Positions 1-64,000 of a DNA stretch of 64,000 bases are shown piece by piece; position 1 is the stretch's first letter, and each line of letters starts with the position of its first letter. The notes beneath the pieces are model-generated. The model made no database searches, had not been told where the DNA came from, and was given only the letters and a program-made list of their open reading frames with translations. Source of the DNA: Nitrospira sp. CG24D (GTDB taxonomy: Bacteria; Nitrospirota; Nitrospiria; Nitrospirales; Nitrospiraceae); assembly GCA_002869855.2 (NCBI GenBank), contig NEWQ02000009.1, positions 1 through 64,000 on the forward strand, given 5' to 3'. Position numbers and translations under genes: made by a program.

Positions 1-1
1 G

Positions 2-244
2 CACCGGCTCTTCACGAAGCAGACGAAGATGAAGGTCTACTTTGCCCATCCCCAGTGTCCCTGGGAGCGGGGGACGAACGAGAACACGAACGGCTTGCTG
101 CGGCAGTTCTTTCCCGCTGGCACTGAGTTCCAGCGCGTGTCGCGGCGCGAGATCAAACGTGTGCAAGCGATGCTCAACGATCGGCCGCGCAAGATTCTGA
201 ACTGGCACAGTCCGGCGCATGCCTTTCACCAACTGTTGCACTAG
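2..244 (+). mobile_element. IS30-family transposase, C-terminal fragment (cut by window edge)
   Basis: The reading frame is open from base 2 and ends at a TAG at 242-244. The residues around PWERGTNENTNGLLRQFFP are the signature of the C-terminal DDE (rve) integrase core of IS30-type transposases, including the catalytic Glu of the WERGTNEN motif. The rest of the protein lies upstream of the window, so completeness cannot be judged. No flanking terminal inverted repeat could be identified with confidence downstream. Family assignment is strong; activity is unknown. Confidence 0.85.
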
Positions 245-365
245 GATCTTGAATGCACACAGAGAGCATTATCTGATTCTGTTCTGAATGAGGGAAAATA
301 TAAGAAGCTTCTCCTGGATTGCAGGCTGCTCAAGCAGACAGATAACGAGGCCGAAAATCTAACGA

Positions 366-410
366 TGAACACATGAAGCCCCCTTTTTCAGGCTCAGCAC
401 TTAGTGTTCA
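366..410 (-). terminator. Stem-loop between transposase and minus-strand operon
   Basis: The outer arms TGAACAC and GTGTTCA enclose a second imperfect pair (TGAAGCC with GGCTCA) and a T-rich centre. It lies just past the stop of the minus-strand gene ending at 431, so it may terminate that operon; it could also belong to the end of the insertion element. There is no clean U-tract on the minus strand. Confidence 0.35.
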
Positions 411-430
411 TAAGGCAGTCCTATTTGGGG

Positions 431-1555
431 CTAGGGCTCCACCGTCACATCCACAAACGCCGGGAGGCTATCTGCTCCCTTCTTATCCGTCACGCGCAGC
501 TTGAATCGATAGGTTCGTGGCTCGGAGACGTGTGGGGCTTGGAAGGAGGCTTCGGGGCCGTTCACATCCAGAAGCGGTACTTTGCTGCCGCGGACTTGGC
601 TCCACGAATAGTACAGCGCTTCGCCCTCCGCATCGCGACTGTTCAACCCGCTCAGCTTCACCTTCGTTCCAGCCTTCACCGTTTTGTTCTTGCCTGCATC
701 AGCGACCGGTGGTTCGTTGGGCTCATCGTTGACGGTCACATGGATGTCGAGCGATGCCTGCTTGCCGCGATTTGTCACGGTCAGGATCGTCTTGCCGTTG
801 CCTACGATTTGCAGCATCCCACCGCTCAGGACCTTGATGGCGGCGGGGTTGGAACTCTGGTAGCTCGTGCCGCTGGCCGGTGAGGCGAGCGGCCGTACGA
901 CCCCGTCGGCGAATTCGCCCACGACCGGGAGTTCGAACACCTTGCCCATCGAATCGACATGGCCGAATGCCGACGACTGTCCGGTGCGTCCCAGTTGCAG
1001 CGGCTTGTCGGTCTCGAAGTCGATCGTCTGCAGCGCCGCTTCCGGCTCGATCTTCACAATGACTTCGTCGAACACGGTGCGAGTTCCCAAACGTCCGCGT
1101 GAGATTTCAGCAACGGCTAAGAGGCGCATCGGTCCGATCGCTTCTTTCGGGATCTTCAGGGTGCCGCCGAACGGCGGTGTTTGGTCCGAACTGGAGGAGA
1201 GGGCGGCGACTGCGACCACCGGGGCGCCGGAGATACTGTCTTTTTGAGAGAAGCGATCGTCGCTCAGTCTGTCTTGCTGGGGCATGATCGAAGCGTCGGA
1301 GTCATCTTGTTGCACAAGAGTCTCAGCCAGTTCCCCGTACCAATAGTAGCGTACCTTGACGATGCCGCTATCCGCGCCGAGATCGACCTTGGCTGTGAGG
1401 GCTTGACCGGATTTCAGGGTGGAGCCTTCGGCTGGCGTCACAATCTTAAACGCAAACGCCTGTTCCGCCGACAGCACGCTGCCTAGAGCCAGCGCGCAGA
1501 GGGACACGCTTCGAATCCTCGTTTGACGTTTCACGTTTGACGTTTCACGCTGCAC
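431..1555 (-). CDS. Exported Ig-like/PKD-domain protein
   Basis: About 374 residues. A hydrophobic signal peptide near residues 13-35 ends in AEQAFA. A region of Ig-like repeats follows, then a Big_2-like stretch (around SSNPAAIKVLSGG) and a C-terminal PKD domain (PPVADAGKNKTVKAGTKVKLSG onward). Such domains mediate adhesion or protein binding at the cell surface; no catalytic domain is visible. I chose the GTG at 1555 because it follows the KimA stop codon by two bases and has a GAGG Shine-Dalgarno overlapping that stop, which suggests translational coupling. A second in-frame GTG at 1534 gives a shorter signal peptide. The specific function is unknown. Confidence 0.7.
   Translation of the reverse strand: MQRETSNVKRQTRIRSVSLCALALGSVLSAEQAFAFKIVTPAEGSTLKSGQALTAKVDLGADSGIVKVRYYWYGELAETLVQQDDSDASIMPQQDRLSDDRFSQKDSISGAPVVAVAALSSSSDQTPPFGGTLKIPKEAIGPMRLLAVAEISRGRLGTRTVFDEVIVKIEPEAALQTIDFETDKPLQLGRTGQSSAFGHVDSMGKVFELPVVGEFADGVVRPLASPASGTSYQSSNPAAIKVLSGGMLQIVGNGKTILTVTNRGKQASLDIHVTVNDEPNEPPVADAGKNKTVKAGTKVKLSGLNSRDAEGEALYYSWSQVRGSKVPLLDVNGPEASFQAPHVSEPRTYRFKLRVTDKKGADSLPAFVDVTVEP
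1521..1548. repeat. Perfect 14-bp tandem duplication at a gene start
   Basis: GTTTGACGTTTCAC occurs twice without a gap, within the first codons of the exported Ig-like protein. A related TTTCACGTTTCACG string occurs near 17515. The unit length is not a multiple of three, so gain or loss of a copy would shift the frame from the upstream start but not from the GTG at 1534. Confidence 0.8.
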
Positions 1556-1557
1556 GG

Positions 1558-3381
1558 CTACCTCGTCAGGTGGTAGGGCACATCGGTTAAGACAACACGA
1601 TCTTTGAAGAGCAATGCCCCTTTCAAGAGCAGCGCCCGTTGATTGTGGAGAATATTCTGCCACCAGCGGGCCGGCAAGATCTCCGGGATGACGACGGTGA
1701 TCCAGCAATCAGGATCCTTCTGCTGGAGATCCTCAATGTAGTCGAGGATCGACCCGAGAATGGAGCGGTAGGGAGACGGCAGGACCACAAGCGGCACACC
1801 GCAGCCCCACTGGGCCCACTTAATTTCCACGAGCGCGGTTTCTTCTTTGTCGACATCAACCAGGATGGCGCGAATCTCGCCGCCCCGGCTGCGGGCGTAG
1901 TCCACGGCGCGGACCACCGAGCGATTGACCCCTCCGATCGGCATAATCACGAGATTGCGGCGGGGCCGCGGCGGGCGTGTGTCCCGGGTGAGCGACACTT
2001 GTTCGGCGACGGCTTTGTAGTGCGATCGAATTCCTCTGAACATCATGATGAGGATTGCGACAAGCAGGAAGACGATCCACGCGCCCTGCATAAACTTTGT
2101 GGTGGCAATGATGACAGTTGCCACGCCGGTGGTGATCGCGCCGATACCGTTGACCACGAGTTTCTTGCGCCAGTGCAGGCCCCGTTTGACCAGCCAGCGT
2201 TTGACCATGCCGGCTTGCGACAGGGTGAATGAGACAAAGACGCCGATGGCATAGAGCGGGATCAACGCATGGGTATCGCCATGGAAGATGACCAACAGCA
2301 GACAGGCGAAAAACCCGAGAATGAAAATGCCGTTGGAAAACACGAGTCGATCGCCGAAGCTGGCCATCTGGTGCGGCATGTACCCGTCCCGGGCCAGAAT
2401 CGACGACAAGTGAGGAAATCCCGCGAAGGCGCTGTTGGCGGCCAGGACGAGGAGCAGCATGGTGCTGATCTGGACCGCGTAGTAGATGGCGCCGGAACCG
2501 AACGTGAGGCGTGCCAATTGCGAGACGACCGTTTCATCCTCTTTGGCGAGAATGCCGTAGTGGTAGGCCATCCAGCTGATGCCCATGAACAGAACGGCGA
2601 GGATGGCCGACATCCAGATCATGGTCGTAGCGGCGTTCTTGGATTCCGGCTCGCGGAACGCTTGCACGCCGTTCGAGATCACTTCCATTCCGGTCACAGC
2701 CGAACAGCCTGCGGCAAAGGCGCGCAGGATCAGGAACAGCGTCACCCCGTCCAGACTGTCTTGTCCGGCGGTGGTGGGAGGTGCCACGGGCACGGCTCCC
2801 GGTCCGACCAGAGATTGGATCGTCCCAAGGACGACCATCAGCCCGAGGGCGCCGATGGCAAAATAGGTCGGGACCGCGAAGAACTTTCCGGACTCGCGTA
2901 CGCCGCGGAGATTCATGACGATGATGAAGAGAATCGCGGTCAATCCCAGCGCTTCCCGGTGGGGGAAGAGGACTGGAACGGCCGATGTAAGGGCCGCAAT
3001 GCCGGCGGCCACGCTCACCGCCACGGTCAGGATATAGTCGATCATCAGTGCGCCGGCGGCAATCAAGGCCGGGAGCTCCCCGAGATTGGACCGGGCGACG
3101 ATATAGGCGCCCCCCCCTGCAGGGTATTCGTAGATGATCTGGCGGTAGGAGATCGTCAGGATCAGGGTCAGAATCAGGATGGCGATGCTCACGGGAATGG
3201 ACCACGAGACGGCGGCGGAGCCGGCCAGAATCAGGACGAGAAGAATTTCCTCTGTGGCGTAGGCCACCGATGAAATCGCATTGGAGGAAAAAATGGCCAG
3301 AGCCAGTGTTTTGGAAAGCCGTTCGTGCGCTGCTTGTGCCGTCTTCAGGGGGTCGCCGACGAGCCAACGTTTCAGAAGCAT
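1558..3381 (-). CDS. kimA: KimA-like APC-superfamily potassium importer
   Basis: At 607 residues it matches the length and, by recall, the sequence pattern of Bacillus KimA (YdaO), a high-affinity K+/H+ symporter. Shared features are the N-terminal LAIFSSNAISSVAYATEEIL, the ISYRQIIYEYPAGGGAYIV segment, about 12 membrane helices over residues 25-450, and a cytosolic C-terminal domain (about 470-607) ending in HNQRALLLK...YHLTR. KimA was first labelled an amino-acid permease, which remains the fallback annotation. It lies in a minus-strand run with two-component genes upstream, so its expression may depend on them. In Gram-positives KimA is controlled by c-di-AMP; nothing in this window shows such control here. 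Confidence 0.8.
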   Translation of the reverse strand: MLLKRWLVGDPLKTAQAAHERLSKTLALAIFSSNAISSVAYATEEILLVLILAGSAAVSWSIPVSIAILILTLILTISYRQIIYEYPAGGGAYIVARSNLGELPALIAAGALMIDYILTVAVSVAAGIAALTSAVPVLFPHREALGLTAILFIIVMNLRGVRESGKFFAVPTYFAIGALGLMVVLGTIQSLVGPGAVPVAPPTTAGQDSLDGVTLFLILRAFAAGCSAVTGMEVISNGVQAFREPESKNAATTMIWMSAILAVLFMGISWMAYHYGILAKEDETVVSQLARLTFGSGAIYYAVQISTMLLLVLAANSAFAGFPHLSSILARDGYMPHQMASFGDRLVFSNGIFILGFFACLLLVIFHGDTHALIPLYAIGVFVSFTLSQAGMVKRWLVKRGLHWRKKLVVNGIGAITTGVATVIIATTKFMQGAWIVFLLVAILIMMFRGIRSHYKAVAEQVSLTRDTRPPRPRRNLVIMPIGGVNRSVVRAVDYARSRGGEIRAILVDVDKEETALVEIKWAQWGCGVPLVVLPSPYRSILGSILDYIEDLQQKDPDCWITVVIPEILPARWWQNILHNQRALLLKGALLFKDRVVLTDVPYHLTR

Positions 3382-3453
3382 CTCGCATTATCGCACAACC
3401 GGCAGGAGGAAGGAAAAGACGCGAGGGGATCGTGCTGGAGGCCAAGCGTGAGG

Positions 3454-3705
3454 TCAGTGCTGTCCGTAGGTTGCCGCAAGGGTGTAGCCGTCCTGGCAGT
3501 CATTACAGTAGGACGGAGAAAACACCACCTGCTTGGCGTGGAGGCGGTGTCGCGTCACGTAGGTCTGGAGCTGTGTCCAGACGCTCGTGTGGGCGGCGTC
3601 CGTGCTGTGGTCATAGACTCGTCGGCAGAGCTCGCACATGGGCACAATCCGAGTGGTGGTATCAGGCATGATGGGTTTGCTCGCTCTTTCAGTGATCGTG
3701 GCCAC
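3454..3705 (-). CDS. Small protein with paired CxxC motifs
   Basis: Up to 83 residues with two Cys pairs, CELC near residue 24 and CNDC near residue 67, spaced as in a zinc-ribbon-like fold. The layout (Cys pair, W-x-Q-L-x-x-Y-V segment, then Cys pair) resembles the short tails found on some PAS or receiver proteins. The GTG at 3705 shares its G with the TAG of the upstream receiver gene (TAGTG), suggesting coupling; an ATG at 3669 is the alternative start. The neighbouring receiver and kinase suggest a signalling role, but the function is unknown. Confidence 0.55.
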   Translation of the reverse strand: MATITERASKPIMPDTTTRIVPMCELCRRVYDHSTDAAHTSVWTQLQTYVTRHRLHAKQVVFSPSYCNDCQDGYTLAATYGQH

Positions 3706-4121
3706 TAGTGACGTGAAAGGGTTGGGAGCGTTGCAGGGTGCTGAATCCGTTCGCCGCGCAGGATTCGGGTCAGAAGGCTTGTCAGGTCCTTGGTCCGCTG
3801 TTTGACAAGAAAGCCGGAAGCCCCCGCCTCAAAAGCCGCCGCTGCATAGGCGGCGTCGTCATGGGTTGAAAAGAAGACGATCTTGGTTGTCGGGAGTTTT
3901 TGGGAGAGCTGCCGGCTCGCGGCCAAGACGTCTCCGAACGAGGGTGTGAAATCCAGGAGGACCAGAGCCGGCTGGTAGTGTTGTGCGGCCAGCACAAGTG
4001 ATTCGCTGTCCATTACGCTAGCCACCACATCAAAGGTGCTATCCACCATGGCTTCCGTGAGGGCCAGCATGGCGTGTGATGAGTCGCCGATGATCATGGC
4101 GGGGCGAGTGGTTGGTGTCAC
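3705..4121 (-). CDS. Stand-alone response-regulator receiver domain
   Basis: A CheY-like fold with an acidic residue in the first strand (MIIGD), the phospho-acceptor Asp in VLLD, and the conserved Lys in FLVKQR. No output domain follows, so it would act by protein contact or as a phosphate sink. The reading frame extends upstream to a GTG at 4190, but that start has no ribosome-binding site; I prefer the GTG at 4121, which follows an AGGAAGCCGGG stretch and begins just before the receiver. It lies 130 bases downstream of the NarL-type regulator gene on the same strand and is probably cotranscribed with it. Confidence 0.7.
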   Translation of the reverse strand: MTPTTRPAMIIGDSSHAMLALTEAMVDSTFDVVASVMDSESLVLAAQHYQPALVLLDFTPSFGDVLAASRQLSQKLPTTKIVFFSTHDDAAYAAAAFEAGASGFLVKQRTKDLTSLLTRILRGERIQHPATLPTLSRH

Positions 4122-4251
4122 GATCCCGGCTTCCTCAGTTTCGACCTGTAACAGGGAGCGGACTATAGAGGTGAAATAGGGGAAAAGCACTAGTAAGACT
4201 ACGAGGGTGCCGGAAGAAAATTACCAGGAAGATTGACGGCAGGGATATCGG

Positions 4252-4887
4252 CTACGACAGACGTACTAGCCCGTTCGTCAGGGCAAATTTGATCAGTTCA
4301 ACGGTGCTATGGAGATCCAGTTGTTGCATCAGCTGGGCTTTGTGGAACTCGACGGTCCGATGCGAAATACTCAGTTTCGCGGCGATATCTTTCGCTGAAA
4401 GCCCGTCAACAATGAGCTGCAAGACTTCCTGCTGTCGAGCGGTGAGTTCAATGAGAGGTCGTGTATTGTTGCGCAGCAGGTCGTCGACCACATCGTTCGC
4501 AATCAGTGGGGTCATATAGGTCTGTCCTCGCAGGACGGTGTGAAGAGCCTGGGGTAACTCGTCGCCCAGAGACTGCTTGAGGATATAGCCGGACGCTCCG
4601 GCCTGAAAAGCCGCGCGAATGTACGCGGGATCCGCATGCATCGTCACAAACACCAGCTTCAGGGCAGGATACTTGGATTTCAGCGCGCGGGCCGCTTCAA
4701 TGCCGTTCATCACGGGCATAGAAATGTCCAGGATGACGATATCAGGACGATGCTGGGCCACCGCCTGCAGGAGCGCTTGTCCATCTCCTGCAGTCGCCAG
4801 GAGTTCGCAGTGCGTTTCGAGCAGGCGCCGAAAGCCTTCGAGTACCAGGGTGTGGTCGTCGGCGAGAATGACAGTCGGTTTCTTCAT
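4252..4887 (-). CDS. NarL/FixJ-family response regulator
   Basis: About 211 residues: a receiver domain (1-120) with the acidic pair at DD10-11, phospho-acceptor Asp54 in VILDIS and Lys104, then a LuxR-type helix-turn-helix (about 147-206, LTARQQEVLQLIVDGLSAKD). It is a DNA-binding transcription regulator. The ATG at 4887 overlaps the TGA of the upstream kinase as ATGA, which fixes the start and shows that the pair is coupled. The ligand and regulon are unknown; the cotranscribed potassium importer is one candidate target. Confidence 0.9.
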   Translation of the reverse strand: MKKPTVILADDHTLVLEGFRRLLETHCELLATAGDGQALLQAVAQHRPDIVILDISMPVMNGIEAARALKSKYPALKLVFVTMHADPAYIRAAFQAGASGYILKQSLGDELPQALHTVLRGQTYMTPLIANDVVDDLLRNNTRPLIELTARQQEVLQLIVDGLSAKDIAAKLSISHRTVEFHKAQLMQQLDLHSTVELIKFALTNGLVRLS

Positions 4888-5963
4888 GGGGAGGAAGGCT
4901 CGGACAACGGGAGGTGCACGTGGATCTCCGTACCGTGCCCTGGCTGAGACTGTACGCGAGACGTTCCGCAAAATGCCAGTGCCCGCTCACGTAAGTTGAA
5001 GAGGCCAAGGCCCTGTCGTTCGTGCTGGGCGGCATCGACCTCGAATCCGACGCCATTATCGCGAACCGTGAGGTCGAGCTCTCGCTCGCTGCTGAACAAT
5101 TCCACTTCCACGCGCGTCGCCTTGGCGTGACGGGTGATGTTCGAGAGGCATTCCTGAACGATTCGGTAGACGGTAGTGGCAATCGCTTTGGACGGCGAGG
5201 TGCTGCATGGAGGATTGACGAGCAATGTTTTGATCTTTGTTCGATGGGTAAAATCATCAAGCAAGCGTTTGAGCGCGGCGTCCAGGCCCAGGTCATCCAG
5301 GATCGAGGGATGAAAGCGATAGGCCATGCGTCGGACGTCTTCTGAGAGAAGAAGGATGTCCTGCTGGCTTTGGTTCAGGGTGGCGCGAACCGATTCAGGT
5401 AGAGCCTGTTCGGGCTGTTCCAGCGTGCGAAGACCGAGGGCCAGCATCGCTAACCGCTGATTGATATCGTCATGTAAGTCGTGCGCAATACGCCGCCGCT
5501 CTTCATCCTGCACGGTCAGCAGGCGGCTGGTCAGGGCGCGTAGTTCTTCCTGCGTTTGGCGCAGCGCCAGTTCTTTGGCTGCAATTTCAGCCGTGCGGGT
5601 TTGGACGCGCGTTTCCAATGATTCGTTCAGGCGGCGCAAGAGAATTTCTGTTTGCCGGCGCTGAGTAAGAAACAGGATCGGCGCCCAGATCATGACCAGG
5701 CTGAGTGTCCGGTTCGACAGGGCTACCCAGAGGGGAACGCCGGGAATTGACGGGCCGAACCAGGCGCCGATAATGGTGAGGGCCGAGCATCCTGCGGCGG
5801 TCAGCACGGGAAGCCGGAGTGATGGACTGAGGGCGGCAAGAAATACCACGCCTGCGTAGAGCACGGCGTTCGCGACGCCCAATGGCAGTAAGAGATCGAG
5901 GCCGAAGAGTGCAAGGCTGACCCCAATGATAAGAATGTGAAGCAGCTGCGGCTGAGGTGTCAT
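4884..5963 (-). CDS. NarX/DegS-type sensor histidine kinase
   Basis: About 359 residues. The N-terminal third is hydrophobic, with about four membrane helices (residues 5-101) and no large periplasmic sensor, so it may sense a membrane or internal cue. A coiled coil (103-150) leads to a HisKA_3 phosphotransfer domain with EERRRIAHDLHDD (likely phospho-His161) and a C-terminal HATPase with DNGVGF and GHGTEI motifs. It forms an overlapping pair with the NarL-type regulator downstream. It is transcribed divergently from the multicopper oxidase gene, so its promoter lies in the 5964-6356 gap, where I could not place it on the minus strand. Confidence 0.9.
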   Translation of the reverse strand: MTPQPQLLHILIIGVSLALFGLDLLLPLGVANAVLYAGVVFLAALSPSLRLPVLTAAGCSALTIIGAWFGPSIPGVPLWVALSNRTLSLVMIWAPILFLTQRRQTEILLRRLNESLETRVQTRTAEIAAKELALRQTQEELRALTSRLLTVQDEERRRIAHDLHDDINQRLAMLALGLRTLEQPEQALPESVRATLNQSQQDILLLSEDVRRMAYRFHPSILDDLGLDAALKRLLDDFTHRTKIKTLLVNPPCSTSPSKAIATTVYRIVQECLSNITRHAKATRVEVELFSSERELDLTVRDNGVGFEVDAAQHERQGLGLFNLRERALAFCGTSRVQSQPGHGTEIHVHLPLSEPSSP

Positions 5964-6195
5964 GACATCCTGTCGGTTCTGTCAGGGCCAGGGAGTGCGA
6001 AAGCCTGCGGGTCCCGCGCATTATGTGAGGGTGACGGGCGGCGCGGCAAGTGGGTCTGAGGCGGACGACCGCATAGAACGGTGGAGGTGGCGAAAATGAG
6101 GGCAGATTCTGACCGGTGTGGGAGCGTGGAAATGGCAGACGGCTAACGGAGTGAGGCAATCAGCCCCACTTTGAGCGCTGAACTGTCCAAGGGGG

Positions 6196-6224
6196 TTGAC
6201 AGAGAATCGGGAGTTCAGTATCGT
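6196..6224 (+). promoter_or_regulatory. Sigma70-type promoter upstream of multicopper oxidase
   Basis: A perfect -35 TTGACA (6196-6201) is followed by a 17-base spacer and TATCGT (6219-6224). It lies in the 393-base divergent gap between the kinase and the oxidase and would give a leader of about 125 bases. The same gap holds TTATATACATA (6280-6290), which also occurs at the promoter of the related copper-site gene at 14521. I see no gene in this gap. Confidence 0.6.
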
Positions 6225-6356
6225 TCTGCCTCTTTTGAAAGGCTCCGATGTCTTCGTGTCGTTCCAAGGCACGAGGGGATTATATACATAGCGTCATTTG
6301 CATTTCGTTTCATGTTTATGGGTTTGTGTCGTTCATCATACCAAGGAGGCCGGTCC

Positions 6357-9300
6357 ATGTTTTTTCACACTTCACGGGTTTGTGTGCCTACCCGCATGCT
6401 CGGTGCGATGGCGGCGGTCGCTCTCTTATGGGCTCCGCTCGCATCCGCTGAGAGCGCATCGTCCCATGTGGCGATGAATCACCAGCTCCCCGCCTGGGCG
6501 GAGCAACTCAAAGGTCAGACGATCGTCGAAGACGCCATGTCCGGAAGGGGCGAGCGGTCGGCGATGGTCGAGCAGCAGCATCAGCGCATCATGGAGCATA
6601 TGAGCCATGATCCGCAGGTTCAGGGCGTCAACACCGGGATGTACAACACCCAGTCCATGATGCACCAATACGGTGCGGGTGGGCAGGACATGTTGTTGGT
6701 GTCCGATCCCCGCGTTGAGCCGGTGGCGATGGTGGGCGGCGGCAAGTGCCCCGCAACGGCCCCGGTGAAGCAGTACAACGTGTCCGCGATCAACGTCGAG
6801 ATCACGCTGAATCAGTGGCTCGATTTTTATCCCGGCTACATGTATGTGCTGGATGAGAATCTCGATAAGGTGCGCGCGGAAGAAACCAAGAATAAGGAAG
6901 CGCGCGACAAGGAAGGATTCGATCCAGGCGCGATCATCCCCGGCGTGCAGGCCCAGTGGATTCAACCGTTGACCATCCGCGCCAACCAGGGCGATTGCGT
7001 CAAGATCAAGTTGAGCAACAAGCTGGAAGGCGGCGAAGAAGTCAGCCTCCACATCCATGGTTCCTCCATGGTGGTGAGCGCAACGGGCGCCGCCGCCACC
7101 ACGACCAACTCGGATACGATTGTTGCCAAGGATAAGAGCGGTGATTACGAGTGGTATATCCACCCGAACACCCAGGAAGGTGTCCGTCAGTTTCATACAT
7201 TCAGCAACGACCGTGAGTTGACCGTGATGGGCATGTTCGGCTCCTTCGTCGTGGAGCCCCGCGGCTCTTCCTATTGGGAAGCCCTCGGCAGCGGTGATGC
7301 GACTCCGGCCGCGAGCGGCTGGCAGGTCATGATCAAGAATGGAACGGGGCCGGACTTCCGCGAGTTCGTGCTCTACTACCATGAAGTCGGCGACGAAGCC
7401 TTCCGTCCCTTGAATAAGAAGGGCGACTTCCTCCCGCAGCGCGATCCGTTGACGGACGCGTATCGGCCGGGTGGCCGCGCGATCAACTATCGCAGCGAGC
7501 CGTTCGGCATCAACAACATGCATGTGCAGCATGAGTATTTCGGTTTTGAAGACGAGTCGATGGGCTACAGCTCCTATACGTTCGGCGACCCGTCGCCGAC
7601 GATTCCCCGCTCCTACATCGGTGACCCGGCGAAGTTCCGGCTGGTTCACGGTGGATCGGAAGTGTTCCATAGCCACCATCCGCACGGAGGCACGATTCGG
7701 TGGCCGCGCAGCCCGCGGGCGATCGATGACATGAACCTCTGGGCGACCAGCACCAACGGTCCGGTCAAGTACCCGGTCATTCGTGCCAAGACCGACCGTG
7801 TCGACGTGGAAGTCATCGGGCCGTCAGAAGCCCTCGACCTGGAAACCGAGTGCGGTTCCGGTCTCTGCCAGCAGCTGGCAGGCGACTTCCTCTTCCATTG
7901 CCACGTGGCGCACCACTATGTCGCAGGCATGTGGGGTTACTGGCGCGTGTACAACACGATTCAACAGGGTGATCTGCGGAACGACGTGATGCCGGACCTC
8001 CGTGAGTTGCCGGATCGCAAGGGCCGCATCAAGACCCCGATCGCATCCGACAAGCTGATCGGTCAAACCGTGGACTGGTTCGGCAAGCAGTTCACGATTA
8101 CCGATAAGGGCAAGAGCAACTGGAAAGGCAACCCGGCCGTCATCAACATCAAGGATTGGGTCGCCATGCAGATGCCCACGATGGGCAAGCCTGGCCACAA
8201 GGATGATGAAAAGGGCCAGACCCAGTCGTACGATGCCACCGTCCTGGATTGGGCGTGGAACGGCAACGTGGCGATGAGCGAAAAGGAAAGCGAGATCGAT
8301 AATCCCAAGTACAAGTCCACGCATCCGGGCAAGCGGCACCCGATCATGTTCGAGCCGTTGACCGGTAAGGTGGCGTGGCCGCATCTCACGCCGCACTTCG
8401 GCCGGCGCGTGATGTTCTCGCCGAACCACGTCGGCGCCCCCTGGTTGGAGATGATCCGCCGGGATGCTAGTGGCGAAGAGAGTGTCGATCAGGCGCTTCC
8501 CGGTGAGAACGGTGTCTGGAGCCTTTGTCCGGAGAATGCCGGACGGAAGAGCTACAACGTCCACTTCGTGAAGATGCCGATCAAGATCGCGAAGGCACAG
8601 GGGAAAGAGCCGCCGGTAATCGATCCGAACGGCTTGATCTATGTGCTCCATGAAGAAGAAGCGGCGATCCGCGCCAACGACGATCTGAAGTATCCGTTGG
8701 TAGTCCGCGGCAATATCTATGATTGCATCGACTGGACGCTGACCAGCGAGTGGGACGACGACGACTACACGAACTTCCAGTCGTCGAAGATCAACACGCA
8801 CTGGCATTTCCTGCAGTTTGATAACCAGGCATCAGACGGTGTGATCACCGGCTTCTCGTATGAGCAGTCGGTCCGCCCGTTCACGATGCTGGAGAAAAAG
8901 AACAAGAAGGGCCTTCCGGCCCCGATGAACACCGCGTTGACGGCGGCGGCCAAGAAGGGCGCCAGCAGCATCTCGGTGAAGAACGCAAAACAGTATCACG
9001 TAGGCACCTTGATTCTTGTCGGCGCCGATAACGTGAAGGGCAACGAAATCTCCCGCATCAAGGCGATCAACGGCAACACGATTGTCTTGGCGAAGGGTCT
9101 GAAAAACGATCATCCGGCGAACGACATCATCACGGTGGAATTCGTCCGGCAGCGGTTCTGGGTTGATGCGGACGTGGGGACCGTGTTCTGGCACGACCAT
9201 GCGTTCGGTGCGACCACCTGGCCGCATGGCGGGTTCGGCACATTCATCGCCGAGCCGGTCGGTTCGACCTATCATGATCCGAAGACCGGTAAGGACATCC

Positions 9301-11198
9301 GGAGCGGCCCCATCGCCGACATTCGGACGGTTGAGCCGGTGGGTCATGGCGTGAACAACAGCTTCCGCGAGTTGATGGTGCAAGTGCACGACACCGTGCC
9401 GCACACCGTCAACATCGTGACTGCGGGCAATCCTCCCGGGCAGCCGATTGAAGTGGCGCTCGAGGCAGGGAAAACGGTGTCGTTCATGATGCCGGACAAG
9501 TTGTATATGACGCCGATGCCGTTCTTGAATGGTGGCACGCACACCACTGGCAGCGGTCTGAACTTCCGGGCCGGTCCTATCGCTCAGCGGTTGGCGACCA
9601 ATCCGGATTCGTCGCAGATCTTCAATAGCAGCATCCACGGCGATCCCTATACGCCGACCCTGCGGGCCTATGTGGGAGACACCATGGTGTTCCGTCTCCT
9701 CCATACCCTCATGAACGAGTCGATGGTCTGGACCTTGTCCGGCCACACGTTCTTGACGGAGCGCTATGCGGGTGACGCCAACCGGAAGAATTCGATTCAT
9801 ATCGGTATTGCCGAGCGCTACGACCTCGTGGTGCCGCAAGCCGGTGGATCGCGTTTCCAGGCTGGCGACTACATTCACTTCAACGGCCGGTCTTCAAAAT
9901 TCTCCGAAGGCGGCTGGGGCATCATTCGTGTCTATGACAAGGAACAGGCCGACCTGAAGAAGCTCACCTCGGGTTTCTCCAGCAAGGGTGAAATTCCGAA
10001 GTCATTGCCGGTCTGTCCGGCCGATGCTCCGGTGAAGTCGTTCAACGTGGTGGCTTTGGATTATCCGTCCATGAAGTTCAACGCGAAGGCCCCTGAGACC
10101 ATCGAAGTGGATTTCGAGCGGAAGATCCTCATGACCAATCCCGAAGCGAAGATCTATGCCTTGGAGGAAGATACCGCCAAGGTGGCGAGCGGCGCGCAGC
10201 CGATGCCACTGACTCTTCGTGTGAACGTAGGGGATTGCGTAAAAGTTAGTCTGAAGAACAAGATGAAGGAGAGCAAGGCGTCATTCTCAGCCATCGGGTT
10301 GGCCTTTGACCCGAAGGAATCGATGGGCGCCAACGTCGGCAATAACCCCGGTGATCAGACGATCGCTCCGGGCGCCGAGCGGACCTATACGTACTATGCG
10401 GATCCCTTCAATGGTGAAACGACCTCGTTGGTCTGGGATTGGGGCAACGTGATGACCAATCCGCGCAACGGGCTGTTCGGCGCCATTGTGGTTGGCCCGA
10501 AGGGTGCGAAATATCGTGATCCGAAGACCGGTGCCGATATCACGACGAAGAATGCCTGGGCGGCCGATGTGATCCTCGATCACTCCATGCCCGGGATGGA
10601 GAATCGGCCGAACTATCGTGACGTGGCGTTGTTCTTCCAGGACGAAGACAACATCATCGGTACGAGCTTCATGCCCTATGTGCAGAATGTGGCTGGTTTG
10701 ACCGGTGTGAACTACCGGTCCGAGCCCTACAAGTTCCGGGAAGAGCAGGGTTGTTCGTTGGGCAAGGTGTTTCAGCCTTGTAAAGCCGACAAGCCTGAGG
10801 ATCCGGCAACGCCTCTGATCGAGGCGCATGCGGGCGATCCTGTCCGGATTCACATCCTGGGTGTGAGCAACGAGCAGAACGGGATGTTCAGCGTGGAGAA
10901 GCATGAGTGGCCGATTGAGCCGTTCATGCGCGGCGCTGACCTGATCAGTGTCGTTGAGTTCTCCGGTTCCGAGACGATCGATGCCTTTATCCCCTCGGCA
11001 GGCGGTCCCTACCGTCAGCCCGGCGACTACGTGTACAGCAACCAGCGGTTGCCGTACTCACAGTCCGGCCAGTGGGGCTATGTGCGGGTGTTGCCGTCCG
11101 GTGATCAGCGGTTGTTGCCGCTGCACGGGACTGGCGCCGGGATGAAGAGTGCATCGGTTGGACAGCCGATGCAGGTGATCCCGGTTGCAGCGAAGTAA
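6357..11198 (+). CDS. Giant three-module multicopper oxidase (MnxG/McoA-like)
   Basis: A 1613-residue exported protein with a signal peptide (1-31, cleaved near ASA-ES). The ATG at 6357 follows AAGGAGG at ideal spacing. Module 1 has HIH (232-234), HSHHPH (438-443, fitting HxxHxH) and HCHVAHHYVAGM (514-525), giving a type 1 site with Cys515, His520 and Met525 plus trinuclear-site ligands. Module 2 has HWH (815-817), HDH (946-948) and a lone SGH (1130). Module 3 has no HxH pairs. Each module begins with a CPA.APVK.YNV-like segment (about 131, 722, 1219) and a later IYVLxEE-like string, showing internal triplication. Large oxidases of this type oxidise Mn(II) or other metals in some bacteria; the substrate here is unknown. 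It has its own promoter and a strong terminator, so it is probably monocistronic. Confidence 0.85.
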   Translation: MFFHTSRVCVPTRMLGAMAAVALLWAPLASAESASSHVAMNHQLPAWAEQLKGQTIVEDAMSGRGERSAMVEQQHQRIMEHMSHDPQVQGVNTGMYNTQSMMHQYGAGGQDMLLVSDPRVEPVAMVGGGKCPATAPVKQYNVSAINVEITLNQWLDFYPGYMYVLDENLDKVRAEETKNKEARDKEGFDPGAIIPGVQAQWIQPLTIRANQGDCVKIKLSNKLEGGEEVSLHIHGSSMVVSATGAAATTTNSDTIVAKDKSGDYEWYIHPNTQEGVRQFHTFSNDRELTVMGMFGSFVVEPRGSSYWEALGSGDATPAASGWQVMIKNGTGPDFREFVLYYHEVGDEAFRPLNKKGDFLPQRDPLTDAYRPGGRAINYRSEPFGINNMHVQHEYFGFEDESMGYSSYTFGDPSPTIPRSYIGDPAKFRLVHGGSEVFHSHHPHGGTIRWPRSPRAIDDMNLWATSTNGPVKYPVIRAKTDRVDVEVIGPSEALDLETECGSGLCQQLAGDFLFHCHVAHHYVAGMWGYWRVYNTIQQGDLRNDVMPDLRELPDRKGRIKTPIASDKLIGQTVDWFGKQFTITDKGKSNWKGNPAVINIKDWVAMQMPTMGKPGHKDDEKGQTQSYDATVLDWAWNGNVAMSEKESEIDNPKYKSTHPGKRHPIMFEPLTGKVAWPHLTPHFGRRVMFSPNHVGAPWLEMIRRDASGEESVDQALPGENGVWSLCPENAGRKSYNVHFVKMPIKIAKAQGKEPPVIDPNGLIYVLHEEEAAIRANDDLKYPLVVRGNIYDCIDWTLTSEWDDDDYTNFQSSKINTHWHFLQFDNQASDGVITGFSYEQSVRPFTMLEKKNKKGLPAPMNTALTAAAKKGASSISVKNAKQYHVGTLILVGADNVKGNEISRIKAINGNTIVLAKGLKNDHPANDIITVEFVRQRFWVDADVGTVFWHDHAFGATTWPHGGFGTFIAEPVGSTYHDPKTGKDIRSGPIADIRTVEPVGHGVNNSFRELMVQVHDTVPHTVNIVTAGNPPGQPIEVALEAGKTVSFMMPDKLYMTPMPFLNGGTHTTGSGLNFRAGPIAQRLATNPDSSQIFNSSIHGDPYTPTLRAYVGDTMVFRLLHTLMNESMVWTLSGHTFLTERYAGDANRKNSIHIGIAERYDLVVPQAGGSRFQAGDYIHFNGRSSKFSEGGWGIIRVYDKEQADLKKLTSGFSSKGEIPKSLPVCPADAPVKSFNVVALDYPSMKFNAKAPETIEVDFERKILMTNPEAKIYALEEDTAKVASGAQPMPLTLRVNVGDCVKVSLKNKMKESKASFSAIGLAFDPKESMGANVGNNPGDQTIAPGAERTYTYYADPFNGETTSLVWDWGNVMTNPRNGLFGAIVVGPKGAKYRDPKTGADITTKNAWAADVILDHSMPGMENRPNYRDVALFFQDEDNIIGTSFMPYVQNVAGLTGVNYRSEPYKFREEQGCSLGKVFQPCKADKPEDPATPLIEAHAGDPVRIHILGVSNEQNGMFSVEKHEWPIEPFMRGADLISVVEFSGSETIDAFIPSAGGPYRQPGDYVYSNQRLPYSQSGQWGYVRVLPSGDQRLLPLHGTGAGMKSASVGQPMQVIPVAAK

Positions 11199-11240
11199 CA
11201 TCTTTTCTCCTACGTTCAGTAGGAATGAGGGATGAGATGG

Positions 11241-11274
11241 AAGGGGGAAGCCGCAAGGCTTCCCCCTTTTTCTT
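11241..11274 (+). terminator. Intrinsic terminator after multicopper oxidase
   Basis: A perfect 12-bp stem, AAGGGGGAAGCC with GGCTTCCCCCTT, is closed by a GCAA tetraloop (GNRA type) and followed by TTTCTTTT. Confidence 0.93.
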
Positions 11275-11286
11275 TTGGCCGGCCAT

Positions 11287-11315
11287 TTGATACGATGGCG
11301 CATCTGGACTATAGG
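11287..11315 (+). promoter_or_regulatory. Candidate promoter for the 11338 gene
   Basis: TTGATA, a 17-base spacer and TATAGG lie directly after the terminator. The predicted start would leave a leader of about 15 bases carrying the GGAGGT ribosome-binding site. The -10 box is weak. Confidence 0.45.
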
Positions 11316-11337
11316 CTTCGGCATGGAGGTACCTACT

Positions 11338-12279
11338 GTGAAGAGTCATGCGGATCTGAAGCGGGCTGGTAGAAGGATCATGGCGGCGCTCTGGTTGCTG
11401 GTCATGGCGATGGGTGCAGGGGCAGCCTCTGCCTATGATGTGATGGATGTGCCGCATGGCGGGTCGATTGAAGGTATCGTGCGTCTAGATGGCGGTATCC
11501 CGGAGCCTAAGGGATTCAATCTCATTACTTTCCCGGACCCAGCTTACTGCGGACGAATTTCAAACGGCCGGGGCTGGCGGTTGTTGCGTGATTTCGTCGT
11601 GAGCGCAGATGCGGGACTGAAGGACGCAATCGTGCTGCTGGAGGGGGTAGAAGCAGGGAAGCCGTTTGAGACATCTGTGCCGTTGATCGAAGCGCGGGAT
11701 TGTATGTTTCAACCGTTCATGACGATCGTGCGGAACGGGCATGCCGTGGAAGTCATCAACATGGATCCGGTGATGCACGACATTCAGGGATATGAAACGT
11801 CTCCGGAAGCCGGCGCCAGGACATTATTCAACACTCCGCTGGTCATGAATCATCAGCATCGCCGCGGCGACATCCATGCCATCCACAATCACGCGCCGGG
11901 TAAGTCGCTGGTCGGACCGGTATATCTGAACAAGGGCCGCCGGACCTTTTATATGCAGTGCGGCTTCCATGCGTATATGGAAAGTTGGGCGATGGCGGTC
12001 AACAACCCCTACTATGCGCTGACCGATAGTACGGGCGCCTTCAAGATCGACAACATTCCACCGGGAACCTATCAGTTGGTGGTGTGGCATCCGCAGACCG
12101 GTCCAGGCCTGACGAAGATGGTGACGGTTCAGGCCGACGGCAAGATGACGGAACAGCTCTCACTACAGGCTCCCAAAGGAAATCGTTCCGCCTACAAGGT
12201 GATGGACAATCCCCGTTTCGGCCCGGAGTCCTTAGGCTATTCCATCGACATCCAGCCGCTCGTGGAACATCAGCATTGA
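11338..12279 (+). CDS. Periplasmic carboxypeptidase-regulatory-like/cupredoxin-like protein
   Basis: About 313 residues. I chose the GTG at 11338 because GGAGGT lies 9 bases upstream and a signal peptide follows (hydrophobic stretch LWLLVMAMGAG, cleavage near ASA-YD). The protein opens with a GSIEGIVRLDG strand and ends with a carboxypeptidase-regulatory-like fold (FKIDNIPPGTYQLVVWHP). Between them lie a His (VMHDIQ) and a MQCGFHAYM string, that is Cys-x2-His-x2-Met, which resembles type 1 copper ligands of plastocyanin-like proteins with slightly altered spacing. It is a paralogue of the 14521 product and lies directly after the multicopper oxidase, so electron transfer or copper handling is plausible but unproven. 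Confidence 0.7.
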   Translation: MKSHADLKRAGRRIMAALWLLVMAMGAGAASAYDVMDVPHGGSIEGIVRLDGGIPEPKGFNLITFPDPAYCGRISNGRGWRLLRDFVVSADAGLKDAIVLLEGVEAGKPFETSVPLIEARDCMFQPFMTIVRNGHAVEVINMDPVMHDIQGYETSPEAGARTLFNTPLVMNHQHRRGDIHAIHNHAPGKSLVGPVYLNKGRRTFYMQCGFHAYMESWAMAVNNPYYALTDSTGAFKIDNIPPGTYQLVVWHPQTGPGLTKMVTVQADGKMTEQLSLQAPKGNRSAYKVMDNPRFGPESLGYSIDIQPLVEHQH

Positions 12280-12920
12280 TGGGATCTCCAGTCTCCCCTC
12301 GTATGAGGGCGCGAGTTGGGGCTGCCTGTCTCGCGCTCTCGGTCCTGTCAGGCATTGCCGTCGACCAGGCCCGGAGTGGTGAGTCGGCGGCACTGGCCGT
12401 GGAATTTTCCGGGACTCTCATCAAGCAGGTTGAAGGCCGGCGACACCAGGCCCAGGTGTTTGCGAAAGGTGACCGGATCCGTTTGGAATATAAGTACGCG
12501 CTGAAGACCGACTACGGGTATGCCGCGATTGAGATTATTCGCTTGGATAAAGCTGAAACCTGGTATCTTCTCGCACAGCGGAAGGAGCTCCTGGTGACGC
12601 CGGTGGATGTGGACGATGTGTTGCCGGTTCGACCCACTTTACCCGGTGAGAAAGAACGGGTCTTGATCGGCGATGCGACGGCCGTTGGCCGGCCCGCGCA
12701 GCTGTTCGAAGTGCAGACGGATCGTCATGGCCGGGTTGAACGGTTTTTTGAATGGGTTGATGTGGAAGCCGGGATCGTGTTGAAGCTGGTGAGCCGCGAT
12801 CGAGACTGGTCCGTGGAGTACGAACGGATTCGATTCTCCTCTCAGCCAGATTACTATTTCGATGAACCCCCGGGGTATAAAAAACGGGCAAGTCCCACAG
12901 GTCCCAGAGTGCAGGGGTAA
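12279..12920 (+). CDS. Exported DUF4412/LolA-like protein
   Basis: About 213 residues. The ATG at 12279 overlaps the upstream TGA (TGATG); an ATG at 12303 would give a tighter signal peptide (MRARVGAACLALSVLSGIA). The mature part alternates short beta strands (GDRIRLEYKY, TWYLLAQRKELLV, GVERFFEWVDVEAGIVLKL), the pattern of periplasmic proteins with a half-barrel fold such as LolA or DUF4412. No catalytic residues are apparent. It is coupled to the Cys-His-Met protein upstream and to the HEAT-repeat protein 19 bases downstream, so the three probably form one operon. Confidence 0.6.
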   Translation: MGSPVSPRMRARVGAACLALSVLSGIAVDQARSGESAALAVEFSGTLIKQVEGRRHQAQVFAKGDRIRLEYKYALKTDYGYAAIEIIRLDKAETWYLLAQRKELLVTPVDVDDVLPVRPTLPGEKERVLIGDATAVGRPAQLFEVQTDRHGRVERFFEWVDVEAGIVLKLVSRDRDWSVEYERIRFSSQPDYYFDEPPGYKKRASPTGPRVQG

Positions 12921-12939
12921 TGGGGCGTAAGGAACACGG

Positions 12940-14304
12940 ATGACGCAAATGGTTCGCAAACAGGGTGTTGTGATAGTCGCTGGACTTTTGTGCGCGCTCG
13001 CATGGCTCGACCCGTCTGTGCTTATGGCCGGGGCGTCGGCCGTTCCCAAAGAAGCCCAGACGGCTTTTGAGAAGAAAGCCTATCAGCAGGTGCTTGATGA
13101 GCTGGCGAAGCTCGATAAGGAAAAGAGCGCTACTCCCGATGTCAGACGGCTCAAAATTCGGTCCCTGATCAATCTTGGCAAGCCGAAAGAAGCGTTGGAT
13201 GAGTACGATCTGCTGGCCCAGTCACTCAAGCGCGACGATGAGCCGGTGCTTCGTGAGGTGGCGCTGAGCCTGATTGTGGTCCTCGTGAAGGATATGCGGG
13301 AGCAAATGCGAGGAGCCGCCTACACGGCATTGAAGGAAATCGATTCCCATGAGGCTGTGCCTCTGTTCGAGGATGGATTGAGCGATGGGTCAGGTCCAGT
13401 GCGCGTGCTGGCGGTCGAAGGGTTGGGCCGTTCGGAGGCCGGGCGAAAGTCGAAGAAGCTACGCGGGGCGATTGAGGATCAGGCGGGGCTGGTAAAGGCA
13501 CGCGTTGTCAAGGCGCTTGGACGTTCCGCAGACGTCTCCGTCCTGCCGCTCATCGAGGCTGCGACGAAGGACGAACTCTCGCCCGTACGGATTGCCGCGT
13601 ATGCGGCGCTCATACGGCTGGGGAAGAAAGAGGCCTGGGATGAATTGCGGAAGATCGCCGATGCCGCCAATCCGGACGATCGGACCGATGCCATGCGGGC
13701 GATCGCCGATCTGAAGGATCAGCGGGGCGCGCCTCTCATGATGGAACTCTTGACCTACAATCAGCCTTCCGTTCGGGGGACTGCGGCCAGAGGGTTGGGG
13801 CAACTCGGACGGAAAGAGGCTCGCGAGAAGATCGAACTGTTATTGAAGGATCCTATCCCGGCGGTGCGAGAATCCGCCGTGTCGAGCCTGGCTGAGCTGG
13901 GCACCGTTGAATCTGTGCCAGCCATCAAGCAGTTGTTAGGGGATGGGCAGGTGACGGTACGGGCGGCGGCAGTGGCATCCCTGCTTCAGCTCGGTCAACC
14001 ATTTGAGATGGTCGCTGATACGGCTAGAGCCCTTGCGCAGCAAAGCGATACGGCCTCCCGCGCCTCGATTGCGTTTGCGCTCGGGAAGGCGACTAAGTCG
14101 AATGCCAAGGACGCAGTTGTATTTTTGAGTGGCCTCACGGCGGATTCACTGCCAGGTCCCAAGATTGTTGCCCTTCGGTCCCTGGGCCACATTGGAGATC
14201 GTGAGGTAATTCCCTTGATGATTGAGGGGATGCACGATCCCAATGAAGCGGTGCGGGCTACGGCTGCAGGAGGACTTTTGCATCTGCTCCAATCGAAACC
14301 ATAG
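12940..14304 (+). CDS. Exported HEAT/PBS-lyase-repeat protein
   Basis: 454 residues with a signal peptide (about 1-34), a short TPR-like helical region (45-90) and then at least eight HEAT repeats of about 31 residues (PVRVLAVEGLGRS, PVRIAAYAALIRLG, SVRGTAARGLGQLG, AVRESAVSSLAELG, TVRAAAVASLLQLG and others). HEAT solenoids bind protein partners. AAGGA lies 8 bases before the ATG. As the last gene of the 11338-14304 operon it may act as a scaffold for the exported copper-site proteins; that role is inference. Confidence 0.8.
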   Translation: MTQMVRKQGVVIVAGLLCALAWLDPSVLMAGASAVPKEAQTAFEKKAYQQVLDELAKLDKEKSATPDVRRLKIRSLINLGKPKEALDEYDLLAQSLKRDDEPVLREVALSLIVVLVKDMREQMRGAAYTALKEIDSHEAVPLFEDGLSDGSGPVRVLAVEGLGRSEAGRKSKKLRGAIEDQAGLVKARVVKALGRSADVSVLPLIEAATKDELSPVRIAAYAALIRLGKKEAWDELRKIADAANPDDRTDAMRAIADLKDQRGAPLMMELLTYNQPSVRGTAARGLGQLGRKEAREKIELLLKDPIPAVRESAVSSLAELGTVESVPAIKQLLGDGQVTVRAAAVASLLQLGQPFEMVADTARALAQQSDTASRASIAFALGKATKSNAKDAVVFLSGLTADSLPGPKIVALRSLGHIGDREVIPLMIEGMHDPNEAVRATAAGGLLHLLQSKP

Positions 14305-14334
14305 CGGGGGAAGATAATCGCCTCTTGTTTCGGA

Positions 14335-14362
14335 TTGACAGGGTACGGTAGACTTTTATATA
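14335..14362 (+). promoter_or_regulatory. Strong promoter for the 14521 gene
   Basis: TTGACA (14335-14340) is followed by 16 bases and TATATA (14357-14362), or by 18 bases and TATACA. The -10 region is part of TTATATACATA, an 11-base string also present upstream of the multicopper oxidase. A leader of about 150 bases runs to an AGGAGG site before the ATG at 14521. Confidence 0.65.
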
Positions 14363-14520
14363 CATACTCGGTCCACGATCAGCCTCGCCAGCGTGATAGC
14401 GATCGAGTACACCAGAGAGGAAGTTGTCCCTTCCATTCCTCTCACCAGGCCGGTGGTTTGACGGAAGGGAACCACAAGTGACAAATCAGGGTAGTTAGTT
14501 CATCACAAGGAGGCAGTCTC

Positions 14521-15318
14521 ATGAAGAAGGGTGCGTTATCAGTTGTGTTTGGTGCGGCCGCGGTGGCGTTGGTGGCAGCCCCGCTCTTGGCCAATGCCGG
14601 CGGAACCGTTGCCGGGAAAGTGACCTATGCCGGGAAGGCTGAGCAGAAGGAATTCTCCTTCGCCAAGTTCCCGAACCCCAAGTTTTGCCCGAAGAACCCG
14701 AACAAGAGCTTGATGGATGGCGATAAGCGTTTCCTGAGGACCATCGAAGTGGGCAAGGATGGCGGTCTGAAGGGTGCGGTCGTTGCTGTGGTCGATATCG
14801 AAGATAAGGCGTTCATGGATGGGTACGCGGGCACCGAAGTTGTCGCGGCGTTCTGCGAGTTCCTCCCGTTCGCGGGCGTGGTTGTGAATAACAAGAGCTT
14901 CAAGGTTGAAAACACCGATGCCGATGCGGATGACCCCAAGTCGACACTGGGCGTCCTTCACAATCCGCATAGCTTCGTGGTGAAGGGTTCAAGCTCGGCA
15001 ACCGGTTTCAACATCGGTTTGGCCAAGAAGGGCGATAAGTTGGAGAAGCCGGTCGTGTTCCGTGGCGGCGCGGAAAAAGATGGCTTCTATCGTTTACAGT
15101 GCGACCAGCATGAGTTCATGCAGTCGTTCTTCCTCCCGGTGACGAATGCGCACTTCGCCGTGGTGAAGGATGACGGCACGTTCGAGCTCAAGGATGTCCC
15201 GGCCGGCAAGCACAAAGTGGTGGCCTGGCACCCGTTTGCCGCCAAGGGTAAGAAGGTGGAGTTCGAGGTGGATGTTCCCGAAGGCGGGAAGGCTGACCTC
15301 AAGGCTGAAATCAAGTAA
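14521..15318 (+). CDS. Abundant-type periplasmic cupredoxin-like/regulatory-like protein
   Basis: 265 residues with signal peptide MKKGALSVVFGAAAVALVAAP, cleaved near ANA-GG. It shares its architecture with the 11338 product: an N-terminal GTVAGKVTYAG strand, a His-rich stretch (GVLHNPHSF), a LQCDQHEFM string (Cys-x2-His-x2-Met) and a C-terminal FELKDVPAGKHKVVAWHPF domain. These residues could bind type 1-like copper. A strong promoter, an AGGAGG site at good spacing, Lys-rich composition and a tight terminator suggest a highly expressed monocistronic gene. A small soluble electron carrier or copper-binding protein is a reasonable guess; the sequence does not prove metal binding. Confidence 0.75.
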   Translation: MKKGALSVVFGAAAVALVAAPLLANAGGTVAGKVTYAGKAEQKEFSFAKFPNPKFCPKNPNKSLMDGDKRFLRTIEVGKDGGLKGAVVAVVDIEDKAFMDGYAGTEVVAAFCEFLPFAGVVVNNKSFKVENTDADADDPKSTLGVLHNPHSFVVKGSSSATGFNIGLAKKGDKLEKPVVFRGGAEKDGFYRLQCDQHEFMQSFFLPVTNAHFAVVKDDGTFELKDVPAGKHKVVAWHPFAAKGKKVEFEVDVPEGGKADLKAEIK

Positions 15319-15352
15319 GCCTGTTCGCGTATATGGCGGGGTGACCCGTCAG

Positions 15353-15392
15353 CAAAGGGCAGCGGAGCAATCCGCTGCCCTTTGTGTTTCTG
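15353..15392 (+). terminator. Intrinsic terminator after the 14521 gene
   Basis: A perfect 14-bp stem, CAAAGGGCAGCGGA with TCCGCTGCCCTTTG, is closed by GCAA and followed by a short T-rich stretch. Confidence 0.88.
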
Positions 15393-15486
15393 CTGAGATT
15401 TCCCCCGGCTGAGTCGCCTTGCCTTTCACTTTCTGAACTGGGTAAGATGCCAATTTTCTGAGTCAGGATGCTTCAAGGGGATTGGT

Positions 15487-16473
15487 GTGTCACGAGAACT
15501 CTCGCTCGCGGAAATCTTTCAACTCGGGTACTACTGGGAGACGAAAATTCTCCTTACGGGCGTGCGCTTGGACCTCTTTTCCGCTCTCGATGGGAAAGGG
15601 AAAACGGCTCAGGAGGTCGCCAGCCGTCTTGGTGCCCATGAGCCGACTCTGACGCTCCTCTTAAACGCGTTGGTCGCGATGCGTCTGCTGAAGAAAGAGG
15701 GTGAGGCCTACAGCAATTCAGCGGCGGCGGCCACTCATCTCGTCAAGCATTCCCTTCAATATATCGGGCACTTGCTCCTGCTCCACGATGCAGAATGGGA
15801 GAATTGGGGAAAGTTAGAGCAGACCATTCGAACAGGGCAGCGGGCCGTCGATCGGCATGTCTTTGAAACGGATCCAGAGCTGGGTACCAATGTGCTCGCC
15901 GTACTTCATCGGATCGGGCAGCAAAGCGGGCCTGATTTTGCCAAACGGCTGAGCCTGGCCGGCCCCGTTCGCATGTTGGACCTCGGCGGTGGAGCGGGAA
16001 CGAATGCGATCGCCTTTTGTCAGGTCTATCCCGAACTCACGGCGACCGTCTTCGATCTCCCTGCGACGCTCCGTTTGACCGAGAAGACGGTCAAGGAAGC
16101 CGGCCTTGAGTCTCGGATCGCGCTGCTTCCGGGGAACTTCAATACGGACAACCTCGGCGGTCCCTATGATGTCGTGCTGATGTCTGACATTTTGCACTAT
16201 CAGACCTACGAGACAAATGCGGCCTTGGTCAAGAAAGTCTTGGCGCATCTGGCACCGGGAGGACGGTTGATTATTAAAGATCGGTTTCTGGACGAGGCGG
16301 GGACCGGTCCTGCCTGGACGACGGCCTTTGCGGTTCATATCCTGGTCAATACGCAGCAGGGTGGCTGCTATAGGACGAGTGACGCTATTCAATGGATGAC
16401 CGCAGCGGGGTTTGCCTCGGCCACGGAGCTGGAGAAAACCGCCGTGGTACAGGGCCTGAAAGGTACAAGGTAA
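15487..16473 (+). CDS. SAM-dependent O-methyltransferase (winged-helix dimerisation type)
   Basis: 328 residues. An N-terminal winged-helix dimerisation domain (about 10-90, with TAQEVASRLGAHEPTLTLLLNALVAM) precedes a Rossmann methyltransferase domain with the SAM-binding motif MLDLGGGAGTNAIAF near residue 160, VFDLP and DVVLMSDILHYQ. This is the layout of family-2 O-methyltransferases, including plant-type and hydroxyneurosporene-type enzymes. The GTG at 15487 follows AAGGGGATTG. The substrate is unknown. The gene ends 8 bases before the DUF420 gene, which suggests cotranscription with the respiratory genes. Confidence 0.8.
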   Translation: MSRELSLAEIFQLGYYWETKILLTGVRLDLFSALDGKGKTAQEVASRLGAHEPTLTLLLNALVAMRLLKKEGEAYSNSAAAATHLVKHSLQYIGHLLLLHDAEWENWGKLEQTIRTGQRAVDRHVFETDPELGTNVLAVLHRIGQQSGPDFAKRLSLAGPVRMLDLGGGAGTNAIAFCQVYPELTATVFDLPATLRLTEKTVKEAGLESRIALLPGNFNTDNLGGPYDVVLMSDILHYQTYETNAALVKKVLAHLAPGGRLIIKDRFLDEAGTGPAWTTAFAVHILVNTQQGGCYRTSDAIQWMTAAGFASATELEKTAVVQGLKGTR

Positions 16474-16480
16474 GCGCGTC

Positions 16481-16978
16481 ATGGACTGGCTCAAAGATCC
16501 TGGATTTCTCGGGACGCATGCCACGATCGGCGCGGACTTGAGCCAATTCATGGCCACGCTCTTCACTGGCTTGTTTATTCTGGGATGGATCCAGGCGAAG
16601 CAGCGCAAAGCTGACGCCCATCATTGGTTGATGCTGGGCGGGATGATCTCGATGCTCAGCTTTTTCATCGCCTACTACCTGTTTCGGCAGCTCGGGGTTC
16701 TGGCCGTCGAGGGCAAAGAAGGCTTCGGAGGATCGCAAGCGCTATACGACTATGTCTTTATTCCGGTCCTGACGCTCCACATTATGTATCTCGGGCTTCT
16801 GTTGCTGGTCGGAATCGTGCTCGCGGTGGAGATCACGATCCAACGCATCTGGCCGGACGGCGGCCGTCGGCATCGCGCGCTGGGCCGATTTACGATGGTC
16901 ATCTATTGCATCCTGTTTGCCACCGGCACCTTTACGTACACGATGCTCTACATTCTGTATCCCGGCAAAATTGGATAG
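16481..16978 (+). CDS. DUF420 (CtaM-like) membrane protein
   Basis: 165 residues with four or five membrane helices (about 20-38, 48-68, 88-115, 138-160) and several conserved His residues (HATIG, HHW, LHIMYLG, RRHRALGR). DUF420 proteins include CtaM, an assembly factor for haem-copper oxidases in Firmicutes. The location between a methyltransferase and bd-like oxidase genes fits an oxidase-assembly role, but here the nearby oxidases are bd-like, so its client is uncertain. Confidence 0.75.
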   Translation: MDWLKDPGFLGTHATIGADLSQFMATLFTGLFILGWIQAKQRKADAHHWLMLGGMISMLSFFIAYYLFRQLGVLAVEGKEGFGGSQALYDYVFIPVLTLHIMYLGLLLLVGIVLAVEITIQRIWPDGGRRHRALGRFTMVIYCILFATGTFTYTMLYILYPGKIG

Positions 16979-16982
16979 CCCT

Positions 16983-17477
16983 ATGTTGACCTGTGGTTGC
17001 GGGCGCTGGATGCATACCGAGGGCATTGAAGAGCGAGCCTACGAAGATGGGGCGCTCCAGTGGTTCATTCGATCGGAATGTCGCGGCTGCGGGCTCAAAG
17101 TCGGTGTGGATGTTCCGGCGGGACAGATGAACGGATTGGTCGACCGTCTGACGTGGACGGACGATGCGTTGCATCGGCTTGAAAGAATGCCGCCGTATTT
17201 GGCTCCGCTGTTTCGGGGCGAGGTCGAGCAGGATCTACGGACGCGCGGCGAACGGGTTGTGACGTACGATGTGCTGCTTCGCCCGCGCACCGGGGAACGC
17301 ATTGAATGGGATGCCGAGGCGGAACGGCGTCTGGATAGAGTGCCGGCTCCTGTACGCGCAATGGCCAAGGTTGAGCTGGAGCGAACGGCCGCCGACCGCA
17401 GACAGAACAGGATTACCGTCGCGCTGATGGAAGAACTCAAGGCCAAGTATTTTGGAATGGCGGCGCAAAAATCGTGA
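16983..17477 (+). CDS. Cys-motif protein with two PCP_red domains
   Basis: 164 residues starting 4 bases after the upstream stop. The N-terminus holds CGC (residues 4-6) and CRGC pairs that could bind a metal. Two similar segments follow: about 56-100 (WTDDALHRLERMPPYLAPLFRGEVE...) and about 108-155 (WDAEAERRLDRVPAPVRAMAKVELE...). Both match the PCP_red domain, known from the C-terminus of light-independent protochlorophyllide reductase subunit B and also found alone in non-phototrophs. In those settings its function is not established. It is in the same run as the DUF420 gene, upstream of the bd-like oxidase genes. Confidence 0.7.
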   Translation: MLTCGCGRWMHTEGIEERAYEDGALQWFIRSECRGCGLKVGVDVPAGQMNGLVDRLTWTDDALHRLERMPPYLAPLFRGEVEQDLRTRGERVVTYDVLLRPRTGERIEWDAEAERRLDRVPAPVRAMAKVELERTAADRRQNRITVALMEELKAKYFGMAAQKS

Positions 17478-17549
17478 ACGGTCAATTTAAACGACTTAAA
17501 CGACGCGCTATTTTTTCACGTTTCACGTTGTAGGGCTGACGGGGCCAGT

Positions 17550-18629
17550 ATGTTGCATCGAATGGCATTGCGGGTGCTTCCGAGTCTGAGCCTGGCGGTG
17601 ACGGAAGATGCCGTACGCAAACAGAAGCGTCTCGTCATGTTTGTGCCGGGATTGGTTGCATTCGTGGTCTATCGCCTCGCGAAGCATGTGGTGCCGTTGA
17701 CGGAGCCGCTGGTTTTGCTGGCGGTGAGCAGTCTGGTGGCGATGGTCACCGCACTTCTGGCTTATCGGGTTGGACGATCTGCTTCGTGGACGGTGATCGC
17801 ACGAGAAGACGGGATCCGGATCCTGGCTTGGCTGGCCGGATGGATTGGCGCTGTCTATGGGATCCAGCTCTCGCTCTTGGTGCTCGCACTGTTGTGGGTG
17901 GTGGGGTACAGCTATCTACAGCATCCGGACGGCCCGGCCATGATGGCGATTATTATTTCCAGCACGGCGGTGGCCCGCGATGCGTTTGAAATCGGCCATG
18001 TGCGAAAGCTCGCGGTCCAGGGACGCCCGTTTCTCACCTTCCCGGATGGAGCCGCGTTTCGTACCTTAGTGCAGAGTCGGCTCTCTCAGGTGGGGCCGTG
18101 GGGACTCGTAGGTCTTGGCGTCGGCGGGGTGATGGGACTGTCCGGACATGTGATCGCCGATGGGCAGATGGCTGCGCTGGCTCAATTACTGGGTATCACT
18201 GTTCTGGGCGGTGGCCTCACGCTCTGTGCTTATTTCGGCGGCTTGCGTCCCTCCGCCTCGTGGATGGAGACGCTCAAACGGACGGCTCCGACCGAGTTGC
18301 TGAAATATTGGTGGTGGCCTGGGATGGCCTTTGCGTCCACGTACTATTTGGTCGTGATGGGTCTGGTGCTGTTTGTCGGCAGACAGCCTGGAATGGCGAC
18401 GGGGCAGGCCGTCGTGGGCGGCGCGTTGGTCACGGCGATGATGACGCTGTACGGATATTACCTGGGCCATCGCCGGCAAATTGAAGATGAGCAGGCGCCG
18501 CAGTTGTCGAGCGGGATGCTGCGCTGTCCGTTCGTGATGGGGATTCTTGGCAAGTCGGCGAATGCGTCCGGCAGCATGAGCGGACTAGCCGGCGACATGG
18601 CTTTAAGCAAGACGGGATCAAAGGGGTAG
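17550..18629 (+). CDS. Unrecognised polytopic membrane protein
   Basis: 359 residues with roughly eight hydrophobic helices (about 28-45, 50-72, 88-125, 190-210, 215-235, 265-287, 295-315). A polar loop between them carries ARDAFEIGHVRKLAVQGRP. The C-terminal 40 residues are Gly/Ser-rich and probably cytosolic. I do not recognise the family. It ends 3 bases before the first bd-like oxidase gene, so the two are likely translated together and it may be an accessory subunit or assembly factor. Confidence 0.65.
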   Translation: MLHRMALRVLPSLSLAVTEDAVRKQKRLVMFVPGLVAFVVYRLAKHVVPLTEPLVLLAVSSLVAMVTALLAYRVGRSASWTVIAREDGIRILAWLAGWIGAVYGIQLSLLVLALLWVVGYSYLQHPDGPAMMAIIISSTAVARDAFEIGHVRKLAVQGRPFLTFPDGAAFRTLVQSRLSQVGPWGLVGLGVGGVMGLSGHVIADGQMAALAQLLGITVLGGGLTLCAYFGGLRPSASWMETLKRTAPTELLKYWWWPGMAFASTYYLVVMGLVLFVGRQPGMATGQAVVGGALVTAMMTLYGYYLGHRRQIEDEQAPQLSSGMLRCPFVMGILGKSANASGSMSGLAGDMALSKTGSKG

Positions 18630-18632
18630 CGA

Positions 18633-20513
18633 ATGCGTCGTCGCAGCTGGATGACTGGTTCCATGATCGCAGTGGTGGTGTGTTTCACGATCCTGGCCGC
18701 TCTGTTGCCAGTGATCGGGAATGGGCCGGATCTGTCGTTTGCCGAGGGCACAGCGGACTTATACTTTGGCACACAGGGCACGCCGCAGGGTCCGCCGGCT
18801 CCGGGACCTCATGAGACCGTCTATTCACGGATCGGCTCATTCGATAGCCGGCTCCTGGTCTGGTTCGTGACGCAGCAGCATACCTACTTCGGAGGATTCG
18901 TCCTCGCGCTGCCGTTGTTTTGTGCCTTGCTGGAGTTTGCCGGATTGATTACGAAAAAGCCGGCGTTGTCGCTTCGCTATGACGGCTTGGCCAGAGACTT
19001 GGCGAAGGTTGCCTTGCTGGCCCTCTCGGTGACGGCCGTGGTCGGGAGCCTCATGCTGGCCATGTTCATCTACTTCTACCCGTCGTTCATGAAGTATATG
19101 GGCGGGACGTTCAAGTCCTTCATGCCTGTCTATGCCATCGTATTTGTCGGAGAGGCGCTGCTGCTGATTGTGTATTACTACAGCTGGAATCGGATGGCCG
19201 AACCCGGGTTGAAGTGGATCCACGCCGCGATCGGTATCTTGACGAATATTTTCGGGACGTCATTGCTGTTGCTGGCAAACGCCTGGTCGGCGTTTATGAT
19301 GGCGCCGGCCGGTGTCGATGCACAGGGCCGGTTTCTCGGGAACGTCTGGCATTTGCTCCATTCGGCCCTCTGGAATCCCCTCAACGTCCATCGATTTCTC
19401 GCAGACATTATGTCAGGCGGTGCGGTGGTGCTGGCCTATGCCTGTTACCGGTTTTTCACCAGCAAGACCAGTGAAGAGCGGGCCTATTACGACTGGGTGG
19501 GCTATATCTTTTTGTTCGTCACGGTCTGTGCGTTGCTGCCGATGCCGATTGCCGGCTATTGGCTCATGCGTTCTGTGTATGCCTTCAGTCAGAGCATGGG
19601 CGTGACCATGATGGGCGGGTTGTTGACCTGGCTCTTTGTGGTGCAGGCACTGTTGATCGGTGCGTTGCTTTTGGGAATCAATTACTACATCTGGCAAAGT
19701 ATGGCGCGAATCAAGGGCGGGGAGCGCTACCAGCCGTATTATCAGTTCCTGCTCGGCGTGCTGACGCTGGCACTGTTCATCTGGTTGACGCCGCATACGG
19801 TCCTGATGTCAGGGGCTGAAGTGAAGGCGATGGGCGGGGCACAGCATCCGGTGGTCGGGAACTACGGGGTGATGTCCGCGAAAAACGGCGCGGTGAATGT
19901 GATGATTCTCATCACGGCGCTCAGCTTTCTCTACTATCGGCGCGCCAATCGGACGATGACGGTGTCCTGGGTGAAGACGGGAAATCTTCTGATCGGGACC
20001 TTGTACACGGTGGGTCTTGTGAATGTGATCTGGCTGTCGATTTATGGCTTCTATCTGCCTGCCAAAATCCGAGTCGGGCTGTCCTCGCCGCAGGCCTTTA
20101 CTACGCTGACAGTGATCGTGGCGGGTGTTGTGATCAATCGCCTGATGCTGAGGGGTGCCGTTGTGCACGGTCCGATTCAATGGGGGAAGATTTCTGTTCG
20201 CGGGATGGTGGGGCTCTTCGGCTTGGCGGCGGCGTTTACCTGGGTGATGGGATTGATGGGCTATATTCGATCGTCCGGGCGTCTGTCCTGGCATGTCAGT
20301 GAGCTGATGGCCGATGTGTCCCCCTGGGCCTTTACGCCGGATCTGGAGTTTGCCGCGAAGATGGTCACTCTGAACATGATTGTATTTTGGGGAGCGGTGT
20401 TCGCGCTCTTTTGGATGTGTCAGCGCGGACAGCAACCGGTGATGGGAGAAGAGTTTTTCGAGGAGCCGGCGCCGGCGTTGGCTCCCTCCTCGTCGCAAGA
20501 AGTCTCATCGTAA
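18633..20513 (+). CDS. Cytochrome bd-like oxidase protein (CydA-related), copy 1
   Basis: 626 residues. A signal-anchor-like N-terminus precedes a membrane core of more than ten helices. CydA-like features include the first His in VTQQHTYFGGFVLAL (His83), a Glu in the EALLLIVYYYSW helix at the position of CydA Glu99, LLLANAWSAFMM (compare CydA LANGWMQ) and a WHLLHSALWNPLNVHR segment. The Q-loop of classical CydA is not evident, and no CydB gene follows. It is a clear paralogue of the 24064 product. Nitrospira genomes are reported to carry such divergent bd-like proteins as proposed terminal oxidases. Whether this copy reduces oxygen or serves another reaction is unknown. Confidence 0.8.
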   Translation: MRRRSWMTGSMIAVVVCFTILAALLPVIGNGPDLSFAEGTADLYFGTQGTPQGPPAPGPHETVYSRIGSFDSRLLVWFVTQQHTYFGGFVLALPLFCALLEFAGLITKKPALSLRYDGLARDLAKVALLALSVTAVVGSLMLAMFIYFYPSFMKYMGGTFKSFMPVYAIVFVGEALLLIVYYYSWNRMAEPGLKWIHAAIGILTNIFGTSLLLLANAWSAFMMAPAGVDAQGRFLGNVWHLLHSALWNPLNVHRFLADIMSGGAVVLAYACYRFFTSKTSEERAYYDWVGYIFLFVTVCALLPMPIAGYWLMRSVYAFSQSMGVTMMGGLLTWLFVVQALLIGALLLGINYYIWQSMARIKGGERYQPYYQFLLGVLTLALFIWLTPHTVLMSGAEVKAMGGAQHPVVGNYGVMSAKNGAVNVMILITALSFLYYRRANRTMTVSWVKTGNLLIGTLYTVGLVNVIWLSIYGFYLPAKIRVGLSSPQAFTTLTVIVAGVVINRLMLRGAVVHGPIQWGKISVRGMVGLFGLAAAFTWVMGLMGYIRSSGRLSWHVSELMADVSPWAFTPDLEFAAKMVTLNMIVFWGAVFALFWMCQRGQQPVMGEEFFEEPAPALAPSSSQEVSS

Positions 20514-20532
20514 AGAAAGGGTCGAAACGCCT

Positions 20533-21189
20533 ATGAATGGTCGGATGGTGTGGAGTGTCGTGGCTCTGGCGAGTATGGCGTTGTGTGTTGGAACCGTCAT
20601 CACTAAGTTAGTCTATGCAGAAAGCCAAGTGTTGGTGTTGGAGGATTTTCAAGGGAAAGAAGCCGATGGTTTTCCCTCGTCCTGGGATCACGAGAACCAG
20701 CGCAGCCATTCCAAGGGTCGCGACGCGTATAAAGTGCAAACTGAAAACGGCGTAAATTTTTTGTCCGCCAAAGATGCCGGACAGCGTATCAAGAAGAAAA
20801 AGATCGACTGGGATCCGAAGGCCTATCCGGTGCTCACGTGGCGCTGGCGTTTGCTGAAGGCTCCGGCTGGAACGGATCAAATCGCGGCGATCTATGCCTC
20901 ACTCGATACCGATTTGTTATTTATCCCGGTGTTTACCAAGTATGTCTGGAGCGGGACCAAGCCGGAAGGGACGCTGACGGAAGGCGGCATGTTCAGCGGG
21001 TCTGAGATCGTCATGCAGAGCGGGACGAAAGACGTCGGCCAGTGGTTTGAAGAGCGTGTGAATGTCTATGAGGACTTTAAGCGCATTCATCAACATGAGC
21101 CGGCGCCCAAGGCCTGGGGCATTTCGATCATTGCCGCGCCTGGGGTTGAGATTGATTTCGGCTCGCTGGTGGCCAGCCCCGCAAAGTAA
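20533..21189 (+). CDS. Exported DUF3047 protein
   Basis: 218 residues with a signal peptide (1-30). The mature part shows the DUF3047 pattern: an N-terminal [17 protein letters not shown], then [11 protein letters not shown], a central IYVWSG-like strand block ([12 protein letters not shown]) and a C-terminal [17 protein letters not shown]. The fold is predicted to be a beta-sandwich like carbohydrate-binding modules. The function is unknown. The gene lies 19 bases after the bd-like gene, in the same operon. Confidence 0.75.
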
Positions 21190-21208
21190 TGGAGGAGGCA
21201 CCGTTGTC

Positions 21209-21607
21209 ATGACTGAGGCTGGAGATCGGGGCCTTCCCACCAGAAAGCTCGTGGACATCGTGTTTGGTGTGGTGGTGATGGGGACCGTGGGCGCGTTGAT
21301 CGGCCTCATCATGGGCAGTGAATTCATGCCGTTGGCGACAGGGATTGGGCTGGTGATGGGCGGCGTCGTGGGCTTTCTTGGCGGCCGCCGGTTCTTGATC
21401 AGTATCTTAGTCGGAACGGTTTTGGGTGGTGCGTTGGCCTGGTTGTTGGCCGGACCGGAACGGATCTCGTATGGGGCCGGTGCCGGGGCGGCCATGGGGG
21501 GATTTCTTGGGGTCCAGGTTTCGATGTTGCTGGATATGCGCGCGGCCCGCAAGGCCGAAGCGGCGAGTACATCCGTTGAAGGAGTGGCTCAGGACGCTCG
21601 CCGATAG
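21209..21607 (+). CDS. Small glycine-rich membrane protein
   Basis: About 132 residues. The ATG at 21209 follows GGAGGAGG. Four short hydrophobic segments are rich in Gly ([56 protein letters not shown]), a glycine-zipper pattern that favours tight helix packing. I recognise no family. Position between the DUF3047 gene and the SUMF1-fold genes suggests a structural part of the same membrane assembly. Confidence 0.6.
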
Positions 21608-21643
21608 GGGTGATGTCAGATTTTTTCGGGTGCTTGGAGACAT

Positions 21644-22561
21644 ATGGAAAACAGGGGTGTACTGATCGGGTCAATCGTCTTTGTGTTCGGGTCGTTCATT
21701 CTCCTGATCGCAGGGCTGGTCTATGAGTCGTATAAGGCCAAGCAGATGCGGGAATTGGCCATGAGCATACAGACGGAATCCCGCCCGGTCGCGGAGAAGA
21801 CGGTTACGCAGGATTTCTCAATGTATAAGACGAGGATCGGCGACGAAGGGCGTGAAATGGTGCAGGTGCCTGCAGGGCCGTTTACGATGGGGAGTAACGA
21901 TGGGGATCCGGATGAGGCTCCTGAACGACAGGTGTTCTTGAAGGGGTTCTTTATCGATCGAAACGAAGTGACGCAGGATGAGTATCTGCGTTTCGCCAAG
22001 ATGACCAAGCGCGCGTTCCCGAGGATCGAAGTCTTCGAGGATGACCAGTCGAAAGTCTTAAAGCCTGAATTGGCGGCAATGAGCGTCTCCTGGGACGATG
22101 CGGTCGCCTATTGCAAGTGGGCCGGTAAGCGATTGCCGACAGAGGCTGAATGGGAAAAAGCCGGACGCGGGGAGGGGAAGCGAAAGTACCCTTGGGGTGA
22201 CAAGTTCATGAATGGTATGGCCAATGTGGATGGGCCGGAGGATGGATACAAGTATCTTGCGCCTCCCGGCTCATTTGAAGCCGGCCGGAGTCCCTACGGA
22301 TTGCACGACATGACAGGCAATGTCGCCGAATGGGTCGCGGATACGTACGACGAGCATTACTATAAAAAGGGTGGTTATCGTGACCCGAAAGGGCCCGATG
22401 AAGGTGATCTGAAAGTGGTGCGCGGCGGCTCATGGAGAGAAACAGAGCAAAACGCCAGGCTCTCCAAGCGTTTCGCCGCCAAGCATTGGCGGAATGACAT
22501 CACGATCGGAATTCGTTGCGCCAGCGATTTGGAGCCGAGCGGCGACGCGGCCGGTCAGTAG
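21644..22561 (+). CDS. Membrane-anchored SUMF1/FGE-fold protein, copy 1
   Basis: 305 residues. One N-terminal helix (5-26) anchors a periplasmic domain of the formylglycine-generating-enzyme fold: MVQVPAGPFTMGSNDGDPDEAPERQV, DRNEVTQDEYLRFA, VSWDDAVAYCKWAGKRLPTEAEWEKA, YPWGD, GLHDMTGNVAEWV and VVRGGSWRE. The catalytic Cys pair of true formylglycine-generating enzymes, expected after RGGSW, is absent here, so sulfatase activation is unlikely. SUMF1-fold proteins without that pair act as structural or maturation proteins in several complexes. The gene is followed 5 bases later by a paralogue. Confidence 0.8.
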   Translation: MENRGVLIGSIVFVFGSFILLIAGLVYESYKAKQMRELAMSIQTESRPVAEKTVTQDFSMYKTRIGDEGREMVQVPAGPFTMGSNDGDPDEAPERQVFLKGFFIDRNEVTQDEYLRFAKMTKRAFPRIEVFEDDQSKVLKPELAAMSVSWDDAVAYCKWAGKRLPTEAEWEKAGRGEGKRKYPWGDKFMNGMANVDGPEDGYKYLAPPGSFEAGRSPYGLHDMTGNVAEWVADTYDEHYYKKGGYRDPKGPDEGDLKVVRGGSWRETEQNARLSKRFAAKHWRNDITIGIRCASDLEPSGDAAGQ

Positions 22562-22566
22562 CGGTC

Positions 22567-23514
22567 ATGCTGGAAACAAGATTCAAGGTCGTGTTCCTTA
22601 TCGTGGTCCTGCTGTTCGCGGCCATGCCGATTATTGCCATCCTTCGTGGGACGACTACGACTCCCTTTGAAGAGGCTGATCCCGGCTCTCAGGTTTCGGT
22701 GCAGCCTGGCGACGTGCCCGTTGCAACCGAGGCGCCCATAGATGAAGAGATGATATTGATACCTGCCGGGACCTTTCTGCGTGGGACGGATGCGGGCGGG
22801 CTTGACGAAAGGCCGCCCAGAGAGATCTTCCTTGATGCATTTCAAATCGACCGCTATGAAGTGACCAATTCGCAGTATGGGCAGTTTGCTGCGGCCACCG
22901 GTCACCGGAAGGCGGGGCCTCCGTCACGTTACGCCAAGAATGTTTCCAAAATGCGCGGCTCGAATCAACCTGCCATCTATGTGTCATGGGACGATGCCGT
23001 GGCCTACTGTCAGTGGAAGGGGCGGCGGCTTCCCACGGAGGCGGAATGGGAAAAGGCTATGCGAGGTGCGGACGGCCGTCTGTGGCCTTGGGGAAATACG
23101 GAACAGCCTGATGGGGCGAACTGGGCGCGAGTCAACGACGGATTTGAGGCGAGTGCTCCTGCGGGATCATTCAAGGCAGATATGAGTCCCTACGGTGTCA
23201 TGGATGGGGCAGGAAATGTCATGGAATGGGTCCAGGACTGGTATGCAGAGGGGTATTACAAGGAATCGCCCGACCGAAATCCGCCGAGCCCGGAGTATGG
23301 CGTCTATCGAGCAATGCGGGGGGGGGCATATACGACGACTGGGGGCGATCTTCGCCTCACCAGCCGAAGCAAAATGGTCCCTGATTTTCGTGATGAAACG
23401 ATCGGATTTCGGTGCGCGATGTCAGCGGAAAATGGCGGAGGTGAGACGGCGAATCACAGCGAGAAATCTATAGAAAATCAAAGTAGTAGAGAATCAGAAA
23501 CACGGCCAAAATGA
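22567..23514 (+). CDS. Membrane-anchored SUMF1/FGE-fold protein, copy 2
   Basis: 315 residues, with one anchor helix (5-28) and a SUMF1-fold domain (about 55-295) matching copy 1: MILIPAGTFLRGTDAGG, DRYEVTNSQYGQFAA, VSWDDAVAYCQWKGRRLPTE, WPWGN, GVMDGAGNVMEWV, AMRGGAYTTT. It also lacks the catalytic Cys pair. The start ATG at 22567 lies 5 bases past the copy 1 stop. Its 3' end overlaps a small minus-strand gene. Tandem duplication within an oxidase gene cluster suggests the two products pair with each other or with different cytochrome partners. Confidence 0.78.
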   Translation: MLETRFKVVFLIVVLLFAAMPIIAILRGTTTTPFEEADPGSQVSVQPGDVPVATEAPIDEEMILIPAGTFLRGTDAGGLDERPPREIFLDAFQIDRYEVTNSQYGQFAAATGHRKAGPPSRYAKNVSKMRGSNQPAIYVSWDDAVAYCQWKGRRLPTEAEWEKAMRGADGRLWPWGNTEQPDGANWARVNDGFEASAPAGSFKADMSPYGVMDGAGNVMEWVQDWYAEGYYKESPDRNPPSPEYGVYRAMRGGAYTTTGGDLRLTSRSKMVPDFRDETIGFRCAMSAENGGGETANHSEKSIENQSSRESETRPK

Positions 23515-23572
23515 TATTGACAACCATACCGGCCAAAACTATAATGTCGAAAATTTTTGAGTTTTTTGTCAT
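23468..23572 (-). CDS. Single-helix miniprotein (34 aa), antisense
   Basis: MTKNSKIFDIIVLAGM begins a 34-residue protein that is almost entirely one membrane helix (residues 8-31), ending in LYYFDFL. AAGGA lies 6 bases upstream of the ATG at 23572. The 3' end overlaps the last 47 bases of the SUMF1 gene in a convergent arrangement. Its composition and size resemble small accessory subunits of terminal oxidases such as CydX or CcoQ, but sequence alone cannot show this. It is the only minus-strand gene in the 6-43 kb region, which lowers confidence. Confidence 0.5.
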   Translation of the reverse strand: MTKNSKIFDIIVLAGMVVNIILAVFLILYYFDFL

Positions 23573-23690
23573 GGGTTTCCTTGTGTTGTTATGGCCGCCA
23601 GCTAAGGAATTTTGAATAACACACAGGTTTTGGGGTGTCAAGGAATTCGCAGACTTCACTCACTATTTCGAGCATGGAAGGGGAGGCAAG

Positions 23691-23813
23691 ATGGCGACGG
23701 CAACAGCGGACAGTGATTTGATGGTTAAGGTCGGCAAGATGATTTTCTACATCACTTGCGCGGTGGGTCTGTGGTTTTTCTATTGGTTTGCTGGTATTCA
23801 GTGCCCCTGCTAG
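23691..23813 (+). CDS. Single-helix miniprotein (40 aa) upstream of bd-like oxidase
   Basis: A 40-residue protein beginning MATATADSDLMVKVGKM, with one membrane helix (about 17-33, MIFYITCAVGLWFFYWF) and a C-terminal CPC. GGGGAGG lies 5 bases before the ATG. It is in the same direction as the oxidase genes and next to another miniprotein, so a small subunit of the bd-like complex is plausible. Nothing in the sequence identifies a known family. Confidence 0.6.
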   Translation: MATATADSDLMVKVGKMIFYITCAVGLWFFYWFAGIQCPC

Positions 23814-23874
23814 TTCAGGGCCGCTGCGACTAAGACGATTGTGAAATTTTGATGGATCTGATGAGGAGGAGATG

Positions 23875-23997
23875 ATGGGGCAGAATATTCTGTATGGGAT
23901 TATCTCTGTGGCGATCTGCGTAGGATACTTCCTGATGGTTGACCATTTTCTGATGGATATGCAGGGCCTGGATTTCTGGTACATGTTCCGCAAGTAG
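23875..23997 (+). CDS. Single-helix miniprotein (40 aa) directly before bd-like oxidase
   Basis: MGQNILYGIISVAICVGYFL begins a 40-residue protein with one helix (3-21) and a polar tail ending DFWYMFRK. AGGAGG lies just upstream; an ATG at 23872 is the alternative start but would leave only two bases after the ribosome-binding site. It ends 66 bases before the oxidase start and is the most likely of the three miniproteins to be an oxidase subunit. Confidence 0.62.
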   Translation: MGQNILYGIISVAICVGYFLMVDHFLMDMQGLDFWYMFRK

Positions 23998-24063
23998 TTT
24001 GGCTCTGCGTTTGATTTAGGGCTTGTGATGAATCTTTTTCGTAATGCATTAAGGAGGTATCCC

Positions 24064-25974
24064 ATGGGTCTTGTAACCCGGAAGAAAGTGTTCTCAATCA
24101 TGGCGCTCTGCGCGATGGTTGGCCTCCTCCTGTTTCCTGTGGTGGTGTCGCTTCCGTCACTGGCAATCGGTGCGGATGCGCCTGACGCGGCAAAGAAGGA
24201 GGATGCAAAGGTTGAGAAGGGGCGTGACGTCTATTATAAGACGGAAGGCATCGTGGTTGGAGCGCCTGCCCCGAAGACGGTTGACGGCCCGAAGGATTAT
24301 CCCCGGTATAACTTCGAGAGCCGCGTGCTCCTCTGGTTCGCGAATCAGCAGCATCTCTACTACGGCAGCTTCGTGCTCGCCGTTCCAATTTTCTGCATGG
24401 TCGTCGAATTCATGGGGGTCGTGACAAAGGATAAGGCGTTGGCGAAGCGGTACGATCAGCTCGCCTATGACTTTATTAAGATCAGTCTTACGGCATACTC
24501 GCTGACAGCCGTTCTCGGGGGTATTCTGATCTTCACCTTCCTCACGCTCTATCCTGCATTTTTTGGATATCTATCCAGCATTTTCCGTCCAGTCATGCAC
24601 ATCTACGCGTTGATGTTCGTGGCTGAGAGCGGTACCCTCTACATCTACTACTATGGTTGGGACAAGATGAAAGAGGGGTTCCTGAAGTGGATCCATTTGA
24701 GCATGTCGGTGATTTTGAACATCATCGGGACCTTGCTCATGTTCCTGGCGAACTCGTGGATCGGATTCATGATGTCGCCGGCCGGTGTTGACGAGCAGGG
24801 GCGGTTCCTTGGGAACATCTGGCACGTTCTTCATACGGCATTGTGGAACCCGCTCAATCTCCATCGCATCCTTGGCAACATGGCCTTCGGCGGTGGTGTC
24901 GTTGCGGCTTACGCGGCGTATAAGTTCCTGGCGTCGAAGACCGACGAGGATCGCGCCCACTATGATTGGATGGGCTACATCGCGATGGCGCTCGGTGTCG
25001 CGTTCTTGATCCCGTTGCCGTTTGCCGGATACTGGCTCATGCGCGAGGTCTATGCGTATCGCCAGCAGATGGGCATCACGCTCATGGGTGGATTGTTGGC
25101 CTGGCTCTTCATTATTCAGGCAACCATGATCGGCATTTTGTTCCTGAGCACAAACTACTATTTGTGGCAGGCGATGGGACGGATGCGCGGAGCGGAAAAG
25201 TATCAACGCTACATCAAGTATCTGGTGTTTATTCTCGCTTGCGGCTACCTAGTTTTTATTACGCCGCACACGATGGTCATGACTCCGGCGGAGTTGAAGG
25301 CCATGGGCGGACAGCAGCACCCGGTGTTGGGTAACTACGGCGTTATGTCCGCGAAGAACGGCGGCATCAACGTCATTATTACCACCACGGTGTTGAGTTT
25401 CGTGTGGTATATGCGTGGGAACAAGGTTTCGACGGTCTCTTGGTCGAAATTTGGGAACATCTTTATGGGGTGTTTCTTCTTCTTTGCCTACGTTAATATT
25501 ATTGGGTTAGCGATTTACGGATACTACATCCCGGCTAACGTCCGAGTCGGACTGTCTGTTCCGCAGGTGGCGACCACGCTCTCCTGCCTCTTCTTCATGT
25601 TTGCGTTAAACAGCGTCATGATGAAAGGCGCCAAGCAGATGGGGGCGATCGAGTGGGGTAAGATTTCTGCCCGCTCGCAGTACGCTCTGATCATGTTGGC
25701 GACTGCATTTACTTGGATGATGGGCTTGATGGGCTACATTCGCTCATCGGTCCGCCTCTTCTGGCACGTGAATGAAATTATGCGAGACAATTCACCGTGG
25801 GCCTATACGCACACGGTCGGTTTTGCCGCGAATATGATTTCCTTCAACGTCTTATTCTTCTGGATCAGCATTCTCTTTGTGTTCTGGCTTGGTAGTTTAG
25901 CGGCAAAGAAGGTTCCAGCAGGTGAGAAGGCAGGAGTTCCTGGTAGTGCGCCGCAGCCGGCTGGTAGCCACTAA
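24064..25974 (+). CDS. Cytochrome bd-like oxidase protein (CydA-related), copy 2
   Basis: 636 residues. The ATG at 24064 is set by AAGGAGGT 5 bases upstream; an earlier ATG lacks such a site. An N-terminal signal-anchor (10-36) precedes a multi-helix core. His97 (ANQQHLYYGSFVLAV) matches the first CydA haem ligand and Glu188 (FVAESGTLYIYYYGWD) matches Glu99. MFLANSWIGFMM matches the CydA LANGWMQ helix. The second ligand is less clear: the segment WHVLHTALWNPLNLHR offers His254, His257 and His267 one helix turn before the CydA His186 position. Later His residues occur in TPHT and GGQQHPVLGNYG. No CydB gene is nearby; instead three cytochrome genes follow. It is probably the catalytic core of a divergent terminal oxidase. 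Confidence 0.82.
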   Translation: MGLVTRKKVFSIMALCAMVGLLLFPVVVSLPSLAIGADAPDAAKKEDAKVEKGRDVYYKTEGIVVGAPAPKTVDGPKDYPRYNFESRVLLWFANQQHLYYGSFVLAVPIFCMVVEFMGVVTKDKALAKRYDQLAYDFIKISLTAYSLTAVLGGILIFTFLTLYPAFFGYLSSIFRPVMHIYALMFVAESGTLYIYYYGWDKMKEGFLKWIHLSMSVILNIIGTLLMFLANSWIGFMMSPAGVDEQGRFLGNIWHVLHTALWNPLNLHRILGNMAFGGGVVAAYAAYKFLASKTDEDRAHYDWMGYIAMALGVAFLIPLPFAGYWLMREVYAYRQQMGITLMGGLLAWLFIIQATMIGILFLSTNYYLWQAMGRMRGAEKYQRYIKYLVFILACGYLVFITPHTMVMTPAELKAMGGQQHPVLGNYGVMSAKNGGINVIITTTVLSFVWYMRGNKVSTVSWSKFGNIFMGCFFFFAYVNIIGLAIYGYYIPANVRVGLSVPQVATTLSCLFFMFALNSVMMKGAKQMGAIEWGKISARSQYALIMLATAFTWMMGLMGYIRSSVRLFWHVNEIMRDNSPWAYTHTVGFAANMISFNVLFFWISILFVFWLGSLAAKKVPAGEKAGVPGSAPQPAGSH

Positions 25975-25998
25975 CCATCTTATTGAGCAACTGGCTCA

Positions 25999-26026
25999 GG
26001 GGGAAGGCCATGCAGCGCCTTCCCCC
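25999..26026 (+). promoter_or_regulatory. Stem-loop between oxidase and cytochrome genes
   Basis: A perfect 10-bp stem, GGGGGAAGGC with GCCTTCCCCC, encloses an 8-base loop. No U-tract follows, so it is more likely an mRNA-processing or stability element, or an attenuator, than a full terminator. The next gene starts 25 bases downstream. Confidence 0.55.
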
Positions 26027-26051
26027 GGTGTAGCCGCAGGAGGTTAAAACC

Positions 26052-27362
26052 GTGGGCGATTTGATTAATCAAGCGCTAGAGATGGGGTGGCCGGCACTGG
26101 CGTTGCTGGCCGGCCTCTTAGTGTATTTCCAATTCTCCATCAGTGATCCCGTTGCGAAGAAGCGGGCCACGCTCAAGACGATCATTGGGATGGCGGCGAC
26201 GCTTCTCTTGTTTATTGCGATCGTCAACTACACGACCAGTTTTTACGGCGAGAACAGGCTCATGCCAGTGTCGCTCGTCATGATTACCGCTGCCGCATTC
26301 ATGGTGGCGATCTATTTCCCAAATTTCGGGGCCCTGCTCAAGATTGGCGGATTGATGTTTTTTGTGGCCGCCTTTCTTTCAGGTTATGGGAACTGGTTGC
26401 CGCAGGTCGAAGGTGGCTTTCCTCCGAAGGAAGAGAAGCTTGAGTATAGCGGTATGACGGCGCAACAGCTGGCCGATGAAGGCGAAAAGATTATTTTCGG
26501 CGGAGTCGGGAAGAATAAAGAGCAGGGTGCCATCGGCAAGGGCCAGTGTCCGCTGTGTCACGCATTCCATGCTGGTATGTTGGGTGAACGTGCTCCCAAT
26601 CTGAACGGCTTGCCCGAGCGCGCTGGCAAAGAGCGTCTTGAAGACCCGAAATATTCGAAGGGCAATGCTGCCAAGCGTGACTATGCCCAAAAGGAAGCGT
26701 TCCCTGGATCAGGCACTGCGGAAAATGGCCAGGAGTATATTGCTGAATCGCATGCCTGCCCAAATTGCTACGTGGTGGCTGGTTTCGGAGTGAAGGGAAC
26801 GAACGATAAAGAAAGCCCAATGCCATCTATCCATAAGCCGCCGATTTCCCTCTCTTTGCCAGAATTGGCTGCAGTGGATACGTGGCTCTATGTCCGTGAG
26901 GGGCGTGACGCTCCGTCATACGAGGACATTGTAAAGTCATACGAGAAGTTTATTCCTGAGGCAGACCGCCCGAAGCAGCAAGAAGAAAAGACGGGCCCAG
27001 CCAGTGCGCTTCTAGCTGATGGCACTGAGCCAGTTGATCAGATTTTTGCAAAAGCCCAGTGTGTATCTTGTCACACAATTCCTGGAATCCCGGGTGCTAA
27101 TGGGACGATCGGTCCTAAGCTGGTTGAAGGGACGAATGCCCCAGGCCGCATCAAGGATAAGGATTATAAGGGAACGGCTAAGTCGACCTCTGACTACATC
27201 ATGGAGTCGATTGTTGCGCCGAGTGCCTATGTGGTAAAGCCATTCCCTGATAATACGATGCCCAAGGTGTTTGGTCAGAAACTCAGTGCGGGAGCGCTCA
27301 AGAAGATTGTGGATTATCTCTCGCAAGTCTACGAGGGAAAAGAGCCTCCAAAGATTTCGTAA
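26052..27362 (+). CDS. Membrane-anchored dihaem c-type cytochrome
   Basis: 436 residues. The GTG at 26052 follows AGGAGGTT. Three or four N-terminal helices (14-30, 43-60, 75-112) anchor a periplasmic part with haem c sites CPLCH (166-170) and CVSCH (337-341). A third motif, CPNCY (236-240), has the Cys pair but Tyr in place of the haem-binding His. Downstream Met residues (TMPKVF) could serve as axial ligands. Gene order after the bd-like core suggests that it passes electrons to the oxidase. Confidence 0.83.
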   Translation: MGDLINQALEMGWPALALLAGLLVYFQFSISDPVAKKRATLKTIIGMAATLLLFIAIVNYTTSFYGENRLMPVSLVMITAAAFMVAIYFPNFGALLKIGGLMFFVAAFLSGYGNWLPQVEGGFPPKEEKLEYSGMTAQQLADEGEKIIFGGVGKNKEQGAIGKGQCPLCHAFHAGMLGERAPNLNGLPERAGKERLEDPKYSKGNAAKRDYAQKEAFPGSGTAENGQEYIAESHACPNCYVVAGFGVKGTNDKESPMPSIHKPPISLSLPELAAVDTWLYVREGRDAPSYEDIVKSYEKFIPEADRPKQQEEKTGPASALLADGTEPVDQIFAKAQCVSCHTIPGIPGANGTIGPKLVEGTNAPGRIKDKDYKGTAKSTSDYIMESIVAPSAYVVKPFPDNTMPKVFGQKLSAGALKKIVDYLSQVYEGKEPPKIS

Positions 27363-27401
27363 CTGAGCTGTGAATCTTTTTAGACCAAAGGGAGTGAACT
27401 C

Positions 27402-28439
27402 ATGAAAGCATTGATGTCAGTCGGCGCGCTGGTAGGGGCTATTGCGCTCCTCCTGCTAGTCGGGATGATCCTCGACGTCGTCCCGTCGAATACCGTCCGC
27501 TTAGTCGAAGGCTACATGCCTATCCAAATGTTGCTTGAGGTGGCTTGCTTCGTAGCCGGCTTTACCGGATTGAGCTACATGCTCAGTTCAATGGGTATGG
27601 CGGTTCCCCGGTTCTGGCAGGGAATCGGGTTCTGGGCGTTTGTGTTGCTCTATTTGAAGTTCCGCGTCTATCCGCCCATCCCGTTCAGCGTTCGGGCCAT
27701 GTATGGGACGGTGTCTCTCGTCGCGGTCTTTATGTGGGTATCCGCGAACGAGGACGACTGGAAGAAGTTTAAGCAGCCGATCATGAACGTCCTCGATGCC
27801 CAGAGTGGAGCGAACAAGATGCTCCGCTACGCGTATCTCGTTCTGATTCCAGTCCTTGTTGGTTTCACCTCCTTCAATGCGATGAGGCCAAAATCTGAAG
27901 AGCCGGTTGAGTTGCGCACGGTGCATCCGGCTCCTCCGGCCAGCACGAAAGTTCATGGTAAGACCTATACCCTCCAGACCTCCCAGAATCCGTACCGTGT
28001 CAACCCGGAAGGGAAATTTGACCAGGAATATAGCAACAAGCTGATCGTCGAGCAGGGCATGGGGCGCTTGATGGCTCCTAACGCCAATCCGTTTGATGAA
28101 AAGAACCAGGGCTATCTGAAGTACGTGAAGGAAGGCGGAGAAATCTTCTTCCAGAACTGTCACTTCTGCCACGGCGACAATTTGAATGGTCGTGGTCTGC
28201 ATGCGTTTGCGTTCAACCCGATCCCTGCAAACTTTACCGATCCAGGCACAATCGCTCAGCTCCAGGAGACGTTCATTTTCTGGCGCGTCGCCAAGGGTGG
28301 TATTGGATTGCCGAACGAAGGTTTCCCCTGGGCCTCAGTTATGCCGCCATGGGAACAGCATTTGACCGTCGATGAGATCTGGAAGGTCATCTTGTTTGAG
28401 TATTGGCACACGGGTTACTACCCCAGGACTTGGGACTAA
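27402..28439 (+). CDS. Membrane-anchored monohaem c-type cytochrome
   Basis: 345 residues with about five N-terminal helices (5-25, 40-62, 72-90, 98-114, 142-160) and one haem c site, CHFCH (253-257), in a C-terminal cytochrome domain. MPPW near residue 315 supplies a likely axial Met. GGGAG lies 8 bases before the ATG. The layout, with membrane helices first and a single haem domain after, resembles the membrane cytochrome subunits of quinol-oxidising or alternative complexes. It is the third gene of the bd-like cluster. Confidence 0.83.
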   Translation: MKALMSVGALVGAIALLLLVGMILDVVPSNTVRLVEGYMPIQMLLEVACFVAGFTGLSYMLSSMGMAVPRFWQGIGFWAFVLLYLKFRVYPPIPFSVRAMYGTVSLVAVFMWVSANEDDWKKFKQPIMNVLDAQSGANKMLRYAYLVLIPVLVGFTSFNAMRPKSEEPVELRTVHPAPPASTKVHGKTYTLQTSQNPYRVNPEGKFDQEYSNKLIVEQGMGRLMAPNANPFDEKNQGYLKYVKEGGEIFFQNCHFCHGDNLNGRGLHAFAFNPIPANFTDPGTIAQLQETFIFWRVAKGGIGLPNEGFPWASVMPPWEQHLTVDEIWKVILFEYWHTGYYPRTWD

Positions 28440-28489
28440 ATAGTCCTCTGGCATAACGGATAACCCTGGATTACGACATGAGGAAAAAA

Positions 28490-30268
28490 ATGATGAATAC
28501 GTCGATGGGCAAAAAAGCAGGGATCGTCCTTGCCTCGGCCTTTGGACTGGCGCTTTTCTCTGCCGGTCCGTTGGTCCTCACGGCATCTGCTGAAGATGTT
28601 CCGCAAGGGTTTAAGAAGGGTGAGTTGGCGCCAGAGCCGGCGGCAGACATGATTGAGGCCGGGAAGCGCGTCTACTTTACCAAGTGCGTGTGGTGTCATG
28701 GAGTCGATGGAGCCGGCGACGGGCCTGGCGCCGACCGACTCTGGCCGCGTCCCCGTAACTTCAACCAGGGGACGTTCAAGATCCGGCACACCGCTAGCGG
28801 TGAATTGCCATTGTTCGATGCCAAAAAGCCAACTCCTGGGCAGAACGATCTTTTTGAGACGGTTACCCATGGGTTGCCTGGTTCGGCAATGCCTTCCTGG
28901 GAAGGTATCTTGACCGAAGAGCAACGTCTTCAGGTGTTATCGTTCGTCACCACACAGTTGGTGAAGGATCGGAAGTTTACCGATAAGCAGTCAGAGTCCC
29001 AGACGATTCTTCAGCTGGCCGATTTGAAGCCCAAAGAGGCGACAGAGGAAAGCAAGAAGAGAGGATCCGAGCTGATCGTTGAAAAGAAGTGCGTGGAATG
29101 TCACGGCATGGAAGGCCGTGGCGATGGTAACGCCTTCAACCTGAAGGATGACTGGGGTTTCTCGATCCAGCCAGCCAATTGGCACAAGTGCTGGAACTTC
29201 CGTGGAAGCCGGCAGGACCCGTACAATGTGAAAAACATTTTCAGGACCTTCTCGACCGGAGTCAATGGTACGCCGATGCCGTCGTTTGCAGACAGCACCA
29301 GCGTCGACGATCGTTGGGACATTGCCAACTTCGTGAATTCATTGTGCGAAAGAGACCCGGAAGGGAATCCGCTCTCAATTGATCCACAGACGGATAAGCC
29401 GAAAGTCAATTTCGTGCTTCCATCGAATCCGGTGGAAGGTGAGATCCCAATGGATATGGAGAACGAAGCCTGGCAGAAAACCCAGAAGCGCCTTATCGCC
29501 ATGGGTGGTCAGATCACGCATAAGCCGCGTAACTTCGTGAACCGGATCGATGATCTCTGGGTTCGGTCGCTGTATAACGAAAAGTCGATTGTGTATTTGA
29601 TCGAGTGGGACGATCGTACCAAGAGTGTGGCCGAAGGGAAATTGCCCTGGGCTCCGACTCAGGTAAACATTGATGTGAAGGAGCAGGATCCGAAGACGGG
29701 TGAAGAAGGATCCATTGCCGCACATCAAAATAATTACGCGGTCTATAATGACGCGGTCGCGATTGAAACGCCGGTCAAGTGGCAGGATCTTCCTGCTCCG
29801 ATTAAGCCGCGGTACCTCTTCGGAAGCAATGAGCAATATCCCGTGGATATTGTGAAGTGGGAAGCTGACGGATCTTTCCGGGCCTTCAAGGGAACCGGTT
29901 GGGATAAGGATTTCGAAGAGCGCGATAGCTATGAAGAGAATCTGAAGGTTCTCAAGTCTGAATGGAAGAATGGTCGTTGGTACGTCATGCTTCAGCGTCC
30001 AGTCGGGAACAAGAAGGACCAGGATTATGACGAGGACACGCTGTTCGAAATGGGGAAATACATCCCGACCGTGTTCTTTGCCTGGGATGGCCACAACGGT
30101 GATGCAGGACGTAAGATGGCCGTCTCGGCTTTCTACTACACGTTCATGCAGCCGCCGACGCCCCGTGAAGTGTATATCTATCCGTTCGTCATTGCCGGCG
30201 GGATCGTGCTGTTGGAAGCCTGGGTTCTGACGCGTCGCGCAAACAAGCGGAAGGGCAAGACGCTCTAA
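28490..30268 (+). CDS. Dihaem cytochrome c fused to an NXR-gamma-like haem b domain
   Basis: About 592 residues: a signal peptide (1-34), haem c sites CVWCH (66-70) and CVECH (201-205), then an ethylbenzene-dehydrogenase gamma (EB_dh) type beta-rich domain (about 290-550), then a C-terminal helix (563-583) and a Lys/Arg-rich tail. The segment SIVYLIEWDDRTKS parallels LGLRVEWNDQTKN in the NXR-gamma-like protein at 47938. I chose ATG 28490 because GAGG lies 6 bases upstream; 28478 and 28493 are alternatives. EB_dh domains bind one haem b through Met and Lys in molybdoenzyme gamma subunits. Fusion to two haem c domains would allow electron transfer from haem b to haem c beside the bd-like oxidase. 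Confidence 0.8.
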   Translation: MMNTSMGKKAGIVLASAFGLALFSAGPLVLTASAEDVPQGFKKGELAPEPAADMIEAGKRVYFTKCVWCHGVDGAGDGPGADRLWPRPRNFNQGTFKIRHTASGELPLFDAKKPTPGQNDLFETVTHGLPGSAMPSWEGILTEEQRLQVLSFVTTQLVKDRKFTDKQSESQTILQLADLKPKEATEESKKRGSELIVEKKCVECHGMEGRGDGNAFNLKDDWGFSIQPANWHKCWNFRGSRQDPYNVKNIFRTFSTGVNGTPMPSFADSTSVDDRWDIANFVNSLCERDPEGNPLSIDPQTDKPKVNFVLPSNPVEGEIPMDMENEAWQKTQKRLIAMGGQITHKPRNFVNRIDDLWVRSLYNEKSIVYLIEWDDRTKSVAEGKLPWAPTQVNIDVKEQDPKTGEEGSIAAHQNNYAVYNDAVAIETPVKWQDLPAPIKPRYLFGSNEQYPVDIVKWEADGSFRAFKGTGWDKDFEERDSYEENLKVLKSEWKNGRWYVMLQRPVGNKKDQDYDEDTLFEMGKYIPTVFFAWDGHNGDAGRKMAVSAFYYTFMQPPTPREVYIYPFVIAGGIVLLEAWVLTRRANKRKGKTL

Positions 30269-30302
30269 GCGCACTCTGTACGTGAGTGGCTGAGCAGCGA
30301 AT

Positions 30303-30338
30303 GAAGGGGGTGGGGTAACCCACCCCCTTCGTATTTTT
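30303..30338 (+). terminator. Intrinsic terminator ending the oxidase cluster
   Basis: A perfect 12-bp stem, GAAGGGGGTGGG with CCCACCCCCTTC, is closed by GTAA (GNRA type) and followed by GTATTTTT. Confidence 0.92.
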
Positions 30339-30361
30339 AGGCTATGAAGCGGTAGATCAGT

Positions 30362-30970
30362 ATGAATGTAACGGGAGTTGTGCTGGCCGGCGGAAAAAGC
30401 CGGCGGATGGGGGAGGATAAGCGTTTCCTGACGGTAGGGGAGGAAACGTTACTGACGCGCACCACCTCGGTTATGGCTCAACTATTTTCTGAAGTGCTGG
30501 TTATCATTGCGCAGGATAGTCCACCGCTCGCCGTTTCCGGATGCACGGTTCACAGAGATCTCATTGCAGATTGCGGGAGTCTCGGAGGCCTCTACACTGG
30601 TTTGGCAAAAGCCACCGGGCCGCGCGTCTTTGTCGTGGCCTGTGATATGCCGTTTCTGAATCCAGACATGATCCGGTGGTTTGTTGATCGTGATCCTGCC
30701 GCCGACATCGTCATGGCCCGCTTGCCGACCGGGTTGCAACCTCTTCATGCGCTCTATAGTAAACGGGCATTGCCTGTCCTTGAGCGCATGGCCAACACAC
30801 ATGCTCTGAAGATCCAGCAGATCGCCTCGGAGCCATCACTCCTCACGACCCTCGTCTTATCCGCTGAGTGGGGCGAGCGCGACGCACTTGCCCAATCGTT
30901 TCAGAATGTGAACACGCCGGCGGATCTCGAAGCGGCGAGAGCCGCACTTCGTAACCGTTCATTAACTTAA
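30362..30970 (+). CDS. mobA: Molybdenum cofactor guanylyltransferase MobA
   Basis: 202 residues. The N-terminal VVLAGGKSRRMGEDKRFL is the nucleotide-binding signature of MobA, followed by VACDMPFLNPDMI (metal-binding Asp), LQPLHALYSK and a C-terminal FQNVNTPADLEAA. MobA attaches GMP to molybdopterin to make the bis-MGD cofactor of DMSO-reductase-family enzymes, which would include nitrite oxidoreductase. It starts a new transcript after the terminator at 30303 and lies 2 bases from the next gene. Confidence 0.93.
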   Translation: MNVTGVVLAGGKSRRMGEDKRFLTVGEETLLTRTTSVMAQLFSEVLVIIAQDSPPLAVSGCTVHRDLIADCGSLGGLYTGLAKATGPRVFVVACDMPFLNPDMIRWFVDRDPAADIVMARLPTGLQPLHALYSKRALPVLERMANTHALKIQQIASEPSLLTTLVLSAEWGERDALAQSFQNVNTPADLEAARAALRNRSLT

Positions 30971-30972
30971 TA

Positions 30973-31986
30973 ATGCCAGGCTCCCAGCGCACTATTGTGG
31001 TGATTCATCCCGGTGGATTGGGTGATGTCCTGCTGTCGATTGATGCGATGGCCGTCATGCGGAGCGCCTTTCCGCAGCACAAGATGATCCTACTTGCGGG
31101 ATCGGAAGTAGGGCATCTACTGGGCCAGTGCGGAGTGATCGATCAATCTTTGCCGATCGAGTCAAGCCGGTTGAGCGCTCTTTTCTCCGGAAGGGCGCTG
31201 AGTTCAGATCTACAGCAAGATCTCTTGAGGCGATGCGATCTTGTGGTTGGATGGATGAGTGATCACGATGGTTTGATCCGGCGTACGCTGCAGGAATTTG
31301 GGATTCCACGTGTGATTCTGCAATCGCCGGCTTCAACTGAAGGTCCTCACCAAAGCGAGCGATTTCTCCAGACATTGCAGGGAGAATTCCCTGGTGATGC
31401 ACGGGCCCCTCTTCGTCTCCATCTTCCCGAGCAAGTGCTCCAGTCAGGAGCTGACGCACTCCGTGTTATTGGGATCGAACAAGCGGCGCCGCTGATCGTG
31501 TGCCACCCAGGAAGCGGAAGCAGGCACAAGTGTGTGCGCGCGGATACGTGGGGCACGCTCATTCAGGGATGTCGGGCGCGGAAGCTTATGCCTGTGGTGG
31601 TGCTAGGGTCTGCTGATGAGCAAGCCGAGATGGCCATCAGAGGGCAGAGTCTTCCTGAGTTGCCGATTCTTCGCCCCCGGTCCGTCACGATGCTCGCCGC
31701 GATCCTGGCGCAGGCGCAGGGGTATATCGGCCATGATTCTGGCGTGACTCATCTGGCTGCTCTGCTGGGTGTGCCGACGGTGGCGATGTTTGGGCCAACT
31801 GATGAGCAACGATGGGCTCCTCGCGGAGTGCATGTGGCTGTCGTGAGGGGAGAAAACTGCATGTGCGCGAACTGGGATGCTGTGCGAGCCTGCACGGAAA
31901 AGTCTTGTCTGAAGGTGAAACCGAATGAGGTATTCAAAGCGCTCGATGCCATCGATTTTCGCTACCATCGGGTAACAAATTCCTGA
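30973..31986 (+). CDS. Glycosyltransferase family 9 (heptosyltransferase-like)
   Basis: 337 residues with two Rossmann halves. Key motifs are IHPGGLGDVLLSIDAMAVM at the N-terminus, CHPGSGSRHKCV near residue 176 and GHDSGVTHLAALLGVPTVAMFGPTD near residue 255, all typical of ADP-heptose transferases of lipopolysaccharide core synthesis. The sugar donor cannot be set from sequence. It is tightly packed after mobA, with no other cell-envelope genes near. Confidence 0.87.
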   Translation: MPGSQRTIVVIHPGGLGDVLLSIDAMAVMRSAFPQHKMILLAGSEVGHLLGQCGVIDQSLPIESSRLSALFSGRALSSDLQQDLLRRCDLVVGWMSDHDGLIRRTLQEFGIPRVILQSPASTEGPHQSERFLQTLQGEFPGDARAPLRLHLPEQVLQSGADALRVIGIEQAAPLIVCHPGSGSRHKCVRADTWGTLIQGCRARKLMPVVVLGSADEQAEMAIRGQSLPELPILRPRSVTMLAAILAQAQGYIGHDSGVTHLAALLGVPTVAMFGPTDEQRWAPRGVHVAVVRGENCMCANWDAVRACTEKSCLKVKPNEVFKALDAIDFRYHRVTNS

Positions 31987-32069
31987 CGGCTCACCTTGTC
32001 ACGCTATGTACCATATGCTACAGTGCAAAATTGTTTTTCTCTTTCTTCTCTAAGGACTTAGGAGATTTT

Positions 32070-33794
32070 GTGACGCAGGGGCTTGTGCAAGAACAGGTGG
32101 CGAATGCGGTCCAAGGAGCCCTCTCCGACGCAAAGGCCAAAGGACAGCTGAAAATAGAGTCCTGGCCCATTGTGACCTTGGATGCTCCGAAGCGTCCGGA
32201 GTGGGGAGACCTCGCCACAACCGTTGCCATGTCTCTCGCCGCTTCTGAGAAACGCGCACCCCATGACATTGCCCAAATCATTGCCGATAATCTGTTGACC
32301 CGTGATCAATTATTCGAGCGAGTTGAAATTGTCCGGCCGGGTTTTCTCAACCTGACGGTGAAGCCTGCCATCTGGTTAGAAGTCTTACGGGACATCGAGC
32401 GGAAAGGCGCGGCCTATGGCACGTCCGTGGTCGGAGTCGGGAAGCGCGTGTTGGTCGAGTATGTCAGCGCTAATCCCACCGGGCCGCTTCATGTGGGGCA
32501 TGGTCGAGGCGCTGCGGTTGGTCAGGCGTTGGCACGACTGCTGAGAGCGGTCGGATACGACGTGGTCAGCGAATACTACATCAATGACGCCGGCCGACAG
32601 ATGAAACTCCTGGGCGCTTCCGTGTATGCGCGGTTGCAGGAACTTGCCGGGACGCCCGTCACGTTTCCCGAAGAAGGCTACCACGGCGAGTATATCCGCC
32701 TTGCGGCTGAACAGATTCAGGCCTCAGACGGGGCGAGGCTGGCGACGATGTCTCCGGCGGAGGCCGAGCAACGCTGCCGCGACCTGGCCTATCGAACCCT
32801 GCTGCAGCGCATTCGGGAAGATCTGTCGGCCTTAGGTATTGAGTTTGAGTCCTGGTTCAGCGAAGCATCGCTCATTGAGTCCGGCGCCGTCGAGCGGGCC
32901 TTCGCAGAGCTGAAGAACCAGGACCTGTTGTTTGAGGAAGACGGGGCCTGGTGGTTTCGCTCGTCCCGATTTGGCGATGAGAAAGATCGTGTCGTCCGCA
33001 AAAAGGATGGCGAATGTACCTACCTGGCTTCCGACATCGCCTATCATCGCGACAAGCTCCAGCGGGGTTATGATCTTTTGATTGATGTGTGGGGAGCCGA
33101 TCACCACGGTTATATCCCGCGCATGCAGGGGATCATTCAAGCTTACGGGCATCCGAAAGAGCGGCTACAGGTCGTGCTGGTGCAGCTCGTGAAGTTATTG
33201 CGAGGCGGAGCCGAAGTGAAGATGTCCAAACGTTCCGGCGAATTCATTACGATGCGTGAGGTGATCGACGAGGTAGGTGTCGATGCCGCCATGTTCTTCT
33301 TTCTCATGCGGGATTCGAAAACGCATTTGGATTTTGATTTGGAGCTGGCCAAGCAGCGGTCTTCGGATAACCCTGTCTACTATGTGCAGTATGTCCATGC
33401 CAGGATCGCGAGCCTCTGGCGGGTGGCTGCGGCGCGTGGGATCGTGTGTCCAACGGCGTCGGACGCCGATTTGACGGTGTTGACCGATCCTGACGAGCTG
33501 GCGTTGATCCGGAAGCTCTCGATGTTTCCCGAAATGCTTGAGGCGAGCGCGCTAGCGTTTGAGCCGCATCGCCTGACCTACTATCTTCAGCAGCTTGCGG
33601 CCCTGTTGCACACTTTTTACAACAAACATCGGATTCTCCCTCCGGCGGCCGATCTGGAGACCGGTGACGCGCCGGCGGCGGAGGAGATTTCTCCTAAGAC
33701 GACGGCGGCCAGACTGGTGTTGATGCGTTCGGTGCAGCAGGTGGTGAAAAACGGATTGACCGTCTTGGGAATTTCAGCTCCCGAGCAGATGTAA
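32070..33794 (+). CDS. argS: Arginyl-tRNA synthetase
   Basis: About 574 residues. The GTG at 32070 follows AGGAG; an upstream TTG at 32031 has no such site. Features are an N-terminal Add1-like domain, the class I signature PTGPLHVGHGRGA (HIGH motif), a KMSK-like KMSKRSGEFITM, the YYVQYVHARI anticodon-domain entry and a C-terminal DALR domain ending LTVLGISAPEQM. It charges tRNA-Arg in the cytosol. It lies 18 bases before tgt. Confidence 0.96.
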   Translation: MTQGLVQEQVANAVQGALSDAKAKGQLKIESWPIVTLDAPKRPEWGDLATTVAMSLAASEKRAPHDIAQIIADNLLTRDQLFERVEIVRPGFLNLTVKPAIWLEVLRDIERKGAAYGTSVVGVGKRVLVEYVSANPTGPLHVGHGRGAAVGQALARLLRAVGYDVVSEYYINDAGRQMKLLGASVYARLQELAGTPVTFPEEGYHGEYIRLAAEQIQASDGARLATMSPAEAEQRCRDLAYRTLLQRIREDLSALGIEFESWFSEASLIESGAVERAFAELKNQDLLFEEDGAWWFRSSRFGDEKDRVVRKKDGECTYLASDIAYHRDKLQRGYDLLIDVWGADHHGYIPRMQGIIQAYGHPKERLQVVLVQLVKLLRGGAEVKMSKRSGEFITMREVIDEVGVDAAMFFFLMRDSKTHLDFDLELAKQRSSDNPVYYVQYVHARIASLWRVAAARGIVCPTASDADLTVLTDPDELALIRKLSMFPEMLEASALAFEPHRLTYYLQQLAALLHTFYNKHRILPPAADLETGDAPAAEEISPKTTAARLVLMRSVQQVVKNGLTVLGISAPEQM

Positions 33795-33811
33795 CGGAAC
33801 GCCACCGCACG

Positions 33812-34978
33812 ATGATGCAGTTTACTATCAGACAGCAGGATCGACAGACCAAGGGGCGGCTGGGGCAGCTCCGTACCGCCCGTGCCGTCATCGATACGCC
33901 CGCGTTCATGCCGGTGGGGTCGTTGGGGCCGGTGAAAGGGCTGGAGCCGGAAGATCTCCATAACCTGGGGTTCAGGTTGATGCTGAACAATGCGTACCAC
34001 CTCTATCTGCGCCCTGGGCATAAGGTCGTGGCGGAGTTGGGTGGACTGCACGCCTTTACCGGATGGCCTGGCGCGATTCTGACCGACAGCGGCGGGTTTC
34101 AGATTTTCAGCCTGGCGAAACTCTGCAAGATCACCGACGAGGGCGTGACCTTTCAGTCGCACATCGACGGCTCGACGCATTTCATCACGCCAGAAACGGC
34201 GATTGAAATCGAAGAGGCGCTCGGCGCCGATATCATTATGGCGTTCGATCAATGTGTCGCCCTGCCGGCGTCGCGCGCGGCGATTCTGGAGGGAGTGCAG
34301 CGGACGACGTCGTGGGCGAAACGCTGTCAGGCGAGTCGTCGGCGGAACGATCAGGCGCTTTTCGGCATTGTCCAGGGCGGGCTGGAAGCGGATCTCAGAA
34401 GAATCTCGGCTCAAGAGCTTGTGGCGCTGGATTTTGAAGGTTATGCCATCGGCGGACTCTCCGTCGGGGAGAGCAAAGCCGACATGTATGCGATGCTGGA
34501 TGTGACCGCTCCGGAATTACCGGAGGCCAAGCCGCGCTATCTGATGGGGGTGGGCCTTCCGGAAGATCTCATCGAAGGGGTGGCCCGCGGGGTCGATCTG
34601 TTCGATTGCGTGGTGCCGTCCCGTCATGGGCGAACAGGATGGCTCTTTACGGGGTTCGGGCGGGTGTCCATCAAGCAGGCGCAATACAAGCAGGATGAAC
34701 GGCCGATCGATCAGGACTGCGGATGTCCGGTGTGCAAGCGCTATTCGCGGGCCTATCTGCATCACCTCTTCAACGTGAAGGAAATGCTCGGGGCGCGGCT
34801 GAATACGATCCACAATCTTTGGTACTTTGCTGATTTGATGCAACGGGTGCGCTCGTCGATCGAGCGGGGGACATTTCTCACAATGCGCGAGGAGTTTTAT
34901 CGCGCGCGGGCGGAAGCCGAGCGGGTTGGTGGCGCGACGGCAGTCGCTGCGCAGGAACCGCGGGCCGGCCTCGACTAG
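33812..34978 (+). CDS. tgt: Queuine tRNA-ribosyltransferase (Tgt)
   Basis: 388 residues. TDSGGFQIFSL carries the substrate-binding Asp and FDCVVPSRHGRTG the nucleophilic Asp. The zinc site is CGCPVC followed by a His in AYLHHLFN. It exchanges guanine for preQ1 at position 34 of tRNAs with GUN anticodons. The sequence after the nucleophile (HGRTG) differs from the NARNG of E. coli, which is within known family variation. The order tgt-yajC-secD-secF is a common bacterial arrangement. Confidence 0.96.
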   Translation: MMQFTIRQQDRQTKGRLGQLRTARAVIDTPAFMPVGSLGPVKGLEPEDLHNLGFRLMLNNAYHLYLRPGHKVVAELGGLHAFTGWPGAILTDSGGFQIFSLAKLCKITDEGVTFQSHIDGSTHFITPETAIEIEEALGADIIMAFDQCVALPASRAAILEGVQRTTSWAKRCQASRRRNDQALFGIVQGGLEADLRRISAQELVALDFEGYAIGGLSVGESKADMYAMLDVTAPELPEAKPRYLMGVGLPEDLIEGVARGVDLFDCVVPSRHGRTGWLFTGFGRVSIKQAQYKQDERPIDQDCGCPVCKRYSRAYLHHLFNVKEMLGARLNTIHNLWYFADLMQRVRSSIERGTFLTMREEFYRARAEAERVGGATAVAAQEPRAGLD

Positions 34979-34997
34979 CGTAAGGGGAGCCTGATTT

Positions 34998-35339
34998 ATG
35001 ATGATGGTCGTGATGGCGTCGGTGGCGTGGGCTGAGGGTCTCGGGGGGAGCGGCGGGAGCACGTCGAGCTCGTTGCTCTCGTTGGTGCCGTTTGTGCTGA
35101 TTTTTGTGATTTTCTATTTCCTGCTGATTCTGCCGCAGCAGAAGCGGCAAAAGCAGCAGAAGGCGATGCTCGAGGATCTGAAAAAGGGCGACAAGGTTAT
35201 CACCGCGTCGGGCTTCTGGGGGACCATCACGAATCTCGGCAAAGAGACGGTGACCCTGCAGATTGCCGACAATACCAAGGTCAAGATTCAGAAAGAGCAT
35301 ATTGCGAAAATACGGGCGGAAGACGACGACAAAGAGTAG
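34998..35339 (+). CDS. yajC: Sec translocon accessory protein YajC
   Basis: 113 residues: a short hydrophobic N-terminus, one main helix (about 28-48, LVPFVLIFVIFYFLLILPQQKRQK) and a small cytosolic beta domain (GDKVITASGFWGTITNLGKETV). It associates with SecDF and the SecYEG channel. It begins 19 bases after tgt and precedes secD after a palindromic repeat. Confidence 0.95.
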   Translation: MMMVVMASVAWAEGLGGSGGSTSSSLLSLVPFVLIFVIFYFLLILPQQKRQKQQKAMLEDLKKGDKVITASGFWGTITNLGKETVTLQIADNTKVKIQKEHIAKIRAEDDDKE

Positions 35340-35360
35340 TCCGGTGACGGTAATCACAAG

Positions 35361-35482
35361 AGGATGCTCAAACAGGCTGCCCAGCAAGGCCGCAGCAAAC
35401 GAAGAGGCGAGGCGTACGCGGCGGTACGGTGAGTCTCTGAGCGCGGCGAGAACGACGTTGGGGGGCTGTTTCAGCATCCTGC
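35361..35482. repeat. Dispersed palindromic repeat, copy A
   Basis: About 122 bases between yajC and secD. The outer arms AGGATGCT and AGCATCCT bracket a long imperfect inverted repeat with a central GTAC-rich palindrome. Read on the minus strand it matches copies at 45894, 55523 and 57484, sharing GCAGGATGCTGAAA, GTTCTCGC and GGCCTTGCTGG-like blocks. It lies inside the yajC-secD operon but ends 19 bases before secD. Confidence 0.8.
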
Positions 35483-35501
35483 AAGAGAGGGTGGCGGAGA
35501 C

Positions 35502-37145
35502 ATGAAAAAAGTTGGTGGACGGTTTGCATTGCTCGCGCTGGTGGTCGTGCTGTCGGTGGTGTTCTTTCTGCCGTCGTACAAGCCGTTGTATCAGGCCTTG
35601 CCTGACTGGGCACGGAAGATTCTGCCGGACAAGGGGATTACGCTGGGGCTGGATCTCCAGGGCGGCATTCATATGGTGATGGAGGTCGATGAGGACCGGG
35701 CGGTCGAGATTGCCGTCGAGCGATCGGTGAACTCCCTTCAGGACCTGTTGGTCGACAAGAAGCTGCCGGCAGAATCGGTGAAACGGACGGCGTCGAATCA
35801 AATCACCATTCAGTTTGCCAATGCCGAATTGAAGGCGCAGATCCAGAAGCTCTCGGAAGAGTATCCTACCTTCTTTGAGGTGGATGCCGCCGGATCGGCC
35901 AACAGCCTCGTCTGGGAATTGCGCGAGGCGGAGATCAAGCGGATCAAGGATTCGGCGATCAATCAGGCGCTCGAAACCATCCGTAACCGGATCGACCAGT
36001 TCGGCGTGTCCGAGCCGCTGGTACAGCGCCAGGGTTTGAAGCAGATTGTCGTGCAGCTGCCGGGTGTGAAAGAGCCGAAGCGGGCGAAGGACCTCATTAA
36101 GGAAACCGCCTTGCTCGAGTTTAAGATGCTCGACGAAGACAATCAGATGAAGATGGATTTCCCTGCCCGCATCCCCAAGGAAAAAGAAGCCGAAGTACTG
36201 GCGCAGTTTCAGGGCAAGGTGCCGGAGGGCGATCAGATCCTGTTCGAGCACCAAATCGACAAAGACACTGGCCGGGAATTCCGTACGCCGTACCTCGTGA
36301 AGAAGCGGGTGATGCTGACCGGCGATGTGTTGAGCGACGCGCGGGTCTCGATCGGGGAGTTTAACGATCCTTATGTCTCCATCACGTTCGATGCCAAAGG
36401 TGGCCGTGAATTTGAACGGATCACCGGCGAGCACATCAAGAAGCGCATGGCGGTTGTGCTCGACAACACGATCTATTCCGCTCCGGTGATTCAGGACCGG
36501 ATATCCGGCGGGCGGGCCCAGATCACCGGGACATTCAGCACGCAGGAGGCCAACGATCTGGCCATCGTGCTGCGGGCCGGTGCTCTGCCGGCTCCATTGA
36601 AGATCATTCAAGATCTCACCGTCGGGCCTTCGCTCGGCCAGGACTCCATCGATCAGGGCGTGAAATCCACCTTCATCGCCGGGATCCTGGTGGTAGTGTT
36701 CATGATTGTGTACTACCGGCTGTCCGGCGTGATCGCCGATTTCGCATTGCTGCTGAACCTGGTCTGCTTGCTCGGAGCGCTGTCAGCTCTGAATGCGACG
36801 CTGACCCTGCCGGGCATTGCGGGTATCGTGCTGACCATCGGGATGGGGGTCGACTCCAACGTGCTGATCTTCGAACGCATCCGTGAGGAGCTGCGTGCAG
36901 GAAAAGCCGTGCGTCTGGCGGTGGATGGCGGCTATGACAAGGCACTGCTCACGATCATCGACGCGCACGTGACGACATTGATCACCGGCGTGGCCCTGTT
37001 CTTGTTCGGCACCGGACCGATCAAAGGATTTGCCGTCACGTTGTGCCTGGGGATCGCGATCAATCTGTTCACGGCCTTTGTCGGAACCAAAGTCGTATTC
37101 GATCTGCTGAATCAAGGGAAAAAAGTGGATACGCTCAGCATCTAG
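35502..37145 (+). CDS. secD: Protein translocase subunit SecD
   Basis: 547 residues with an N-terminal helix (8-25), the periplasmic P1 region opening with GITLGLDLQGGIHMV, and a six-helix RND-type membrane domain (about 370-540) containing LPAPLKIIQDLTVGPSLGQDSI and GMGVDSNVLIFERIREE. With SecF it uses the proton gradient to help pull proteins through SecYEG. It is shorter than E. coli SecD (615), but the core is intact. Confidence 0.96.
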   Translation: MKKVGGRFALLALVVVLSVVFFLPSYKPLYQALPDWARKILPDKGITLGLDLQGGIHMVMEVDEDRAVEIAVERSVNSLQDLLVDKKLPAESVKRTASNQITIQFANAELKAQIQKLSEEYPTFFEVDAAGSANSLVWELREAEIKRIKDSAINQALETIRNRIDQFGVSEPLVQRQGLKQIVVQLPGVKEPKRAKDLIKETALLEFKMLDEDNQMKMDFPARIPKEKEAEVLAQFQGKVPEGDQILFEHQIDKDTGREFRTPYLVKKRVMLTGDVLSDARVSIGEFNDPYVSITFDAKGGREFERITGEHIKKRMAVVLDNTIYSAPVIQDRISGGRAQITGTFSTQEANDLAIVLRAGALPAPLKIIQDLTVGPSLGQDSIDQGVKSTFIAGILVVVFMIVYYRLSGVIADFALLLNLVCLLGALSALNATLTLPGIAGIVLTIGMGVDSNVLIFERIREELRAGKAVRLAVDGGYDKALLTIIDAHVTTLITGVALFLFGTGPIKGFAVTLCLGIAINLFTAFVGTKVVFDLLNQGKKVDTLSI

Positions 37146-37200
37146 CCGTGACGCTGATAGCGGAAGACTGAACGCTGAACGCGATGAAAAGGGAGCGAGC

Positions 37201-38118
37201 ATGTTAGAGATTCTTGGAAAAACGAATTTCGATTTCATGGGTAAGCGCAAGATTGCCTTCCTCTTTTCGGGCATCATGGTGCTGCTCGGGCTCATCGCGA
37301 TCGTGCAGATTGCACGAGGGGCGGCCAATCTCGGCATCGACTTCGCCGGCGGAACGGCCGTGCAACTGAAGTTCGATCAGGCTATTCATATCGATGAAGC
37401 GCGGAAAGCGCTGGAGTCCAACGGGGTCGGCGATGCGGAGCTACAAGAATTCGGGCAGGACAATAAGCTACTCGTCCGCGTGAAGGCTTCGACGACGATC
37501 GAGGAGAAAACGGCGGAACGGGTCATGGCGATCTTTACGAAGGAGTTTCCGAACAACAAATTTATGGTGGAGTCTTCGACCGAGATCGGACCGACCATCG
37601 GGAAGAAGCTCCAGGAAGACGCGCTCATCGCGGTGGTGATGTCATTCGCGGGAATCATCCTTTATATTGCGGCGCGATTCGAACTCCGGTTCGGTGTTGC
37701 GGCGGCTTTGGCCACGTTCCATGACGTGCTGGCCGTGCTGGGGGCCTTCTATCTTCTGGATAAAGAAATTACCCTGCTGGTGGTGACCGCGTTGCTCACC
37801 CTGGCGGGCTACTCGCTGACGGATACCGTCGTGGTGTTCGACCGGATCAGAGAAAATCTGAAATTGCGTCGGCGTGATACCGAAGAGGCGACGATCAACA
37901 CCGCCGTCAATCAGGTCCTCAGCCGGACAATCGTGACCAGCTTGACGGTGGTGTTGGTGTTGATTCCTCTGACGCTGGCCGGCGGCGAAGTCTTGCATGA
38001 TTTTTCGCTCGCCCTCCTGAGCGGCGTCATCTTTGGAACCTATTCCTCGGTGTTTGTGGCCAGTCCGTTGCTCCTCCTCTGGCCCGGCGCCGGCGGACGG
38101 ATGATGAAGCGGAACTAG
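37201..38118 (+). CDS. secF: Protein translocase subunit SecF
   Basis: 305 residues: a first helix (18-37), the periplasmic signature LGIDFAGGTAVQLKF, and five C-terminal helices with SLTDTVVVFDRIRENL. It forms the SecDF complex with the upstream gene product. It starts 55 bases after secD with GGGAGCGAGC before the ATG. Confidence 0.96.
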   Translation: MLEILGKTNFDFMGKRKIAFLFSGIMVLLGLIAIVQIARGAANLGIDFAGGTAVQLKFDQAIHIDEARKALESNGVGDAELQEFGQDNKLLVRVKASTTIEEKTAERVMAIFTKEFPNNKFMVESSTEIGPTIGKKLQEDALIAVVMSFAGIILYIAARFELRFGVAAALATFHDVLAVLGAFYLLDKEITLLVVTALLTLAGYSLTDTVVVFDRIRENLKLRRRDTEEATINTAVNQVLSRTIVTSLTVVLVLIPLTLAGGEVLHDFSLALLSGVIFGTYSSVFVASPLLLLWPGAGGRMMKRN

Positions 38119-38240
38119 CGGGGACGGGGCGCTCGCTCGTTGCTCGCGTCTGCGCGTCGATGTCTGTTGGCGCGGAGGCGTGAAGCGCCCGGTTTCCGCA
38201 TGCCGTCGGTTTCTATCCGCATGCTGCTTGGGGCATCAGT

Positions 38241-41200
38241 ATGACATTCTGGAGTCGGTCTCACAGTCTCCAGCATAAAATCATCACGGCCATCGTGATG
38301 GTGGGTCTTCTGCCACTCAGTCTCTCCCTCCTGCTCAGTTACGTGGAAGAACGGCGGGCGCTCCGCGAGGCCATCGGCGCCAACTTCAAAGAAGTGGCGG
38401 TTGAGGCGTCGCGGCGCACTGAAATGCATGTGACGCGCGGAATCAACGAAGCGCAGCAACTCGGAACTACCCCCTTCCTCCGCACGGCCGTGACCGAATC
38501 GAACCGCACCTATGAGGGCAAGGACGAGCGCGCGATCGATGCCATGATCAAAGACTGGCAGCAGCGCTGGCGCCAGCGCGATACCCGCAGCGAGTTCCCG
38601 CTGTTCATCAACCGCATCGTCACGAACTATCTCATTCGCTGGCACGATATCCGGAAGTCCGACTATGTCGGGATTCTGGTCACGGACGCCCGCGGTGCCC
38701 TCGTCGTCAGTTCCATTCCTCAGGTGGAGTATTTCTACGGCAAGGCGCCCTGGTGGACGGCGGTCGTGAAGTCGCAGGTATCCCGTCCTTACGTCAGCGA
38801 TATCGCCTTCGACCCGGCCTTCGGGACGCACGTGGTGGTAGTGGCGGTCCCGATCATTGAGGACGGCGGTCGGGGAGTCATCGGCGCGGTCACCATTCTG
38901 CTCCGGCGCGATACCCTGTTCCATTCGATCGGAGAAGTGTCGATCGGCTCATCAGGCCATGCGATGCTCTTCAATTCCGACGGCGTCTCGCTGATTTGTC
39001 CGGTGTTGTCGCCGGAAGAACATACGGTCACGCCGGAACTGGTCAGGACGATCGTGCAGGACAAAGCCGGATGGGCCATTGCGCCGGACGACTCTCATGG
39101 AAGTCACGATGCCCTGATCGGGTTCGCTCCGGTGCGGTTCAGCGAACCGTTGGCGCCGGGCAGTATGGGCGGCAAGCAATGGGTGACGGTCATTCGGCAG
39201 GATCCGGAAGAGACCTATGCGCCGCTCGGGCGTCTCGTCGGCCGGGTATTGCTGTACGGAGTGTTGGTATTCGCCGTGCTGGTGGGCACGGGTTTGATCG
39301 TGGCCCGGCGGATCGCCCGGCCGATCAAAATCCTGCACGATGGTGTCCTGGAGATCGCCAGCGGCCGGCTCGATCAGACCTTGCAGATCAGGACCGGCGA
39401 TGAGATCGAACACCTGGCCGGAGCCTTCAACCAGATGGCCGCCAATCTGAAGTTGTCGTTTACGCAAATCGAACAGCGGATGCTCGAAGTGCGCCGGTTA
39501 GAGGAAAAGTACCGGGACCTGATCGAGCACTCTCCGGAAATGATCTATCAGCTGGATCGGGCGGGGCGGTTTGTCCATGTGAACCAGACCGGGCTGGAGA
39601 AGCTCGGGTACAGTCTCGACGAGATGTTGGCCATGCGGCTTTGGGACGTGGCGCCGCCGGACCAGGCCGGTCACGTGCTGAGCTATCTCGAGCGGCTCAT
39701 GGTGAAAGGCCGCAACACAATTGAAACGGTGTTTCTCGCGAAGGATGGCCGTCAGATCGATGTGGAAATTCATGCGACGGCGTTGTTCGATCAGGAGGGG
39801 GGCGGTATCGTCCATACCCGCGCATTTGTACGGGACGTGACCGAGCGGCATCAGTTGGAGCGGCAGCTTCAGCAGTATACGAGCAAACTCGAAACGGCCG
39901 TCTCTGAGCGGACACAGCAGCTGGTCGCGTCGCAGGCGCGCTATAAAGCGCTCTTCGACCTCGTGGCCGACTCCGTCTTCATGGTGGATCGCGATGGGAA
40001 AATCGTGGCGGTCAATCAGCGGGAAGAGCAGGCCTTGGGGTATTCGGAATCGTTGGTCGTCGGTCGCAGCATCTTCGACATTGCCCTGCCCGCGTTTCGC
40101 GAGGGAGTTCGTGCGTTGTTGATGGAATTGGCCGGAGGGCAGCGGCAGGTCCCTACCCACGAAATCGCCGTGCTTACAGCCGCCGGTGTCGAGACGCCGG
40201 TGGAAATGGATTTGATTCGCACCGGCGCCGCCGAGGCTCCGTTGATAATGGTGCAGCTCCGTGACATCACGGACCGGAAGCGGATGGAGCAGCAGCTACG
40301 CTCTTACCGTGATGAACTGGAAGTGAAAGTGCGGGAGCGCACGAAGGAAATCGAAGAGACGAAGCAGTATTTAGAGAACTTGCTCGAAAATGCGAACGAT
40401 GTGATTTACACGCTGGACACCGAGCAGCGCTTCACCTACGTCAACAGTAAGATTGAAGCCTGGGGGTACCGGAAAGACGATCTCATCGGCCGGCCCTATC
40501 TGGCCCTGTTGTCCAAGCGGCACCGGGGGCGCCGGCTCAAGAGTACGCTCGATATCGGCGCAAAGCAGGTGTATGAGGTTGAAGTGGTGACCCGCACGGG
40601 CGAGGCCCGGTCTGTTATGGTGAGTGTGTCGCCGTTGCACGGGGTAGACGGGGAAATCCTCGGCGTGCTCGGAATCGCCCGTGATATGACCGACACGAAA
40701 AAACTGGAACAGCAAATCAGGAACTCGGAGAAGCTGGCCTCCGTCGGCAAGCTCGCGGCGGGAGTGGCCCACGAGATCAACAATCCGCTGGGCGGCATCC
40801 TGAACTGCCTCTACAATCTCGGGAAGGGGACGATCGCACCGGCCCGGCGCGAGGAATACTTAGCTTCGATGGAAGACGGATTGCATCGTGTGCAGAAGAT
40901 CGTCCGGCAGTTATTGGATTTCTCCCAGCAGCATCAGCCGGAATTTTCGCCGGCCGACATCAATACGGTGATCGAGCGGGTGCTGGTGCTGACGAATCAT
41001 TTGTTCGTACCGAACCGGATTGTGCTCGAGTCCTCATTGGGCAACGGGTTGCCGGCGGTCATGATCGACCGGCATATGATCGAGCAAGTCTTGATGAATC
41101 TGATTTTGAACGCCGTGCAGGCGATGAGAGAGGGCGGGGTCCTCTCGATTCGGACATGGGTAGAAGAGGGGATCTGCCTGGTGGAAATTCGAGACACCGG

Positions 41201-41420
41201 GTCCGGGATTCCGGCGGCGGTGCTGCCGAAGATTTTCGATCCGTTCTTCACCACGAAGCGTGAAGGCGAAGGGACCGGGTTGGGTTTGTCGGTGAGTCTT
41301 GGGATTGTGGAACGGCATGGAGGCAAGATTCTTGTGGATAGTGAAGTCGGCAAAGGCACAGTGTTTACACTCTGGTTGCCCGTTTCCCGTGAGCGGCAGC
41401 CGGTGGAGCGGGTTTCATGA
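38241..41420 (+). CDS. Triple-PAS sensor histidine kinase with Cache domain
   Basis: 1059 residues. TM1 (about 14-36), a periplasmic double-Cache region (about 40-330), TM2 (about 332-354), HAMP (about 355-408), three PAS domains starting near 425, 570 and 705 (each with the NxxGLEKLGYS-type core), then HisKA with phospho-His in GVAHEINNPLGGI and an HATPase domain with DTGSGIP and GTGLGLSV. Coiled coils link the PAS domains. It probably binds a small extracellular ligand. The stop overlaps the start of the NtrC-type partner (ATGA). Confidence 0.93.
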   Translation: MTFWSRSHSLQHKIITAIVMVGLLPLSLSLLLSYVEERRALREAIGANFKEVAVEASRRTEMHVTRGINEAQQLGTTPFLRTAVTESNRTYEGKDERAIDAMIKDWQQRWRQRDTRSEFPLFINRIVTNYLIRWHDIRKSDYVGILVTDARGALVVSSIPQVEYFYGKAPWWTAVVKSQVSRPYVSDIAFDPAFGTHVVVVAVPIIEDGGRGVIGAVTILLRRDTLFHSIGEVSIGSSGHAMLFNSDGVSLICPVLSPEEHTVTPELVRTIVQDKAGWAIAPDDSHGSHDALIGFAPVRFSEPLAPGSMGGKQWVTVIRQDPEETYAPLGRLVGRVLLYGVLVFAVLVGTGLIVARRIARPIKILHDGVLEIASGRLDQTLQIRTGDEIEHLAGAFNQMAANLKLSFTQIEQRMLEVRRLEEKYRDLIEHSPEMIYQLDRAGRFVHVNQTGLEKLGYSLDEMLAMRLWDVAPPDQAGHVLSYLERLMVKGRNTIETVFLAKDGRQIDVEIHATALFDQEGGGIVHTRAFVRDVTERHQLERQLQQYTSKLETAVSERTQQLVASQARYKALFDLVADSVFMVDRDGKIVAVNQREEQALGYSESLVVGRSIFDIALPAFREGVRALLMELAGGQRQVPTHEIAVLTAAGVETPVEMDLIRTGAAEAPLIMVQLRDITDRKRMEQQLRSYRDELEVKVRERTKEIEETKQYLENLLENANDVIYTLDTEQRFTYVNSKIEAWGYRKDDLIGRPYLALLSKRHRGRRLKSTLDIGAKQVYEVEVVTRTGEARSVMVSVSPLHGVDGEILGVLGIARDMTDTKKLEQQIRNSEKLASVGKLAAGVAHEINNPLGGILNCLYNLGKGTIAPARREEYLASMEDGLHRVQKIVRQLLDFSQQHQPEFSPADINTVIERVLVLTNHLFVPNRIVLESSLGNGLPAVMIDRHMIEQVLMNLILNAVQAMREGGVLSIRTWVEEGICLVEIRDTGSGIPAAVLPKIFDPFFTTKREGEGTGLGLSVSLGIVERHGGKILVDSEVGKGTVFTLWLPVSRERQPVERVS

Positions 41421-42859
41421 CGCCACTCACGATTTTGATCGTCGACGACGAACCGTTGATGCGCTTGTCCATCGTCGATGCACTCGAGGCCGTCGGCCAC
41501 GACGTCTGCGCCGCCGCCACCGGCACCGAAGGGATCGAAGAGGCGCGCCGGCGGGAATATGATCTCGTGATCACCGATCTGCGGCTGCCGGGTGCCGATG
41601 GCCTGGCGGTGCTGAAGGCGGCCAAAGACGCGCGAGCGCAGACCGAAGTGGTGGTGATCACGGCGCACGGCTCCGTCGAAACCGCCGTGGGTGCGATGAA
41701 GCTCGGCGCCTTCGACTACATTACCAAGCCGTTCAAGATGGATGAGCTGCTGCTGATCGTAGAACGCGCGGGAACGGTGGTCGCGCTCCGCAAAGAGAAT
41801 CAGGATCTGAAAGAGATTTTGGAGGATAAGTTCAGTTTCGGCGGTATTCTCGGATCCAACACGAAAATGCGTGCGGTGCTGGACAAGATCAAGACGGTCG
41901 CGGCCACGGACTCCACGGTGTTAATTCTGGGAGAAAGCGGGACAGGAAAAGAACTGGCGGCCAATGCCGTGCATCAGAACAGCCCGCGTCGGGACTATCC
42001 CTTGATCAAAGTGAGCTGTGCCGCTCTTCCGGAATCGCTGCTGGAGGCAGAGCTCTTCGGCCATGAAAAGGGAGCCTTCACCGGCGCGTTGCGACAGCGA
42101 CGGGGCCGGTTCGAAATGGCTAATCGCGGCACCTTGTTCCTGGATGAAATCGGGGAAATCTCTCCGGTCGTCCAGGTCAAACTGTTACGTGTTCTGCAAG
42201 AGCGGAAGTTCGAACGGGTCGGGAGTAACCAGACGATCGATGTGGATGTGCGGCTGGTCTGTGCGACTCAAAAAGACTTGCGGAAAGAGGTGGCAGGGGG
42301 CCGATTCCGAGAGGACCTCTTTTACCGTTTGAACGTCGTCCAGGTGGTGATTCCGCCGCTGCGCGCGCGGCAGGAAGATATTACCGTCATCGCCGATCAT
42401 GTGTTGCAGACCTGCTCAACCAAGATGAACAAGAAGCTGCGTGGCTTTTCACAGCCGGCGAGAGAGCTGCTGATTCGCTATTCCTATCCGGGTAATGTGC
42501 GCGAGCTGGAGAATATGGTCGAGCGTGCGGTGGCGCTGGGCCGTGATCGGGAGCCGATTCAGCCGTCCGATCTGTGCGGCTTTCAGGCCTGCCCCTATCT
42601 GGGTGGGGAGCCGCAAGAGTCCTGTGGTTTTTGTAATGAGGGTTTGACCGGAAAGCCCAAGAAAAAAGAGCTGTCGCTCACCGCGCTCTCGACAGCCCGA
42701 GAAGCATTTGAGAAGGAGTATATCCTCTCTGTTTTGGAACGGGTGGAGGGGAGTCGCACCACTGCGGCGAAAATCCTCGGCCTGTCCCGCAAAGCCTTGT
42801 GGGAAAAGTGCAAGCGGTACGGCATTCCCTCGGCGAGGGATGAAGGAGAAGAGGAATAG
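41417..42859 (+). CDS. NtrC-family sigma54 response regulator with Cys-rich linker
   Basis: 480 residues: a receiver (1-120; Asp54 in VITDLRL, Lys104), an AAA+ domain (about 143-375; Walker A GESGTGKE at 172-179, GAFTGA at 219-224, Walker B FLDEIGEI) and a Fis-type helix-turn-helix (about 430-472). GAFTGA predicts contact with sigma54. An unusual segment between the AAA+ and Fis domains holds Cys387, Cys392, Cys403 and Cys406, spaced as a possible metal site. It is coupled to the upstream kinase. I found no clear -24/-12 promoter in this window, so its targets may lie elsewhere. Confidence 0.93.
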   Translation: MTPLTILIVDDEPLMRLSIVDALEAVGHDVCAAATGTEGIEEARRREYDLVITDLRLPGADGLAVLKAAKDARAQTEVVVITAHGSVETAVGAMKLGAFDYITKPFKMDELLLIVERAGTVVALRKENQDLKEILEDKFSFGGILGSNTKMRAVLDKIKTVAATDSTVLILGESGTGKELAANAVHQNSPRRDYPLIKVSCAALPESLLEAELFGHEKGAFTGALRQRRGRFEMANRGTLFLDEIGEISPVVQVKLLRVLQERKFERVGSNQTIDVDVRLVCATQKDLRKEVAGGRFREDLFYRLNVVQVVIPPLRARQEDITVIADHVLQTCSTKMNKKLRGFSQPARELLIRYSYPGNVRELENMVERAVALGRDREPIQPSDLCGFQACPYLGGEPQESCGFCNEGLTGKPKKKELSLTALSTAREAFEKEYILSVLERVEGSRTTAAKILGLSRKALWEKCKRYGIPSARDEGEEE

Positions 42860-42921
42860 ATAATACCCGTGCTGTCCCGCCTCCCTCTTCCCATCCCGCC
42901 TGTGATTCTGAAAGGAACGGT

Positions 42922-43071
42922 ATGAAATCAGGGTATCGTCTCGTCATTGTCGATAAAGCCGGCGTGCTGGTATCAGAATTTCAGCTGACAGAGGCGGCCC
43001 TGGCTCAGCCGGAAGCCTTCGTCGCTGCGGTAAAGCAGGCGGTTGAGGATGTGGAGGAGGAAGAGTCCTGA
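42922..43071 (+). CDS. Small acidic protein (49 aa)
   Basis: A 49-residue cytosolic protein starting MKSGYRLVIVDKAGVLVSEF and ending in an acidic helix (AVKQAVEDVEEEES). AAAGGAACGG precedes the ATG at 42922. The short beta hairpin followed by a helix is seen in small partner proteins of signalling systems, but I recognise no family. It lies 62 bases after the NtrC-type gene. Confidence 0.5.
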   Translation: MKSGYRLVIVDKAGVLVSEFQLTEAALAQPEAFVAAVKQAVEDVEEEES

Positions 43072-43133
43072 GATGGACGTTGGTAGAACATCCTCAACGA
43101 GGGCGTCATTTTTCTGATTCGTAAGAGGGAAAC

Positions 43134-43526
43134 ATGATGGTTCGATGGCTGGTGGTCTTGATTGCTACTGCCTTGTCTTATGGGACGGCCTCGGCGGAAT
43201 GGGTGCGGGCGGGTGGGACTCACAAGTACGATGGCTATGTGGATATGGCGACAATCGGCCAAACAGACAAGAGCGTGACGCTCTGGACGTTGAGAGATTT
43301 CACTGTAACCAGGCAGGTTGCGCGGGGGCCGTATCGTTCGGTCAAAACCAAGAAGCAGTACGATTGCCAAAACAATCGAAGCCGCCTCTTGTTCTCCAAG
43401 TACTATGCGGAGCAGATGGGCAAGGGCCGTCTGGTGTATCAGGGCAAAGGGACGAAGCAGTGGGCCAAGGTCGCGCCGGGCAGCGATGGCGAAGTGGAAT
43501 GGAAGGTTGCTTGTCGGAAAGTATAA
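43134..43526 (+). CDS. Exported surface-adhesin-E-like protein
   Basis: 130 residues with a signal peptide (1-21, ending ASA-EW). The mature part fits the Adhesin_E pattern: EWVRAGGTHKYDGYVDMATI, VTLWTLRDF, SVKTKKQYDCQNNRSRLLF and a final C near the end that could pair with the Cys of YDC. Function is unknown in environmental bacteria. AGAGGGAAAC precedes the ATG; ATG 43137 is the alternative. Confidence 0.7.
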   Translation: MMVRWLVVLIATALSYGTASAEWVRAGGTHKYDGYVDMATIGQTDKSVTLWTLRDFTVTRQVARGPYRSVKTKKQYDCQNNRSRLLFSKYYAEQMGKGRLVYQGKGTKQWAKVAPGSDGEVEWKVACRKV

Positions 43527-43589
43527 GTCGCTGGGAAGAGAGTGCACGGCAGCCGGTTGTATATGGTCGGCTGCCGTGCGAATGCGGGA

Positions 43590-44681
43590 TTACTCGGTCG
43601 GTTCGGCTCCGCCTTCCCACAGCTTGATCGTGCGGTCCCACGAGGCGCTGGCGAGCCGTCGGCCGTCCGGAGAAAATGTAATGTGGCGGACGCCGGCAGT
43701 ATGACCCTTCACGGTCTTGAAATGCCGTCCGGCGGCGATGTCCCAGAACTTGATGGTGTTGTCGTCCCCGGCGCTGGCGAGTACTTTTCCGTCCGGTGAC
43801 ACAGCCAGCGTTCGGACCCACGCGGTGTGCCCGCTCAGGCACTTTTTTTCAATCAGCTTGGGCATCTCAAAGAACTTGATGGTCTTGTCGCGACTCCCTG
43901 TAATGAGAGTCTTGCCGTCCGGCGTGAAGGTCATGGCCCCGATCCAGTAATCCATGGGCTTTTGGAACCCGCCGTCGTCTTCGATGAAGTAGCCGCGGGT
44001 CTCGGTGGAATCGTCGGCATCGCGCTGCCAGTGACCGTCGTGTAAGACTTTCTCCTCGCCGCTCGGGAGCACTTCCCACAACTTGATTTTTCCAATGTCG
44101 GTGCCGCTCGCCAGGTGGATGCCGTCAGGCGAGAATGCGACGCACACGGACCAGTGGTGGTCGTATTGATCTTTGCCCAGGAGCGTCATCAATTCGGTGC
44201 CGGTCGTGACTTCCCAGATCTTGATGTCCTTATTGTGGCTTCCGCGCGCGAGCATGAGACCGTCCGGCGAGAGGGAGAGGCTGCACACATTGTGATCGTA
44301 CCGGGTGAACAGGAGCTTGGTCGGTTCGCCGGTTTTCGGGTTCCACAGGCGGATCGTGCGGTCCTCGCTCGCGGTGGCGAGCGTGAGTCCGTCCGGGGTA
44401 AAGACGATGGCGCGGATGTCGTTGGTATGGCCGCGGAGTGAGCGCAGGAGCCGGCCGGTTTCGATGTCCCACATGCGCACCAGGCGTTCGGCTCCGCCGC
44501 TGGCCAGGGTCAGTCCATCGGGTGAGAAGGCGACGGCCCAGACGCCGTGCGAGTGTCCCCGAAAGGTCTTGATCTCCCGGCAATCGGTTTTCCAATACTC
44601 AAGAAAGTCGATAGGCGGCTGCGGAGCGGCCGCTTCCGGGGTGGCACTGGGAAGGGGGGGCGTCATCGTGTGTTCAGGCAT
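43590..44681 (-). CDS. Seven-blade WD40 beta-propeller protein
   Basis: About 363 residues without a signal peptide, so probably cytosolic. Seven WD40 repeats run from about residue 38 to the end, each with an AFSPDG-like and a IKLW/IRLW-like core (for example FRGHSHGVWAVAFSPDG, LRGHTNDIRAIVFTPDG, LSGHTAWVRTLAVSPDG). A 40-residue insert between repeats 4 and 5 carries charged residues. The ATG at 44681 follows GGAG. It is convergent with the adhesin-like gene. WD40 proteins are scaffolds; no partner is evident. Confidence 0.85.
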   Translation of the reverse strand: MPEHTMTPPLPSATPEAAAPQPPIDFLEYWKTDCREIKTFRGHSHGVWAVAFSPDGLTLASGGAERLVRMWDIETGRLLRSLRGHTNDIRAIVFTPDGLTLATASEDRTIRLWNPKTGEPTKLLFTRYDHNVCSLSLSPDGLMLARGSHNKDIKIWEVTTGTELMTLLGKDQYDHHWSVCVAFSPDGIHLASGTDIGKIKLWEVLPSGEEKVLHDGHWQRDADDSTETRGYFIEDDGGFQKPMDYWIGAMTFTPDGKTLITGSRDKTIKFFEMPKLIEKKCLSGHTAWVRTLAVSPDGKVLASAGDDNTIKFWDIAAGRHFKTVKGHTAGVRHITFSPDGRRLASASWDRTIKLWEGGAEPTE

Positions 44682-44893
44682 TGGGTACTCCACTCACCGG
44701 GAGGACTAGGGACCTCCCTTGATTGCAAATCGGCTTTTGGGGCCAGTATACTTCTCTCGTCAACGCTGGGAGATCGTAAGAGATGCTCGGCGTTCAAGTC
44801 AAGGTGGCGTGGGGCGCCGCGTTCCCTGCGCAGGCGATTCCGGTGGTGTCAACGCACTGAGTGTCCGTCACATCCATTCTTTCGAGGCTTCCA

Positions 44894-45892
44894 ATGGAAA
44901 TCAGATTTCAGCCCGCATTGCTGCAAGAGGTGATCGACTCCTTTGTGGAAAAAACGGAGCGCGAAGGCGATCCGACCTACTATAAGGAGTTCCATGAGCA
45001 TGCCGATCCGATCTATGAGAAGTTTATGCTCGAGGATCGGGAAGGGGAATTTAAGAAGCTGTACCAGTATTTGTTCGGTACGTGGGGGTTCTCCGACATT
45101 ATTCGGGATTCGTTCAACGAATATCCGCTCTTAAAGGATAAGGTCGGGATTGTGCTGGTGAAGGGGGTCTTGAAAGAAGATCAGGAAGGCGTCGACATTC
45201 TCCGCAAGTGGGGATCGGTCGAGCAGGATTTGGCCAAGGATTTTGAGGCCAAGGGCATGAAGGGCGTGGGCATTAAGCTGATCCCGCGACGGTTTTATGA
45301 TCCTGCCTTGACCCGCTATTGCCGCCATGAGCTGATGCACATCTCGGACATGCTCGACCCGGTCTTCGGGTATGACCCTGATACGAAGGTCGGGCAGAAT
45401 TCAGGCGAGGAAACGCTGATCCTGCAGCGCTACCGCGTGCTGTGGAGTGTGAGCGTCGATAGCCGCTTGAGTGCGGCGGGCCGGGAGCCGATGCTGAGCA
45501 AAGAGGATCGGTTTAAAGAATTCCGGTCGTGGTATCGGAAGATCGCGCCGCCCCAGTTGAAATCGGTGTTTGAAGGTCTTTGGCAGATCTCGTACTTCAC
45601 CCATTCCGAGTTGATCGAAATGTCGACCGATACCTTGCGCGTGATGGATCGCGCGGTCGATGTGGAAGGGGGCGAGGTTCCGGAGACGGAAAATAAAGTT
45701 ATGCTGATGCCGGGCTTTCCCTGCCCGCTCTGCCGCTTTCCGACCTATTCGTGGGTGGAAGATATGGGCACCAAGCTGGAACCGTATGTCTTGGACTTCA
45801 TCCGCGAGAACCATCCCGGGTGGGATATTGAGTACGGCGGGTGTGACCGGTGTGTGGAAGTGTATAAACTAAGAGCCGACGGCGTCATGTAG
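44894..45892 (+). CDS. Unrecognised protein with HExxH and two CxxC motifs
   Basis: About 332 residues, soluble, no signal peptide. HELMH (145-149) fits the zincin HExxH motif, within RYCRHELMHISDMLDPVFGYD. Two Cys pairs, CPLC (277-280) and CDRC (317-320), lie near the C-terminus and could form one zinc site. I do not recognise the family. If the HExxH is functional this is a metallopeptidase-like protein, but a later Glu or His third ligand cannot be assigned. The ATG at 44894 is preferred over an upstream start at 44861 because CGAGG precedes it. Confidence 0.65.
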   Translation: MEIRFQPALLQEVIDSFVEKTEREGDPTYYKEFHEHADPIYEKFMLEDREGEFKKLYQYLFGTWGFSDIIRDSFNEYPLLKDKVGIVLVKGVLKEDQEGVDILRKWGSVEQDLAKDFEAKGMKGVGIKLIPRRFYDPALTRYCRHELMHISDMLDPVFGYDPDTKVGQNSGEETLILQRYRVLWSVSVDSRLSAAGREPMLSKEDRFKEFRSWYRKIAPPQLKSVFEGLWQISYFTHSELIEMSTDTLRVMDRAVDVEGGEVPETENKVMLMPGFPCPLCRFPTYSWVEDMGTKLEPYVLDFIRENHPGWDIEYGGCDRCVEVYKLRADGVM

Positions 45893-45893
45893 G

Positions 45894-46020
45894 TGCAGAT
45901 GGTGAAAACGTCTGCTAACTTCGTTCTCGCATCGTTCAAGGCTTCCACGTACCGCAGAGAGTACACGTCGGCCTTTCACTCGCTGCGGCCTCGTTGAACA
46001 GGCGTTTTGATCATCTGCTG
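45894..46020. repeat. Dispersed palindromic repeat, copy B
   Basis: About 127 bases filling the gap between the HExxH gene and the ferredoxin gene. It is the most diverged copy: arms GCAGATGGTGAAAACG and CGTTTTGATCATCTGC pair imperfectly, with the shared GTTCTCGCATCG and CGTACCG blocks inside. It ends 14 bases before the ferredoxin ATG. Confidence 0.65.
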
Positions 46021-46034
46021 GATCAACGAACACC

Positions 46035-46628
46035 ATGGCTACTAATCCATCATATGGCCGGCGGGACTTTCTGAAAGATTCCGTGATGTCCGTCGCTAAG
46101 GCGGCACAGGAGTTTTCCAAGCACGTGGATGCTGCGCCTGAGGCGCCGGCTCCGGTCTTGCGGACGGATTGGCTGCGGCCGCCGGGGGCTGTAGAAGAAG
46201 TCGTGTTTCTGGATCGCTGCACGAAATGCGGCGACTGTATCAAGGCCTGCGATCCGGGTGCGATTATCTGTCATGCCGGTGACGGGACCCCGGTGATTTT
46301 TGCCGACCAGTCGCCCTGTCTCTTGTGTGACGATCTTCCCTGCATTGCCGCCTGTTCGACTGACGCATTACGGCCGATCGATCGGGCGTCTGATATTCGG
46401 CTCGGCGTGGCGGTGGTGTCACAGCGGCTGTGTACGGCTGGGCAGGGATGCCATGCCTGTGTTTCGAAGTGTCCTGTGGATGCCTTATCGATGGATTTTT
46501 CAACCATGCGGCTTGAGGTATCCGCAGAGTGTTGTGTGGGTTGTGGTATGTGCGAACATATCTGTAATACCGTCAATGATCATGTCGCGATCCGAGTGAC
46601 ACCCGTGCGACAACTCGTCGGGTTCTGA
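46035..46628 (+). CDS. NapF/NapG-type ferredoxin with four [4Fe-4S] motifs
   Basis: 197 residues. The N-terminus contains GRRDFLKDSVM, a Tat-like twin-arginine motif, though the following helix is only weakly hydrophobic. Four Cys clusters follow: CTKCGDCIKAC (about 62-72), CLLCDDLPCIAAC (about 96-108), CHACVSKC (about 138-145) and CVGCGMCEHIC (about 165-175). This matches MauM/NapF/NapG ferredoxins, which transfer electrons or help load molybdoenzymes. With the TorD-like gene downstream it probably belongs to NXR maturation. Confidence 0.85.
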   Translation: MATNPSYGRRDFLKDSVMSVAKAAQEFSKHVDAAPEAPAPVLRTDWLRPPGAVEEVVFLDRCTKCGDCIKACDPGAIICHAGDGTPVIFADQSPCLLCDDLPCIAACSTDALRPIDRASDIRLGVAVVSQRLCTAGQGCHACVSKCPVDALSMDFSTMRLEVSAECCVGCGMCEHICNTVNDHVAIRVTPVRQLVGF

Positions 46629-46741
46629 ATGTGGCGTGAAGCGAAAATCAAGCGTCCTGAAGCGGGGTTTTGAAATGTCTAGAGAAAATAAATAAAAAAA
46701 TAAACCGGCTGAAATCTATGGATTGAGGTCCGAGTTCTTGC

Positions 46742-46770
46742 TTGACATCCATTTGACCTTTACCTATCAT
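46742..46770 (+). promoter_or_regulatory. Strong sigma70-type promoter for the TorD-like gene
   Basis: TTGACA (46742-46747), a 17-base spacer and TATCAT (46765-46770) lie downstream of an AT-rich stretch (46680-46700). The predicted leader is about 85 bases, ending in AGGAGA before the ATG at 46864. Confidence 0.7.
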
Positions 46771-46863
46771 ACGCAGGCCCGTGATAGGTCAGAGTAGTGC
46801 TGGTTCAGAAGTTGTGTGAGTTGTGAGGCCTGGGTTGATTCCCACATCCAGGAGACAATTGTC

Positions 46864-47838
46864 ATGACGAGTAAACAATCGGTGCAGACTGCAACATCTA
46901 CCGCTGCTACCGTTATTTCTAATACCCCGACGATCAAAGATTCTCCGGCAGTTGAGCGAGCGCTCAATCGCAGTAAGATGTATCTCCTTGTTTCCTGGAG
47001 CCTTTTGTACCCAGAAGACGAGGAGTTTCTTGATTACTTGCAGTGTGGAGAGTTTGTGGAAGACGGCCGCGCGGCCTTGGATGCCCTCCAGGCCGCCTTG
47101 GATGCCAATCAGGGCGGAGATCGTGCGAAGCTGAAGCTGGCTGCCTTGAAAAAGCAGTTGGATAATGTCGAAAAGCTGGTTGCGTCAGAATGCGTGAACT
47201 GGCAGCTTAGCGATCTGCAGTCGGAACATCGGCGCGTGTTCAGTAATGTGATCACGCTGGATTGTCCTCCGTACGAAACCCTCTTCGGTAACGATCACGT
47301 GTTTGCGCAATCCCATACCATGGGCGACATCGCCGGCTTCTATAAGGCGTTCGGCGTCGAGTTGTCGAAGGATATTCATGAGCGGCTCGACCATCTCAGT
47401 GTCGAGTTCGAGTTCATGCATTTCCTGGCTTACAAAGAATCGTATTCCCGCTGCCATGACGGTGCCGACAAGACGCAGATCGTCGTGGATGCGCAGAAAA
47501 AGTTCGTCAAGAATCATATCGGACGCTGGGTGCCGCTGTTTTGCCGGATGCTGACCAAGAAGTCTGATTCCGGTCTTTTCAAGATCGTCGCGGATATGAC
47601 TTCTGACTGGATTGAGTTCGAGACGGCGTTTCTTGGAGTCACGCCGCAGCCTTACACGGAAACAGATTATCGTCCGGCGACCTTTAATTCGCCTGAAGGT
47701 CAGACGTATGAGTGCGGTGCGCAGGACCAGGGGAATGAGCTGAGCGTGTTGTTGAACGAAGTCGGCGCGCAGTCCTTCCTGGATGTGAAGGACAAGGATA
47801 AGGACAAGGAGGAGGGCGGACCAGTCGGAACCGCGTAG
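46864..47838 (+). CDS. TorD/NarJ-family molybdoenzyme chaperone
   Basis: About 324 residues, all-helical core (about 40-250) with the TorD-family features LLYPEDEEFLDYL, YETLFG, MGDIAGFYKAFGVELS and ERLDHLSVEFEFMHFLAYKE. A Thr/Ser-rich N-terminus and a Lys/Asp-rich C-terminal tail extend it beyond usual TorD length (about 200). Such chaperones bind the signal peptide and catalytic subunit of Tat-exported molybdoenzymes. Position between the ferredoxin and an NXR-gamma-like gene points to nitrite oxidoreductase as the client. Confidence 0.87.
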   Translation: MTSKQSVQTATSTAATVISNTPTIKDSPAVERALNRSKMYLLVSWSLLYPEDEEFLDYLQCGEFVEDGRAALDALQAALDANQGGDRAKLKLAALKKQLDNVEKLVASECVNWQLSDLQSEHRRVFSNVITLDCPPYETLFGNDHVFAQSHTMGDIAGFYKAFGVELSKDIHERLDHLSVEFEFMHFLAYKESYSRCHDGADKTQIVVDAQKKFVKNHIGRWVPLFCRMLTKKSDSGLFKIVADMTSDWIEFETAFLGVTPQPYTETDYRPATFNSPEGQTYECGAQDQGNELSVLLNEVGAQSFLDVKDKDKDKEEGGPVGTA

Positions 47839-47868
47839 GTTTCGAGTAATTATTTCTCGTTTTCTCGA

Positions 47869-47890
47869 CGGTAGTTATACGGTAGTTATT
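47869..47890. repeat. Two 11-bp direct repeats upstream of the NXR-gamma-like gene
   Basis: CGGTAGTTATA and CGGTAGTTATT stand end to end, about one helical turn apart, 48 bases before the ATG at 47938. Such spacing fits a regulator binding site; no protein is known to bind here. Confidence 0.6.
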
Positions 47891-47937
47891 TTGGGCGATG
47901 TTATTTAATCATTAATTTGAGAGGAGGGATTAGCTGT

Positions 47938-48891
47938 ATGAGAGTTGTGCAGACGACCAACAAGAAATTGGTGTTTAGCATTCTGCTCTCTGCCCTCGTC
48001 GTCGGCGTCATGCTGACGATCGGGCAAGTGCCCTTGGCCGTAAGCCAGCCGGTGACGATTCCGGCGAAGGCTGTCAAGGGACCGATTCCCATGGATGGCG
48101 CTAACCCCGTGTGGGAAAGCGTCCCTGGTGTAATCGTTCCGTTGAGCGGTCAGCTGATCACCACTCCGATGCACCCGAACATCTCGGTGAAGTCGGTGTT
48201 CGTGAAGGCCATGAGCAACGGTAAGGAGCTCGGCCTGCGCGTGGAGTGGAACGATCAGACGAAGAATGACACAGCCATCGGTCCGCAGGATTTCCGCGAC
48301 CAGGCTGCGATCATGTTCCCGGTCACCACGTCAGGTGCGCCACCTTTCCAGTGTATGGGTCAGTCCGGCGGAACCACCAACATCTGGCGGTGGAACGCGG
48401 AATGGCAGAAGGACCTTGGTAAGGATAGCGCTGGTATGTGGGACGTGGACGATCAGTACCCAGGCATTTTCTGGGACTACTATTTCGAAGAGCCGGCCGG
48501 TGGCGTGACCTATCCTGATCGGATCGGTCGGAGCCTTGGGCCATTCAATTCAGGCATCTGGTCCGGTAACATCATGTCCGACCCGACGCTCCGTGTGAGC
48601 TCGGTTGAAGACCTGAATGCCAACGGATTCAGCACCCTCACCACCCAGGGCCATCAGGATGTGTTCGGGAATGGTGTGTGGGAGCCGTCAGGCTCCGTCA
48701 AGGGTGGCGGCTACTCTGGTCCGACCTGGCGCGTGGTTATCAAGCGCAGCCTGGAGACCAGCGATGCGAACGATACCCAGTTCAAGGCGGGAATGTCTGT
48801 GCCCATCGCGTTTGCAGTGTGGGATGGGAACAACATTGAGCGCAACGGTATGAAGGCGCTCTCCACCTGGTTTACACTCAAGCTTCCGTGA
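47938..48891 (+). CDS. NXR gamma-like haem b protein (EB_dh family)
   Basis: About 317 residues with a signal peptide (about 1-37, ending AVSQP). A beta-rich EB_dh domain fills the mature protein. Candidate haem b ligands are Met140 in PPFQCMGQ and Lys306 in ERNGMKAL, at the positions used in ethylbenzene dehydrogenase gamma. Trp-rich strands and GLRVEWNDQTKND are shared with the 54691 protein. AGGAGG lies 10 bases before the ATG. In Nitrospira such proteins are proposed NXR gamma subunits (NxrC). It follows its presumed chaperone by 99 bases and ends in a strong terminator. Confidence 0.85.
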   Translation: MRVVQTTNKKLVFSILLSALVVGVMLTIGQVPLAVSQPVTIPAKAVKGPIPMDGANPVWESVPGVIVPLSGQLITTPMHPNISVKSVFVKAMSNGKELGLRVEWNDQTKNDTAIGPQDFRDQAAIMFPVTTSGAPPFQCMGQSGGTTNIWRWNAEWQKDLGKDSAGMWDVDDQYPGIFWDYYFEEPAGGVTYPDRIGRSLGPFNSGIWSGNIMSDPTLRVSSVEDLNANGFSTLTTQGHQDVFGNGVWEPSGSVKGGGYSGPTWRVVIKRSLETSDANDTQFKAGMSVPIAFAVWDGNNIERNGMKALSTWFTLKLP

Positions 48892-48955
48892 GCGAAGCGG
48901 TCTCGCGAGAGGCCACCGCTCATCGCTGAACGCGTTGAGGTGAAGTGAGGAAATG

Positions 48956-49007
48956 GCCCCGGGTCTGCGCTATGTGAATAGCGAAGTGACCCGGGGCTTT
49001 TTCTTTT
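48956..49007 (+). terminator. Intrinsic terminator after the NXR-gamma-like gene
   Basis: A 10-bp stem GCCCCGGGTC with GACCCGGGGC encloses an inner hairpin (CGCTA with TAGCG) and is followed by TTTTTCTTTTTT. Confidence 0.93.
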
Positions 49008-49073
49008 TTGCATGTTTTTTCTGTATAGCTGGCGGAAGCTTATTTCACTCCTCCAAAGTGCGATGCAGCAGGG

Positions 49074-49103
49074 TTGCAAATGAAGAAGACGGGAGTGTAT
49101 AAA
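49074..49103 (+). promoter_or_regulatory. Candidate promoter for the radical SAM gene
   Basis: TTGCAA (49074-49079), an 18-base spacer and TATAAA (49098-49103), about 60 bases before the ATG at 49163. This is the only promoter-like pair between the upstream terminator and the gene. Confidence 0.5.
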
Positions 49104-49162
49104 CGATCAGTGAAATCCTTCGAAACTATCTGATTTTCCGAAGATATTAGAAAGTGGTTTCC

Positions 49163-50947
49163 ATGAAAGTCTCGTTGTTGTTTCCGCCTACCTGGCATCC
49201 CTCTCAACCGTATCTCAGTCTTCCTTCTCTCACCGGATTCCTGCATCAGGGCGGCGTGAAAAACGTGTCCCAGCGGGATCTTGGGATTGAACTGCTTGAC
49301 CAGCTCCTGACCCGCTCCTTTGGGGCGGAGGTGCATGAGCAATTGCTCGCGAAGCAGCGGGAGCTAGAAAAAAGTACGTCTGGAGAGACAGGGCCGGGAA
49401 GCCGTGAGCACGCTGCCAAAATTGCGGAGTCGCTCGACCGGTTTCCATATTTGATCGATCGTGTGGAACTGGCAAAAGAGACGCTGCGGAGCGAGGCGTT
49501 TTACGATCTCGATGCCTACCGCGGCAGTCTCTTCATGATCGACAAATGGCTGGAACTGGTGTCGTCGGTGTATTTCCCGACTCGACTGACGGTCGTGGAC
49601 AATCAGTTCAACAATTATTCGATCTATTCCTCGAAAGACCTTATGAAGGTCATTCGGGATGAGGCGCAGAATCCCTACATCAGTCTGTTCCGCGATAAGT
49701 TCATTCCATCCATCGTGAACGATCGCCCGGATCTGATCGGGGTGTCGATTACGGCAACCTCGCAGATTATTCCAGGCCTGACGCTGTGCCGGTTGATCAA
49801 GGAAGCGGCTCCTGATCTGCATATTACGATCGGGGGCAGTATCTTTACCCGCCTGGTTGATAATATTCGCCGCTGTCCGAGTCTATTCGATATCACCGAT
49901 GACATTGTGGTGTTTGAGGGGGAGACGGCGTTACTGGAACTGGTCAATCAGATGGCCGGGAAAAAAGATTTCAGCAAGGTGCCGAATTTGATCTATCGCC
50001 AGAACGGGAAGATCACGGTCAATCAACCCTTCTATTCGGAAAATGTGAACCAGCTGCCGGCGCCGAACTACGACGGGTTTCCGCTCGACAAGTATCTCTC
50101 GCCGGAGCCGGTCCTGCCGGTCCAATTTTCGCGCGGGTGCTATTACAAAGATTGCGCGTTTTGTGCCCTGACGCTCGACCACCAGAACTTCAGGCAGAAA
50201 GATCCAGGCCGGACCATTGAAGAGCTGAAATGGCTCAAGCAGCGGTATGGGGCGCAGAATTTCTTTTTTACCGACGAATGTTTTGCGCTTGCACCCACTA
50301 AGCGGCTCTGTCAGCAGATGATGGAGCACAAGCTGGACATCAAGTGGACCTGCGAAATGCGGTTCGAAAAGAACCTCTCCCGTGAACTCCTGACGTCCAT
50401 GCGAGATGCCGGTTGTCTTAAGATCGTGTTCGGATTGGAATCCTTCAACCAGCGCATCATGGATTTCATGAAGAAGGGCATCAAGCAGGAGTGGGTCCGG
50501 CGGATTGCCGATGACTGTGTGGACCTGGGAATTGCCGTCCACTGCTACATCATCGTCGGATTCCCCACGGAGAAGGAAGAGGAAGCGCTGGAAACGATGA
50601 ATTTCATCGTGGAGAACAAGAAGCTGCATGAGTCGTTCGGATTCTCCTGCCAGCCCTGCCTCTTCGATCTTGAGAAAGAAGCCCCGATCATGAGCGATCC
50701 GGGAGGATACGGGATACGCAGAATCATGCGACCATCCGCAGAGGATCTGAGCCTGGGCTTCTTTTATGAGGTGCAGGAGGGGATGACGCCGGACGAGTCA
50801 GAAAAGCTCTATCAGCACGTTTATGAACGGGTGAGTGAAGTGGTCTGTGAGTTGCCCTTCAATTACTCGATGGCGGATGGATTGCTCTATATTGCCCATG
50901 AAAAGGCGCAGGCCGGCCAGGCGCCGCAGCCGATCAGCGCGTCCTAG
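49163..50947 (+). CDS. B12-binding-domain radical SAM protein
   Basis: About 594 residues. The N-terminal part (about 1-290) looks like a cobalamin-binding Rossmann domain (LIGVSITATSQIIPGL, ITIGGSIFTRL, VVFEGETALLEL) but without an evident DxHxxG base-off motif. The radical SAM domain has its cluster Cys at 326, 331 and 334 (RGCYYKDCAFC, spacing Cx4Cx2C), then FGLESFNQRIMDFMKKG and VGFPTEKEEEALETM. Such enzymes catalyse methylations and ring rearrangements; the substrate is unknown. The ATG at 49163 has only a weak ribosome-binding site; a GTG 9 bases upstream is possible. Confidence 0.85.
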   Translation: MKVSLLFPPTWHPSQPYLSLPSLTGFLHQGGVKNVSQRDLGIELLDQLLTRSFGAEVHEQLLAKQRELEKSTSGETGPGSREHAAKIAESLDRFPYLIDRVELAKETLRSEAFYDLDAYRGSLFMIDKWLELVSSVYFPTRLTVVDNQFNNYSIYSSKDLMKVIRDEAQNPYISLFRDKFIPSIVNDRPDLIGVSITATSQIIPGLTLCRLIKEAAPDLHITIGGSIFTRLVDNIRRCPSLFDITDDIVVFEGETALLELVNQMAGKKDFSKVPNLIYRQNGKITVNQPFYSENVNQLPAPNYDGFPLDKYLSPEPVLPVQFSRGCYYKDCAFCALTLDHQNFRQKDPGRTIEELKWLKQRYGAQNFFFTDECFALAPTKRLCQQMMEHKLDIKWTCEMRFEKNLSRELLTSMRDAGCLKIVFGLESFNQRIMDFMKKGIKQEWVRRIADDCVDLGIAVHCYIIVGFPTEKEEEALETMNFIVENKKLHESFGFSCQPCLFDLEKEAPIMSDPGGYGIRRIMRPSAEDLSLGFFYEVQEGMTPDESEKLYQHVYERVSEVVCELPFNYSMADGLLYIAHEKAQAGQAPQPISAS

Positions 50948-51037
50948 CTTCCTCGGACGGTGGCCGCGCCCGTCATTGACCCTGTTTTTTTGCGACAGCT
51001 ATAATCAAACCCTTGCTGGTTGGAGTGGACGAGGGGC

Positions 51038-52156
51038 ATGAAGAGCGCAACGATGAGTGATCGGATTTCAGGCCGGATCAGCGATTACGGCCCGATGTTC
51101 GAATATACGATCAAGCTCGTACTGCTGACCTCATTTTTTGAGCTGGTGCTCTATCGCCTGGTCTCGAGATTGGGGATGCACCTGAGCAAGATGGCTGTTG
51201 CGCATCCGTGGATCACCCCGACCTTCAGTACGCTCACGGAGATTGGAACCTGGCTCCTCAACATCGTGGCCATTCTCTTGTTCCTCTCGCTGGGTGTGAC
51301 GATGGTCAATCGAGGCGTCGGCCAGGAGGTGAGCCGGACGATCAAAGTGGCGATGAGTTGCGTTGTGTTGCTGCTGCTCTTAACCGCGGCCTTTTTGGTG
51401 GTGCCATCCGGGATGGTCGGGTCGTTGGTCTATAACGTCGTGGCCTTTCTGGCCCTGACGTTGTTCATGTTCGAGTATGTCTCGACGCAGCAGCAGCGAT
51501 CTCACCGGATTCTCGGCGTGACGTTTTACTTCGGCATTTCCGGCTGGCTCTATTACCAGATTCTTTCGACCGCCTACAGCGTGGCAAATACCGTCGCGGC
51601 GCCGCCGTTCGTGTATGAGGCCCACCGGATCGGTGAAGCCTTGATGGTGCTGGCGAGTTTTCTGACGTTTGTGGCCTATGGACAGGGTCTTTCACTCAAG
51701 ACCAAGAATCGCGTTCAGCTCAACCGGGCGATCTGGTTCTGGGCGACGACGGGGACGATCTTCACGACCCTCATCTTTACCGATTATCTGCTCGGCTTGT
51801 ATGATCCGGCTTTGGCTTCAGCGGTCCGGCAGGCCTCCCAGGGGATCGGGTGGATTTTCCAGTTCGGCATGGGCTATACCTTCTATCTGCCTTTTGCCAT
51901 TTATATGGGGGGGCTGCTGTGCTGGTCTTACACCGTCATTAAGCTGCTCAACATGGGGCGGCTGGCGGGGTATGGGATCGGACTGATGTTTATCGCAGGG
52001 TATGCGTTGCTCTTTTCCAATCTCACGCTGATGGTGATTCTGGGAGTGATGCTGCTCACGATGGATCGGGTCAGACCGGCGGTTTCGGAGTCTCCGTCGA
52101 CCGCCACGAGTACGCTCATGGGCTCTTCGGATGCCCTGGTAACCGAACAGGTATAA
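51038..52156 (+). CDS. Unrecognised polytopic membrane protein
   Basis: About 372 residues with roughly nine hydrophobic helices (from about residue 18 to 345), paired by short polar loops. His residues occur in AVAHPW, QQQRSHRI and YEAHRIG. The C-terminal 25 residues are Ser/Thr-rich and cytosolic. I recognise no family; the general shape resembles heme-containing or quinone-related membrane proteins, but no motif confirms it. The start could also be the ATG at 51053. It lies upstream of the TPR, tatA and NHL genes on the same strand. Confidence 0.6.
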   Translation: MKSATMSDRISGRISDYGPMFEYTIKLVLLTSFFELVLYRLVSRLGMHLSKMAVAHPWITPTFSTLTEIGTWLLNIVAILLFLSLGVTMVNRGVGQEVSRTIKVAMSCVVLLLLLTAAFLVVPSGMVGSLVYNVVAFLALTLFMFEYVSTQQQRSHRILGVTFYFGISGWLYYQILSTAYSVANTVAAPPFVYEAHRIGEALMVLASFLTFVAYGQGLSLKTKNRVQLNRAIWFWATTGTIFTTLIFTDYLLGLYDPALASAVRQASQGIGWIFQFGMGYTFYLPFAIYMGGLLCWSYTVIKLLNMGRLAGYGIGLMFIAGYALLFSNLTLMVILGVMLLTMDRVRPAVSESPSTATSTLMGSSDALVTEQV

Positions 52157-52183
52157 TCACCGCAACTGAACACAGGGGCATGT

Positions 52184-52996
52184 ATGGACACAACGAACCC
52201 AAGCAATGAACCCACGCAGACGGCGACCGCGCTGGATCCCGGAGATCAGCCGCTCTCTCCCGACGAGGAAATCCTTGCGATCGAGAAATTGCTGGCTGAG
52301 GAGCCTGACGATTTCCAGGCCCGCTGCCGGTTAGGCGAATTGTATTTCAGCAAAGGGCGGATGGACGATGCCTTGATCGAGGTCAAGAAGTCGATTGAAA
52401 TGGCCGAGGGATTGCGCGCCGAGATGAATCGCTCGCTCGCCATGTATTATTCGAATCTTGGGACCATCTACGCGACGAAGAACATGGCCGACGAAGCCGA
52501 GGCTGAATTCAAGCACGCGCTCGATGTGTTCCCGCATGACATCCTGGCGCTATTTAATCTTGGCCGAGTCTATGCGGACAAGAAGAAGTTCATGGAAGCC
52601 AAGGATTACTATGAGCGCCTCGTTGAGATGACCCCGGAAGATCCGATTGCCTGGTACAATCTCGCCAGCGTGTATGTGGAGCTGGATAATCCCCTGGTGT
52701 CCGACTACAACACGATCGATATGGGCATCCAGTGTTACATGCGCACACTCGAACTCGAGCCCACGCATCTGGAAGCCAGCTTCAAGTTGATGGAGATCGC
52801 GCTGAATCACAAGAAGTCCGATCTGGCGATCAAGGTGATGGAGAGCGCCGTCGAGAACAATCCCGACGAGCCGTTGGCCTACTACAATCTCATCAGTGTG
52901 TACGATAAGTGCAAGATGTTCGAGCAGGCGGAAGAAGCGCGGAAGCGGTTGAAAGAGCGGTTTGCCAAGAAAGCCAAAGAGAGTTCCGCATCCTGA
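52184..52996 (+). CDS. Tetratricopeptide-repeat protein
   Basis: 270 residues without a signal peptide. About five TPR units run from residue 42 to 260 ([98 protein letters not shown]). It is a cytosolic scaffold. The gene ends 25 bases before tatA, so it may assist Tat export; that link is positional only. Confidence 0.85.
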
Positions 52997-53021
52997 TTTA
53001 CCTCTTAGGAAGGAGTCCATC

Positions 53022-53303
53022 ATGTTTGGGAGTCTTGGAATCACAGAGCTGATCCTCATTCTCGTGATCGTCCTGATCATTTTCGGCGCCGGCAAGTTGC
53101 CGCAGCTGGGTGAGGGAATAGGCAAAGCCATCAAGGGCTTCAAGAAGTCCGTGCATGAAGCCGACGCCATCGAGGCCGAGGCCCAGGCACTCGCCGCGCA
53201 GCAGCAAGCCGCGGCTCCGGCACAGGCCATTACCGCCGCTCCGGTTCAATCGATGACCGTCGATCAGCCGGCTGCCGTCGCACAACCGGCCTCGCGCGCG
53301 TAA
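53022..53303 (+). CDS. tatA: Twin-arginine translocase subunit TatA
   Basis: 93 residues: [22 protein letters not shown] membrane helix, the [24 protein letters not shown] amphipathic helix and an Ala/Gln/Pro-rich tail typical of TatA. AAGGAGTCC precedes the ATG at 53022. It forms the pore-like element for folded, cofactor-bearing proteins, such as the molybdoenzyme implied by the TorD and MobA genes. No tatC is in the window. Confidence 0.93.
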
Positions 53304-53342
53304 GTTTTCTTTCCGATGTGAAGTGGAGACGCATAGACGTCT

Positions 53343-54596
53343 ATGGATACAGAACTGCAGTTAGCCGGCGGCTACATCGAGACCTTTGCGGGAAACGGGA
53401 AAGCCCGGAGTACCGGTGACGGAAAGCGGGCGGTGAAAGCGGGGATTCCCCTTCCTCACCACGTCGCGCTCGACAAAGAAGAGAAGTGGCTCTATTTTGC
53501 CGAGTCCGGGTCGGACCGTATCCGGCGGGTCAACATACTCGAGGGTACGCTCCACAACTTCGCCGGCATCGGGGAAACCTGCTACAGCGGCGATGAGGGG
53601 CCTTGCGGCGAAGCCGGTCTGTATCTGCCGCTGGATGTCGCATTCGACTCACAGAACAACCTCTTCATTTGCGATTCCGGCAGCAACCGGATTCGCCGGA
53701 TCGATCGTGAAACCGGGATCATCACAACCGTCGTCGGGACCGGTCAGCACGGGTTCAATGGCGATGGTCCGGCGCTCGAAGTGAATCTGACCTGGCCTGC
53801 CGCGATTGCATTCGATCGGGACGATGTCATGTACATCGCCGATACACAGGCACACAAAGTCCGCCGGTTCGATGCGCGGACCGGGATGGTGACCACGGTC
53901 GCCGGTGCCTGGACGGCGGAAGACGAATCGCGGGAGCAGCCTTTGGTGGCGCGCAGTCTCGTCGTGCTTTCCGGTGATGCCATCGGTATCGATTTCAGCG
54001 ACGATCAGGGCTGGCTGATGCCGGTCTGCTCGGATGGTCTGGATTTGTCGATGTATCTGGATGATGGGAAGCCGGCAATGGAAGCCCGCCTCTATGATCT
54101 TGTGGGAATGGCCATCGATAGCAAGGGCAACATCGTTGTCGTGGATAAGGGCAGCAATCGTGTCAGGAAGATCGACATGCAGACCGGGATCATTTCCACG
54201 GTGGCGGGGATTTGTCGGTACGGCTACGATGGTGACGACAAGCCGGCCGTGAAGTCAATGCTGCATGCGCCCGAGGGCGTCGTGTTCGATGCCGAAGACA
54301 ATCTTTATGTCGCCGATACCATGAATCATCGCGTGCGGAGGATCGATGCGGTAACCGGCACGATTACCACCGTGGCGGGCAACGGCGACAGCGGGTATGA
54401 AGACAAGAACATGGGCGGGTGCGGCGCCGCGCGGTTTGTCGCGAAAGAATCGGCCGGCACGGTCAAGCACGGCGATGGATTGTTGGGCATCGAAGCCGTG
54501 GTGAACTCACCGGTCGGGTTGACGCTCGACTCACAGGGGCATCTCTATATTTGCGAGCGCGGCGAGAACAAAATTCGCCGGGTGAAACTGTCCTAG
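53343..54596 (+). CDS. NHL-repeat beta-propeller protein
   Basis: 417 residues, no signal peptide. NHL repeats recur from about residue 10 to the end, with cores such as ADTMNHRVRRIDAVTGTITTVAGNG, CDSGSNRIRRIDRETGIITTVVG and ADTQAHKVRRFDARTG. Six blades seem present, each with an AFD-type and an IRRI/VRRF-type strand. Such propellers bind proteins or small ligands. It lies 39 bases after tatA; its own function is unknown. Confidence 0.85.
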   Translation: MDTELQLAGGYIETFAGNGKARSTGDGKRAVKAGIPLPHHVALDKEEKWLYFAESGSDRIRRVNILEGTLHNFAGIGETCYSGDEGPCGEAGLYLPLDVAFDSQNNLFICDSGSNRIRRIDRETGIITTVVGTGQHGFNGDGPALEVNLTWPAAIAFDRDDVMYIADTQAHKVRRFDARTGMVTTVAGAWTAEDESREQPLVARSLVVLSGDAIGIDFSDDQGWLMPVCSDGLDLSMYLDDGKPAMEARLYDLVGMAIDSKGNIVVVDKGSNRVRKIDMQTGIISTVAGICRYGYDGDDKPAVKSMLHAPEGVVFDAEDNLYVADTMNHRVRRIDAVTGTITTVAGNGDSGYEDKNMGGCGAARFVAKESAGTVKHGDGLLGIEAVVNSPVGLTLDSQGHLYICERGENKIRRVKLS

Positions 54597-54690
54597 GGCC
54601 GTGTTTCCGAGCGTGAGCCCTGTCTCTCGGCTGGCGCTATGGTAATCTGCGGTGATCCAGACGGCGACCGTCGAACTTCGAATCATCTGC

Positions 54691-55524
54691 ATGGTGCGAA
54701 TGACGAATCTCAGCCAGTCCCGTCCTCTTCTGCTGGTGTTTTTTGCCGGCCTTTTTGTTATCGCTAGTGTTCTAGCCGGATGGGGAATTCCGCTGGTCAG
54801 CTCAGCGGGCATGACTATCCGGTCCCATTTCGCCGAGGGTGAACTGCCATCGGCTCCCGACGATGCGGCCTGGGCCAAAGCCTCTTCCTTAACGGTGCCA
54901 CTCAGCGGACAGGTCATTACGCGCCCTGTCTGGCCTGAGCCGACTGCGCGGGCACTCGTCGTACGCTCTCTCCATAACGGCACCGAGATCGCCTTTCTGC
55001 TGGAGTGGCAGGACAACACCAAGAATGATCGCCTGACTCCCGGTACCTTTCGAGACGGCGTCGCCATCGGGTTGCCGCTCGGCGACGCGCCGGCATTCTT
55101 CTGCATGGGCCAGCTCGATCACTACATCAACATTTGGCATTGGAAAGCCGATTGGCAGAGTGATATCGACCGTCGAGCTTCCCGCCAAACCGAAAAGAAG
55201 GAAGGCGGCGTGCGCACGTTCGAAGTCATTCCCCGGCGAGTCTCGTCCGTGGAAGACTTGATCGGCGGAGGATTCAGCACGTTGACCACGAAAGAAAAGC
55301 AGGGACGGATTCAAGGGAAGGCGCAATGGAAAGACGGGGTGTGGCGTGTGGTGATGCGCCGCCCGCTGGTGAGCGAAGAGCCGGAGAATGAGGCGAAGCT
55401 CATTCCTGGCCGTGTGCAAACCGTCTCATTCGCAGTGTGGAATGGCGAGAACAAAGAGCGCAACGGACAGAAGTCCGTGGCCCCCTGGTTCCAGCTGGCT
55501 ATAGATCCGATTGCCAAGCTCTAG
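54691..55524 (+). CDS. NXR gamma-like haem b protein (EB_dh family), second copy
   Basis: About 277 residues with an N-terminal signal or anchor (about 12-38). It is a paralogue of the 47938 product, with shared ALVVRSLHNGTEIAFLLEWQDNTKND, Met139 in AFFCMGQ and Lys261 in ERNGQKSV as candidate haem b ligands. It is shorter than the first copy, lacking an internal segment after the Met. Start choice between ATG 54691 and ATG 54700 is uncertain. It precedes a PDZ protein and two pentahaem cytochromes, so it may feed electrons to them. The stop codon lies in a palindromic repeat. Confidence 0.8.
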   Translation: MVRMTNLSQSRPLLLVFFAGLFVIASVLAGWGIPLVSSAGMTIRSHFAEGELPSAPDDAAWAKASSLTVPLSGQVITRPVWPEPTARALVVRSLHNGTEIAFLLEWQDNTKNDRLTPGTFRDGVAIGLPLGDAPAFFCMGQLDHYINIWHWKADWQSDIDRRASRQTEKKEGGVRTFEVIPRRVSSVEDLIGGGFSTLTTKEKQGRIQGKAQWKDGVWRVVMRRPLVSEEPENEAKLIPGRVQTVSFAVWNGENKERNGQKSVAPWFQLAIDPIAKL

Positions 55525-55649
55525 CAGGCTGCTGAAAAAGTCCGCCAGCGGCGTTCTCGCATCGCACACAGGCTCAACGTACCGAAGCGTACGTCTCCGC
55601 CTCTGTGCTCGTTGCGGCCTTGCTGGACGGCCTTTTTGAGCAGCCTGCT
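55523..55649. repeat. Dispersed palindromic repeat, copy C
   Basis: 127 bases with perfect 11-base ends AGCAGGCTGCT and AGCAGCCTGCT, a longer imperfect stem and a central CGTACCGAAGCGTACG palindrome. The left end overlaps the TAG stop of the preceding gene. Confidence 0.9.
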
Positions 55650-55727
55650 AAGTTCCCTGGTATTATAAAGCGTCGTTCGCCTCTGCCGAGGACCCATGAA
55701 AGGATCGCTATTCGAAGCCATCGATTC

Positions 55728-56180
55728 GTGAACATCGCACTCCGGTGCGGCCGGAATTGTACCTTGGCTCTCAGCCTCGTCGGCTTCACGGGGGCTGGCG
55801 GCTCCCTGCCGATAGCGGTAGCGGCTGACGCCGTGGCCATGACCGAGGATGAGGCGGTCAGGTTGGGTGAGGAGTTTGGTGTGATGGTCGGATCGGTGGA
55901 CGAAGATATTCGGAAAGAGCTGAAGTTGCAGGAGGCGAAGGGGGTCGCCGTGTTCGAGGTGATCGGGAACTCCCGCGCCGACTACGCCGGCATCAAAGTG
56001 CGATCTGTCATCAAAGAAATTGATAAGACGGAAATCCGGAACATGATGGATTTCGGGATCGCGATCAAAAAAGCGATGAAGGAGTGCAACTTTACCCTCG
56101 GGACCTATGAGCCAGCCGATCCCGGCGATCCGGTCGGATGGGGTGTGAATTTTCATTTTGTCGGCTGCAAACGGGATTAA
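55728..56180 (+). CDS. Exported PDZ-domain protein
   Basis: About 150 residues. A signal-like N-terminus (after a GTG at 55728; LALSVLVGF-type hydrophobic run) leads to one PDZ domain (about 45-125) with GVAVFEVIGNSRADYAGIKVRSVIKEIDKTEI. No protease domain accompanies it. The reading frame runs upstream into repeat C without a convincing start, so the start is tentative. It ends 9 bases before a pentahaem cytochrome gene and may organise a periplasmic electron-transfer complex. Confidence 0.65.
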   Translation: MNIALRCGRNCTLALSLVGFTGAGGSLPIAVAADAVAMTEDEAVRLGEEFGVMVGSVDEDIRKELKLQEAKGVAVFEVIGNSRADYAGIKVRSVIKEIDKTEIRNMMDFGIAIKKAMKECNFTLGTYEPADPGDPVGWGVNFHFVGCKRD

Positions 56181-56189
56181 GGGCAATAG

Positions 56190-57485
56190 ATGTCATTGAC
56201 GCGACGCCTGGCCATCGGATGCTTTCTTCTTCTTGCCATCGGGCTGAATGCGCTCTCGCACGAGCGGGCCATCGCGCAAAAATCGGATGGAGCGGCGCCG
56301 CCCGACTGGGTGGCCGAAATCGAAAACGTATTCATCCGCTCCGAAGATTGCAAACAATGCCATGACCGCCACTATGAAGAGTGGAAAGGCATGCGGGAGC
56401 AGACGCCGGATCTGAAAACCTTCGGCCGTGTTGATGCCGCCCTCTTGCACGGGACATCGCTGGAGTCGCCGGTCTTTCGGACGGTGTTGGGCGTGTGGAT
56501 GCAGACGAATCCGACTCCCGATGAACGCCAGCGCTGTCTCTCCTGCCACGTCCCGTCCACGACGGTATTTCCCCAGCATGCAGAAAAGATTGTCGCGCAG
56601 GTCCTGGCCGGAAAACCGCAGGTCGAAGGGATCGGCTGTGCCACCTGTCATATGATCAGCTCCGTCGACGCGACGCCCGGCCCGCCGCCGACTTTCAAGC
56701 TCACGCCTGGGAAAACCCTCTATGGTCCCTTCGCGAATCCTGAAGAAAACCTCGTCCATATCGGGGCGCAATCCGATCTGTTCCGCGGGGCGAATTACTG
56801 TACCTCCTGCCATTTCGACAAAGTGAAGGATGTGACGAAGCGGGAGCTGCCGGGGGAAATTCTCCAGGGGACGATTTGCCAGGACTGCCATATGGAGCCC
56901 TCGACCGGTAGTTCGACGTCCAAACGCGGATCGATGACGCGGGCCATCGGCCGGCACTGGTTTCGGGGCGTCGTCATTCCCGGCACGCTATTAAAGAACC
57001 GGAATCTCCAAGCCGAATGGATGCCGCGCGTCGATATCGAGGTGGCCAAGTCGAGCGGCACGGTGGAGGGTACGACGCTGGTTAAGGTGGGGAGTCTGCC
57101 CCACAGTTTCCCCGACGGAGATCCAGTGCTCAAGCAGGTGATCCTCACCATCACCGTCAAAGACGCGGCAGGCAAGGTCTTAGCGGAAGAGACGAAGCGG
57201 TTCGGTCTGCCGTACGACAAGATCCTTCGCGGCCCGATTCCGGATCCGTTCATTAAGGGCGGCAATACGAGAAAAGTGCCGTTTGCTTATTCGATGCCAG
57301 CCGGATCGACCCCGGCCTCGGTTGAAGCCGTGTTGAGCTATGCATTGATTCCGACGCCGGAACCGGTTCTACGGGAAGCGTATCTGGCGACATTGAAGAA
57401 CGACAAGGAGCGGGACGAGGCCAAGCATGTGCTCGACGAGTACCAGCAGCCGCGGCTTCTGACCTATCGCGTGAAGACTCTCTAG
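56190..57485 (+). CDS. Pentahaem c-type cytochrome (c554-like), copy 1
   Basis: 431 residues with a signal peptide (about 1-29). Five CxxCH sites: CKQCH (about 54), CLSCH, CATCH, CTSCH and CQDCH (about 233), spread as in cytochrome c554-type domains. The last third is beta-rich without haem. The stop lies in repeat D. With its paralogue at 57753 it probably forms an electron wire; partners and potential are unknown. Periplasmic location is inferred from the signal peptide. Confidence 0.87.
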   Translation: MSLTRRLAIGCFLLLAIGLNALSHERAIAQKSDGAAPPDWVAEIENVFIRSEDCKQCHDRHYEEWKGMREQTPDLKTFGRVDAALLHGTSLESPVFRTVLGVWMQTNPTPDERQRCLSCHVPSTTVFPQHAEKIVAQVLAGKPQVEGIGCATCHMISSVDATPGPPPTFKLTPGKTLYGPFANPEENLVHIGAQSDLFRGANYCTSCHFDKVKDVTKRELPGEILQGTICQDCHMEPSTGSSTSKRGSMTRAIGRHWFRGVVIPGTLLKNRNLQAEWMPRVDIEVAKSSGTVEGTTLVKVGSLPHSFPDGDPVLKQVILTITVKDAAGKVLAEETKRFGLPYDKILRGPIPDPFIKGGNTRKVPFAYSMPAGSTPASVEAVLSYALIPTPEPVLREAYLATLKNDKERDEAKHVLDEYQQPRLLTYRVKTL

Positions 57486-57653
57486 CAGGATGCTGAAAAA
57501 GTCCGCCAGCGGCGTTCTCGCGTCGCACAAAGGCTCAACGTACCGAAGCGTACGCCTCGCCTCTGTGCTCGCTGTAGACTTGCCCGTGGAATGGCGCCTC
57601 TCGGCGCGCCGGGGTTGGGCGGGTGAGAACCGTGGCCTTTTTGAGCATCCTGC
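57484..57653. repeat. Dispersed palindromic repeat, copy D (with insert)
   Basis: The left arm AGCAGGATGCTGAAAAAGTC matches copy C almost exactly and again overlaps a TAG stop. The right arm ends TTTTTGAGCATCCTGC. An extra GC-rich piece of about 45 bases interrupts the right half. Confidence 0.88.
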
Positions 57654-57752
57654 GGTGGTCATGCTGATGTAGCCATAATTTCTGTATCAACTTGGTTTTT
57701 CACAGTCTGCTAGTCAGTGATGAGTGACCGGTTGGACAAGAAGGAAATCGGA

Positions 57753-59003
57753 ATGGAGCAAAGCGTGACGGGTAGAAAGCGGGTCGGCGTCCTTCTTGGA
57801 ATGATGGCGGCGGTTCTGGGGCTCTCGCTCTTCGGCCTGCTGGATGCTGAACTCTCGGCCCAGGACGCCAAGTCTCAGGCCGTGATCGAAAAGGCCTTCC
57901 CCAACTCCAGCAAGTGTAAACGGTGTCATGAGCGCGTGTTTGAAGAGTGGGAAACCTCTCCGCTCTCCAAGTCGATTCATTCGCCGGCCTTCCGTGCCTC
58001 GTTGGATGCGTACCTGAATTCTTCCGCAGGCAAAGATAAGGCGATGTGCTTTCGCTGCCACGCGCCCCACGTGCGTGAGTTTCCTGACCAGGCCCAGCTC
58101 TTTGTCGATCAGGCTAAGGGGGGGGATCCCTCGCTGGATGGAGTCGCCTGCGCGCAATGTCATTTGATCAAGCAGGTCGATCGGGCCAAGCATCCACCGG
58201 AACCGAAGTATGAACTCGGCAGCAAGACGCTCTATGGTCCCTACAAAGACTTTGTCCAGAACCTCGCCCACCAGTCGATGGAGTTGGGCCTGTTCCAGAA
58301 GTCCGACCTCTGTCTGAACTGTCACCAGTCCGTGCCCTCGGCGGCGAATCTTGGCAAAGCCAATGACCTTCTCGGGAGCTATGAACAGAGTCAGGCCGTG
58401 AAGTCCGGCAAAGAGTGCCAGAGCTGCCACATGCCGGAGCAGATTGGAGAGTCGGCGAACGGGGAGAAGAAGCGCAAAGTCGCCAACCATACCTTCCCCG
58501 GACGCATCGGCAAGCTGCGGCAGGAAGCGGCGAAGCTGGATGTGCAAACCAAGATCGACGGGGATAAGACGACCGTCACAGTGAAAGTCCAAAGCCTCGT
58601 GCCGCATAACCTGCCAACAACCCATCCGGCCTGGGCGTCGGTGGTGTTGGATCTCGACATCAAAGGGAAGAATCTGAAAACGGTCTTCGCCGATAAGCGG
58701 GTCTATGGCCGGACCTATGCCGACGCCAAGGGCCAGAAGACCATCTTTGACTTTGAGGCGGCCAAAGTATTGGAGGACACGGTCTTAAAGCCTGAGGAAA
58801 CCAGAGTCGAAACCTTTACCTTCCCCACTCCGAAAGACACGAAGACGTTCGACGTCGATGTGACTCTGAACTACGCACCGATCACCGGACCTGCGCCGTT
58901 TCTCCAGCGTGTCGAAGCCGAAGCCTCCAAGGGATCGCAAGACCCCGTCTTTCAGGCGATCGACATCGTGAAACGCACCGAGAATATTCCCGTCAACAAG
59001 TAG
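57753..59003 (+). CDS. Pentahaem c-type cytochrome (c554-like), copy 2
   Basis: About 416 residues. The ATG at 57753 follows AAGGAAATCGGA. A signal peptide (about 10-37, ending LSAQ) precedes five CxxCH sites: CKRCH, CFRCH, CAQCH, CLNCH and CQSCH, in the same order and spacing as copy 1. The C-terminal third is a haem-free beta domain with LVPHNLPTTHP. The pair appears to be an ancient duplication rather than a recent one, as identity outside the motifs is modest. Confidence 0.87.
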   Translation: MEQSVTGRKRVGVLLGMMAAVLGLSLFGLLDAELSAQDAKSQAVIEKAFPNSSKCKRCHERVFEEWETSPLSKSIHSPAFRASLDAYLNSSAGKDKAMCFRCHAPHVREFPDQAQLFVDQAKGGDPSLDGVACAQCHLIKQVDRAKHPPEPKYELGSKTLYGPYKDFVQNLAHQSMELGLFQKSDLCLNCHQSVPSAANLGKANDLLGSYEQSQAVKSGKECQSCHMPEQIGESANGEKKRKVANHTFPGRIGKLRQEAAKLDVQTKIDGDKTTVTVKVQSLVPHNLPTTHPAWASVVLDLDIKGKNLKTVFADKRVYGRTYADAKGQKTIFDFEAAKVLEDTVLKPEETRVETFTFPTPKDTKTFDVDVTLNYAPITGPAPFLQRVEAEASKGSQDPVFQAIDIVKRTENIPVNK

Positions 59004-59018
59004 CCGTGCCTCGTCGCT

Positions 59019-59086
59019 CGTGAAGCATATCTCGTGGCGGCGGTCGAACGACCTCCGCACGCGCGAGAGCCAAACAGCGTTTCACG
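59019..59086. repeat. Intergenic inverted repeat
   Basis: Arms CGTGAAGC and GCGTTTCACG enclose GGTCGAACGACC. It lies between convergent genes ending at 59003 and 59101, and might serve as a bidirectional transcription end, though no U-tract is present. Confidence 0.45.
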
Positions 59087-59100
59087 GGATACGATGGATG

Positions 59101-59355
59101 TTACTCGAAGATGATCTTGGAACTGGGCGACTTCATCTTGAAGATTTGCAGAGAGTTGTAGATGCCCTTGGCGGGGTGATTCAGGACGAGGCGTGAATTG
59201 GTTACGTGAGTGTCGAGCAGTTCGTACTGCCCGCCGCTGTAGTAGAGATCGCAGTCGTCGATCTGGCAGTTCTTGTAGACATGGTTATCCAAGGCCAGCT
59301 TGACCTTACTGAACGTCTGCCCGTCGATCACGATATAGTTCGGCTCAAACCCCAT
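59101..59355 (-). CDS. Small beta-rich hypothetical protein
   Basis: 84 residues with alternating hydrophobic strands and no signal peptide (KVKLALDNHVYKNCQIDDCDLYYSGGQYELLD). The repetitive strand pattern suggests a short beta-helix or pentapeptide-like fold. GGAGGG lies 6 bases before the ATG, supporting a real gene. I recognise no family. It is convergent with the pentahaem gene. Confidence 0.6.
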   Translation of the reverse strand: MGFEPNYIVIDGQTFSKVKLALDNHVYKNCQIDDCDLYYSGGQYELLDTHVTNSRLVLNHPAKGIYNSLQIFKMKSPSSKIIFE

Positions 59356-59495
59356 ATAGCCCTCCGTGCGGGCTAACTATAGCAAGTCACCTGTTGAACC
59401 GCAAACCAGGACGTCTCCAGGTATCGGTACACATCGGTTCCATTTCAGCGGACTGGGATGATTGTTCGCAAGGGAGAGGGTGATGAGGGCGCGGA

Positions 59496-59524
59496 TTGAC
59501 ACTATGTCTGATATGACATAGTAT
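59496..59524 (+). promoter_or_regulatory. Promoter with internal operator for the toxin-antitoxin pair
   Basis: TTGACA (59496-59501) and TAGTAT (59519-59524) are 17 bases apart. The perfect inverted repeat ACTATGTC-N6-GACATAGT (59501-59522) fills the space between them. A repressor binding here would block polymerase, as expected for autoregulation by the antitoxin. Confidence 0.7.
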
Positions 59525-59550
59525 TCGGCGTCGAGCCGGGAGGGGGCGTG

Positions 59551-59895
59551 ATGGCAGGCCGGGGAGAAAAGCCTCTCGTGTGGCTCAAGGGCGAAGTCAA
59601 AACGCCTCCGTTTTCCCACGCGGCGCGCCTCGAAGCGGGATATCTGTTGAGACTCTTGCAGGAGGGGGAGTCGCTCGGACTTCCACACTCACGGCCCATG
59701 CCGGTCATTGGCGCACGGTGCCATGAGTTGCGGATCAATGATGAGAGTGGCACGTTTCGCATCATCTATCGCGCCGATGCCGATGCCGTGGTCATCCTTG
59801 ATGTGGTCAAGAAGAAGACTGAGCAGACCCCGCTGTCGGTCGTTGAAACCTGCCGACGCCGGCTCAGAGACTATGACAGGGTGATGGAAGCGTAG
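59551..59895 (+). CDS. HigB/RelE-like (phage-derived Gp49-like) toxin
   Basis: 114 residues with the Gp49/HigB pattern: PPFSHAARLEAGYLLRLLQEGESLGLPHSRPMPVIG, CHELRINDESGTFRIIYRADADAVVILDVVKKKTEQTP. These are mRNA-cleaving interferases of type II systems. The ATG at 59551 follows GGGAGGGGG. The toxin gene precedes the antitoxin gene by 10 bases, the order typical of higBA. Confidence 0.82.
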   Translation: MAGRGEKPLVWLKGEVKTPPFSHAARLEAGYLLRLLQEGESLGLPHSRPMPVIGARCHELRINDESGTFRIIYRADADAVVILDVVKKKTEQTPLSVVETCRRRLRDYDRVMEA

Positions 59896-59905
59896 GAGTA
59901 TCACG

Positions 59906-60247
59906 ATGAAGAACACCAAACGGGCAAAGCTGGAAGCCGCCGGGTGGGCGGTTGGGTCGGTGAAGGAGTTCCTGGGCCTGTCGGATGCTGATGCGGTGCT
60001 CATCAATATGAAGCTGGGGCTCAGCCGCAGCCTGCGCGATCGGCGGAAGAAATGTGGTCTCTCCCAAGTCCAGCTTGCCGAACAGCTTCAGTCCAGCCAA
60101 TCCCGTGTCGCCAAAATGGAAGCTGGTGACCCGTCTGTCTCGATGGATCTGTTGGTCAGTTCGCTCTTACTCCTCGGCGCCACGTCCGCAGACCTCGCCA
60201 AAGCCATTCGAGGAGGGGAGAAAGGTAAAGGCCGTCACGCAGCCTAG
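59906..60247 (+). CDS. HigA-like XRE-family antitoxin
   Basis: 113 residues. An N-terminal helical part (1-45) precedes an XRE helix-turn-helix (about 46-95, RSLRDRRKKCGLSQVQLAEQLQSSQSRVAKMEAG). It would neutralise the upstream toxin and repress the operon through the operator at 59501-59522. AGGAG lies upstream of the ATG. Confidence 0.85.
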   Translation: MKNTKRAKLEAAGWAVGSVKEFLGLSDADAVLINMKLGLSRSLRDRRKKCGLSQVQLAEQLQSSQSRVAKMEAGDPSVSMDLLVSSLLLLGATSADLAKAIRGGEKGKGRHAA

Positions 60248-60631
60248 GTGTGCGCACTCCCGCAATCATGTCGTTCCCCTCTCCTCACGGTTCACTGTTC
60301 ACTCTGAACAAGAGACGCGTCACCATCTCGGCCATACTCAGGACCCAGCATTTCAGGGGAATGCCAGCACTAAGGCCTCAGTACCCAGGATGTTCCTAAG
60401 AAGCCCTAGTAAACGTGGAGGGGTTTCAGCAGAAAACTCAGAACTCATCACTCCCAAGTGCGGTTCGCGGTTGACGTGTGATGCCTCACGTCCTCTGCAA
60501 AGCGGGGTGATTTCCCTACACGAAACGGGTATTCTTCGGCGGTAATTGGTTTGCGCCATGTGGCGTTGAAAAATGCTTTGTGTGGCATGTCAGATTTTCT
60601 TTTGCCGGGCATCCTGTGAGTGTGAGGTGTC
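60248..60631. other. Intergenic stretch without a recognisable gene
   Basis: 384 bases follow the antitoxin gene. No frame shows a convincing protein, ribosome-binding site or repeat copy. Two short frames across it are biased only by chance. It may be remnant DNA, in keeping with the gene debris downstream. Confidence 0.5.
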
Positions 60632-60838
60632 ATGAAGCTGTGCACTGATACGCAAGAACTGGCTCGGCGGTTTAATGAAGATGAAGCCGTCTGGAGAGAG
60701 TATGAGCGTCTGCGTCAGTTGCGCCGTCGATGTGGGTTTCGTGTTAGCGTGCCGACAGATATTCTCGACCGGCTCGATTGGCTGAAGGCGGAACGGGTCG
60801 GCAGAGTCATCCGCTGCGTCGGGATGCCTGTGTCATGA
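60632..60838 (+). CDS. Small hypothetical protein
   Basis: 68 residues, basic and helical (ARRFNEDEAVWREYERLRQLRRRCG). GAGGTGTC precedes the ATG. No family recognised; it may be a fragment, as it lies next to broken genes. Confidence 0.4.
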   Translation: MKLCTDTQELARRFNEDEAVWREYERLRQLRRRCGFRVSVPTDILDRLDWLKAERVGRVIRCVGMPVS

Positions 60839-60908
60839 CGCAACATATACGATGTGAATCAACAGGGCTCACGATTCGATCGCACTAGGACCAGAGTATG
60901 GGCCCACT

Positions 60909-61250
60909 ATGAGCCAGGCGCCTCCCATCGTTGCCACCCTCATTGACCGGTTCGAGCAGAATCGCGATTCCTACAAAAGTCAGAGTTACAACGAAACCCA
61001 AGTGCGCCGGGAGTTTCTCGATCCGTTCTTCGAGGCGCTCGGGTGGGACGTTGCCAACAAGCAGGGCCATGCCGAGGCGTACAAAGACGTTATCCATGAA
61101 GATGCCATTAAGATCGGCGGCAACACCAAAGCGCCCGACTACTGTTTCCGCATCGGCGGGGCGCGCAAGTTCTTCCTTGAAGCCAAGAAACCGGCCGTTA
61201 ATGTCAAAGACGAGATCCCCCCGGCCTATCAGCTCCGCCGCTATGCCTGG
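60909..61250 (+). pseudogene. N-terminal fragment of a restriction-modification protein
   Basis: About 114 residues from MSQAPPIVATLIDRFEQNRD through VNVKDEIPPAYQLRRYAWS match the N-terminal part of large type IIG/Eco57I-like restriction-methylases (REFLDPFFEALGWDV, KAPDYCFRIGGARKFFLEAKKP). The recognisable match stops near 61250 and is replaced by unrelated sequence; this frame ends at 61328. The catalytic methylase domain is missing, so the gene is broken by a deletion. Confidence 0.75.
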
Positions 61251-61695
61251 TCGTGCCCGGATCAGCGCCGAGGTCTTTCTCTTTCACAAGTTTCTCCTCA
61301 TGCAAGCCTGTGTCGGCGTCTTTCCTGAGTCCCATGTGGCGCATGTGGTCGGCGGGTTCTTCGCTGCGTTGAACGAGAAGATGAACGGCTTGGAACTCGG
61401 CTCGGACCGGCAGCAGGCCATGGAGCAGATGTGGCAGATCCGTGCCGGGCAATTCGAGCAGCCGTTTTCAAATGATCGCGCCCAGTTTCTCGAAGCAAGC
61501 CCGGACGCCTCCCACTGGAAACAGACCATCTCGCGCTTTTGCCAGAACGTCCGCGAGATCGCTAACCCACCTGATATCTGGGCCGGCACTAACAGCCCCT
61601 CCCAGGAAGCCAGCCGCACCGTCACCCACGCCCTGAATCAGATGATCTCGACGCTCAACGAAATGAACCGGTTGCATTTCCCTGCTTCCGTCTAA
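61251..61695 (+). pseudogene. 3' fragment of a second, unidentified gene
   Basis: In another frame, protein-like sequence begins near 61250 (FLFHKFLLMQACVGVFPESHVAHVV) and runs to a stop at 61695. It is helical and carries no start of its own with a ribosome-binding site. It appears to be the C-terminal part of a different gene, joined to the restriction fragment by the same deletion. Confidence 0.55.
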
Positions 61696-61801
61696 CTCCG
61701 TTACTTCTCGCAGACCACATTCTGTATGTCGAGCTGTGATAGATCTGTCATCAGATCCTGCCTATAATCGTTTCAGCTCGGTTCATTTTGCATAGGTGGT
61801 T

Positions 61802-62557
61802 ATGGATCTCTCCGCGTATCTCGATCGCATTGATTATCCGGGCGAGTCTGCGGCATCACGCGACACGCTGCGCGCGCTTCATCTCGCCCATGTGTTCACG
61901 GTGCCGTTTGAAAATCTGGACGGCTATCGGGGCGTTCCGGTGTCGCTGGAGCCGGCTGACTTGTTTGCCAAGATCGTGACCGCGCGTCGTGGCGGGTACT
62001 GTTTTGAGCTGAATGGTCTCTTCAGTCTGCTCCTGGAGGCCATGGGGTTTGAGGTTACGCGGCTGATCGCGCGGGTGTGGTATGGGGCGAAGCCGCCCTA
62101 TCCGAGAAGCCATCAGGTCCTACTGGTGAGAGTCGGCGGGGAGCCCTGGCTGGTCGATGTCGGTTTCGGCGGGAATGGATTGCTTGAGCCCATCCCGCTG
62201 GCCGTGGGGCATGAAGCCCGGCAGTTGGAGGAACGGTTTCGTCTCCTCTCAGGGGAATCGGGAGAGTATCTGTTGCAGGCTTGGATTCATGGTGAGTGGG
62301 ATAGTCTCTATTCCTTCTCGACTCAGCCTTGTCAGCCGGTCGATTATCAATACGCGAACTATTTCCACTCCCATTCCAGGGATTCCCTGTTCATGCAGCG
62401 GCGGGTCTGTACGATTCCGACGAGAAATGGACGTACAACCTTGGTCGATCAGAGCTTGAGTATCAGGCGAAACGGAAAGAACGAGAAATCAGTGGTCGAG
62501 AGTGAGGCCGCGTACGCCCGCGTGCTTCACGAGCACTTTGGCATCGTCCTGCCGTAA
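61802..62557 (+). CDS. nat: Arylamine N-acetyltransferase
   Basis: About 251 residues. The catalytic triad is intact: Cys67 in RRGGYCFELN, His104 in RSHQVLLV and Asp119 in LVDVGFGG, at the usual spacing (Cys69, His107, Asp122 in the family). VPFENLDGY near residue 35 is also conserved. It transfers acetyl groups from acetyl-CoA to aromatic amines or hydrazines. The ATG at 61802 follows GGTGG. Confidence 0.93.
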   Translation: MDLSAYLDRIDYPGESAASRDTLRALHLAHVFTVPFENLDGYRGVPVSLEPADLFAKIVTARRGGYCFELNGLFSLLLEAMGFEVTRLIARVWYGAKPPYPRSHQVLLVRVGGEPWLVDVGFGGNGLLEPIPLAVGHEARQLEERFRLLSGESGEYLLQAWIHGEWDSLYSFSTQPCQPVDYQYANYFHSHSRDSLFMQRRVCTIPTRNGRTTLVDQSLSIRRNGKNEKSVVESEAAYARVLHEHFGIVLP

Positions 62558-62569
62558 GCCCGCCGGATC

Positions 62570-62908
62570 CTACCGGATGATCAACCGCACCAATCCGACG
62601 CAACTCATATAGAGCGTGAGGGAACCGATCATCGCGGGCCAGAAGCCGAAGCGCGGGACGCCGACGATCATGGAGACGACGTAGACCGTCCAGGGCGGCA
62701 CGAACCACAGCAGATTCTTGGCGTAGCTGACGATGGCGTCGTTGCCGCCGTTCAGGTAGATCAGGATGAAGGTGGCCCCGGTGATGGCGGGGAAGGTGCT
62801 GGCGAAGGCCGCAAGAAACGAGCGGCCCTGCGCGCCAAGGTAAGTCGACACGCTGACGATGGTGCCGCCTAAGAGAAAATAGAGTACATATCTGCCCCAG
62901 TCGTTCAC
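62570..62908 (-). CDS. DUF3147/GlpM-like membrane protein
   Basis: 112 residues with four hydrophobic helices spanning nearly the whole length, the size and pattern of GlpM-like DUF3147 proteins (YFLLGGTIVSVSTYLG, FPAITGATFILIYLNGG). The GTG at 62908 follows AGGAGG by 8 bases. Function unknown. Confidence 0.7.
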   Translation of the reverse strand: MNDWGRYVLYFLLGGTIVSVSTYLGAQGRSFLAAFASTFPAITGATFILIYLNGGNDAIVSYAKNLLWFVPPWTVYVVSMIVGVPRFGFWPAMIGSLTLYMSCVGLVRLIIR

Positions 62909-62965
62909 GGATCATTCCTCCTGCGATAGCCTGCTCTCGGTTGCCTCGCACCCTGTGCAGCGATT

Positions 62966-63679
62966 CTATCCAAGTGCCACTCGCACCGCACTATACATCA
63001 CCATGACTTCGACGGCATGGGCGACGACGGGGATATAGAGGTTGTTGGTCTTGAGCCGCACGGCCCCCCACACGAGACCGTCCCAGATCGCGATCCAATG
63101 TAGGTGGTGGAATGTCGTGACCATGAAGGGGTCGAAGGAAAAGGCGACGGCGCTGGTGATGAGGGCCAGAGGCGAGAGGCGCCGGAGAAGGGGGGATGGC
63201 CACAGAGCAGATTCGAGCACGACGAGTCGTCCGAGGAGAAAGCCTCGAAAGTTTACTTCAACGAAGAGCGCGATCCCGCCGATCACCCAGGGCAGCATGA
63301 GGGCGGGAGGGATGCGGGCATGCGGGGTGTCTTTGAGAAAGGTGATGTCGATACCCATGGCGGGGATTGCCTTGAGAATCATGATGGTGTTGAGGCAACC
63401 GAGGCCTAGGCCGATCACGAGCCCCCACCGGAGGCCGGACTTCAATCCGTGTGGGTGCAGGCCGAGAAGTGGAAGCAGGGGACCATTGCATCTCGACCAC
63501 AGGGCGAATGCGAGATAGGCCAACAGTTGCGGAGCGAATTGCATGAGCGGCGGTTCTTGCAGCGATGCGGGCAGGATGTAGAAAACGAGTGTGGCGGCGA
63601 TCGGGAGCAGCGCCAGGGCTGCTCCCCGTTCGTTGGCCTGAACCGTGGTCGCGAGTCCGCTCGGTTCAGGCGTCGGCAT
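62966..63679 (-). CDS. CPBP-family membrane protein with altered active site
   Basis: 237 residues with about seven helices. The CPBP (Abi/Rce1-like) signature EExxxR is reduced to VEVNFRGF, with one Glu, while the later His residues (FHHLHW, VVAHAVEVMVMYS) remain. Such proteins are prenyl-protease-like, but many lack activity. The gene lies downstream of the outer-membrane efflux gene on the same strand and 6 bases from its end. Confidence 0.65.
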   Translation of the reverse strand: MPTPEPSGLATTVQANERGAALALLPIAATLVFYILPASLQEPPLMQFAPQLLAYLAFALWSRCNGPLLPLLGLHPHGLKSGLRWGLVIGLGLGCLNTIMILKAIPAMGIDITFLKDTPHARIPPALMLPWVIGGIALFVEVNFRGFLLGRLVVLESALWPSPLLRRLSPLALITSAVAFSFDPFMVTTFHHLHWIAIWDGLVWGAVRLKTNNLYIPVVAHAVEVMVMYSAVRVALG

Positions 63680-63685
63680 AGAGGA

Positions 63686-64000
63686 CTATTGCAGTTGGAG
63701 ATTGTAGCGATCCAGCGTGGTGGCTTTGTGCCGCGCCAGATTGGAGAGCGACTTGTTGTAATCGACGACCGACCGGAGCTCGTTGCCTTGGGCCGTGGCG
63801 AGGTCGCGTTGGAAGTCGAGCACGAAACGGGTGGTGCTCAAGCCGACTTTCAGCCGCTCCTGCTCGGCCTGTAACTGCTTTTCGGCCATGATACGGGCAG
63901 AGCGGGTGGTCTCGATGCGCTTGAAATCTGTCTGTACGCGGCGGACTGCTTCCCGCACGCCCACGATGATTTGTTGGCGCACGCTCACCAAGGAGGCTTC
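63686..64000 (-). CDS. TolC-type outer-membrane efflux protein, 3' end (cut by window)
   Basis: The frame is open to the window edge. The helical segment with VGLSTTRFVLDFQRDLATAQGNELRSVVDYNKSLSNLARHKATTLDRYNL is the C-terminal half of outer-membrane efflux (OEP) proteins. The rest lies beyond position 64000. The gene would form the outer-membrane channel of a tripartite pump. Confidence 0.82.
   Translation of the reverse strand, partial: EASLVSVRQQIIVGVREAVRRVQTDFKRIETTRSARIMAEKQLQAEQERLKVGLSTTRFVLDFQRDLATAQGNELRSVVDYNKSLSNLARHKATTLDRYNLQLQ

Follow-up and report, generated by a model that had tools for sequence, protein, structure and literature searches.

A conserved Nitrospira gene cluster for a candidate cytochrome-c-fed, bd-like respiratory complex without CydB

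Introduction

Among nitrite oxidisers, Nitrospira are the most widespread. How do electrons pass from nitrite to O2 in these organisms? This route is still unsettled, and the terminal oxidase of these bacteria is still termed putative in the literature. A window of 64,000 nucleotides of Nitrospira sp. CG24D (the whole stretch of DNA that was analysed) bears on this question; a sequence-only reading of it had proposed a novel terminal oxidase complex, composed of a bd-like core without CydB, membrane cytochromes and an EB_dh fusion, which would take electrons through haem c from an NXR-type donor.

The cluster is, in fact, already known as bd-like_3/alt_NxrC_2 of Nitrospira (PMC6606698; PMC3578206; PMC8026999), and the window locus has its gene set, its gene order and its nearby duplicate; since the cluster, the duplicate and the idea of an NXR-to-oxidase electron transfer have all been published, the proposed novelty does not hold. 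According to the main-text description of the N. moscoviensis cluster (Mundinger et al. 2019, PMC6606698), the gene set is identical, bd-like_4 is close by, and there are two membrane cytochromes c and an alt_NxrC with two haem c motifs, as here. There is no essential difference, the small genes and the promoter reported below being absent from that main-text description. When N. moscoviensis grows on nitrite, this cluster is one of its 40 most highly transcribed gene sets.

Results and Discussion

Borders of the transcription unit and two small membrane-protein genes

All the features of the window listed here lie on the forward (+) strand. The four genes starting at 24064, 26052, 27402 and 28478 were confirmed at their positions as co-directional, and the single terminator expected to close them was found as a strong intrinsic terminator with a 14-pair stem (30301–30332), which ends the unit downstream of the 28478 gene. 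On the opposite side, a TTGACA-17-TATAAT promoter (23517–23545) matches the consensus at 12 out of 12 positions, its chance expectation in the window being 0. The 29-mer spanning it (with two N) recurs in 32 fetched loci from the families f1–f3, the spacer being kept as well, and the match is likewise 12/12 in the loci L053 and L055. The transcription unit is thus bounded by the promoter at 23517 and the terminator at 30332, and it begins earlier than the sequence-only reading had placed it; that reading had overlooked the promoter and two small ORFs.

These ORFs, smORF1 (23691–23813; MATATADSDLMVKVGKMIFYITCAVGLWFFYWFAGIQCPC) and smORF2 (23875–23997; MGQNILYGIISVAICVGYFLMVDHFLMDMQGLDFWYMFRK), each code for a 40-aa protein with a single transmembrane helix. 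Both are present in every primary Nitrospirales bd3 locus and are under purifying selection, with a dN of about 0.02–0.19 versus a dS of about 0.6–1.9 for smORF1, and a dN of 0.10–0.35 versus a dS of 1.1–2.1 for smORF2. Relatives of smORF1 occur in several non-nitrifying Nitrospiria, and smORF2 was recovered at the equivalent position of a Sulfuricaulis MAG (E = 0.001) with a model built without that sequence; the small genes were looked for and not found in Nitrospina, NC10, anammox bacteria or the C17 operon described below. The Rfam search of the window gave zero matches, so that the 0.5-kb gap ahead of the CydA-like gene is explained by the small genes and not by a known riboswitch. The conserved promoter and the two tiny membrane-protein genes are additions to the published cluster. 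By analogy, the two proteins are comparable to the CydX-like small subunits of other oxidases and may represent candidate subunits.

The CydA-like core

The first large gene (24064–25974) is preceded by a strong Shine-Dalgarno sequence (AAGGAGG), which is kept in relatives, and codes for a CydA-like OR-N protein of 636 aa (bd-like_3, hereafter bd3). The Pfam domain Cyt_bd_oxida_I (PF01654) matches its N-terminal part only (2.6e-20), a profile match to 9r2g_A was retrieved at 3.3e-6, and the best Foldseek matches of its low-confidence model are all cytochrome bd subunit I; the protein thus belongs to the cytochrome bd superfamily (CydA fold). The AlphaFold2 model is poor (mean pLDDT 49), because the alignment held only the window proteins and the related loci. 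A haem-copper oxidase was rejected, the first match to a cytochrome c oxidase fold being at rank 42 with E = 6.

The equivalents of E. coli CydA H19, E107, H186 and M393 are kept in bd3 and in its anammox relatives, and this strict conservation of haem-ligand positions argues against a silent core. E99 and E445 are not kept in bd3, as in all the OR-N members aligned here; E445 is replaced by Leu in the bd3 alignment, and the canonical haem-ligand set H19/H186/M393/E445 is therefore incomplete. In the quinol loop, where the alignment is weak, K252 is changed to R and E257 falls at a gap. Position 418 is occupied by Gln in bd3, by Tyr in anammox bacteria and by His in proteins of the type presumed to be the terminal oxidase; the oxidase of this cluster has been reported to carry a Gln where His is conserved, and this site presumably corresponds to position 418.

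With quinol-loop residues that are not conserved and cytochromes c encoded alongside, the protein falls within the OR-N family, which, as papers citing Murali et al. 2021 define it, comprises CydA-like proteins without a quinol site that are probably cytochrome-c-linked. Compared with canonical cytochrome bd (CydAB, CydX), the window complex shares the N-terminal CydA fold and most haem-ligand equivalents, as well as, by analogy, small single-helix partners resembling CydX; it differs in lacking CydB, the quinol-loop residues, E99 and E445, and in having c-type haem subunits.

Absence of CydB and conservation of the locus

CydB (PF02322) gave no match in the entire 90%-complete genome, while the control search was positive in 10 out of 14 genomes; the description of the core as lacking CydB is thus borne out genome-wide. 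Nor did PF02322 match in any of 20 genomes with relatives, so that no canonical cydAB pair, which would have spoken against the proposal, was found beside the core, and the possibility that the CydB of a canonical bd oxidase had moved elsewhere was rejected. The CydA-like protein has a match in every one of 99 genomes from the order, and the gene order, whose conservation the sequence-only reading had suggested checking, is retained in all 15 primary loci inspected; taken together, these data indicate that the observation is not due to chance. The donor-haem genes also keep a constant order across Nitrospirota, Nitrospinota, NC10, anammox Planctomycetota and the Sulfuricaulis MAG.

The candidate cytochrome subunits

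The second large gene (26052–27362) codes for a membrane cytochrome c (Pfam) with four N-terminal transmembrane helices according to hydropathy, which harbors two CXXCH motifs plus a degenerate one (CPNCY). It is related to the Kuenenia dihaem cytochrome Kustd1711 (PDB 7zs0–7zs2, E about 1e-9), whose haems lie at about +350 mV; by analogy, such a potential would be suited to nitrite-derived electrons. The third (27402–28439) encodes a membrane monohaem cytochrome c (Pfam; one CXXCH, CHFCH), which shares 33% identity (6e-48) with the corresponding protein of the parallel C17 operon.

The last product, alt_NxrC_2 (28478–30268), is a fusion of a dihaem cytochrome c with an EB_dh domain and ends in a C-terminal transmembrane helix. 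Pfam recognises two cytochrome c domains, with two CXXCH motifs, and EB_dh (7.2e-9), and the dihaem part matches PDB 6h5l_B (E = 1e-39). The EB_dh domain, which is the one expected of an NXR gamma subunit, is related to NxrC-like proteins that this genome encodes.

Relationship with other CydA-like operons

The genome also harbors the parallel four-part operon (C17b, cytochrome c, cytochrome c and EB_dh), in which C17b is the presumed terminal oxidase. By resemblance, C17a/C17b may be assigned, putatively, to the NIDE0901-like OR-N2 + OR-N1 CydAA' terminal oxidase of Nitrospirales (PMC12342949). In the C17 operon, position 418 is His (THHP) and not Gln as in the window operon, the cytochromes are shorter and the EB_dh protein has no c haems. 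In the anammox nxr cluster of Kuenenia (kustd1712-1709; PMC6423088, PMC3578206, PMC11791136), the CydA-like, dihaem, monohaem and dihaem genes follow the same order as here and adjoin nxr genes; the small genes were not found there, and the CydA-like protein is nearer to the C17b/NC10 branch and carries Tyr418, whereas the window protein has Gln418.

Relationship with NXR

The operon adjoins nxr genes in the Sulfuricaulis MAG as in anammox bacteria, and in some Nitrospirales an extra CydA-like copy lies directly upstream of nxrA; these data are in favour of a link to NXR in nitrite oxidisers. The whole operon was also found in Nitrospiria described as non-nitrifying in the literature, and NxrA was not matched, at the strict threshold, in any of the 12 class-level genomes. 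This search yields false negatives, several Nitrospirales expected to have NXR being unmatched at the same threshold, and the argument thus rests on the 12/12 class-level genomes together with the published statement. This, in turn, implies that NXR is not an obligate donor: a strict tie of the cluster to NXR was dropped, and the operon does not occur only with NXR, as would be expected if alt_NxrC_2 were an NXR gamma subunit. The suggested electron entry through haem c agrees with the co-encoded c-type haem donors and the non-conserved quinol loop, and an NXR-type donor with the nxr neighbourhoods, but not as an obligate partner. The complex would thus have been recruited by nitrite oxidation and not invented for it.

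Possible function of the complex

We give about an even chance to the unit encoding a cytochrome-c-fed OR-N membrane respiratory complex that, in aerobes, most likely reduces O2. We infer that its six candidate subunits (the CydA-like haem-b core, the membrane dihaem and monohaem cytochromes c, the dihaem-c/EB_dh protein and the two single-helix proteins) assemble into one complex. A high-potential donor in the periplasm, which would be NXR in nitrite oxidisers and a different one in Nitrospiria that do not nitrify, would deliver electrons to the c haems and the EB_dh haem; from there they would proceed to the b haems of the core, with O2 as the most likely final acceptor in aerobes and quinol not being the donor. 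The potential of the Kustd1711 haems supports this reading. Moreover, Gln-type bd-like proteins are present in cultured aerobic Nitrospinae that lack haem-copper oxidases altogether, and neither COX1 nor CydB was matched in nine relatives at the class level that have the CydA-like protein (the whole operon having been read in eight); in one of these genomes (G203), the CydA-like gene of the operon is the only one found. The parallel C17b operon and the high transcription also speak for it. Against O2 reduction, anammox bacteria, which do not live on O2 respiration, keep the gene order beside nxr, and Gln418 (Tyr in anammox bacteria) stands in place of the His of the presumed terminal oxidase type; the absence of E99 and E445, the poor structure model and the view of other OR-N proteins of Nitrospira as its main oxidase also weigh against it.

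The anammox conservation and the missing His418 would be explained if the complex were a cytochrome c:quinone oxidoreductase run uphill, using the proton motive force to pass nitrite electrons via the c haems to the quinone pool and so supply CO2 fixation. Such reverse electron transport has indeed been proposed for this cluster, but the task is generally attributed to complex III, bd3 conserves none of the known quinone sites, and O2 reduction in the Nitrospinae without haem-copper oxidases would be left unexplained; we therefore regard this possibility as unlikely, if worth considering. The kinship of EB_dh to NXR gamma, the nxr adjacency with the copies upstream of nxrA, and Gln418 would also suit an electron conduit or membrane anchor of NXR, whose c haems and EB_dh relay electrons to soluble cytochromes or to the C17a/C17b oxidase, the CydA-like core being structural or silent. 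Such a role is quite improbable given the conserved haem-ligand positions and the retention of the whole operon in Nitrospiria without detectable NXR. Lastly, canonical bd oxidases of other bacteria are reported to detoxify O2 and NO, and an enzyme protecting from either, and not serving as the main respiratory oxidase, would fit the anaerobic anammox bacteria; the very high expression in steady growth and the dedicated high-potential donors suggest instead a main respiratory role, and we consider protection very improbable.

We tentatively propose, at somewhat less than an even chance, that a six-subunit OR-N respiratory complex, two of whose subunits are single-helix proteins not recognised before, was ancestral to the Nitrospiria and did not depend on nitrite oxidation, that "alt-NxrC" is an electron-relay subunit of the oxidase and not an NXR subunit, and that NXR was plugged in later. 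The route from nitrite to O2 can be tested with the help of the subunit list, the borders of the unit, the relatives that have this operon alone and the change between His and Gln at position 418.

The upstream block

A second CydA-like protein, bd-like_4 (18633–20513), is 49% identical to that encoded at 24064 and forms a separate, duplicate branch in the tree. It lies in a conserved upstream block of its own (17550–23514), recognised from Pfam and gene order in relatives, together with a membrane protein (17550), a DUF3047 gene (20533), a small membrane protein (21062) and two FGE-sulfatase-domain proteins (21644 and 22516). The span 18633–30268 originally delimited for the complex includes this second CydA-like gene, the DUF3047 gene and the two FGE-sulfatase genes. 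At either of the two f4 loci, bd-like_4 gave no match; in the families f1–f3, it is kept at the same position, about 5.4 kb upstream. Further upstream, a putative blue-copper-like protein (14521–15318) carries a C-x2-H-x2-M motif, and its relatives adjoin the cydA-like gene in anammox bacteria and also occur close to nxr genes.

Organization and Conservation of the bd-like Operon

The region 24064-30268 harbors four genes on the forward strand, coding for a CydA-like membrane protein (bd-like_3, at 24064; 636 aa), two membrane cytochromes c, the first dihaem (at 26052; 436 aa) and the second monohaem (at 27402; 345 aa), and alt_NxrC_2 (28478-30268; 596 aa), in which a dihaem cytochrome c is joined to an EB_dh domain and a helix closes the C-terminus; they are followed by a 14-pair terminator (30301-30332, +). 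The genome (3.4 Mb, 90% complete) carries four CydA-like genes and one weak COX1-family match, and no CydB match was retrieved anywhere in it, in agreement with the sequence-only reading, which had described an operon lacking CydB. The second CydA-like protein, bd-like_4 (18633), is 49% identical to bd-like_3.

The bd-like_3 protein found a match in all 99 genomes of the order, and the order CydA-like, dihaem c, monohaem c, alt_NxrC, whose conservation had been proposed as a check, is kept in 15 out of 15 primary loci inspected. The same arrangement is seen in loci of Nitrospina, NC10, and Scalindua, as well as in a Sulfuricaulis MAG and a further 13 anammox loci, some of which are truncated at the end of the contig or locus. 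Within the reach of the stretch, bd-like_4 and its block are kept upstream in 13 of the 15 primary loci, all from families f1-f3. A tandem pair of FGE-sulfatase-domain proteins with N-terminal helices lies at 21644-23514, the second directly 5' of the operon, also in most non-nitrifying relatives.

The four genes and the terminator stand, but the unit starts further upstream than the sequence-only reading had seen, where a promoter and two small genes were found. The perfect promoter TTGACA-17-TATAAT (23517-23545, +) directly follows the stop of the preceding gene, and its 29-mer, including the spacer and leaving two variable positions aside, is identical in 32 fetched loci from families f1, f2, and f3, with a chance expectation of none in the window; it is absent from both f4 loci. 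About 70 bases around it (23480-23550) are near-invariant in six genomes, beyond the needs of a -35/-10 pair, and include GCCAAAA twice, about 30 bases apart; for these reasons, a regulator site may be present here.

The two small genes (23691-23813 and 23875-23997, both +), each of 40 codons and encoding one hydrophobic helix, sit between the promoter and the CydA-like gene at all primary Nitrospirales loci of bd-like_3. Their changes are mostly synonymous (dN/dS roughly 0.02-0.25), relatives occupy the same place in class-level Nitrospirota, and a model built without the Sulfuricaulis sequence recovered the second gene in that MAG (E = 0.001). They gave no Pfam match and were not found in the Nitrospina, NC10, and anammox loci, nor in the operon on C17, another contig of this genome. 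We propose that they encode small subunits.

A Parallel Operon and the CydA-like Types

The C17 operon has the same order: C17b (a CydA-like protein 41% identical to bd-like_3), membrane cytochromes c of 207 and 239 aa, and a 279-aa EB_dh protein. The four pairs match, in order, at 1e-151, 9e-10, 6e-48, and 3e-8, and the operon fits the published bd-like_2/alt_NxrC_1 cluster (PMC6606698). The simplest reading would be that the CydA-like protein, two cytochromes c, and EB_dh protein form one module, and that "alt_NxrC" is part of this oxidase module rather than of NXR, the nitrite-oxidising enzyme.

Aligned to E. coli CydA, bd-like_3 keeps H19, E107, H186, and M393, with Tyr for E99 and, weakly given the poor alignment of the C-terminal half, Leu for E445; none of the quinol-loop residues is conserved. 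OR-N, a part of the cytochrome bd superfamily without the quinol site, is an accepted family. Among sequences showing the motif, the C17b type, NC10, and Sulfuricaulis have His at position 418, whereas the bd-like_3 and bd-like_4 types have Gln and the anammox proteins Tyr; the motif was seen in neither of the two phylum-level f14 sequences. A Gln for one His in the oxidase of the bd-like_3/alt_NxrC_2 cluster was reported earlier. In a tree of 22 sequences, whose long branches leave finer placement unsure, C17a (also CydA-like), C17b, NC10, anammox, and Sulfuricaulis form a clade that excludes bd-like_3, bd-like_4, and the Nitrospina protein. In the anammox CydA-like proteins (L071, L072, L080, L086), the two conserved halves are separated by an inserted stretch of about 65-70 residues that contains additional hydrophobic segments.

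The novelty suggested for the complex is not sustained: the cluster, its duplicate, and the NXR-to-oxidase idea are already published (PMC6606698, PMC3578206, PMC8026999), as is the cluster's conservation in Nitrospina and anammox bacteria. Five points found no counterpart in the main texts consulted and may be new: the pair of small genes, conservation of the promoter, presence of the operon in non-nitrifying Nitrospiria, an explicitly described parallel operon, and the distribution of residues at position 418 across families.

Relationship with NXR

The proposed NXR-type donor is upheld in part. In Brocadia, nxrC and nxrA lie about 4 and 8 kb past the operon end, and nxr genes also neighbor the operon of the Sulfuricaulis MAG. 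Moreover, an extra CydA-like copy lies about 400 bases 5' of nxrA in G079 (L050) and G087 (L052), and the start of the same arrangement is visible in G090 (L048), cut by the contig end; these copies are 73-74% identical and lack cytochromes and small genes. In L050, a response-regulator gene and an nxrB-like gene come after nxrA. On the other side, the CydA-like protein is present in twelve class-level genomes (Nitrospiria), in eleven of them at 60-66% identity, and ten were read across the entire operon; none of the twelve is among the 81 genomes having an NxrA match, a search with false negatives in Nitrospirales, so that single absences fall short of proof. A 2025 paper describes UBA2166 and other Nitrospiria outside the nitrite-oxidising families as lacking nitrite-oxidising proteins. 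Therefore, nitrite oxidisers probably use NXR as a donor, although it is not an obligatory one.

The Sulfuricaulis sp. S40-5 isolate (a gammaproteobacterial MAG; L122/L141) carries the four-gene operon and both small genes alongside genes for NxrA (49% identical), an NxrC-like, and a TorD-like protein, a gene content suggesting that nitrite oxidation may occur in Acidiferrobacteraceae. NC10 bacterium CSP1-5 (L138/L107) has genes for two NxrA-like proteins (58% and 41%); its four-gene operon lies on a separate contig and encodes a CydA-like protein of the His418 type, but with TPR instead of TPH. In the window, 38241-59003 encodes a sensor kinase with a sigma-54 response regulator, a ferredoxin, a TorD-like chaperone, two NxrC-like EB_dh proteins, a radical SAM protein, an NHL protein, and two multihaem cytochromes, resembling NITMOv2_3614-3631, a gene set that has been described in print as diagnostic for nitrite oxidation. 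The C-x2-H-x2-M protein at 14521-15318, without a Pfam family and conserved beside anammox cydA-like and nxr genes, is probably a blue-copper-like electron carrier.

Possible Function

Kustd1711, a relative of the dihaem protein, has haems near +350 mV, a potential that would suit nitrite-derived electrons. As for the acceptor, oxygen is favored by the Gln-type bd-like proteins of cultured aerobic Nitrospinae lacking haem-copper oxidases and by nine relatives at class level that carry the CydA-like protein (whole operon read in eight), in which neither COX1 nor CydB was matched; in G203 the operon's CydA-like gene is the only one seen. Gln418 and the fact that anammox bacteria, which are anaerobic, conserve the operon argue against oxygen, and we consider the chances of oxygen reduction by this complex to be about even. 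Proposals by earlier authors are reverse electron transport towards quinone or a role in anchoring NXR. A very long ORF (6171-11198; 1675 aa) has multicopper oxidase domains over part of its length only.
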